Positions 1 to 64,000 of a DNA stretch of 64,000 nucleotides are shown piece after piece. The DNA comes from Brachycybe producta. Taxonomy: Eukaryota; Arthropoda; Diplopoda; Playtdesmida; Andrognathidae. The notes beneath the pieces were generated by a model. The model was not told where the DNA came from. It did not search any database and was given only the letters and a program-made list of their open reading frames with translations. Location: assembly GCA_036925085.1 (NCBI GenBank), contig JAUPFP010000067.1, positions 1-64,000 on the forward strand, written 5' to 3'. The number at the start of each line of letters is the position of its first letter. Position 1 is the first letter of the stretch. The position numbers and the translations under genes are program-made.

Positions 1-1418
1 TTTCGCCGCCATTTTGCGTCCATTTTCGCAGCCATTTTGTGTCGTTTTTCACTGCCATTTTGTGTCCACTTTAGCCGCCATTTTGTGTCCATTTTCGCCG
101 CCATTTTGTGTCTACTTTAGCCGCCATTTTGTGTCCTTTTTTGCAGCCATTTTGTGTCGTTTTTCACGGCCATTTTGTGTCAATTTTCGCCGCCATTTTG
201 TGTCCACTTTAGCCGCCATTTTGTGTCCATTTTCGTCGCCATTTTGTGTTCATTGTCGCCGCCATTTTGTGTCCATTTTTGCAGCCATTTTGTGTCGTTT
301 TTCACGGCCATTTTGTGTCAATTTTCGCCGCCATTTTGTGTCCACTTTAGCCGCCATTTTGTGTCCATTTTCGTCGCAAGTTTGTGTCCATTGTCGCCGC
401 CATTTTGTGTCCATTTTCACCACCATTTTGTGTCTATATTTGCCTCCATTTTTGTGTCCATTTTCGCCTCCTTTTTTGTCTCCATTTTTGCCGTCATTTT
501 GTGTCCACTTTAGCCGCCATTTTGTGTCCATTGTCGCCGCCATTTTGTGTTCATTTTGCAGCCATTTTGTGTCCATTTTCGTCGCCAGTTTGTGTCCATT
601 TTCGCCGCCATTTTGTGTCCACTTTAGCCGCCATTTTGTGTCCATTCTTGCAGCCATTTTGTGTCGTTTTTCACGGCCATTTTGTCAATTTTCGCCGCCA
701 TTTTGTGTCCATTTTCGTCGCCAGTTTGTGTCCATTGTCGCCGCCATTTTGTGTCCATTTTCACCACCATTTTGTGTCCAATTTAGCTGCCATTTTGTCT
801 TTTCGCCACCATTTTGTGTCCATTTTCACTTCCATTTTGTGTCCATTTTCGCCGCAATTTTGTGTCTATTTCACGCCATTTTATGTCCATTTTCGTCGCC
901 ATTTTGTGTCCATTTTCGCCGCCATATTGTGTCCATTTTTGCCGCCATTTTGTGTCCATTTTCGTCGCCATTTTGTGTCCATTTTCGCCGCCATTTTCTG
1001 TCCATTTTCGTCGCCATTTTGTGTCCATTTTCGCCGCCATTTTCTGTTCATTTTCATCGCCAATTTGTGTCCATTTTCGCCGCCATTTTCTGTTCATTTT
1101 CATCGCCAATTTGTGTCCATTTTTGCCACTATTTTGTGTCCATTTTCGTCGCCATTTTGTGTCCATTTTCGCCGCCATTTTGTGTCCATTTTTGTCGCCA
1201 TTTTACGTCCATTTTTGTCGTTATTTTGTGTCCATTTTTGTCGCCATTTTGTGTCCATTTTCGCCGCCATTTTGTGTCCATTTTCGCCGCCATTTTGTGT
1301 CCATTTCCACCGCCATTTTGTGTCCATTTTCGCCGCCATTTTGTGTCCATTTTCGTCGCCATTTTGTGTCCATTTTCGTCGCCATATTGTGTCCATTTCG
1401 GCGCCATTTTGTGTCCAT
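1..1418 (+). repeat. 23-bp satellite, left block (CCATTTTGTGTCC strand)
   Basis: Tandem 23-bp units read on the + strand as TTTTGTGTCCATTTTCGCCGCCA with frequent substitutions, such as cgccgcc to cgtcgcc or caccacc, and some units trimmed or replaced (a 'gcagccattttgtgtcg' variant). The array runs off the left edge of the window. This block is more diverged than the one at 4795-10983. The unit contains no stop codon on either strand and 23 is not a multiple of 3, so all six frames are open for long distances. The resulting long reading frames are artefacts of the repeat. Confidence 0.97.
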
Positions 1419-3415
1419 GACCCATCTGTGACCTGACCCGTGACCCGACCCGTGACCCGACCCGTGACCCGACCCGTGACCCGACCCGTGACCCGACCCG
1501 TGACCCGACCCGTGACCCGACCCGTGACCCGACCCGTGACCCGACCCGTGACCCGACCCGTGACTTGACCCGTGACCCGACCCGTGACCCGACCCGTGAC
1601 CCGACCCGTGACCCGACCCGTGACCCGACCCGTGACCCGACCCGTGACCCGACCCGTGACCCGACCCGTGACCCGACCCGTGACCCGACCCGTGACCCGA
1701 CCCGTGACCCGACCCGTGACCCGACCCGTGACCCGACCCGTGACCCGACCCGTGACCCGACCCGTGACCCGACCCGTGACCCGACCCGTGACCCGACCCG
1801 TGACCCGACCCGTGACCCGACCCGTGACCCGACCCGTGACCCGACCCGTGACCCGACCCGTGACCCGACCCGTGACCCGACCCGTGACCCGACCCGTGAC
1901 CCGACCCGTGACCCGACCCGTGACCCGACCCGTGACCCGACCCGTGACCCGACCCGTGACCCGACCCGTGACCCGACCCGTGACCCGACCCGTGACCCGA
2001 CCCGTGACCCGACCCGTGACCCGACCCGTGACCCGACCCGTGACCCGACCCGTGACCCGACCCGTGACCCGACCCGTGACCCGACCCGTGACCCGACCCG
2101 TGACCCGACCCGTGACCCGACCCGACCCGTGACCCGACCCGTGACCCGACCCGTGACCCGACCCGTGACCCGACCCGTGACCCGACCCGTGACCCGACCC
2201 GTGACCCGACCCGTGACCCGACCCGTGACCCGACCCGTGACCCGACCCGTGACCCGACCCGTGACCCGACCCGTGACCCGACCCGTGACCCGACCCGTGA
2301 CCCGACCCGTGACCCGACCCGTGACCCGACCCGTGACCCGACCCGTGACCCGACCCGTGACCCGACCCGTGACCCGACCCGTGACCCGACCCGTGACCCG
2401 ACCCGTGACCCGACCCGTGACCCGACCCGTGACCCGACCCGTGACCCGACCCGTGACCCGACCCGTGACCCGACCCGTGACCCGACCCGTGACCCGACCT
2501 GTGACCCGACCCGTGACCCGACCCGTGACCCGACCCGTGACCCGACCCGTGACCCGACCCGTGACCCGACCCGTGACCCGACCCGTGACCCGACCCGTGA
2601 CCCGACCCGTGACCCGACCCGTGACCCGACCCGTGACCCGACCCGTGACCCGACCCGTGACCCGACCCGTGACCCGACCCGTGACCCGACCCGTGACCCG
2701 ACCCGTGACCCGACCCGTGACCCGACCCGTGACCCGACCCGTGACCCGACCCGTGACCCGACCCGTGACCCGACCCGTGACCCGACCCGTGACCCGACCC
2801 GTGACCCGACCCGTGACCCGACCCGTGACCCGACCCGTGACCCGACCCGTGACCCGACCCGTGACCCGACCCGTGACCCGACCCGTGACCCGACCCGTGA
2901 CCCGACCCGTGACCCGACCCGTGACCCGACCCGTGACCCGACCCGTGACCCGACCCGTGACCCGACCCGTGACCCGACCCGTGACCCGACCCGTGACCCG
3001 ACCCGTGACCCGACCCGTGACCCGACCCGTGACCCGACCCGTGACCCGACCCGTGACCCGACCCGTGACCCGACCCGTGACCCGACCCGTGACCCGACCC
3101 GTGACCCGACCCGTGACCCGACCCGTGACCCGACCCGTGACCCGACCCGTGACCCGACCCGTGACCCGACCCGTGACCCGACCCGTGACCCGACCCGTGA
3201 CCCGACCCGTGACCCGACCCGTTGACCCGACCCGTGACCCGACCCGTGACCCGACCCCGTGACCCGAACCGTGACCCGACCCGTGACCCGACCCGTGACC
3301 CGACCCGTGACCCGACCCGTGACCCGACCCGTGACCCGACCCGTGACCCGACCCGTGACCCGACCCGTGACCCGACCCGTGACCCGACCCGTGACCCGAC
3401 CCGTGACCCGACCCG
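1419..3415. repeat. 12-bp satellite (GACCCGTGACCC)n
   Basis: About 166 nearly identical copies of a 12-bp unit, gacccgtgaccc on +, which reads gggtcgggtcac on -. The block is far more homogeneous than the flanking 23-bp units. Visible breaks in phase are a 6-bp 'gacccg' gain near 2122, an extra T near 3222 and an extra C near 3256. The array sits inside the 23-bp satellite, which continues in the same orientation on both sides. The minus strand has GGG runs spaced 2 and 4 nt apart, the classic spacing for G-quadruplexes. Confidence 0.97.
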
Positions 3416-3944
3416 CCATTTTGCAGCCATTTTGTGTCCATTTTCGTCGCCAGTTTGTGTCCATTGTCGCCGCCATTTTGCGTCCATTTTCGCCGCCATT
3501 TTGTGTCCATTTTGCCCGCCATTTTGTGTCCACTTTAGCCGCCATTTTGTGTCCATTTTCGTCGCCAGTTTGTGTCCATTGTCGCCGCCATTTTGTGTCC
3601 ATTTTCACCACCATTTTGTGTCCACTTTAGCTGCCATTTTGTGTCCATTTTCGCCGCCATTTTGTCTTTTTTCACCACCATTTTGTGTCCATTTTCGCCG
3701 CCATTTTGTGTCCATTGTCGCCGCCATTTTGTGTCCACTTTAGCCGCCATTTTGTGTCCATTCTTGCAGCCATTTTGTGTCGTTTTTTCACGGCCATTTT
3801 GTGTCCATTTTCACCACCATTTTGTGTCCACTTTAGCTGCCATTTTGTGTCCATTTTCGCCGCCATTTTGTCTTTTTTTCGCCACCATTTTGTGTCCATT
3901 TTCGTCGCCATTTTGTGTCCATTTTAGTCGCCATTTTGTGTCCA
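3416..3944 (+). repeat. 23-bp satellite, same orientation as left block
   Basis: Diverged 23-bp units again in the CCATTTTGTGTCC orientation, directly after the 12-bp array. Units such as 'ccactttagccgccattttgtg' match those of block 1-1418, so the 12-bp array looks like an insertion into, or expansion within, one 23-bp array. Confidence 0.95.
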
Positions 3945-4790
3945 AAAACCAAAAAAATAAAAGAAACGAAAAAAAACGTAAAAAACGTATAAAACGTAAA
4001 AACGAATAATCGAAAAAAAGGAAAAAAAACGAAAAAAAAAACCGAAAAAAACGAAAAAAAACGAAAAAAAAGAAAAATAAAAAAAAAGGAAAATAAAACC
4101 GAAAAAATATGAAAAAATCGAAAAAAAAAAATGAAAGAAACCAAAAAAACCCAAAAAAACTAAAAAAAACAAAAAAAAAACAAAACGAAAAAAAAAAAAA
4201 AAACAAAAAAAAAAACCGAAAACGGCAAAAAAAAATCGAAAAAAACGAAAGAACGAAAAAAAAAAAAACCTGAAAAAACGAAAAAAACCAAAAAAAAAAA
4301 CGAAAAATCGAAAAAAAAAAACAAAAAACGAAAAAATGAAAAAAAACGAAAAAAAAAAAAAAAAAATGAAAAAACCAAAAAAAAACCAAAAAAAAAACGA
4401 AAAAAACGAATATTTGAAAAAAAGGGAAAAAACCAAAAAAAAACATGAAAAAAAAAAACGAAAAAAAAAACGAAAAAAATAAAAAAAACGAAAAAAAACC
4501 CGCAAAAAAAAAAAAAAAAAAAGAAAAAAAACGAAAAAAAACGAAAAAAAGGAAAACGGCAAAAAACCGAAAAAAACGAAAGAACAAAAAAAAAGGAAAA
4601 AAAAAAAAACGAAAAAATGGAAAAACCAAATGGCGTTTTTTTTTTCTTTTTTCTATTTTTCGTTTTTTTTTCGGTTTTTTCGGTTTTTTTCGTTTTTTTT
4701 TTCTTTTTCGATTTTTCCTTTTTAGATTTTTTTACGTTTTTTTTCGTTTTTTTTTTTTTTCCTTTTTTTGTTTTTTTGATGAAAAGATGA
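3945..4790. repeat. A-rich then T-rich hinge of the satellite inverted repeat
   Basis: From 3945 to about 4630 the + strand is almost pure A with regularly spaced cg or cc (aaaaacgaaaaa). From about 4633 to 4787 it is almost pure T with cg (cgttttttttc). The two halves are reverse complements in character but unequal in length, about 690 and 155 bp. The strand switch at about 4630 coincides with the change in orientation of the 23-bp satellite. Confidence 0.93.
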
Positions 4791-4794
4791 ATGG

Positions 4795-7700
4795 ATGAAA
4801 ATGGCGACGAAAACGGCCACAAAATGGCGGCGAAAATGGACACAAAATGACAACGAAAATGGACACAAAATGGCGACAAAAATGGACACAAAATGACAAC
4901 GAAAATGGACACAAAATGGCGACGAAAATGGACACAAAATGGCGACGAAAATGGACACAAAAGGCGACGAAAATGGACACAAAATGGCGACGAAAATGGA
5001 CACAAAATGGCGACGAAAATGGACACAAAATGGCGACGAAAATGGACACAAAATGGCGGCGAAAATGGACACAAAATGGCGGCGAAAATGGACACAAAAT
5101 GGCGACGAAAATGGACACAAAATGGCGACGAAAATGGACACAAAATGGCGGCGAAAATGGACACGAAATGGCGACGAAAATGGACACGAAATGGCGACGA
5201 AAATGGACACGAAATGGCGACGAAAATGGACACAAAATGGCGGCGAAAATGAACACAAAATGGCGGTTAAAGTGGACACAAAATGGCGGCGAAAATGGAC
5301 ACAAAATGGCGACTAAAATGGACACAAAATGGCGGCGAAAATGGACACAAAATGGCGGCGAAAATGGACACAAAATGGCGACGAAAATGGACACAAAATG
5401 GCGACGAAAATGGACACAAAATGGCGACGAAAATGGACACAAAATGGCGACGAAAATGGACACAAAATGGCGGCGAAAATGGACACAAAATGGCGGCGAA
5501 AATGGACACAAAATGGCGACGAAAATGGACACAAAATGGCGGCGAAAATGGACACAAAATGGCGGCGAAAATGGACACAAAATGGCGACAAAATGGCGAC
5601 GAAAATGGACACAAAATGGCGACGAAAATGGACACAAAATGGCGACGAAAATGGACACAAAATGGCGGCGAAAATGAACACAAAATGGCGACGAAAATGG
5701 ACACAAAATGGCGGCGAAAATGGACACAAAATGGCGGCGAAAATGGACACAAAATGGCGGCGAAAATGGACACAAAATGGCGGCGAAAATGGACACAAAA
5801 TGGCGACGAAAATGGACACAAAATGGCGGCGAAAATGGACACAAAATGGCGACGAAAATGGACACAAAATGGCGGCGAAAATGGACACAAAATGGCGGCG
5901 AAAATGGACACAAAATGGCGGCGAAAATGGACACAAAATGGCGGCGAAAATGGACACAAAATGGCGACGAAAATGGACACAAAATGGCGACGAAAATGGA
6001 CACAAAATGGCGGCGAAAATGGACACAAAATGGCGGCGAAAATGGACACAAAATGGCGGCGAAAATGGACACAAAATGGCGGCGAAAATGGACACAAAAT
6101 GGCGGCGAAAATGGACACAAAATGGCGGCGAAAATGGACACAAAATGGCGACGAAAATGGACACAAAATGGCGGCGAAAATGGACACAAAATGGCGGCGA
6201 AAATGGACACAAAATGGCGGCGAAAATGGACACAAAATGGCGGCGAAAATGGACACAAAATGGCGGCGAAAATGGACACAAAATGGCGGCGAAAATGGAC
6301 ACAAAATGGCGGCGAAAATGGACACAAAATGGCGGCGAAAATGGACACAAAATGGCGGCGAAAATGGACACAAAATGGCGGCGAAAATGGACACAAAATG
6401 GCGACGAAAATGGACACAAAATGGCGGCGAAAATGGACACAAAATGGCGGCGAAAATGGACACAAAATGGCGGCGAAAATGGACACAAAATGGCGGCGAA
6501 AATGAACACAAAATGGCGGCGAAAATGAACACAAAATGGCGGCTAAAGTGGACACAAAATGGCGGAGAAAGTGGACACAAAATGGCGGCGAAAATGGACA
6601 CAAAATGGCGGCGAAAATGGACACAAAATGGCGACGAAAATGGACACAAAATGGCGACGAAAATGGACACAAAATGGCGACGAAAATGGACACAAAATGG
6701 CGGCGAAAATGGACACAAATGGCGGCGAAAATGGACACAAAATGGCGACGAAAATGGACACAAAATGGCGGCGAAAATGGACACAAAATGGCGGCGAAAA
6801 TGGACACAAAATGGCGGCGAAAATGGACACAAAATGGCGACGAAATGGACACAAAATGGCGGCGAAAATGGACACAAAATGGCGACGAAAATGGACACAA
6901 AATGGCGGCGAAAATGGACACAAAATGGCGGCGAAAATGGACACAAAATGGCGACGAAAATGGACACAAAATGGCGACGAAATGGACACAAAATGGCTAC
7001 GAAATGGACACAAAATGGCGGCGAAAATGGACACAAAATGGCGGCGAAAATGGACACAAAATGGCGACGAAAATGGACACAAAATGGCGACGAAAATGGA
7101 CACAAAATGGCGACGAAAATGGACACAAAATGGCGACGAAAATGGACACAAAATGGCGACGAAAATGGACACAAAATGGCGGCGAAAATGGACACAAAAT
7201 GGCGGCGAAAATGGACACAAAATGGCGACGAAAATGGACACAAAATGGCGACGAAAATGGACACAAAATGGCGACGAAAATGGACACAAAATGGCGACGA
7301 AAATGGACACAAAATGGCGGCGAAAATGGACACAAATGGCGGCGAAAATGGACACAAATGGCGGCGAAAATGGACACAAATGGCGGCGAAAATGGACACA
7401 AAATGGCGACGAAAATGGACACAAAATGGCGGCGAAAATGGACACAAAATGGCGGCGAAAATGGACACAAAATGGCGGCGAAAATGGACACAAAATGGCG
7501 ACGAAATGGACACAAAATGGCGACGAAAATGGACACAAAATGGCGGCGAAAATGGACACAAAATGGCGGCGAAAATGGACACAAAATGGCGGCGAAAATG
7601 GACACAAAATGGCGACGAAAATGGACACAAAATGGCGACGAAATGGACACAAAATGGCGGCAAAAATGGACACAAAATGGCTACGAAATGGACACAAAAT

Positions 7701-10700
7701 GGCGGCGAAAATGGACACAAAATGGCGACGAAAATGGACACAAAATGGCGACGAAAATGGACACAAAATGGCGACGAATATGGACACAAAATGGCGACGA
7801 AAATGGACACAAAATGGCGACGAAAATGGACACAAAATGGCGGCGAAAATGGAAACAAAATGGCGGCGAAAATGGACACAAAATGGTGACGAAATGGACA
7901 CAAAATGGCGGCGAAAATGGACACAAAATGGCGACGAAAATGGACACAAAATGGCGACGAAAATGGACACAAAATGGCGGCGAAAATGGACACAAAATGG
8001 CGGCGAAAATGGACACAAAATGGCGGCGAAAATGGACACAAAATGGCGGCGAAAATGGACACAAAATGGCGACGAAAATGGACACAAAATGGCGGCGAAA
8101 ATGGACACAAAATGGCGGCGAAAATGGACACAAAATGGCGGCGAAAATGGACACAAAATGGCGGCGAAAATGGACACAAAATGGCGGCGAAAATGGACAC
8201 AAAATGGCGGCGAAAATGGACACAAAATGGCGGCGAAAATGGACACAAAATGGCGGCGAAAATGGACACAAAATGGCGGCGAAAATGGACACAAAATGGC
8301 GGCGAAAATGGACACAAAATGGCGACGAAAATGGACACAAAATGGCGGCGAAAATGGACACAAAATGGCGGCGAAAATGGACACAAAATGGCGGCGAAAA
8401 TGGACACAAAATGGCGGCGAAAATGAACACAAAATGGCGGCGAAAATGAACACAAAATGGCGGTTAAAGTGGACACAAAATGGCGGAGAAAGTGGACACA
8501 AAATGGCGGCGAAAATGGACACAAAATGGCGGCGAAAATGGACACAAAATGGCGACGAAAATGGACACAAAATGGCGACGAAAATGGACACAAAATGGCA
8601 GCGAAAATGGACACAAAATGGCAGCGAAAATGGACACAAAATGGCGACGAAAATGGACACAAAATGGCGGCGAAAATGGACACAAAATGGCGACGAAAAT
8701 GGACACAAAATGGCGGCGAAAATGGACACAAAATGGCGACGAAAATGGACACAAAATGGCGACGAAAATGGACACAAAATGGCGACGAAAATGGACACAA
8801 AATGGCGACGAATATGGACACAAAATGGCGGCGAAAATGGACACAAAATGGCGACGAAAATGGACACAAAATGGCGGCGAAAATGGACACAAAATGGCGG
8901 CGAAAATGGACACAAAATGGCGACGAAAATGGACACAAAATGGCGACGAAATGGACACAGAATGGCGGCGAAAATGGACACAAAATGGCGACGAAAATGG
9001 ACACAAAATGGCGGCGAAAATGGACACAAAATGGCGGCGAAAATGGACACAAAATGGCGGCGAAAATGGACACAAAATGGCGACGAAAATGGACACGAAA
9101 TGGACACAAAATGGCGGCGAAAATGGACACAAAATGGCAGCGAAAATGGACACAAAATGGCGACGAAAATGGACACAAAATGGCGACGAAAATGGACACA
9201 AAATGGCGACGAAAATGGACACGAAATGGCGACGAAATGGACACAAAATGGCGGCGAAAATGGACACAAAATGGCGACGAAAATGGACACGAAATGGCGA
9301 CGAAAATGGACACGAAATGGCGGCGAAAATGGACACAAAATGGCGACGAAAATGGACACAAAATGGCGGCGAAAATGGACACAAAATGGCGGCGAAAATG
9401 GACACAAAATGGCGGCGAAAATGGACACAAAATGGCGACGAAAATGGACACGAAATGGACACAAAATGGCGGCGAAAATGGACACAAAATGGCAGCGAAA
9501 ATGGACACAAAATGGCAGCGAAAATGGACACAAAATGGCGATGAAAATGGACACAAAATGGCGGCGAAAATGGACACAAAATGGCGACGAAAATGGACAC
9601 AAAATGGCGACGAAAATGGACACAAAATGGCGACGAAAATGGACACGAAATGGCGACGAAATGGACACAAAATGGCGGCGAAAATGGACACAAAATGGCG
9701 ACGAAAATGGACACAAAATGGCGACGAAAATGGACACGAAATGGCGACGAAATGGACACAAAATGGCGGCGAAAATGGACACAAAATGGCAGCGAAAATG
9801 GACACAAAATGGCGACGAAAATGGACAAAAAATGGCGGCGAAAATGGACACAAAATGGCGGCGAAAATGGACACAAAATGGCGACGAAAATGGACACAAA
9901 ATGGCGACGAAAATGGACAAAATGGCGGCGAAAATGGACACAAAATTGTGGCGAAAATGGACAAAATTGTGGCGAAAATGGGCACAAAATGGTGGCTAAA
10001 ATGGACACAAAATGGCGACAAAAATGGACACAAAATGGCGGCGAAAATGGACACAAAATGGCAGCGAAAATAGACACAAAATGGCGGCGAGAATGGACAC
10101 AAAATGGCGACAAAAATAGACACAAAGTGGCGGTGAAAATGGACACAAAATGGCTGCGAAAGTGGACACAAAATGGCGGCGAAAATGGACACAAAATGGC
10201 GGCTAAAGTGGACACAAAATGGCGGCTAAAGTGAACACAAAATGGCGGCGAAAATGGACACAAAATGGCGGCGAAATGGATACAAAATGGCGGCGAAAAT
10301 GGACAAAATGGCGGCGAAAATAGACACAAAATGGCGGCGAAAATGGCCACAAATTGGCGGCTAAAGTGGACACAAATTGGCTGCTAAAGTGGACACAAAA
10401 TGGCGGCTAAAGTGGACACAAAATGGCGGCTAAAGTTGACACAAAATGGCGGCGGAAATGGACACAAAATGGCGGCGAAATGAATACAAAATGGCGGCGA
10501 AAATGGACACAAAATGGCGGCGAAAATAGACACAAAATGGCGCCGAAATGGACACAAAATGGCGGCGAAAATGGACACAAATTGGCTGCTAAAGTGGACA
10601 CAAAATGGCGGCAAAATTGGACACAAAATGGACGTGAAAATAGACCGAAAATGGTGACGAAAAATGGACCCAAATGGCGGCGAAAATAGACACAAAATGG

Positions 10701-10983
10701 CGGCGAAAATAGACACAAAACGGCGGCGAAAATGGACACAGAATGGCGGCTAAAGTGGACGCAAAATGACGGCGAAATGGACACAAAATGGCTGCTAAAG
10801 AGGACACAAAATGGCGGCGAAATGGATATAAAATGGCGGCGAAAATGGACACGAAATGGCGGCTAAAGTAGACACAAAATGACGGCAAAAATAGACACAA
10901 AATGGCGGCGAAAATGAACACAAAATGGCGGCTAAAGTGGACACAAAATGGCCTTGAAAATAGACCGAAAATGGACACAAAAT
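4795..10983 (-). repeat. 23-bp satellite, inverted block (ATGGCGGCGAAAATGGACACAAA)n
   Basis: About 265 copies of the 23-bp unit, now on + as ATGGCGGCGAAAATGGACACAAA, the reverse complement of the left block. The commonest variant is GGCGACG for GGCGGCG. The inner part, 5000-9900, is very homogeneous and the outer edge, 9950-10983, is diverged. Marker units with 'gaacacaaaatggcgg(c/t)taaagtgg' followed by 'ggagaaagtgg' occur near 6505 and again near 8424, which gives a higher-order duplication with a spacing of about 1920 bp. No coding signal beyond the repeat itself is seen. Confidence 0.97.
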
Positions 10984-11152
10984 GTCTATGCTAAAGTTTC
11001 GTCTGCTAACTTCTTTTGGGGGGGGGATGTCATATTTTCGCCTACTGCCACTAGAGGCGCTTATTGAACATAAGGTTCATTTTGTCTATTATACCGACAT
11101 CCGGTACAGTTAATGAATGAAACTGAACACGTGGATGTGCATTTACAGCAAA
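10984..11152 (+). promoter_or_regulatory. QTRT1 promoter/5' UTR interval next to satellite
   Basis: Only 169 bp separate the last recognisable satellite unit from the QTRT1 start codon, so the core promoter must lie here or inside the satellite. No TATA box is evident. The interval has a run of nine G at about 11028-11036 and 'cgccactagaggcgc'-type GC islands. The transcription start is not determined. Confidence 0.4.
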
Positions 11153-14100
11153 ATGGGTGACGTTGTAATGTGTAAAAAACATGCTTTAACCTTTGACATC
11201 TTAGCTAAGTGCTCCAAGTCGAAAGCGCGTACGAGCACCTTGATTTTACCCCACGGAAAAGTCGAAACGCCTGTTTTTATGCCGGTTGGAACACAAGGTA
11301 CGATGAAAGGCCTTTTACCAGAGCAATTGAAACAACTGAACTGTCACATTATGCTCGGAAATACATATCATCTGGGAATGAGACCTGTACGTATGATGTC
11401 ACACAACATCAAAAAAGCAATCAGAAACTTTGTGACGTCAAAGGATTGCTTGCTCATCTTCAAACAAAACAAATCGCACGTTACGAATCTTTCGTATTGC
11501 ATTAGAATGGGTGATAAAATTTGAAGTGGTGTGAACCAACGTGGCGTTCATTACTGCTTTTCAAAGGGAGTCACGCGCCATATTAGGACACCTTATTGGC
11601 TTCCTAAAAATACAAGCATGTGAAGACAGGGAGATACAATCGTTTGGCCAGCCCCTTTAAGAGCGTCAGACCAAATATAAACCCATTGGAAATGGAAAAG
11701 GGAGGGGGAATGTGACGTCAAAATACATAACAAACCAATTATAAGTTGCCGGTACTAATAAAAGGGGCGGAGCAAACGACTGTAGCCTACTCATGGCCTA
11801 CTATAGGGACTCGGTACCGTAGGCTGTAGGAACTAGCTTTAGCCCATTAGTATTAGCAGAACGCATGCGTATTGCGATCTTATCGTTTTATATAGGATTT
11901 TATATAGGTTTCCTATAGTGAACGTGTCATCGGCAGTTTCCATTGGTGATCAATAGATGGCGCTGCTAACGCAAATCTGCAATCACTTTCCTATATAAAC
12001 CGATAAAATGGCAATACGCATGCGCTCTGCTAATGCTAATGAGCTAATGAGCTAACGCTAGTGGCTGTGTAGGAGACTATGGGACGATACGGAAGCCCGA
12101 TAGGCTCCAGTATCTCGGCATTATGATTAATTCACACTGCAAATTAAAAAAAATAACATTACTGAAAGCAACTAAGAAAGTTAGAAACTAGAAGAGTAAT
12201 TTGCAGTTTGAAAAATGTGTCAAAAGACTCAAAATATAAAACGAAAAAGAGATTCTAATAACATTTTAAAATGTAACTTGCAAATTATGCAAATTAATGA
12301 AAGAAAAAAAAACTGAAAGAAGTAAAAAAACTAAAATAAAAATGTTTCTGTTTCAAATCTTATTTTTCTTTTCTTATAATTAACTTGAAAAACCCCAACC
12401 CTGATATTTTACATTGAGTGCTAGTAAAACCTTCCTGTTGTTTTCGTTATTTTTTTTAAAAGGGTGCACAGTTATTAAATGAAGCTGGAGGACTCCATAC
12501 ATTCAGCGGCTGGGACCGTAACCTTTTAACAGTATAGTATCACGATAAATTTAATAAAAATGATAAGAAAAAATAACGAATTATGGTTTTCTATCAACAT
12601 TACAGGACAGCGGTGGCTTTCAGATGGTTTCGTTGGTCGAACTCTCCGAAGTGACCGAAGAAGGAGTTAAATTTCGATCTCCTTACGACAACCGCGAGAT
12701 CATGTTAACACCGGAAAAATCGATCGAAATCCAGGAGAATATCGGAGCAGACATAATAATGCAACTAGACGACGTCGTGTCGAGTACGGTGACCGGTCCG
12801 CGAGTCGAAGAAGCGATGCATCGTACGATACGATGGTTAGATCGTTGCATCGCGGCACATAAAAAGACAGAAACGCAAAATCTGTTTCCGATCGTTCAGG
12901 GTGGATTAAACGAGGAACTGAGACGTAAGTGTGCTGCGGAAATCGTAAAGAGAGACGTTGCCGGATACGCCATCGGAGGTCTCAGTGGTGGAGAAGCGAA
13001 AGAACATTTTTGGAAGATGGTCGACGTCAGTACGGATTGTCTTCCGGCCGAGAAGCCGAGATATCTCATGGGTGTTGGGTACGAAATAGAGAGAAAACAA
13101 ATATGAGATCACTTAAATCGGTCGAGCCCTAATAACTGGGTTACATATTGAATTGTCATAATATTGGTTTTTTTTTACATTCAAGGTGTGCAGTCGATTT
13201 GGTCGTTTGCTGTGCTCTCGGAGTTGACATGTTCGATTGCGTCTTTCCGACACGTACTGCCGTAGGTTGCGCATTCATTTTCTCTTAAGTTTCGACCTCT
13301 ATTGTAAAATATGCCAAAAGAAATGGAGGAAAAAAACTAGCTACTCCTCTCGATTTCGTGTCGTACATGTTTTGACCCTTTGTGGCATGAACTATCGAAA
13401 AGTCTTGCCTTTTCAGAGTGACTAGCTCAAGAGTGGCGGGGAAAAAGGATAACTGTTGGCGGCCTTGACGGATATATTCATTCTTAGTTCTTGAACCTAC
13501 TGCTCCATCTGTGCAATGGGACGTTTTCCAGGGCTTCGTCAGACAATCGGAAGATTTCCCAGCCACTTTCTCCGTAATTGCGGCTACCCTTCTATTTTCT
13601 AAAAACATTTTCTAGTTTCTCTTCATTGTTTCTCTTCAAAATATTGACGAGTTTGAAAGGCGTTTACAGCTTTAAAACAGCCGATCTTGCAATAAAATCA
13701 AAATAATTGAATTTTGTTTCTATGTTGCAGAGGTTTGGAACAGCTTTAGTTCCGACTGGAATGTTGATGTTAAAGAATCGAAAATTTAGTGAAGATTTCA
13801 GACCGATCGATTCCGATTGCAATTGCTACACGTGCCGAAATCACAGCCGAGCTTTTTTGCATTCGATCGTGACGCAAGAAACTGTCGCTTGCCATTTGGT
13901 TTCGATTCATAATTTGGCTTACCAAGTAAACAAAACAAAACTGACCACAAAACTTTTATTCTGTTACAATTTATTTATTATTTTGCAGATGAATTTAATG
14001 AATTCAATTCGTAAAAGTATCGCGGAAGACAAGTTCGAAGAATTTGTAAATAGGTTCTTGTATCAATTGTATCCGAACGGCGAAGACATTCCGAAATGGG

Positions 14101-14153
14101 CAATCGATGCTTTAAATGCGGTTAACATTCGTGTCGATCGCAATGTTGTTTAA
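11153..14153 (+). CDS. QTRT1: Queuine tRNA-ribosyltransferase catalytic subunit 1 (QTRT1/TGT), six exons, complete
   Basis: Exons are 11153-11386, 12463-12531, 12606-13078, 13186-13261, 13731-13925 and 13989-14153. All introns are GT-AG and the frame stays open to a TAA, giving 403 aa, the length of human QTRT1. In the family, this subunit pairs with QTRT2 and exchanges guanine 34 for queuine in the anticodons of Asp, Asn, His and Tyr tRNAs. Visible motifs are [10 protein letters not shown] near the N-terminus, the DSGGFQ loop with the nucleophile-pocket Asp at about residue 102, [33 protein letters not shown] with the second catalytic Asp at about 276, and the zinc site C-x-C-x2-C at about 314-319 with a His near 344. 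The start at 11153 fits the family N-terminus; an in-frame ATG at 11117 would add 12 residues. Intron 1 (about 1.08 kb) contains a foldback element and a decayed MITE. Confidence 0.96.
11620..11850. mobile_element. Decayed hAT-type MITE in QTRT1 intron 1
   Basis: The left end 'gcatgtgaagacagggagatacaatcg' and right part 'ggggcggagcaaacgactg' resemble the element at 38779-39027, including the internal 'agcgtcagaccaaatat' and 'ccattggaaat' segments. The terminal CAGGC motifs are degraded. Confidence 0.55.
11822..12076. repeat. Imperfect foldback element in QTRT1 intron 1
   Basis: The arms share 'agcagaacgcatgcgtattgc' on the left and 'gcaatacgcatgcgctctgct' on the right, plus 'gataaaacgatatag'-like stretches. 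The centre contains 'agatggcgctgctaacg'. It lies wholly within the intron. Confidence 0.6.
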
Positions 14154-14388
14154 AACTCGGGTTGGAAAATCATATTTTTAAAAATTGTGCGATTGTTTTT
14201 TTTTGTTTGTTTGTTTTTCGAGACGTTGTCGAGTGTCACCGTAACGGATCTATCGAGACGTATTTTATTTAAGGGTAGATTTTGTGAAAAAATTATTTAT
14301 TAAATAATATTCATAGCTTGTGGTAAGAAATATTTAAAGTTTTTAGTATTTAAAAGTCGATATATTTCATTTATTTTGTCACTTTCTT

Positions 14389-14394
14389 AATAAA
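14389..14394 (+). terminator. Poly(A) signal AATAAA of QTRT1
   Basis: AATAAA lies 236 nt after the QTRT1 stop codon in T-rich then A-rich sequence, and is the best signal in the 3' region. Confidence 0.6.
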
Positions 14395-14395
14395 A

Positions 14396-14950
14396 ACGAG
14401 TAAATATAAAAAAACTACGTTTTTCGGAACAAGCTTTTATTTCTACTAAGTCTACATAAGTCCAAAACAGAGAAAACCAAAAACTTATAATGTTTTAAAG
14501 AAACTAAAAATGAAGTTGTAGATGAAAAACACAAAGTGATGAAAACATACACTGAAAGAAAGCACTGGGGCTTTTTCCACATTGAAAATACAAAACAGAA
14601 TGAATGAAAAAACGAAAATTCGAACTAAAAATTAACTAAAAAACTTTGAAAGTTAAAACACCTGCAGAACATGAAACAATAGAGAAAATATACAAAAAAA
14701 TAGGACCACAGGATGTCGGATGTGGCCACAAGAAAACAAAAGGGCCATCTCCTAGTCAAGATGACCTAAATACAAAAATTCAGGGGACAAGAAAAAAAAA
14801 TCACCAAAAAACACCCAAATAATTATTTTAATGAAACAAAATTAAAAAACACAAATCGAAATAAAACTTATAATTGTGAAGAACTGAACAACGAGTAAAT
14901 ATAAAAAACTACGTTTTTCGGAACAAGCTTTTGTTTCTACTAAAGACATG
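14396..14950 (+). repeat. Direct repeat pair of about 60 bp flanking about 430 bp
   Basis: 'cgagtaaatataaaaaa(a)ctacgtttttcggaacaagctttt(a/g)tttctacta' occurs at about 14396-14456 and again at about 14892-14949. The first copy overlaps the QTRT1 3' end, so the second is probably a duplicated piece of the gene's 3' flank. The spacer is AT-rich with no open reading frame of note. Confidence 0.7.
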
Positions 14951-16452
14951 TTTTTTTTTATTTTTGAGACTTACTTCCATCAATTTGAGCAGGTGCTCAC
15001 TCTCACATCACAGAATTAGCTCCTAGCCAAGTAATTACTCAATCTATGGAGCACTTACTCATTTTTATTCATACAAAGCAGGTGTTCATAATAATGAGTA
15101 GATGCTCTTAAGTTCGAGCATCCACTCTTGCGCATTTTATTCATATCAGCTTAAGTATCTGCTTCGAAAAAAACGTAAAGGCAAAGTGCAGGTAAATCAC
15201 TTTTATTAATATCACTCAATCGACTGCTGTTATTGCTCGAAATTTAATGTTATTTTCGTAATTAAACTGGGCTCGTTGGTTCTCGAACATGTTATATAAT
15301 TATGTATTTGATTGATCGAATGAAAAGGTGTGTTTTTGTGTTGTATTTCCAGGGGTGGAGTTGGGTGTTCCGTACACCGTAAAACAGTCAGTTGTTTGGA
15401 CCGGAATCACAACTAGTAACAATTAATCAAAAAATATCCCTCAAAAGACAAATATCTTTAATAATAAATAGCCCAATTAATATGTGAAGTCCCAAAATTG
15501 CCATAAACAATTCAATTATAGGCCATAAATCATATATAAGAAGAGACCACGCGAGAGCCTGTGTTAGGAGCGCGAGGTTCGAGCCCTGGATTACTTATAC
15601 TAAGTGGCGCAGTTAAAATGTGTGTCCTTGTTTAAAATATGAAAATCTGACAAACTATAAAAGTGACACTTTTGTAACTTTTTATTGTTGTTAAGGTGGC
15701 TCAATAGATATTATGTAGTGGTTAATGCTGTAAGCTTCATAGATGTTTTTTTTTTTTTTGGAAAATGTGGACACACATAAACCGTCAAGTGAACGTTGTT
15801 TTAGAAACAACATTGCGAAAAAAAATTCAAATTGTTTTCAAAACTAGAATGGTAGAAGATTATAATAAAAGTTTTTATATTGCAATATTTTTTAAAAATA
15901 AACAATTTTATAGTTCAGTTTGAAAATGACCCGTTTTAGGGGTTTTTTTTTTCATAAAACGTTTATTTTTCAAGTTTTTTCTTTTTCTTTTCGGAAAAGT
16001 GTTTGCTTGAAAAACAAATTTTTGGGTTTCAATTTTTCACCAGAGGATGCGTTTTAACCGCGTCACTCTGTATAAATCTGATTAATAAATGTTTCACAAA
16101 CCCCACCACCTTCTTACGTCAAAATAACTGAAAACATAACCTCCACCTCCTCCTCCACACAAATAGTATTTATAGGTAATAATATATGCAAGAGATATAT
16201 GCTCTGATTTATTTTATTATATTTGCTAAACACACAGGAGAGTAATTTCGTGTCATTTGCTAATAAATGTGTTTTTGCAAATGATTGGAAAGAAGAAGAA
16301 GAAGAAAAAAAAAGGAGGGTGAATAAATTTTAAGAGAGATTTGGACTTAATTCGATTGCAAAGCAACAGGTAATTCGGCCGCCGAAATATAATCATTTTT
16401 TTTTCTTGTCATTTCAAAAACAAACAATTTACATGGCAGATACAGAGTGTGT
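14951..16452. other. Intergenic AT-rich sequence with repeat fragments
   Basis: No gene is supported. The interval contains a 'gagcaggtgctcac/gagcatccactc' repeat fragment (14965-15130) related to sequence near 24260-24330. A possible tRNA-derived piece lies at about 15548-15592 (see separate entry). The start of a MITE like that at 41187-41563 lies at about 15690 ('aaggtggctcaatagatatta'). Confidence 0.5.
15545..15605 (+). mobile_element. Possible tRNA-derived SINE fragment (B-box-like)
   Basis: 'gcgaggttcgagccctgg' resembles a pol III B box (GGTTCGANTCC). No convincing A box or cloverleaf is found, so it is not called as a tRNA gene. Confidence 0.25.
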
Positions 16453-16504
16453 CACAAAATATGCATGATATGGTATAATCATACCATATCATGCATATTT
16501 TGTG
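16453..16504. repeat. Perfect palindrome, 24-bp arms and 4-nt spacer
   Basis: cacaaaatatgcatgatatg... pairs exactly with its reverse complement around the spacer 'aatc'. It could be the fused ends of a transposon or a small foldback element. Confidence 0.85.
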
Positions 16505-16672
16505 GTATTACCCTTCTAGTTTCTAAAACGCTTTCTAGGTTTTTTTCTCTCCTGTAATTTTATTCTCAAAAGACAGAATAATCAAATTTCGACAAAAATT
16601 AACTGTTCATAAACCAATTTTAAATCACATACTAATTGGTGGCCAATTCTGTTATGTAGCCTTATTATATAT

Positions 16673-17225
16673 ACAGTGTGTCTATAAAAATGTATACACA
16701 CTTTGGATTATTTTCTTAAATTTAATTTAATAATTTTATAATTAACATTAAATGTTATAATGAAGTTTAGATATATAACAGCATTTGCATGTTTTATGTT
16801 TAAATAATGCGTTATCCTAAGTGTTCAAAATGTCACCCCATTCGCATTGCTGTCCACATTGGTAAGAAACGGATCCGGCAAACATAAATTAACGTTATCT
16901 CTTGTAATTGTGCTATAATTTTCTTCGATTTCTTGTAATAATTGCATAAATTAGAAGAAATCAAAGACAACTGTTTAAAAGATATAAAAAAATACCATTT
17001 GCACCTAAATATAAACCATAAGCTATTTAATGGAAGTGATTCTGTAATTTTGAAAGTTCGCATTAATGAGTTCGGCTTTTTTTTAATTAGACATTTTTTG
17101 TTTATGGAAATTAACACGAAATTTTTTTTAAATTTTACATATACATTATATAGATATATTAAGCTCTGTCTGTGTATAACGCTGTACAAACAAGGACAAA
17201 AACGTTTAAGCACGTCGAAATTTAT
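16673..17225. mobile_element. Mariner-like non-autonomous element, decayed
   Basis: It starts 'cagtgtgtctataaaaatgtatacacactttgg' and shares 'tcttaaatttaatttaataattttataattaa', 'gcatgttttatgtttaaa' and a 'ccattcgcattgctgtccacattgg' core with the inverted-repeat element at 52310-52845. No intact transposase is found. Confidence 0.55.
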
Positions 17226-17382
17226 TTAAATTTAAATGAACCAGTTTTTTTTTCTCAAGGTCAACTTTATGTTGCACTCTCCCGATCCAAGAACCCAAAT
17301 AATATTAAGGTACTTATAATTAAACAATTTTAGTAGCAAAATTAAACTAAATTTTTTCGTAAAATTCTAAAAGAAATCCCTA

Positions 17383-17863
17383 AAGCCCGTTATACACGTA
17401 CAGTTTTTACTTGTATTTTTGTGTCAATTAAATGATGAATGTTTTTGTCAATGATTTGGTACATAAAATGTATAAATTAATTTATAAATATCAATCGTAA
17501 ATTGTAAATGTATTCGAACATTTTTTACATAAAAAATGTGCGCAGAACAGTGCGTAGTGTAACGGTTTATAGTATATCTAACCTTGTGACCTTCTAACTG
17601 CAAGAGAATTGAGGGGGAGAGGTGTGCTAAATATGTTGCAGAGCGCATCGTATATAGCTTTGTAAATTACATAAGAATGATGCTGATCCTGAAAAAGCGC
17701 TCTAGTATAGATGTGATCATTTAAGAAAAATAGAACATCTTCTAAATTAATGCAACTTTGAAGAAATAACTTAACATTCACGTCGTTATACACATGCAAT
17801 GTCACATTTATAAATTAATTTATACATTTATTTAAGACATAATTGATGGTGTGTAAAGGGCTT
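17383..17863 (+). mobile_element. MITE with AAGCCCGTTATACAC termini
   Basis: The left end 'agcccgttatacacgtac' and right end 'ggtgtgtaaagggctt' are inverted. Nearly the same sequence occurs in the opposite orientation at about 32805-33303. The reading frames inside it are repeat-derived. Confidence 0.75.
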
Positions 17864-18454
17864 CACACCGCTCGTTTATTTTGCACGATTAGAATAAACT
17901 TTTGTTTGGTTAGAAAAATACCAAGCACAAGTCGAGTTCTAACCTAATTAAAACCAAATTAAGAAAATTCTCCTGTTAATTAACAAGAGAAATTTCTTGA
18001 TTGGTTTTAAAATGGTTACAACGCCATCTACTGGCAACTTATTAATTAGCTAGAAACGCATCCAATCTAAAACCTAACAACGAAAACAAACACAAAGTAA
18101 CTTAATAGTTACATATTAATTTTTAAAAAAACTATTAACACAACAAATGAATTTGCATGCATGTTATCAGTGATTGCCTACTTTAAGGGATTTGCTTTTT
18201 TTTTAAAGATTTCTAATGTAAGTTTTCAAGGATAAAAACGACTAAAAAATATCACCATGGTAAAAAAAAAAAAAATAATGATCCCAACTTAACAGCCTCA
18301 AAAAAAAAGTACTAAATAAAAATTCAATGTTGTTTCTATGAAAATGGGGGATAAAATACTGATAGCCAATAAGAAATCAGAACCCCGTATTTCGATAAAT
18401 ACAGCATGTTCTCAAAACTAACAGCCCCACCTTCCCCCCAATATATTAACTAAA

Positions 18455-18892
18455 TTGTTTAAAATTAAATATCTCGGAAATTATAAATGCAATACATTTT
18501 TTTATATGTATTGCATTTATAATTTCTGAGATATTTAATTTTAAAAGATTATTAAATAGTTAAACAAATTTGTAACGACTTTAAAAAAAAATCACGAAAT
18601 TTTAAAATTGTTACAAATTTTCTGATAAAAACGATTTTTTTTTTTAAATTTTGTATTTTAAAAAAAAAAACTTTAGAAATTTTTTTAATTATTCAATAAT
18701 TAGTTATTTAATAATTAATAACTAGTTCTTCTGAATAGTCATGTCTAATTTTAAATTTCATTTTTAGAATAATAAAAAAACCTTCTTGTAATAAATTGTT
18801 TAAAATTTACTAGAAGGTTTTTTTATTGTTTATTCTTAAAATGAAATTTAATAATTCGACATAACTATTCAGAAGAACTAATTATTAATTAA
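18455..18892. repeat. Two adjacent AT-rich foldbacks
   Basis: 18455-18545 has 'aaattaaatatctcggaaattataaatgcaata' inverted about a short loop. 18722-18892 has 'tagttcttctgaatagtcatgtc' inverted at 'gacataactattcagaagaacta', with an inner 'aaaccttctagtaa' pairing. No coding content. Confidence 0.75.
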
Positions 18893-19289
18893 TATATAGG
18901 TAATCAACAACTAAATAATATAATTTTTTTTAATTATCTAAGAGTTTATTTTCACGTTATGTAAAAACTACATTTTTGATAATGTTGTTAACAACCACTT
19001 TAAGTTTCAAATTTATGTAACTTTATACTGTAATTTCTGAAATATTACATTTTAAACTGAAACAATTGTTTTTAAACCTTTATTTTAATTTTAATTTGAT
19101 AATTTTATTAATTTTTTACCAATTTATTTCACATTATATATGTATAAACTACATCTTAATAATGTTAATTATTACTTTTTTAAGTCTCAAATATGCACTT
19201 TTTGAAGTTTCTGAAATATTACATTTTAAACAATAGACGACCGTGACACTCAAAAATATAACTTGATCAGATATTTTTTTATATATATT

Positions 19290-19868
19290 AATATATAAGA
19301 CTCGGATTTGTATGCAATATCAAAGGAAATATTTCTTAATCTGTGGTTCAAGAGCCAATTGTGAAATAAAAATCCCTGTTTAGAGATCAACCATCAATTA
19401 TGGTTTTTTCAATCAAAAACTTTGGTTAGAGGCTAGAGAACTTTCTAGTTGACAACAAATAGTGACCATACATATTAGCCTCTAACCAGCCTATATGATT
19501 ATATATAAAAAAGCATAAATGCAGTTGCTGCAATGATGATGATGATTAAGGCTCGGATTTCTATGCAATATCAACCAGAATGTTTCTCAATATGTGGCCC
19601 AAGTGCCAATTGTGAAGTAACAATCTCGTTTATATAAAAAATTGTTCTTTCTAATTAAAAAAATAGTTAGAGGCTAGAACTCTAGTTGACAACTGATAGT
19701 AACCAGATATCTAGCCTCTCTAACCAGCCTTTTCTGATTAGAAAAAGCATAATTTAAGTTGCTCTAATGTTGTTGATGATGATGATTACATCACAATTGG
19801 CACTTGGGCCACAAATTGAGAAACATTTAGTTGATAATTGCATAAAAGTCCGAGCCCTATTAATATAT
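19290..19868. mobile_element. Tandem pair of CTCGGATTT foldback MITEs
   Basis: Two copies, at about 19298-19548 and 19550-19868, share 'ctcggattt(c/g)tatgcaatatcaa', 'tgtggcccaagtgccaattgtga' and 'gttagaggctag'. The second ends with the inverted terminus 'ttgcataaaagtccgagccct'. A third copy is at 50692-51013 and a minimal copy is at 49699-49738. Confidence 0.75.
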
Positions 19869-20401
19869 TTCATATGTGAGGCTATTAAATTTCTGAAACA
19901 TACTGTAATAATGTGGACTGATCCTTTTTTTTGTGGTATAACTAAGTAACTCATATAAAAGTACGGATTGTTTGACACAAAAGGCTAAAAATATCATTCG
20001 TTGAAAACCATCCACCTTTGCAACAACACAACCACAAAAAAAATTTCCAACTTTTGTTTTTCACCAAAAACAATTCTTCAAAAAGTTTGATATGTTAATT
20101 AGATTAATTATTGTATGCATTTTTATTGTTTTTTTTATTCTCGTTATGAACTTTATTTAAATTTATACAACAATTAAAAAATTGTTTATTTCATTTAGAA
20201 AAAAATTTTTTTTAGGAAAAATAACAACAAAAAATAATAATCTGGATTTAAAGGATTAATGTTAAAAGAGAAAACAAAACTAGTTCAGTGGAAATTTTCT
20301 TATTTTGTTCACGAAATGCAATAAACAAAAACTGTCAAAAAAAAAAAGCCAGTGTCCATTGAAAAACCAGTGTCCAGCTATCGGTCAAGCAAACAAGAAG
20401 C

Positions 20402-37461
<17,060 letters not shown>

Positions 37462-37550
37462 GATTCTCAGCATTAAGATCGAAATTCAAGAAGAAAACTT
37501 GAAGAAGCCTACTTGAAGTCGTTTTTTTTTTCCAAGCAAACATTTCAACA

Positions 37551-37556
37551 AATAAA
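37551..37556 (+). terminator. Poly(A) signal AATAAA of the receptor gene
   Basis: AATAAA lies 90 nt after the receptor stop codon at 37459-37461. Confidence 0.75.
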
Positions 37557-37599
37557 ATCCTATTTCAATCAGGGTTATTTCAAGTGCTTATAGTTAAAT

Positions 37600-38300
37600 G
37601 CCAAGTTTTAGGCCTATTTTATTTACATAGACCACTCTGTGGCACCACATATAGTGGTCGTATTTAGCTGACCATTAATTACATAGAAAATGTTCATACG
37701 AGCCACCGCCACAATTTTTCTTTGGCACCACTGAGTGGATGAATTTTGCCACAAGTGTCGACCACCGTCTGTTTGTCAGTGATCATCAATTTCATGCTAA
37801 GTGGCCTGCACCTCACACAAGCCACCGAGTACTTGGTCCCTGTGAAGAAAGTCCGCATCAACCATGTGACGTGGCTGGCCCTCCTTTGACACCCTGGTTA
37901 CCGACTCGTGATGAGAAGGAACCTCGTTGTTGACGACGACGTTGTTCCCTCTGAAGAATCGGTGGTGCCGGGGTCGACTCTGTTGTCGACCGCTGCGGGC
38001 CAGCCTCTACTGTTGTTGAACCTCTGGGGGTTGGGTTCACCGGGCGCGACATTTACTTGCCTTGCCTGGTACGGCCCACAAAAAGACTGTCTTTCCTAGG
38101 GATCTTTGGATATAGGGCGTGACGATGCCGAAGTGACTCTAGTCCTTTTTGTTGGATTGCTGGAGGCTCCAGGCAGAGGGACTCCGGCTGTGTCTGAGTG
38201 CCTTCTGCTGGATACTCCTCTATTTTAGGAGTACAGAAACCCAACAGATTCACAGATTCTCAGGATATAAATAGAGACATATTTTTATGTTTGTTAAGCA
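37600..38300. mobile_element. GC-richer relic, possibly LTR-retroelement derived
   Basis: The composition is clearly richer in G+C than the surroundings. Several short Pro/Arg/Ser-rich frames occur on both strands, none with an intact catalytic motif. A 'taggagtacagaaaccca' boundary precedes ordinary AT-rich sequence. No reverse transcriptase or integrase motif could be confirmed. Confidence 0.3.
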
Positions 38301-38778
38301 TTATTTGAAGCATTCTTTAAAGATTGAATCTATGCCCAATTCTGGCTAGATTCTGGTATTATTTTCTAAAATGTGATTATTATTTTCAAGTGTTGTGTTG
38401 TAAACCAAGTTATCATTTTATTTTCTATTTAATCTTAACGGTGGTGATTCTAATTGAAGTCAGAAATAATTACTAAATTATTCATCATTTCGTTGCAGCA
38501 CTACACCATTTGGATACTCCAAGTCTTCAACAGGTGCAAACCTGCAACATTGAGTCCATAAGCATATTCACACTATTTTCAAGGGTAAACTTACGGACGC
38601 AAGTCCAAGAAGTACAGAAACAAAAGATCCTCAAGACTGTGAGAGTCTTTATAAGAGACTAGTGGGGTAACCTGTCATAAATGACGGGAGCATCTAGTTT
38701 ATTTTTGTGTGACTGTCCGGTTGTCATGAAGCAATTCGCCTTAACCGCTTGCATTTTTTATAAGCACCTTAATATTGT

Positions 38779-39027
38779 TACAGGTATGTGAAGACAGGGA
38801 GGTACAGTCGTGTGCCCCGCCCTTTTATGACTGTCAAACCAAATATCAACCAATTGGAAATTGAAAAGAATGGGGCAAGTGTCGCGACACCAAATATCAA
38901 CCAATTGGAAATTGAAAAGAACGGGGCATGTGACGTCAGACCACATAACAAAATAATTAAAAGTTGCTGGCCCTCATAAAAAAGTTGGAGAAAACGACTG
39001 TATTTTACTGTCTTTACTTGCCTGTCT
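38779..39027. mobile_element. hAT-type MITE with internal duplication
   Basis: 'acaggtatgtgaagacaggg' pairs with 'gtctttacttgcctgtc'. The segment 'ccaaatatcaaccaattggaaattgaaaag' is duplicated inside. Confidence 0.75.
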
Positions 39028-39119
39028 TTACTATTGTTCGGGTTCTTGGATCGGGAGAGTGCAACATAAAGTTGACCATGAGAAAAAAGCGGTTCATTTA
39101 AATTTCAATCTGATTAAGT

Positions 39120-39480
39120 TTTGTCCTAAAACAATTTACCCTAAAGGGCCATTTTCCCTAAAGGGACATTTGCCCTAAAGGTACATTTGCCCTAAAAAGA
39201 CATTGTCCTAAAGGGAGATTTGCCCTAAAGGGACATTTGTCCTAAATTGATGTTCCCCTAATGAGTAGTCTAAATATACAGTAATTGGTTTTAGGGCAAA
39301 TGTTCCTTGAGGGCAAATAGTTTTAGGGCAAATGGTTTTAGGGCAAGTGGTTTTAGGGCAAATGTTCTATTAGTGTAAATTGTGTTTTAGGGTAAATGCT
39401 TTTAGGGCAAGTGTTCCTTTAGGGCAAATGTTCTATTAGGGTAAATGGTTTTAGGGAAAATGTTCCATTAGGGTTAATTG
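39120..39480. repeat. 17-bp minisatellite (CCCTAAAGGGACATTTG)n, with strand switch
   Basis: About 39130-39245 reads 'ccctaaagggacatttg'. About 39280-39480 reads its inverse, 'ttagggcaaatg(g/t)ttt'. The array is therefore itself an inverted repeat. Related to the array at 25770-26249. Confidence 0.85.
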
Positions 39481-40382
39481 TTTTATGGCATGGATCGAGA
39501 GAGGGCAAGATAATGTTGACATAATTGCTGGGCACAATTGCCTGTGATAAACTGTAGTTTAATTTTGCTACTATTATCCCCTCCCCTTTTTATATTTGAA
39601 ATTCGTTTGTTCCTTTTTTTTACTCCTTTCATTTCAATTTCAGTTTTCCTCCTCCCACTTTTTCACCCTCCACGTTTCTCTTTCTCTACTCCTTCTACAC
39701 TTTCCAACCTTTTCCCCTCTCCACTTGAATATCATGGGGTTCTTGGATGGGAAGAGTTCAACATATAGTAGACCTTGAGAAAAAAAAAAGCAGTTCATTT
39801 ATTTAAATTTATATAAATTCCGACACAGGGTTAGTTCCCTCTCACACACACAGATCTGGGATATTATATATATATAACTAGTGAGGACATTAAATAGACA
39901 TTATATTGGTCTAGTCCTCACAGGGCCGGTAGAATTAGTGACCTAGCCAATCACTATTAATACGAGTGTAAACTCGCTCGTATCACTTTAAAAGAGCAGA
40001 TTCTACCTGTGGAAATAGGTCTGTCCCAATAAAATGTTTATTTTTTTAAGTTAATATAATCTGCTACCATATTCTAGTTTTGAAAACAATTTCAAATTTC
40101 TTCGTAACGTCGTTTCTAAACAAAAATTTCCCGGCCTTGACGTTTTTATGTCAACATTTTCTATATAACTTAGCATTAGCATCTTCTAGTTTCTCTTAAT
40201 TTTGCTCCTGAAAAACAAAACTAATCAAGTAGTTGAAAATAACCTGTTTATAAACGATATCTTAAAATTAATAAAACACGGTGGAAAGAAAAGTTTTTTG
40301 TTTGCTGCAAATTTTATTGTTTAACGTTACATTTTGACAAACTTGAAATATTCATAAAAATACATTTCAAATGTAATAATAG

Positions 40383-40824
40383 TCAACGTCCTGATAGAAT
40401 TCCAGTACAACGAGACATACACTGATTAAATGATGAGCTTCCAGGCGAAGCTTTCATGGCACACGAACCTGAACAAACAACACTTCCAAAACTACCTACA
40501 TATTTCGAAAAACCGATTACAAACACAGAATTCAGCGACAAAGGCTAAAAAAATGACTTATCTTGATGACTACACACTCGCGATAAATTGCAGTAAATAC
40601 TAGGGCTAGGACAACATTTTCGATATCAAATTTGCAATATTGTAAAAAAAATATTTTTTTATTTAAAAAAATAAAAGCTTGTACCGAAAAAACGTAGCCC
40701 AATTTGCCCCAATTATTATTGCCCCAAATGAAACAAACCGATTCAACTTACAAGAAACGAAATCAACCGCAACCAACGACAACAAGATAAAACAAACCGC
40801 AAAGAAGAAGAGCAACGATTTCAT
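40383..40824 (-). CDS. Secreted Cys-hairpin peptide, copy 1 (61 aa, two coding exons)
   Basis: Coding exons on the minus strand are 40824-40752 and 40495-40383, joined in phase 1 (TTCTT|GTAAG ... TGTAG|GTAG). Exon 1 encodes a 24-residue signal peptide with a long Leu/Phe/Val core. Exon 2 encodes the mature peptide, with four cysteines spaced C-x3-C-x13-C-x3-C plus a junctional Cys six residues before the first of them. The loop begins with an A-M-K-A-x-P-G motif. A TTTATT (AATAAA on -) lies at 40313-40318, 65 nt beyond the stop. The spacing resembles two disulfide-stapled helices (alpha-hairpinin or CS-alpha/alpha type). Function is unknown: antimicrobial, venom-like or signalling roles are all possible. 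Its signal peptide differs from those of the other copies. Confidence 0.8.
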
Positions 40825-40991
40825 ATTTATAACCTTTTTCAACAAACAAACACAAAAAAAAAAATACCCAAAATTTACTTTTCGATTTTCGATTTAGAAA
40901 TAAAAACACAAATCTTACCCCAAAAGAAAAGAACTCAGGAAAATAAATGACGGCAAAGTTTAAAAAAATTGTAATTTCAGTTCTGATGTGA

Positions 40992-40997
40992 AACACA

Positions 40998-41028
<31 letters not shown>
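40992..41028 (+). repeat. CT microsatellite
   Basis: A (ct)n run of about 17 dinucleotides between peptide copies 1 and 2. Confidence 0.9.
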
Positions 41029-41031
<3 letters not shown>

Positions 41032-41186
41032 ATATAGACATTGGTGGTGAGGTTACAACATCCCAAGTATGAAATTAAAAGTCCAGCTGGACTGCGCCAC
41101 AAAGAAAGGCGGGTTCCGACACGAACCTCATCTCGCATGACGAGAAGGGTTGGAAGTGGAGGCTAAGCAATGCTGCTAGGCTTTAA

Positions 41187-41563
41187 AAGGTGGCTGAATA
41201 GATATTTATTTTTATTTTTATTTGCTGGGACATAGCCTCCTTATAGTAGAATAGTATAAGGAGGCTATGGCTGGGATGACGCGCCACTACAGTGGCTAAT
41301 GATACACTCCATAGACTTTTTTTTTTGGAAAATTTGGACGGAAAAACGTCAAGCGAACGTTTTTTTTTTATTAGAAACTTATTTTCAAAACTAGAATTGT
41401 AAAGATTATGCTAGAAGTTTTTTTTTTGCATGGCAATATCTTACAAAACAAACACTTTATAGTTCAATTTGAAAAATGACCTATTTTTAGGCTTTTCTAT
41501 TGACGTTTCATGAAGTGCCACCTCAGAAGATAAAACCAAAATAAATATCTATTCAGCCACCTT
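41187..41563. mobile_element. MITE with AAGGTGGCTGAATAGATATTTATTT termini
   Basis: The 25-bp termini are inverted at 41187-41213 and 41538-41563. Internal segments 'actccatagac' and 'cgtcaagcgaacgtttttttt' recur at 15745-15800 and 47870-48070. A solo right end is at 48330-48354. Confidence 0.85.
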
Positions 41564-42617
41564 AATTGAGATGAACTACGATAATTGGTGCATCATCAGT
41601 CCCCCTCCCCACCCCCCATGAGTAAAGGAGAAAAAGCTCACTTTCTCCAATTAGTAGTCATTTGTTTAGTTAGAACTTGTATAGTTGAGGATGTTAATTT
41701 GGCCTCTGGTCAGAAGGGCCCGCAGCACTTCTCAGTAATCTAATGTCATTTCCTAATACCTAGCCTCCACCACCAACCCTCATCATCGTGCCAGATGGGT
41801 GCAACACCCAGAAAAAAAAAACGAATGTAACAATTACAACAGATAATAAGCATTTCCATAGGCTACTTCGGTAAAACATTAGCTCAGCTGCCAAACTTGT
41901 TCGTAATTGCAACTTTCACAAAAAGCGTATTGTACTTCTGTTATTAATTTATCAACAAAGGCCACAAAATGACAACTTTGGTACACTTGGTTTTGTCTAA
42001 GAGAGAGCTATTAATTGGGCTGAGAAATTCGGAAACAATTAAAAATGGCACGAATATGACGAGAGGATCTGGAATGAATAAAAAAAGGACCGTGTTTATG
42101 CGGGAGAGGAGTAGGGCCCACTTATTTCGCTAGAAGTGACAATGTATGTCCCCCTTCTATATGCAGGCTCCACTCCTAATATATATGCGTTCTGATCGGG
42201 ACAGACACAAGGTGATGCCCTGAAAAGCACCGAAATGAACTCATTGGGGGGTGGGGGGGGGGGCAACAGACTTCCGAAGTCCGTAAAAACCCATAAATTC
42301 AAAAAATGAAAATTTCTCAAGAGGTTTCGGGAGGTCCCAAGAGACAATAAAAACCCTCTTTAATGATTTTTTCACCAGTCAATTGTGGGATACTTCCTCA
42401 AGTATATCTTCCAAAAAAAATAATGCATTAATGAAAGGAAAGGACCACCGGACTTTATTTTTAGAAACGGAAAAAAATGCTGGGATCTGTTTTATTTTTA
42501 TTGTATAATTTAAATGTTGAAATAAACGTGAATATTTTTTTTAAAAAAATCATTTGATTTAAATCATTGCCACCCTGATTTCAAACAATTTCATGTTAAA
42601 TGTTGGTCCAACATTAA
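41564..42617. other. Gap between peptide copies 1 and 2
   Basis: AT-rich sequence with C/G homopolymer runs (41610-41620, 42247-42261). No Cys-pair exon, RNA gene or conserved frame was found. Confidence 0.5.
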
Positions 42618-42685
42618 TTTATTAATACATTTGAATAAACCACCAAAGTAATAGAAATTTGAAATTGTTGTAATTATGTTACAAG

Positions 42686-43855
42686 TCAACCGACGATACC
42701 ATAACACCGCACCAAGCAATCGTCATAATCTTGGGTTCCAGGTTGATCAAGTACAGCACAGCTATGGTGACAAAAGTCTTCAGCCAAACTATCTACATGT
42801 TTAAAAGAAAACCCTTCAACAACAACACTTAAAACTATAGCCGATGCAACACGTAGCAACAATTCAGCAACATATATGGGGATGTTGCTCTATTGTTTTA
42901 TGAAAGTTGAAACATCTCTCAGGCTTGGTTTATACTCCCTAGCTAAGCGGTAAAGCAGCCTGCAAAGCGGTAACAAACCGAATTGTTGCTTACAAATTGA
43001 CAAAGCAACGGAATTTTCAAATAGAACTTGGTTTCTATTTTCAGGCAACCCTTTCAGCTAACAGCCAATAAAAACAGTTTTTATAATCACATGACTAGAT
43101 TATATTGTTCTTGATTGAATTTGATAAAGGTATTGCTTATAAAAAAGTTATAATTCACAATTAGGAATTATTTAAGTAGAATTATTTAAAGCAACAGCTT
43201 TTTTTTTCTACGGACAAAAGATGACGTCACCATCTTTGTCTCACAACCTTTTTGGTTTCATTGGTTGTTGCTTTCAAAAATGAGTTACGATTTGAAGACT
43301 TAGTAAGTTTCATGAAAGTTGCTACATGTATCGTAGTTGTTCTTCTAGCAACAACAACACAAATGGGAAACTACTGTTGCTACAACTAGTACTGTTGCTA
43401 CTGTTGCTGTTGCTACGTGTAGTCCGGCAACACAAAGACAACTTTAAATTGTTGCACCACAAAAGTGCTCGTCTTTAGCAGATCAATGATTACATAGTTG
43501 TTCATTGGCAATAGACCACTCAGTGGCGCCATTGGCAATAGACCGCTCAGTGGCGCCATTGGCAATAGACCGCTCAGTGGCGCCATTGGCAATAGACCAC
43601 TCAGTTGTGTCAGTTGGCAGTTTACTTACAATAAACAGCATTGATGAATATCAAGAAAAAAATGCAAATGAAGGAATTAAATAATGAATTCATGGTGTTT
43701 AACCTTTTCTGAAATAGATTAAAAGTTTCAATTTTTTTTTTGAATCAATAAAGATTATAAAGTTCAAGAGATTCTTACCAAAAAAAAAAGTTCTACAAAA
43801 ATATATGAAGTAGAAACCAATAGAAAAGTTCCTACTAAGTTGAATAAAAATGAAA
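42686..43855 (-). CDS. Secreted Cys-hairpin peptide, copy 2 (56 aa)
   Basis: The coding parts are 43693-43630 (signal peptide, 21 aa, beginning MNSLF and ending INAVY) and 42792-42686 (mature part), joined in phase 1. The mature core is again C-x3-C-x13-C-x3-C, with an acidic loop (D-x-P-G...D-Y-D-D). An upstream non-coding exon is likely: a donor at 43778-43777 and acceptor TTTCAG at 43711-43709 define a 70-nt 5' UTR intron, with a TATATAAA box at 43884-43891. The feature start on the minus strand is an estimate of the transcription start; coding begins at 43693. AATAAA on the minus strand lies at 42623-42618. Confidence 0.85.
43507..43614 (+). repeat. 27-bp tandem repeat, four copies (GGCAATAGACCRCTCAGTGGCGCCATT)
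   Basis: Four units start at 43507, 43534, 43561 and 43588. The last is degenerate. It lies just downstream, in array terms, of copy 2's coding exon 1. Related single motifs 'tagaccactctgtggcaccac' occur near 37627. Confidence 0.95.
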
Positions 43856-43883
43856 TTATGCAACTTTGAAATGCAAAATTCTC

Positions 43884-43891
43884 TTTATATA
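43884..43891 (-). promoter_or_regulatory. TATA box of peptide copy 2
   Basis: TATATAAA on the minus strand, about 105 nt upstream of the inferred 5' UTR donor. The equivalent TATAAAAA of copy 3 is at 45854-45847. Confidence 0.55.
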
Positions 43892-44147
43892 CTTAGTTAC
43901 TATCACTACACAAAGCATAAAGCTTAAAAGAACCTTTGTATTCAAATTGAAGTGCTCAGCTGTTATAATTTTAAAGCAATTTTTTTCAATAAATTTACAA
44001 CAAAACTTGCAATGACAATTCTATTGTCTCCCTCTAAAGACATTGATTGACATCTACTTTACTATTTATTTTTCTTCAGAGATTTTTACTGAAAGAACAC
44101 GAGTACAGTGTATGTTCAAATCTTGTTAGTGACTATAATTATAAATA

Positions 44148-44288
44148 ACAGGCGTTTGGATCCAGCACAAGAAATTCGTTTGCTCCACCGTTTTATGAGC
44201 GTCAGACCAAATATCAACCAAATAAAAATTGCCGTCCCTCGTAAAAGGGCGGAGCAAACGAATTTTTTGCGCTGGATCCAAATGCCTA
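44148..44288. mobile_element. hAT-type MITE between peptide copies 2 and 3
   Basis: 'aacaggcgtttggatccagc' pairs with 'gctggatccaaatgcct'. The inner arms carry 'aaattcgtttgctccaccg' / 'gggcggagcaaacgaattt'. Confidence 0.85.
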
Positions 44289-45266
44289 TTTAAAAATGTT
44301 CTAATTATAATTTGCAAACAGCACCGATATATCTAAAGGTGGACTTTCATCATGCGCACTTTGAGCTTCCAAATTCACACTCATGAGTTGTACGTGTGTA
44401 CAACACAGCGCACAAATCATCGCGTGCACATTATTAGGAGTGTCGGCCGTCAACTGTGCGCCTTAAGAGTCCAGACAACTCAATTTGCAGTGTTTTTTGC
44501 ACATGCTTCATGACTCCATAGACGCATTGGTTAAGCGAAATTTGATGTTTCCAACCAAAAAAAAAAAACATGGGTCTTAATTCTAGCCACCTTATTGCCT
44601 TTTAGTTGATTTTTAAAAATGGCATTTTTTTTTTGGCAAATATTTAAAGGAGTTTTTAATTTATACAATCTTGAATTATGCTAATTTGCTGAACCCATGT
44701 TTAAGACCTATTAACTTCAAAAAGGTCCAGTTTGCTAGCCACCTACCTAGCTGTTGGTTCTTTAAAATCATCTTTCAAAGCTTTATGAAAAATTGAATGC
44801 ATTCCTTAATATGTTCTATAGATATTAAGGTAAATTTGTGTTGTTTCCAACTGCTGTTTAGTTGCTACACAAATTTAGGCAACTTTTTAACCACAAAATT
44901 GACCATGTGTATGAATTTCACGTTGAAACTCTGGATTATCTATCTAGGCTCAGATATTTTGCTGTGTTTTTGTTGTGCTCTTGTGTTTTTACTTACGAGA
45001 TGTCATCTTTTTTCAGCCAATTGGAGTGGCCAGTAGGTCTATCTAAAGACTTTTGTGTTTTCCCTACAACATGTTGTGCAACCATATAAACAAATACATA
45101 CAGTTTAAGGTGCAAAAAAAAAACCTTTTTCACAAACCGTTGCATTGATAAGAGCTTTAAACAATTTTGTGTTTAACTTTTTTCAAAATTTATTTCTTGC
45201 AAACCATTTGAATTGAATGCACACAGCAAACATTACAGAAATTGTCTTAGAATAATACAGTATAAG

Positions 45267-45618
45267 TCATGGCAAAACACCTCCACAACGTTGCAAGCAA
45301 GTATTATAAGTTGCGCTTCCAGGTTGCGCTTTCATAGAACATGCACTTTGACATACGGAACCGAAAAAACCACCTGCCAGGTTTAAAAACAAAAACTTAA
45401 CAACCAACATTCCCGTTAAAATACGATCTGCAGCACTTGTTCAAAAGTGGGGGTGGGGAAATAGGTGTCGGCACCACATTGCGTCATAATAGAGTGCAAG
45501 TGACATCGACTAAATTTTAATTTCACTTAAATAGAATCTTACAGTTTCACTTACTATAAACAGCATTGATGAATAGAAACAGAAAAATGCAAATGATGAA
45601 AACGAGTTCCGAATTCAT
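45267..45618 (-). CDS. Secreted Cys-hairpin peptide, copy 3 (56 aa)
   Basis: Coding exons are 45618-45555 (signal peptide of 21 residues, beginning MNSEL and ending INAVY) and 45373-45267 (mature part, stop TGA). They join in phase 1 to give a Ser at the junction. The core is C-x3-C-x13-C-x3-C, with S-M-K-A-x-P-G at the start of the loop, very close to copy 1. The putative 5' UTR donor seen in copies 2, 4 and 5 (GTAAGAAT) reads GAAAGAATC here, so that intron may be lost or retained. The TATA-like sequence is at 45854-45847 and the AATAAA equivalent at 45194-45189. Confidence 0.87.
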
Positions 45619-46847
45619 TGTTAAAAGAATACTTAGCACAGAAATTGCACCTTTTTTTTCTGAAAAAAAAAAAAATCCAAAATTTATAATTGGTGTCAGA
45701 ATAATAAAAAAAAAAATCGGAACCTTTTTTTTTGCCCACAAACCTCAAGATTCTTTCCAAAAATAAAAATTTCTAGCAAATGAAATTCGAGAAATCGTCA
45801 AACCATAAGAGAAATTAAATTATGAAACGTCTAAACTAAAAATTCCTTTTTATATTATTAAATATATTCGGAAAAATACACAAAATTGAACAGCTGTGTC
45901 ACAATTAAAAAGCTATTTTTTTATACAAAATAATCAGCTTGTAACATTTTGTTAATAACATTTATTGTTCAAGTTTGTTATAATTATATTTCCATTTTCT
46001 ATTCTTTTGTTAGATTTTTTTTTGCTGAAACAATGAGTATTTTAGTTAGCAATTAAGATGATTCTAACTACAATTAGCAAATGCTGCAAACAATTATGTT
46101 TTTTTTCTTAACAATACATTTTTTGTTAAAAAAAAATACATGAATATTTCTGTTAATGGCTATTCAGCAATGTAAATATTGATTCCCAGTAAGCATTTTT
46201 CCTTTCTAGGCAGCATAACTACAGTCACACTACTACAGTAGAGAACCCGCCCAAAGACTGCATTTGAAAACTCCTAGGTTTGCATGAAACAAAGGTTTGT
46301 ATGAACTCATTAGGAGCATTAAATTAACTATCAAGCCAGGAGCGCGGACTGAGCGAGAAAAAAAAAAGAAAACCGCTCGAGAAAAATTATTTGTCCGACC
46401 CTGAAGTTACACGTACGCAAATAGAAGCGGTTATACGCCGATACCATGAATGCTTCCATAGGTGTTACGTAGGCCTACTGTACAGTGTACATCGTCAGTT
46501 AAGAAGTGATACCATGTAACTGACATTTTTGGTGCTTTTGAGGTTTTCATCATAAAAAGAGCGCAAATTAGAGGTTTTTCAGGCCGATACAGAGTCCACT
46601 CTGTATCGGTATGAATTCGTAAATTGCCTCACTTTCTATATCTTCTTTCTCTTAATCTGTCCCCTTCACAAGAAAGCTATTTTGATTACAAACTACAAAA
46701 CATAAGATGTTACACTCTGCAAATTGTTTCTTTTTATTGATTTATATTCGTACAACTTTTATTAAAATTACATTAAAAGCAAAATTATATTACAACATTC
46801 ATTAATACACAGACACACACACATTATGTTGGATCCTTTTTCTCGAA

Positions 46848-47539
46848 CTAACCCGACAAAACACCTTCACAACGCTGCAAGCAAGTATTATACGTATCAC
46901 AGCTTTTATAGAACAGGCAAATTTACATATTCCTGAACGAAAACCACCTGAAGATTTGTAAAAAAAAAAAAAAAAAACTTGTAACAACAAAATTACCTTA
47001 AAAGGCGGAAACAGAAGAAAGCTGAACTGAAATAATTTTAATAAAACTGAAGATGAAAAAATATTTAAGCTAAAAAATAAATAAAATCAATCTTTTGAGC
47101 TTCAAGCTGAAATATCTAATCTAATTAAATATTCTAAACTTATGAACAAGATACATTTTTGTCGCTTTTAATTACAAAAAAAAAATCTATTAACAAATAA
47201 TTAATGAAAAATGCATTATTCTAAAATGCACTTTCTAGTTTTAAACCATAATATATCTGTAAAAATGTCGACTTTCATTTTCAGCTTTCATCTGAATGCA
47301 TAAAGCTGCATGCAGCTGAAACTGAACAGTTGAACACACTTTGCATCTTCCGCTCATTTTTTGTTGCTATTTTCAAAAAACCCAATCTAGAATTCACTTA
47401 CAATAAACAAAAGGAGCAATGACGACTTCATAGTTGCAGAATTGTACTAGATACTAGAAGATCCTTTTCTGAAATAGATTTTACAATATTTGTTTTAAGA
47501 ATAAAGAAAAAACCTCTAATAAAGGCTGCAAATTGTTAC
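46848..47539 (-). pseudogene. Secreted Cys-hairpin peptide, copy 4, decayed
   Basis: Exon 2 relic at 46947-46848: the sequence up to the second Cys codon aligns with copy 3. A deletion of about 10 bp in the loop then shifts the frame, and the second CxxxC pair is recognisable only in the shifted frame. Exon 1 relic at 47431-47402 is truncated to ten codons and ends in phase 0 instead of phase 1, so the exons no longer join in frame. The 5' UTR intron signals are intact (donor 47539-47538, acceptor 47471-47469). All three defects agree, so an assembly error at one site is an unlikely full explanation. Confidence 0.8.
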
Positions 47540-47749
47540 CAAGATGTGTCTCGAAACAGGTGTCAAACCAGTTGGTTGATTAATGGAATTTTGGAAATAT
47601 AATTAATCTCTGCCACAATATTTATATTAGGGACTTAGCCTAATAAGCAATAGGCCTAATTCTTGGTTGACCTTAAGATACACATCGCAAAATTACTTCG
47701 AAAAATCTCCACAAAGTAACACATTTAACAGTATTCATTATACCATACA

Positions 47750-48360
47750 AAACAAATTTACATAGTAAAAACCACGAGAAGGAAGGAAGGAAGGAAGTAC
47801 CACTTGTAAGCAACACTAGAATGTTTGTTGTCCTTCTCGGAACGCGTCCCAGCTGTGGCTAATGCAACTCCATAGACGTTTTTGTAAAATTTAGACACAA
47901 AAACGACTAGCATTAGAGGGCTTGGAGTCGTCTTCATACATTTCACAGCGCCATCTATTGCGTAACCTAACAACCTAACCTAAAGACTATCACCATAAAG
48001 ATGACTCGAAGTCGAGCGTTCCAAGTCCTCTCTCTGATCTTACGCAAAAATGTCAAGCGAACGTTTTTTTTTAAACATTATGAAAAAAATTCAAACTGTC
48101 ATAAAAAGTTTATTTCGAAAGATATAATGAAAAAAACACTCTTAGCATTATCACCAACTATTCTAGTTTCTAAAACAATGAATTTTTTTTTACTGAAAAG
48201 TTTCTTCTAAAAAACATTTGTTTGCAAAATATAAATTTTCTTAAAAACCATAGGTGGAGGAAAGAGACCTCACCGCTCCTATAGAACATAATAGCAACTG
48301 TGGTTAGCACCATCTGGGGGACCAATATCAAATAAATATCTATTCAGTCACCTAAATAGA
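47750..48360. mobile_element. Decayed MITE related to 41187-41563, with nested repeat pieces
   Basis: It shares 'gtggctaatgcaactccatagacgttttt' and 'aaaatgtcaagcgaacgttttttttt', and ends 'aaataaatatctattcagtcacct'. A GGAA microsatellite is at 47780-47797. Confidence 0.6.
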
Positions 48361-48559
48361 TATACTTTAGTGATGTTTGCAATTGTGCTTACATGAGGAA
48401 ACTTTCTTTTTTGCCAAATATTTGTAGAAAGTGAAGTTGTGTTTTCTATGTCATGTGATCATATTAATACCAATAAATGACTTTTCACTTTGCGATTCTC
48501 GGAAACGACTAGCTTAGCCTTTATTTCAACCAAACCAAATAATTATCAGATGTTAAGAG

Positions 48560-48870
48560 GGTATTTATTTCCATAAAAACCAGTTCGCATCAGTACCCTA
48601 AGGAAAGAATGATTACGAACTTACGAAACCAAAATATCATCCCTCTCGAATGGCCGCGGCATGTCGCCCAGACTTAAATCCTATAGAAAACTTTTGGGAC
48701 AACATCATCATAAGTAACGATTAAGCAGATTGCTATGATTATACTACAATAGCAGAGCTGAAAAGTGCAATTTTAGCCACTTTGGGGCAGAATTTCTGTA
48801 AATTTCCTTATAAATATTCCGTGAAGTATGTAGGAAAGAATATTTTAAATTAAAGTGCTTCGGAAACTGA
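48560..48870 (+). pseudogene. Tc1/mariner transposase C-terminal relic
   Basis: A frame ending in N-I-I-P-L-E-W-P shifts at about 48652 into R-P-D-L-N-P-I-E-N-F-W-D, the conserved Tc1-type DDE segment. An in-frame TAA follows at 48722 and a further recognisable stretch follows it (T-T-I-A-E-L-K-S-A-I). One frameshift and at least one stop are present, and no N-terminal DNA-binding domain or terminal repeats were found. Confidence 0.8.
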
Positions 48871-49182
48871 ACCGAACCCAATGGATTTGCTAAGCATAAG
48901 GTATTGCTAAACTCGACATCTTTCAATAGAAAGTTTCATGTAAAAGTGGATGAGTTTAGCACTAACTTTAACTTAATAGTCATTAAGATTACCAAACCTT
49001 AGTTTTCTGATTGAGCCCATTAACCAAATTTAGCCGTAACCGAGATTTTAAGAGAAAACAAAAATTAAATTTCGTACGACTTTATTTCAAAATGTTTATT
49101 ATTTTAAATCTTTTGTTCAATACAAAGATATACGGCTTAGAATGCTTCGGTATTCACGATGATATTTAACCTTGCATTGTCA

Positions 49183-49831
49183 CTAAGGTATTAGCATACG
49201 TTTGGCACATTCTTTAAAGCAATCGCTGTAAGTCGACTGACCAGATTGAGCTTCCTTGATACACTTCTGGTCACATATGGAACTGAACAGATCACCTGCA
49301 CGTTAAAACAAAAACAAACAACCATCATGTTTCAACTTTTCACACCAAAAAAATAATATGCATTAATGAAAGGACTAAATAAACGTAATTTTTTTCTAAA
49401 AAAAAATCATTTGATTTAAATCACTGCCACCCTGGAGGAGGGTACTTTAAATAATTTCCTTGTTCAATTTTGGTAACAGGGAAATACTGCACAGAGTGAC
49501 ATCTGGCGAGTACGATACGAAGGATGGTGACAAGGCAGTACACACCCTTCGTACACACACACCAGGCCTCAATTCTATCAGTCCAGATCTGTACCGGAAT
49601 GGCCACCTTTACACTCATGTCTACTGAAAACTCTCAAAACGAAAACTTCCAGTCCCCACCCCCCCCCCCCCCCCCCTCTAGCTCAGTACCTAAATACAAG
49701 GGCTCGGATTTTTGATATTGTACAAAACTCTGAGCCCTACTAATTAAAGACCTCTGCCATCACTTACAATGAAGAACATCGACGACCACCAATAAGAAAA
49801 TGCAAACGACGAAGACGAACAATGAATTCAT
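49183..49831 (-). CDS. Secreted Cys-hairpin peptide, copy 5 (58 aa)
   Basis: Coding exons are 49831-49768 (21-residue signal peptide, beginning MNSLF, with a Val/Phe/Leu core) and 49295-49183 (mature part, stop TAG), joined in phase 1. The core is C-x3-C-x13-C-x3-C, with an additional junctional Cys as in copy 1. The second helix is basic (K-E-C-A-K-R). The 5' UTR intron runs from 49922 to 49850 (73 nt, GTAAGAATTT...CTTTCAG). AATAAA on the minus strand lies at about 49100-49095. This copy is the most diverged of the MNS-type copies. Confidence 0.85.
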
Positions 49832-50691
49832 AATTGAATCGAACCTTCTCTGAAAGATAGTTAAACATGTTTTCAGCTTAAGTTGGGGGTGAAACCACAA
49901 ACAAGAACGGAAAAATTCTTACAGAAAAAACTTCCAAATATGATTAACTATTGCAAAAAAAAAGGAAAACTTTTTAAATTACTTCCGAGCAGTAGAATAA
50001 TTTCTAAATTAAAAAAGAACTTTGATATAGCATTATATATACCAATAAATATAAAGTAAATATAAAAGCGACCCCAGCCTTTTACACAAATTTAAACAGC
50101 TGTTTGTTGTACGTTTCGAATATATTTCTTAGAAATGAAACGTCTTGAACACCTGTTTTAATTTCAGAATTATTTACTTTCCCTATCAATTTATATGCCA
50201 ATTTGCTGTTCCAATCTTTATAATGTAAAACAATAATTACACAAAGTTCTTTCCTCTTCCATTTTTCACGTGAATTTTACGACAAAGACCACCTATGCCA
50301 CCGAGTATATAATCTCGGTTGAAAGTCGTTTTAAAGTGTAAACGAGACTTCTCAAACTCTAGTTATTCTGTGTTTTCAGGTGCAAAATTAAGAAGAAAAA
50401 AAACTTGAATCTTGTTTTAGAAACTAGAAGAATAGCTCAATAATATAAGGTTATTTTTCATGTTGATATCTTTTAAAATAAATTTTTCATGCGAGTTTTC
50501 GAAAGAAAAAAAGCCAATTTTAAAGCAGACAGTATTTTTTTTTACGTTTTTGTCTATAAAAAAGTATACACCCTTCTAGCTACCTTTCTAGTTTCTAAAA
50601 CACATTCAAGTTTATCTTCATGTCGCACCTGAAAGACAAGAAGTTCGACAGGCCCCGTTTACACTTGAAAACCGCATTAAGTTATTAATTA

Positions 50692-51013
50692 TTGCTCAGA
50701 TTTTTATGCAATTATCACAAGCAAATGTTTCTGAATTCGTGGCCCAAGTGTCAATTACGAAGTAATCTTCATCATTAGAACAACTGCAATTATGCTTTTT
50801 CCAATAAATATAAAAGGCTGGTTAGAGTCTAGATGTCTGGTTACTATCAGTTACCAACTACAGTTCTAGCCTCTAAACAGCCTTTTCGATTAGAAAAAAA
50901 GTATAATATTATTGCAGTTACCCTAATGATGCAGATTACTTCACAACTCGCACTTGAGCCACAAACGAGGAACGTATTTGCTTGTGATAAGTGCATAAAA
51001 ATCCGAGCTCTAG
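50692..51013. mobile_element. CTCGGATTT foldback MITE, third copy
   Basis: 'gctcagatttttatgcaatta' at the left is inverted at 'gtgcataaaaatccgagctc' at the right. The interior matches 19550-19868. Confidence 0.75.
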
Positions 51014-51063
51014 CTATTACTCTTGACATTGTTCTCCTTCATTTGCATATTTCACAGCAATTT

Positions 51064-51288
51064 AACTACGGTAGAGCGTCGGTTATCGAAACGTCGGTTA
51101 CCGGAACCAATTTTTCTTTACTTATTCGTATGGAAATACTACTCATTTAAGTAAAAAAAAGTCTTCGCAATCGGTTTTTTCCTACTTTTCCCTAACTTTT
51201 TTTTATCGAGAGTTCGATCAGATGAACTTTCGATTATTCGTACCAGTCATGTCCGACATTAGTTCCTAAAACCGACGTTCTACTGTAA
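51064..51288. mobile_element. Pogo/Tigger-like MITE
   Basis: The termini 'CGGTAGAGCGTCGGTTATCGAA' and, inverted, 'CAGTAGAACGTCGGTTTTAGG' resemble pogo-family ends and are flanked by TA on both sides. Confidence 0.65.
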
Positions 51289-51801
51289 ACACATAAAACA
51301 TCTTAAATGATGGATGATCTTTGAAGATCGAAGAATGAAATAATAGTTATGAAACTTAATTTACTTTTTTTCTTTCAATTAAGTTTTGTTTCATAATAGC
51401 AAACTGGTCCTACGAGGAGCTGAAATTGACAAAAAATCCTCATTTATTTCATATAAAAATAGGGATTTAAGAAAGAATAGAAACATTTGTACAGAAAAAT
51501 AAAAGCTATAGGACATAAAAACGGTCCTTTTGTCTCCTTGCAACTTAAGAGGCGCTCAAAGACAAGCGACATTAATTGATCAGAGATGGACTGTAAAAAG
51601 TGGCCGGCACGTGATCGAAACCGACCACTCGAGTCTACTTTATATACAACCAATTTGTGCAGATCATTCCACTACATTAGGACCACTTTCCAACAAAAAC
51701 TAGCAGCGTCAACATGAAGACCGCTTTTTTTTTTTTTTGCAATCCATATCGACCAACAAAAATCGTTCGTCCATCAACGGCCTCAAAGAGTATTTATACC
51801 G

Positions 51802-54800
51802 TCAATTCACAGCCGTGACCGTGGTAGCACCTCCGTAAACATCTTTATATCGAAAACTCCACAGGAGCAAAACGTACACAAAACAATCCACGGTACCGGC
51901 AACGTCCAAAATGGTCATGACGATGAAGAGAAACTTGACGAGTGCCAAAACGTCCGAGCACGCGATGCGTTCGTAAATGTAACGACGTCGCAAACCGGAA
52001 CCGGCACTGCGAAAGCAAGTGCAAGACACCAGTTTCGTAGTGTCCAGAGAGGAGCTAGTCGTCGGATTCGAAAGTCGTTCCTCGTCTACATCTCCAACGT
52101 TAGAATCTTCCTTCGTAGAAACCAATCCGCCGAAAGAATGAAGAGGAGACGGAGAAGCTGGAAATGGAACATCTTCGCACGCTTCGAAACTGGAAAACGT
52201 GGCCAAGTGGAGTGCGAAGAAGACGATGGAGCAAACGCAAAGAAGTACAGTGAGTGCGGCCAAAGTAGCACTCAACACCTTTTGACGATTAAAAAAACAA
52301 CATGATCCGATATACAGTGTGTTCCAAAAATGTATAGGGTTTACACGTTTAAGTTCTTAAATTTGAATTTAATAATTTCATAATTAAGAGTAAATATTAG
52401 ATAAATTTTAAATATAAAAGCATTTTACATGTTTTATGTTTAAATTAAATTTCAAGTTCTCAGAATATCGTCGTCCATTCTCGCAAAGGCATTGCTGAAC
52501 ATCGGTGAAAAAACTGATCAATGAACGCATTTTTTTGTATTTTTGCGACAATTCTCTGTGATTTTTTAGCCGTTTTATACAAATCATGGCAAGAAATCGA
52601 ATAAAATTGTCATAAAATTACAAGAAATACGTTAATCGAAGTTCAGCAATGCCTTTTGCGAGAATGGACGACAAGACATTCTGAAAACTTGAAATTTAAT
52701 TTAAAGATAAAACATGTAAAATGCTTTTATATCTAAAATTTATCGTGACATTTCCTCTTAATTATAAAATTATTAAATTCAAATTTTAAGAAAATAAACA
52801 TGGCAGTTATTAACACATATATCCAAAGTGCGTAAACCTAAACATGTTTGAGACACAGGCAATTAGAAATCGGGACAAACAGAAGTTGGCTCCGCCTTTT
52901 TTTACGACGACCGGCAACTTCTAATTGGTTTGTTGTGTGGTTCGACGTTGAAAAAGGCGGAGCATGTGACGTCAGACTACATAACCAACCAATTAGAAGC
53001 TGCCGGTCGTCATAAAAAGGGCGGAGCCAACTTCTGTTCGTCCCGATTTCTAATTGCCTGTGTTTGAGACACTGTCTGTATAAGGTACCAAAAAAATTAG
53101 TAAAACTTACCACGGTGAATTGGTTAGCATGCTAGCAGCCTCCAAGGCGTTTCTTAATTTGGAATCGTGCGATGGAACCGAGTGCAACTAACAGAAAAGC
53201 TTACAAGAAGAACATGCAAGTGAATCGAATCAACAACCGGAAGGACGGAGAGGAGACGAAGCAAACGAAAACAAAGAAAGCCACAAAACCAGAAAGAAAA
53301 ACACTAAAGCTTATCATTATTAGAGCTAGTAGTGGCAACGGGTAGAACCGAACCGTTTCAACTCGGTTCGAAAACCGGTTTAATCCGTTCACGATTTCAG
53401 TTCGTGGATCTTGACAAACCGGTTCAAAAACCAGTTCCCAATAAGCATTAGCAGATTTGCGCAGCACATTAGTTAGAACTTAGAAGTGGCGAAAGGTTAG
53501 GACCGAACCAAACCTACTCGGTTCGGAACCAGTTCGACCTATACTGGCGAACCGTACCCGTTGTACGCATACACGATCAAAACAAAGCATCCATATTTGA
53601 ATTAACGGTAATTTAGATCCAGATTCAAGAAGGAAACAATGTCAGTCGAACTTCAACTTGAGACAGGCATCTGTAGACAGCTTCAGAATTTCTTTGGCTC
53701 CGCCCTTTTACGAGCGTCATCAATTTCTAATTGGTTTATTACTAGGTCTGACGATGTCACATGCTCCAGCCTTTTTATTTCTAATTGGTTCATATTTGGT
53801 CTGACGCTCATAAAAGGGCGGAGCCAAAGAATTTCTGAAGCTGTCTCCAGATGCCTGTCTCAACTTGAGACCAGAGAGCTCACTCTCTCTCTCTCTCTTT
53901 CTCTCCAATATCAACATGTTTTTTTCACAGGCAGTTAGAAATAGGTGAGAACTTCAGTGGGCTCCGCCCTTGTTATGACGACTGTCAACTTCTAATTGGT
54001 TGGTTGTATAGTCTGACGTCACATGCTCCGCCCTTTTCAACGTCGAACCACACAACAAACCAATTAGAAGTTGCCAGTCATAAAACGGGCGGAGCCAACT
54101 GAAGTTTTCACCTATTTCTAACTGCCTGTGTTTTTTTCTTCTATGTTGTAAAAACGATGGCTGAAAAGGATTCAAAATTGATATTCAAGTTGTTCACCTG
54201 CCAAAGTTTCCCTTTTTACCTCTCAGAAAAAAAAAAGTCCAACATTGATTGGCACAAATGTGAAAACATAAGCAAAAAAAAGCGGAAAACAATGCGCATT
54301 TGCAGCAATTCTGATAATGAGTCATCAATAACAACCTTACGATCAGTTAAAATGCAATAACTATAGCATAATTACAAGGTCATTTCAAGCACAAGGACAC
54401 ATTTCCTATTCAATCTGCACTTTTAGCTTAATGTTTTAAGCAATTTATAAAACTAATAAAAAATTATGATGTGATCAGCATATTTATTGGTTTTAGCACA
54501 AAATTAAACCTAAATACAGTTGTATAATACAAAACTTCGCCGAATGTAGGCGCTGCGATCGTTTTTGGTTTAAAAATGGTTTTGTCCAGACATACAAATT
54601 TATAAAAAAATAACTGCACGTGCTAAGCTTATAGAAAGCAATCAGCGTGAAGCTAACACGTCAATGCACGTGCTAATTTTGTTGTTATTGCTCTAAATCA
54701 TTTTTAACGAGAGTTCTTCAAACTTTTGTTGAAGGGCTTTTTGGCTCTATGGGATTTAACATGGGAGTTATAAAAAAATGGACGATTTTAAACATTATTT

Positions 54801-57451
54801 AAAAATAGAAGGACCTTTTTTCAAAATTTCTATAAAGCGACCACTTAATTGAACAATACTTTCTATTGCATTTTGGCGATTTAATGTATCATCATTGAAC
54901 AATTGTGAGGCTATTTCTTGAAATTTAAGTTGCGAGGCTTTGAAAGACAACTAATGGCCTTTCTAATTAGACGAGCGCAGTGAGCACCTTTATAAACTTT
55001 TAACAAATAACGAGCAAATTAAACCAGTCAGTCATCCTAAACGTGTTTCTAGGGTAAAAAAAGTTTTTTTTTTTGTCGAAACTACTGCATTTCTTCAGTT
55101 CTTCGACGAAAGGTTCGTGATTTGTAGGAGTAAAACACAACCCAATGCATTCTTATAAATATTATAAGTTGTAAAGGAGGAGGAGGAGGAGGAAGACATG
55201 TTTGCAATTCAACGAGAAGCACAACAAGCAAGACAACAAACATCGATAAGTCACAAAGAAACATGCAATATTAATAAAAGCATTCATTTACGAACCTTCG
55301 TTTAGTGCGGCGCAACAGCAACTTTTGGTTTAAATTCTAAAAGAAAAAAACAAAGTAAATAATGGGGTTCTTACCTTAAAGAAGTTGGTGACGCTGTTCA
55401 CTCTAAGATCGCCGTAACAACGGGTGATGTAAATCATACCCAACAATCCAGATAGGGACAACTGTTAACAAAATCAGAACCGTCAAACCGAGACATCAGC
55501 TTCATCTTCGTATCGTTTTCTCGATTCGAAAAAAATCTCAATTGGAGCCCGAGAACAGAACAACGAACAAATTGCGGTTCAGAGAAACATGCTCGCGAAC
55601 AGTGTTCGGTTCGTTGTTCTCTTTTCTCGTTTCTTTTAAACATTTTCCCAACGCTTTTTTTTTGCAATCAAAATCAATAAAAACTTCTTACGGGAATTCC
55701 AGCCCAATAGGGCAAGTCTCGTATCCTCAGTGACGGCGTCACGGTTGAAGCGTAAATGGAGACTGCCGTCAAAGTAACGCCGACAAACAGTTGCACTGCG
55801 ACAAGAACGATGAGAAACCTGTAGTAGCGCATCCGTGGCCTGCGACGCCCTTTGAAAACAAAGAGAAAAATAAAATAAAATAATCATTAAAGAAAGCAAT
55901 CAACGTCACACGAGACACACTCAAGCAATCGGTGGTGTAACCGATTCAAGTATTACGAATCATCGGAATCGGACATTTTTCTAAGATAAAATTGTCGGAA
56001 AAACCAAAATGTTTGTCATCCGTGCCTGCTAAGTGTAGATTTAGAAGTCGACTCCTTTGCATGGAACGCCGTGTTGGAGTATGGCGTCCATCGAGTGGCC
56101 TTGGATTCAAATTGACTGGAACGGTTGTTGCCAAAGACTCCAACTGAGACAGACTTGGTCTTAACTGACCCAACTCGTAAACGGATCCTTGCTTTTTTTG
56201 CATCGACGACGCGCCTAATATACATTATATTATATGACATCCGGGGTCAATACCAAGTTCGCCTAACATACTGACATTGACCAGAGCAGGAAGAACCGAA
56301 CCGATAGCACGAACACCCATTCCAAAAACCTTATTATCCACAAGACACATTAGAAATAATCCCATAAAAAATGCTTGTGTAAATGCAAGGTAGATGGCGC
56401 TTGCTACCTTCCATAGGGGTGGCCAACTACACTCGCCGCCAATTAGTTGAAATAGAATGCACCCTTTTAGAGAGGCATCTGTAGACAGCGTCAGAATTTC
56501 TTTGGCTCCGCCCTTTTATGAGTGTCATCAATTACTAGTTGGTTTGTGACTAGGTCTGATGATGTCACATGCTCCGCCCTTTTTTATTTCTAATGGGTTA
56601 TTTCTAATTGGTTATTTCTAATTGGTTATTTCTAATTGGTTTTGATATTTGGTCTGACGCTCATAAAAAGGGCGGAGCCAAAGAAATTCTGAAGCTGTCT
56701 ACAGATGCCTGTGCCTTTTAGGTGCCTAAAAGTGCGTCCAAAACAACCTTAATTATCAGAGCACGTGGACAAACTTAACGCCAGAACACAATATAAGGGA
56801 AGAGAGAGAGAGCACGTGTAAAGGTAAATAGCGATGACGCAATTAAAAGTTTGCCACGTGCAGAAAAAAAAAAGGAAGGACGGTGATTCATAGAGTTGAA
56901 AGAGTGTCAGCAGATTTCTATGGGAAGAGGGTTAGTGGCGCCATCTAAAGCTACACGCGCAAAATAAATGATCTACTTGCATTCTTATGAACAGCTGATT
57001 TTCGAACTCTTTGATTATCCTGTCTTTTCAGAAAAAGTAAAAAAATACTAGAAAGTGTTTTAGAAACTAGAAGGGTAGCCTTAATCACTTAAGAGCGTAT
57101 TTTCATGTTGAAATATCTTTCAAAATAAACTTTTTATAGATCATTTAAGTTTATTTTAAAAAATATCAACATAAAAATACGCTCTTAAGTGATTAAGGCT
57201 ACCCTTCTAGTTTCTAAAACACTTTCTAGTATTTTTTTTTACCTCCTGAATCAGTAAGTTTTTAACAGAAAATATATTTCATTTCTAAACATCAATTTGA
57301 ACTTAAATTTACAAACTTTCATTTCTCACCAAACACACCGATTGATCAATCAATCAATCAATCAATTATTACCTCTATTGATGATGGCCATTGCAACACT
57401 AGTGACCAGTAACTGACCAGATTGACCATTATTAAAGCCCTGAGTCCACAT
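51802..57451 (-). CDS. Tetraspan membrane protein resembling FAM189/ENTREP or TMEM196 (four coding exons)
   Basis: Exons on the minus strand are 57451-57373 (start at 57451, or the nearer ATG at 57391), 55849-55692, 55461-55375 and 52278-51802. Phases agree throughout. From the 57391 start the product is about 246 aa. Four hydrophobic segments are visible: F-L-I-V-L-V-A-V-Q-L-F-V-G, then L-S-L-S-G-L-L-G-M, then T-L-A-A-L-T-V-L-L-C-V-C, then V-K-F-L-F-I-V-M-T-I-L. The loop 'IRDLPYWAGIP' followed by SGLLG matches the pattern (CP-F/Y-WAG...SG.-G) that I associate with FAM189/ENTREP, four-helix membrane proteins linked to endosomal ubiquitin-ligase regulation in vertebrates. The long cytosolic C-tail of vertebrate members is absent, so TMEM196-like is an alternative. 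The third loop is Ser/Asp/Thr-rich. An AATAAA equivalent is at about 51448-51443. Confidence 0.72.
52308..52845. mobile_element. Inverted-repeat mariner-like element in tetraspan intron
   Basis: Arms of about 220 bp; the innermost parts read 'ccattctcgcaaaggcattgctgaac' and 'gttcagcaatgccttttgcgagaatgg'. The left end is 'tacagtgtgttccaaaaatgta'. Related to 16673-17225. Confidence 0.75.
52854..53062. mobile_element. hAT-type MITE with 8-bp target duplication
   Basis: 'cacaggcaattagaaatcgggac' is perfectly inverted at the right. The flanks 'gtttgaga' on both sides form the target-site duplication. Confidence 0.9.
53111..53187 (-). other. Possible frame-breaking (poison) exon of the tetraspan gene
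   Basis: A 77-nt open segment lies between a good acceptor (pyrimidine tract, CTGTTAG|TTGC) and a good donor (CACCGTG|GTAAGT) within the 3-kb intron. 77 nt is not a multiple of 3, and splicing to the next exon would meet a TGA at once. It may be an alternative exon leading to decay, an untranslated alternative first exon, or chance. Confidence 0.3.
53662..53859. mobile_element. hAT-type MITE
   Basis: 'acaggcatctgtagacagcttcagaat' is inverted at the right. The flanking 'tcaacttgag' occurs on both sides, one base removed on the right. Confidence 0.88.
53926..54129. mobile_element. hAT-type MITE with 8-bp target duplication
   Basis: 'cacaggcagttagaaataggtga' is inverted at the right. 'gttttttt' flanks both ends. 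Confidence 0.9.
56000..56205 (-). other. Open segment in tetraspan intron 1, unlikely exon
   Basis: An 85-codon frame rich in Ser, Arg and Leu lies between exons 1 and 2 of the tetraspan gene. No donor or acceptor of fitting phase was found, and exons 1 and 2 join in frame without it. Confidence 0.2.
56471..56713. mobile_element. hAT-type MITE with 8-bp target duplication
   Basis: 'ggcatctgtagacagc' is inverted at the right. The target duplication 'ccttttag' is at 56463-56470 and 56714-56721. An internal 'gttatttctaattg' is repeated four times. Confidence 0.9.
57040..57241. mobile_element. Near-perfect palindrome of the CTAGTTTCTAAAACACTTTCTAG family
   Basis: Arms of about 95 bp: 'actagaaagtgttttagaaactagaagggtagccttaatcacttaagagcg' inverted exactly at the right, and the centre is 'agatcatt'. 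This is the cleanest copy of a family scattered in introns across the window. Confidence 0.9.
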
Positions 57452-57809
57452 TTTTTTTTGAAAACCAAATTTCACGACACAAAAAAAAAAAGAAGGGGAT
57501 TTTTTGTGTTTACTTTTTAAAGTTAACTTTAAAACAACAAACAGCAATTTCGGACGGGTTTTTCTCCTTTTTGTTTTAAAAACAAAATAAATTGATTTAT
57601 AAACTGTTTGTATTTGAAGAAGACGTAATTTTCAGCCAAAGAAGACGAAGAAGAAGAGCGAAAAATTTCACGACCAGAAGAAACAAAACTGAAATAACAT
57701 TTGTTACAACAAAAGTAACAAAAAAAAAACGTCATTTCCAAAAATAATCACAAACTAAAAGAAAAACATTTATATTTGTTTAAAAAAAAAAACACAGTTG
57801 GAACTTCAA

Positions 57810-58870
57810 ATTATTGGACCGGGTCCACATCAAGCTAACAAAACACAAACTCAAGTGTTTCAAGACAAATTGGCGATAATTCTGACAACATGTCTGCAAC
57901 TTTTGTGTTTTGTTTTTGTTTTGTCTGCAATTTCACAAACAATTTCATGTCCGTCACAAGGCATGTTTGTTTTGTCTCGATATTATGCAACACTTTGTCA
58001 ACTTCTTGTCTGTGCAACAGAACAGTTGTGTAGTTTACGTAGGAGACAACTAAAAAAAAAAAAAACCCAAATTTGTGTTGTGTGTCACACAAATTTGTTG
58101 TGGTTTTTGTCTTTTGAGTATACCTGCTGACAATTGTTTCAGTTTTGTTTTGTTTCCAAGATCTGCTTTTTTCCCCCGGCAATTCTGTTATGTTTTTCTG
58201 TCTCGAACTCGTGTTGCATTTTTGTCAGCTTGATGTGAACCCAGCGTTGTGCTCGATCCACATCAAGCTGACAAAACACAAACAAAACAGAAACAGTGAA
58301 AGTGTTTTAAGACAAATTGGCGAAAATTCTGAAAACATGTCTGCAACTTTTATGTTTTGTTTTTGTTTTGTCTGCAATTTCTCAAACAATTCCATGTCCG
58401 TCCTGACTCAAGTCGGGTAAACATTCAAAAGGTTTATGTTTTGTCTCGGTATTACGCAACAGTTTGTCAACTGTTGTCCGTGCAGTTGTGGACAGTTAAG
58501 TATTAAAACAACTACAGAACAGTTGCGTAGTTTACGTAGGAGACAGCTATAGAAAAACAAAAACCCCAATTTGTGTTGTTTCAGAAATTTGTTGTGTTTT
58601 TTTGTCTTGAATATACTGCTGACCGTTGTTTCAGTTTTGTTTTGTTTCCAAGATCTGCTTTTTTCCCCGGCAATTTTGTTATGTTTCTGTCTTGAACTCG
58701 TGTTGCATTTTTGTCAGCTTGATGTGAACCCAGCGCGTTGTGCTCGATCCACATCAAACTGACAAAACACACAACAAAACAGAAACTGTGAAAATGTTTC
58801 AAGACAAATTGGCGACAATTCTAAAACATTTCTGCAACTTTTGTGTTATTTATTTTATCTGCAATTTCAC
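57810..58870 (+). repeat. Large tandem duplication, period about 430-490 bp
   Basis: 'ccacatcaagctaacaaaacacaaac' to 'gcgaaaattctgaaaacatgtctgcaacttttgtg' begins near 57826, 58258 and 58749. The units also share 'tccaagatctgcttttttcccc' and 'cagcttgatgtgaacccagcg', the latter inverted against the unit start. The frames within it are repeat-derived. Confidence 0.85.
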
Positions 58871-59408
58871 AAAGAATTTGTAAAAAAAACACGGAATTTA
58901 TTTCTATTTCCGGTTTGTTTTTATCGTGGTTTCCGTAACTCTATACACAGTTGAAATTTCTATTTTTTTTTTTTGTTGTTGCTTGTTTTTACGAATGTGT
59001 GATCCAGGTTTTACTGTCACCCTAAACCCTCGGTTTTCTCAAAAGTGTTTCCACCACCAATTTTAATAAGAAAGAGAAATGTCTGAGGGGAGAAGGGAGG
59101 GGAGGGAGGCCGCATTCTAAACATAGAATTCAAGAAACTAAAGTCAAGAGTGAGGGGTTTCTTTTAAACACATTTCAGGATTTATGTTAGAAAAGAAGGA
59201 TTAGAAGTTTGAAGAAGATTAGGGTCAAGTCAGGAACCACCCACCAGGCCCTGATTCACAGCAGCAACTTAGGTTACGGAATTTGGCTTTCTTCTTTTCA
59301 GACTCAATCAAAACTAAAGCCGGAATTTTTATTTCCCATCACACATTTCAAACAGAAAATAAACGAACAGAAAAAAAAAAGATGCAAACAAACTGATTTG
59401 CAGAATAG

Positions 59409-59720
59409 TACGGAGCCCTGTTGAGGACATTGAAATAAATAAATTTGACTCGGACTCTTTCAAAATCTCGACTTACTATCTCGAGATCTCGACTTACTAT
59501 CTCGAGATCTCGACTTATATTCTAGACTTACGCTTCAAATCACTGTATACATCTGCAGAAGTTAAGTACCTAACCTAACAGTATTTAACTTCTGCAGATG
59601 TATACAGTGATTTGAAGCGTAAGTCTAGAATATAAGTCGAGATCTCGAGATAGTAAGTCGAGATTTTGAAAGAGTCCGAGTCAAATTTATTTATTTCAAT
59701 GTCCTCAACAGTGCTCCGTA
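59409..59720. mobile_element. 312-bp near-perfect palindrome (GGAGCCCTGTTGAGGACAT family)
   Basis: The arms pair from 'tacggagccctgttgaggacat' to 'aacttctgcagatgtatacag' around an about 18-nt loop 'gtacctaacctaacagta'. The left arm has an extra 21-bp copy of 'tctcgagatctcgacttacta', the only major asymmetry. Confidence 0.93.
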
Positions 59721-60155
59721 GAATAGAAATCAATTCATTAAATTCTTGAAAAAATATTCGAGATTCGAAAACTCGAATCTTCGCGCTTTTTTTCGTCCTT
59801 TCGAATCACTCGAATCCTAACCTTTAAAAAAACTTAAAAACTTTGGTAAAAATTAGTTTTAGAACTCCATTTAACGCCTAATAGAACCGTTCACTAACAA
59901 AAAAAAAACCGGCGATTGTTACAATTTCGGTGGTCAGATCCGGATCACCATTATCACGACCTTGTGGTGACCCTGAGTGAAGCCACACGTGTTTTTTATT
60001 ATTAATAATTTAATATTTACTATTATTTCATTTATTTGTATCTTCTTAACGAATAATATAGGATTCTTATATGAAGGATTCGAGAACCTTTTAGGATTCG
60101 GATTCGAGAAAATTTAGGATTCGTCCTCCACCTCTACTTAAAACTTTAATTACAG

Positions 60156-60317
60156 TAAAACCCGGATAAAACGGACCCTTTAAAAAACGGAAACCTGGCT
60201 AAACAGGAAAAAAAAAACATGTCGAAACTTACCCTATTTAAGTCTATATGAAACGGAAAACTGCTAAAACGGAATAAAACTGGAACCACAGGATTCCGTT
60301 TTATCCAGGTTTTACTG
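60156..60317. mobile_element. Pogo-like MITE (CAGTAAAACCCGGATAAAACGGA)
   Basis: 'cagtaaaacccggataaaacgga' pairs with 'tccgttttatccaggttttactg'. It is very short and palindromic, with no coding content. Confidence 0.75.
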
Positions 60318-60333
60318 ATTTGTTTGTATTTTT

Positions 60334-60790
60334 GGGTCAGACTAAAACACGGAAACTGACGGAAAACGCGCGGAAAAATAAATATTAGGCTACTATAGCC
60401 TTACAAAGCACGGAAGATACGTGTAGACACATGGGAAAGCACGGAAAACACAAACACGGAAAAGTGCGGAAATCACTTACAAACACACGGAAAAGTGCGG
60501 AAATCACTTACAAACACACGGAAAAGTGCGGAAATCACTTACAAACACACGGAAAAGTGCGAAAATCACTTACAAACACACGGAAAACACTTAAAAATAC
60601 GGGAAAGTGTTTGTGTTTTCCGCGCGTTTCCATGTGTTTATAAGCGTTTTCCGCACTTTTCCGTGTGTTTGTGTTTTCCGTGCTTTCCCATGTGTCTGCA
60701 TGTATTTTCCGTGTCTTCTAACGCTTATATAGTAGCCTAATATGGATTTTTCCGCGCGTTTCCATAAATTTCCGTGTTTTAGTCTGACCC
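60334..60790. mobile_element. Foldback element with internal 31-bp tandem array
   Basis: 'gggtcagactaaaacacgga' at the left pairs with 'tccgtgttttagtctgaccc' at the right, and 'attaggctactata' pairs with 'tatagtagcctaat'. The left arm holds about five copies of 'cacggaaaagtgcggaaatcacttacaaaca' (60450-60590), and the right arm has about one. Confidence 0.88.
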
Positions 60791-61147
60791 GTATTTTTTT
60801 ATAATATGTTAATGTTGTTTATGTTAAAGTTCAATTATAATTTGCGTTATCATCATTAGGGCCGCCGACATTTTTATGCAAAGAAATTTGGATTTTTAAA
60901 ATTATTTAAAGAACTCTGATGGGTTCTCAGTCTTTCTGGTGCAAAATGAAGAGAAAGTGTTTTAGAAACTAGAAGGGTTAACTCATAATCACCACTTAAG
61001 AGAGGTTTCATAACAACGTTCTTATAATATTAAAATATATTATCTTTCAAAAATCCTTGAAGGAAAAAAAAAACCCTATTGATGAAATCTAAATTAAGTG
61101 TTTCCTAACTATGAAAACGCCATTCTTTTTATTCTCTTTCTTTGCTC

Positions 61148-61620
61148 CAGATCTACTAGCCTCCATGTACAGCAAAGTGAACTATTGACTTGAAGGAAGA
61201 GGCTAGTAATACGTCAAATAGCTGACTTATGTAGATGCTGACTTCGTTCTCTTCAACATTCAGTACAAACAGGAAACCGCATAAATTCATAATATATTTT
61301 TTTAAAAAAATATCAATGTTTTCTATTGTTTTAGATGGAAATTGGAAGGAAATGCGGCGGCCGAGGTCATGACCTTCGACAATAAGACCAAAAAAACCAA
61401 GAACCGTTTTAATTGGTTGGTTCTCTTAGCATGCAGGTGAATAATAGACGAGAAAATAAAAACAGGAAGCTAAACCGCACATGCGTAAACGGCCGTGAGC
61501 GCTCCAAGCGCCGGAAATTCTTTTCGGAGCCACTAGCCTCTAAGCTAAAGCTGCGAATACAGCGAAAAAGCTGTACAATCTCCTGCATAGAGGCTAAGAG
61601 GCTGCTAATCTAGAAAAAAA
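61148..61620 (+). other. Uncertain segment: possible isolated exon and CTAGCCTC repeats
   Basis: An open segment at about 61336-61436 lies between TTTTAG and AG|GTGAAT and could be an exon, but no partner exon is visible. Flanking 'actagcctc/gaggctagta' inverted pieces suggest repeat DNA. Confidence 0.2.
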
Positions 61621-61668
61621 TATATACATTCCCACGTGTGCCTGTGTCAAAGGTAAGAGCTGTCATCA

Positions 61669-62062
61669 CCACAGGCAAGTATGCCCAGCACTAACTTTTC
61701 GTTTGCCCCGCCCTTTTATGAGCGTCAGACCAAATATTAACCAATTAGAAATCGCCGTTCCTTTATCATCATGCCAATAGATGGCGCTAATGCTCATAAA
61801 AACAGGCAATTAGAAATCAGTTAGAACTTCAGTTGGCTCCGCCCTTTTTATGACGACCGGCAACTTCTAATTGGTTTGTTGTGTGGTTTGACGTTGAAAA
61901 GGGGCGGAGATCATGTGACGTCAGACTACATAACCAATCAATTAGAAATTGCCGGTCGTCATAAAAAGGGGCGGAGCCAACTTCTGTTCGTCCCGATTTC
62001 TAAATGCCTGTTTATAAAAAGGGCGGGGCAAACGAAAAGTTAGTGCTGGACACACTTGCCTG
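61669..62062. mobile_element. hAT-type MITE interrupted by a second MITE
   Basis: The outer element 'ccacaggcaagtatgcccagcac' is inverted at the right ('gtgctggacacacttgcctg'), with the target duplication 'tgtcatca' at 61661-61668 and 62063-62070. It is split by the insertion at 61802-62011. Confidence 0.9.
61802..62011. mobile_element. hAT-type MITE nested in 61669-62062
   Basis: 'acaggcaattagaaatcag' pairs with 'cccgatttctaaatgcctgt'. The interior is almost the same as 52854-53062. The flanks 'cataaaaa' and 'tataaaaa' are consistent with a duplicated target within the older element. Confidence 0.9.
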
Positions 62063-62706
62063 TGTCATCAACCTCATGGACGAACCACGCGACCAAATCG
62101 GTCAATCAATTGTGACAAGTGACCGAGTACGCGCGTGCGCGCGTAAAAACGAATGGAACCAACGGGCGTTGTCAACTCATATCTCGGTTCTGAAAAACAG
62201 AAAAACTGCTCTGATCTTAAATAAAACTTAGCTAAAACCTCGTTAAAATATATACCACACTTAACGAACACAACTTTTACCATGCTTGTTACCCATTACG
62301 ATTCATACAGGTAAAAATGAGCTAAACGGCGATCAAATACGCGTTTTGTTTAGTAAACTAATACGTTTACGCGAAGAAAACGAATGTTGTTGACTCACAA
62401 ACATAGAAGCATTTCAACGTATTTGTCCAAGGTAAACTAAATAACAATAATATAATCCATTCAATAACATTACTCCATGTGTTCAAGTCACACGATACGA
62501 GTTCAAGTGCGAAGGGAAATAAACAAACTTATCATTCACTGCGCGTGCGCGGCAATAAACACTATATTCTCATTGGTTGTTATCAGAAGTGACGATTAGA
62601 AAAAAATAACGTCACATCTGATTACGACCAATTAGATTTGAAAACACTTCCTCTCTCTCTTCTTTGATCAAACACACAAGGAAACGACATACAAGAAAAT
62701 CACGTA

Positions 62707-62891
62707 CGAGATTTACAGCAGAGCCGGAGCGTATGGCAAGCCCGTCCAAAGCCATTTTTACTTTTTGTTTTTTATCCGGATTTTACTTGATATTCAGATT
62801 AGAATTGAGAATAACAGTAAAAGCGCGGATAAAAACTAAAATGGGGCTTGCTATCAATGATTAATACGCTTTGCTGGCGGTGTAAATCTTA
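62707..62891. mobile_element. Degenerate foldback element
   Basis: 'agatttacagcagagccggagcgtatggcaagccc' is imperfectly inverted at 'ggggcttgctatcaatgattaatacgctttgctggcggtgtaaatct'. Confidence 0.65.
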
Positions 62892-63005
62892 AGAGAAACA
62901 CGTACATGATTGTTTTCTATGTCTTCCCCCTTAGTTTCTCACCGATTAGTCAATCTGTATTTCGTAATTCACCGGTTAATTTATATCATTTATGAAATCA
63001 GAGTG

Positions 63006-63044
63006 TGACGTCACGCCTATATATTTACTAAAGACGTGACGTCA
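63006..63044. promoter_or_regulatory. Paired CRE palindromes (TGACGTCA)
   Basis: TGACGTCA occurs at 63006-63013 and 63037-63044 with TATATA between them, about 570 bp upstream of the TATA box at 63584. They match the CREB/ATF consensus; function is inferred only. Confidence 0.35.
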
Positions 63045-63583
63045 CGAAACACGCTCTACATTGTGTGTGCATGTAATATTTATTATTATAGTCAATAAAA
63101 CCGCTAGATAAACCAGCTGATTTTAAAAACGTACTCCAGCAACCACTTTCTAAATAATATTTGACGTTTGTAGACGAAATATGCGGTACCTTGCAGAATA
63201 TACCGCAAGCGTAACCATAATAGAAACGAACATTAATAAACTCCACTTACGTTCTGAAGTCCATCTTTCGACTCCCAAAGTCCAAAACCAAATCAATCAA
63301 ATTTGGTTAAAAGCCGGAAGCCATTCTGTCAAATAATTACGTAAATTATCGAGTGCGGAAGTAAACGAACGCGAATACATCACATTACTTAAAGTCTGCA
63401 TACGCAACTAATAACTACACAGTGCACAACACTTGGTGACCGCGTTCGTAAGCTAACAAAGAAACTGCGCAAGCGCAAAAGTGTTGCTAATCAATGACGC
63501 AATCCAGTTATTGCACCACAGCCGGCAAAAACCCCCCCAAGAGTTTCTAACTTTCTATGCAACAGTCGATCGCCGTAAAATGT

Positions 63584-63590
63584 TATAAAA
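63584..63590 (+). promoter_or_regulatory. TATA box of the right-edge gene
   Basis: TATAAAA lies 104 nt upstream of the ATG at 63694, leaving room for a start site near 63615 and a short 5' UTR. Confidence 0.6.
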
Positions 63591-63693
63591 CTACGCCCAT
63601 CTTCCAGCATAGACACATACACAACCTCGGAGTCGTTTAACTCAGTAGACAGCATCTGAATTTAGTCTTTCACGCGTAAAAACAAGCTGTAAG

Positions 63694-63740
63694 ATGGCAC
63701 TAGCACTGACAGATGACGTCGAACTTCCCGGCTTCAATCG
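63694..63740 (+). CDS. First coding exon of an unidentified gene, partial
   Basis: The 47-nt open exon encodes MALALTDDVELPGFN plus two bases and ends at a consensus donor (CG|GTAAGTGACC), phase 2. Upstream are a TATA box at 63584 and a clean 5' leader ending 'aagATGGC', a good initiation context. No downstream exon is seen before the window ends at 64000. The sequence is too short to assign a family. Confidence 0.6.
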
Positions 63741-64000
63741 GTAAGTGACCTTAGTGACTAAAACTTCAATATCGGCGGCGCGTAGCTAAGCAATTAATTT
63801 TCAAGAAGAAAATAATCAGAATTACTTCATAAATATATTTAAAAAATGTATACGGATTCAAATATTAATGTAAATCATAGTTTTGGAATTGTTCTCTGCA
63901 TAACTGATAAAAAAATAGCAATTGATAATAATGGCGGCTAATTTTTTTTTTACAAATTTCGGCAGAGCGGCGCTTCCATCTGTATAGGTACGTGTTGCTC

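Follow-up and report, generated by a model that had tools for sequence, protein, structure and literature searches.

The α-hairpinins of plants are defined by the cysteine motif C-X3-C-X(4-20)-C-X3-C (PMC11591084). Since the cysteines may be the sole conserved positions in these peptides (PMC11591084), sequence search is a weak test of kinship among them. In EcAMP1 and VhTI the cysteines lie at positions 7, 11, 25, and 29, and the peptides MBP-1 and EcAMP1 consist of 33 and 37 residues, respectively (PMC7191063). Some α-hairpinins are cut from multi-domain precursors (PMC11591084). The κ-hefutoxins and cone-snail peptides are placed in the same fold class (PMC7191063, PMC11722136). Among arthropods, the scorpion κ-KTx (CS-α/α) peptides are secreted helical hairpins with a CX3C-Xn-CX3C arrangement; in four precursor rows of PMC11722136, the loop between the cysteine pairs amounts, by hand count, to 6-9 residues, and the three full rows carry a propeptide. 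A twin CX3C on a helical hairpin is also described for the small Tim proteins of mitochondria (PMC3759932).

Here, a locus of the millipede Brachycybe producta is compared with these systems. The window, i.e., the whole stretch of DNA analysed, comprises the first 64,000 nucleotides of contig JAUPFP010000067.1. The sequence itself, through TTAGG arrays and one gene tree, likewise points to an arthropod host and probably to a millipede. Five related gene copies (c1 to c5) lie on its minus strand between 40383 and 49831, four of them intact and one, c4, broken (Table 1), with start-to-start distances between second exons of 1.6-2.6 kb. In all four intact copies, a signal-peptide exon is followed by a phase-1 intron (181-837 nt, GTAAGT...AG) and a single mature exon of 34-36 whole codons. 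This layout confirms the tandem, split secreted-peptide genes with two coding exons described in the initial annotation, and it bears out the remark that such genes are too short and too divided for ORF callers. The end then given for the locus, 49850, coincides with one boundary of a leader intron proposed here for c5; such an intron, which had not been named before, appears to be common to three of the five copies (c2, c4, and c5; 70, 71, and 73 nt). An AATAAA motif lies 63-97 nt downstream of the stop codon in each intact copy, and all four N termini are hydrophobic, with a best 12-residue mean hydropathy of 2.9-3.8. The net charge of the intact mature peptides ranges from -5 to +3, and two of the four (c2 and c1) end in Gly or Gly-Arg. 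In c4, a deletion and a frame shift in the mature exon are combined with a shortened first exon.

Table 1. Features of the peptide gene cluster (window positions)
Feature	Position	Strand	Description
c1 exon 1	40752-40824	-	Signal peptide with GTAAGT donor in phase 1; placed by position, donor, and phase
c1 exon 2	40383-40495	-	Mature peptide, CX3C-X13-CX3C, C-terminal Gly-Arg (possible amidation signal)
c2 exon 1	43630-43693	-	Signal peptide
c2 exon 2	42686-42792	-	Acidic mature peptide, net -5, CX3C-X13-CX3C, C-terminal Gly
c2 proposed 5'-leader intron	43709-43778	-	70 nt, GTAAGA...TTTCAG; alignable with c4 and c5 on the acceptor side
c3 exon 1	45555-45618	-	Signal peptide; DNA match to c2 of 89% across ~54 nt
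c3 exon 2	45267-45373	-	Mature peptide, CX3C-X13-CX3C
c4 (broken) exon 1	47402-47431	-	Shortened first coding exon, donor at same place
c4 (broken) exon 2	46848-46947	-	Mature-exon remnant; two pieces match c3, frames differ
c4 proposed 5'-leader intron	47469-47539	-	71 nt, GTAACA...TTTCAG
c5 exon 1	49768-49831	-	Signal peptide
c5 exon 2	49183-49295	-	Mature peptide, CX3C-X13-CX3C
c5 proposed 5'-leader intron	49850-49922	-	73 nt, GTAAGA...TTTCAG

The spacing C-x3-C-x13-C-x3-C is identical in the four intact copies, as the initial annotation had noted, and its assignment to the helical-hairpin type agrees with the class definition, which allows x4-20 (PMC11591084) and within which all four fall with n = 13, c4 being broken. 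The accompanying statement that no named family has x13 does not hold, as the cysteine positions of EcAMP1 and VhTI give exactly this value (PMC7191063). When numbering starts at the first complete codon of exon 2 (the true N terminus may differ), the cysteines of c1, c2, c3, and c5 occupy the same positions as in these two plant peptides. Without extra internal cysteines, the pattern occurs four times in the whole window, always on the minus strand and always in a family copy, and it was absent from 100.5 kb of other sequence of the same contig. Dinucleotide shuffling of the 12.5-kb region produced one match in 400 shuffles (mean 0.0025) against the four observed, which rules out a chance origin of the pattern. 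When extra cysteines were allowed, a few matches, three of them with x13, appeared in the next 60 kb within cysteine-rich low-complexity frames; judged by eye, they bear no resemblance to the family.

The copies are homologous and diverged. In tblastn searches of 124 kb, the mature exons of c1-c3, c1-c2, c2-c3, and c3-c5 matched each other (E 7e-11 to 2e-5), and the pairs c1-c5 and c2-c5 were absent from the matches. The signal exons of c2, c3, and c5 also match each other (E 7e-5 to 1e-3). The call of c1 exon 1 rests on position, donor, and phase, because its signal exon matched no other copy at E 0.05. The signal exons are moderately more conserved than the mature cores (amino-acid identity of 62, 43, and 43% versus 34, 31, and 38% in the same three pairs), so the direction of the difference proposed earlier stands and the word "much" does not. 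Similarly, the MNS...FINAVY type of signal peptide, assigned to three copies, is found in c2 and c3; c5 starts with MNS and ends otherwise, and c1 and c4 start with MKS. Across the copies, the mature cores share 28-48% identity.

The cysteines are strongly retained among the copies: four frames are open and hold all cysteines despite a nucleotide identity of 43-61%. In a simple neutral simulation started from c3 (50,000 draws per setting), the probability of keeping an open frame together with the four cysteines was 0.010 at 30% divergence and 0.0019, 0.0011, and 0.0005 at the divergence of c1, c5, and c2, respectively, all of which keep both. The cysteine scaffold has thus been retained beyond neutral expectation. 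The view of the peptides as diversifying effectors, in turn, gains no support from NG86 estimates of dN/dS in the mature core. Of the six pairs, four have values of 0.45-0.79 and c2-c3 has 1.10, the ratio is undefined for c1-c5, and dS approaches or exceeds saturation. Positive selection was rejected as a demonstrated property of the family, the pairs being few and saturated.

Relatives were sought at several levels. A search of the 295-Mb genome returned matches at the c1-c5 locus only; very diverged copies elsewhere in the genome could be missed, because the search scores only candidates sharing words (2 to 4 per query). No further copies were found in the 60 kb to the right of the window, and the left flank is the remainder of the window, as the contig begins at window base 1. 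With the four-copy alignment as a query against 5.8 billion proteins, five candidates were obtained, none at E <= 1, and no hairpinin at that level. In Pfam, c1 and c5 gave only sub-cutoff matches and c2 and c3 none, and NCBIfam gave nothing above the cutoff. Sequence searches of the PDB returned two unrelated matches (E 0.96 and 1.5) in one search and none in another, with no hairpinin in either, and Rfam had no match in the window. Kinship of exon 2 with some large known family that is built differently, named beforehand as evidence against the peptide family, was not found in the protein, Pfam, NCBIfam, or PDB searches. No millipede, springtail, or other arthropod peptides with this pattern were recognised in the literature, as judged by titles and the openings of abstracts. 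By these searches, the family is an orphan, so far of one locus and with no relative in the databases searched.

Secretion, a helical-hairpin fold, and two disulfides are predicted for the products. The two AlphaFold2 models, of c3 and c5 (mean pLDDT 82.2 and 83.3), both show two helices in a predicted helix-loop-helix, of the sort seen in plant α-hairpinins. A Foldseek search with c3 returned nine PDB matches, all weak (E 3.4-9.5), including Tim9/Tim10 and three vicilin-derived peptides, which we take to be of the α-hairpinin type; Tim8/Tim13 are also among the weak structural matches of c3. Peptides of the α-hairpinin type are thus among the weak PDB matches of c3 only, the PDB matches of the c5 model being unrelated.

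As the best explanation, put at a little under an even chance, we tentatively propose an orphan family of secreted, disulfide-locked helical hairpins that serves most likely for defence and is convergent with the α-hairpinins. Each intact gene would probably be transcribed separately, three of the five copies would carry the short leader intron, and the phase-1 intron would lie between the parts coding for signal and mature peptide. The precursor would enter the secretory pathway and have its signal peptide removed at most a few residues from the exon junction, after which the mature peptide is expected to fold into a helix-loop-helix with disulfides C1-C4 and C2-C3. The copies may derive from an old tandem duplication with ongoing birth and death, of which c4 would be the broken example, the cysteine scaffold being kept while the net charge varies. 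Host defence appears the most likely role: the peptides would reach the body surface, the gut, or a gland secretion and act there against microbes or small attackers, in the manner of plant α-hairpinins. In length (34-36 residues in the millipede) and cysteine register, the two groups are alike, and a proline lies between the cysteine pairs in three of four millipede copies, though off position 19 of EcAMP1. They differ in host, plant versus animal, in the absence of any sequence match among the PDB and the 5.8 billion proteins, and in gene structure, each millipede gene encoding a single peptide and being divided at the signal junction, in contrast to the multi-domain precursors of some plant peptides (PMC11591084). 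The shared spacing likely results from convergence. A bolder version, that these are the first myriapod α-hairpinin-like secreted defence peptides, of independent origin, in the exact EcAMP1/VhTI register and with differently charged copies dividing targets, is rather doubtful.

Several other readings of the locus were weighed. The peptides may be gland or venom-type CS-α/α peptides, like scorpion κ-KTx, directed at animal targets, e.g., from a defensive gland. This is unlikely, although the fold class includes κ-hefutoxins and cone-snail peptides, the Gly-Arg and Gly ends of c1 and c2 are of a kind taken as amidation signals (PMC11722136), and secreted protein is abundant in the ozadene glands of millipedes (for one species, PMC7523956 gives 2,125 peptides identified by mass spectrometry, which presumably stem from digestion). 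The loop of x13 and a signal exon running straight into the mature exon contrast with the shorter loop and the propeptide in the κ-KTx rows mentioned above. About as improbable is a peptide hormone, another signalling ligand, or a set of reproductive-tract peptides merely sharing the hairpin scaffold. Predicted secretion, the small size, and the Gly or Gly-Arg end in two of four copies are consistent with this reading, and fast-evolving tandem secreted peptides, common in reproductive tissue, would fit the latter source. The low mature-core identity and the lack of any relative found argue against hormones, among which such divergence without relatives is unusual, and say little against reproductive peptides.

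That the cluster is dying or arose by chance, with non-functional genes, is very improbable. One of five copies is indeed broken, but the cysteine pattern is far above its chance level, four open frames keep all cysteines, an outcome to which the neutral simulation assigns less than 0.002 for each copy, and splice sites are shared, with the leader intron in three copies. Least credible of all are mitochondrial small Tim proteins. The twin CX3C with helix-loop-helix (PMC3759932), the weak structural matches of c3, and the zf-Tim10_DDP score of c5 (E 0.039) point toward them; that score is 13.9 bits against a gathering cutoff of 22.3, the family is not listed for c1-c3, and two unrelated families give c5 a better E, so membership was rejected. 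Small Tim proteins are, moreover, not secreted, and an intermembrane-space protein would not be expected to have a hydrophobic signal exon set apart by an intron.

In an arthropod group that has received little study, the locus adds an orphan peptide family that annotation easily overlooks, and its split genes for 35-residue peptides exemplify how such products escape both ORF callers and protein databases. It also offers a clean candidate for convergence upon a helical hairpin locked by disulfides. Should the peptides be active, the four intact copies would form a natural series on one scaffold, differing in net charge from -5 to +3.

Five related gene copies (c1 to c5) lie on the minus strand at 40383-49831 of the window, the opening 64 kb of C67, an 879,648-base contig in an assembly of 295 Mb and 442 contigs. 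In the intact copies, a hydrophobic signal-peptide exon is followed by a phase-1 intron with a GTAAGT donor and a single exon encoding the mature part. A six-frame scan of the entire window for CX3C-X(9-18)-CX3C gave seven matches, of which four are on the minus strand, every one X13; the other three are on the plus strand with different spacing, two of them within satellite DNA. The one-strand family of five split genes proposed in the initial annotation is confirmed by the gene models and by these four X13 matches. In c4, two mature-exon pieces remain in different frames and the first exon is shortened; on its sequence, c4 is a broken copy. A sequence search found mutual similarity among the c2, c3, and c5 signal exons. 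That of c1 matched no other signal exon at E 0.05 and was assigned by position, donor, and phase. Dinucleotide shuffling of the 12.5-kb region (400 rounds) produced the cysteine pattern once in total, and it was absent from 100.5 kb of other C67 sequence, extra cysteines inside the pattern being disallowed in both counts; when these were permitted, the following 60 kb gave three x13 matches, located in low-complexity frames rich in cysteine.

Features of the window
Feature	Position	Strand	Description
c1, exon 1/exon 2	40752-40824/40383-40495	minus	61 residues; intron 256 nt
c2, exon 1/exon 2	43630-43693/42686-42792	minus	56 residues; intron 837 nt
c3, exon 1/exon 2	45555-45618/45267-45373	minus	56 residues; intron 181 nt
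c4, exon 1/exon 2	47402-47431/46848-46947	minus	
c5, exon 1/exon 2	49768-49831/49183-49295	minus	58 residues; intron 472 nt
c2 proposed leader intron	43709-43778	minus	70 nt; GTAAGA, TTTCAG
c4 proposed leader intron	47469-47539	minus	71 nt; GTAACA, TTTCAG
c5 proposed leader intron	49850-49922	minus	73 nt; GTAAGA, TTTCAG
Tandem repeat	43503-43605		27-bp unit, nearly perfect; in c2 intron
Interspersed sequence	42413-42577; 49348-49434		past c2 3' end; c5 intron; 73-80% alike in pieces
Queuine tRNA-ribosyltransferase (QTRT1; tRNA-guanine transglycosylase) exons	11117-14153	plus	basis of the host gene tree
Tyrosine-kinase-type protein exons	34937-36596		Pfam: one piece just above, one below cutoff
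Large satellite block	1-10974		opens C67
23-bp satellite	1-1418; 3416-3944		one orientation
12-bp GC-rich unit	between these 23-bp arrays		2-kb array
AAAAACGAA-type and T-rich repeats	between 3416-3944 and 4798-10974 arrays		
23-bp satellite	4798-10974		same unit, reverse orientation
Minisatellites	25776-26246; 39134-39490		common 'TTGCCCTAAAG' type unit; two orientations adjoining in the second

The flanks of the copies share non-coding blocks in alignment. By eye, a TTTCAG acceptor lies 15 nt (c2), 37 nt (c4), and 18 nt (c5) upstream of the ATG, and a leader intron is proposed in each. The end given in the initial annotation, 49850, is the edge of that of c5, although the intron went unnamed. 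In the flank alignment, c3 has the shared leader block and lacks GT at the donor place; c1 has a donor-like site, and no clear acceptor was found. AATAAA occurs 63-97 nt past the stop in all four intact copies, single signals carrying little weight in such AT-rich DNA. At TATA-like sites, c2 and c3 align with 77% identity over 44 nt.

Whole-genome searches with the four mature peptides, one at a time, and DNA searches with c3 exon 2 and exon 1 surroundings, found copies at this locus only (2 to 4 candidates scored in each), and no further copy was found in the next 60 kb of C67. The four-copy alignment, compared with 5.8 billion proteins, gave five candidates, none at E <= 1; sequence searches of Pfam, NCBIfam, and PDB gave nothing passing threshold.

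As to the host, long TTAGG arrays suggest an arthropod. In the QTRT1 tree (34 of 240 listed proteins plus the query, whose joined exons omit stretches), the query falls together with three other sequences and that of a millipede, Chamberlinius hualienensis (support 100/98). Weighing against this placement, one row of the group covers only 38% of columns, the centipede Strigamia lies outside, and among the matches listed, the closest named one by score is Limulus. The assembly size is inside the millipede range of 149.0-612.5 Mb (PMC9151784). On balance, the host is judged to be probably a millipede. Elsewhere in the window, the tyrosine-kinase-type protein shows, by eye, a possible transmembrane stretch ahead of the kinase and, inside the kinase, a long insert of low complexity.

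Mature-core nucleotide identity is 43-61% (six pairs of intact copies), by which the copies are judged to be old duplicates. In neutral simulation (equal-rates model, c3 as ancestor, 50,000 draws per setting), the probability of keeping an open frame and four cysteines was 0.0019 at the divergence of c1, 0.0011 at that of c5, 0.0005 at that of c2, and 0.010 at 30% divergence. Because these probabilities are so low, the cysteine scaffold is maintained by selection. The initial annotation also read the family as diversifying, a weaker claim: in the mature core (NG86), dN is 0.47-0.90 (six pairs) and dS 0.66-1.94 (five pairs; undefined for c1-c5), with dN/dS of 0.79 (c1-c2), 0.48 (c1-c3), 1.10 (c2-c3), 0.45 (c2-c5), and 0.46 (c3-c5). 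The exon comparison that it had suggested gave lower dN in the signal exon, 0.23-0.33, but also lower dS, 0.29-0.86 (three pairs, without c1, because its exon length differs). Amino-acid constraint alone therefore does not explain the contrast, and local gene conversion is a possible source.

No named family with x13 had been recognized initially; however, EcAMP1 and VhTI have this spacing, with cysteines at 7, 11, 25, and 29 (PMC7191063). The same positions are found here when numbering starts at the mature exon's first whole codon, and the true N terminus may differ. The motif and the C1-C4, C2-C3 connectivity of those peptides are described as common to kappa-hefutoxins and some cone-snail peptides (PMC7191063). 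The alpha-hairpinin class is defined as CX3CX4-20CX3C, with cysteines possibly the sole conserved residues (PMC11591084). By analogy, the family may work like an alpha-hairpinin, convergence being more likely than common descent. Scorpion kappa-KTx differ from it in loop length and propeptide (PMC11722136).

The peptide would be secreted, with the signal peptide cleaved near the exon junction, and the mature part would be oxidised to a two-disulfide helical hairpin and released extracellularly. The terminal Gly-Arg of c1 and Gly of c2 could yield an amide, by the rule applied in PMC11722136. Computed net charges of the mature parts are +3 (c1), -5 (c2), +2 (c3), and 0 (c5), a spread that argues against a single common membrane-lytic action for all copies. 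Gland toxins, as well as signalling or reproductive peptides, are live alternatives for the role of the family. Defence is considered the likeliest, by analogy with alpha-hairpinins and with the antimicrobial-type proteins of a millipede gland, in which 119 proteins with antimicrobial properties were reported (PMC7523956).
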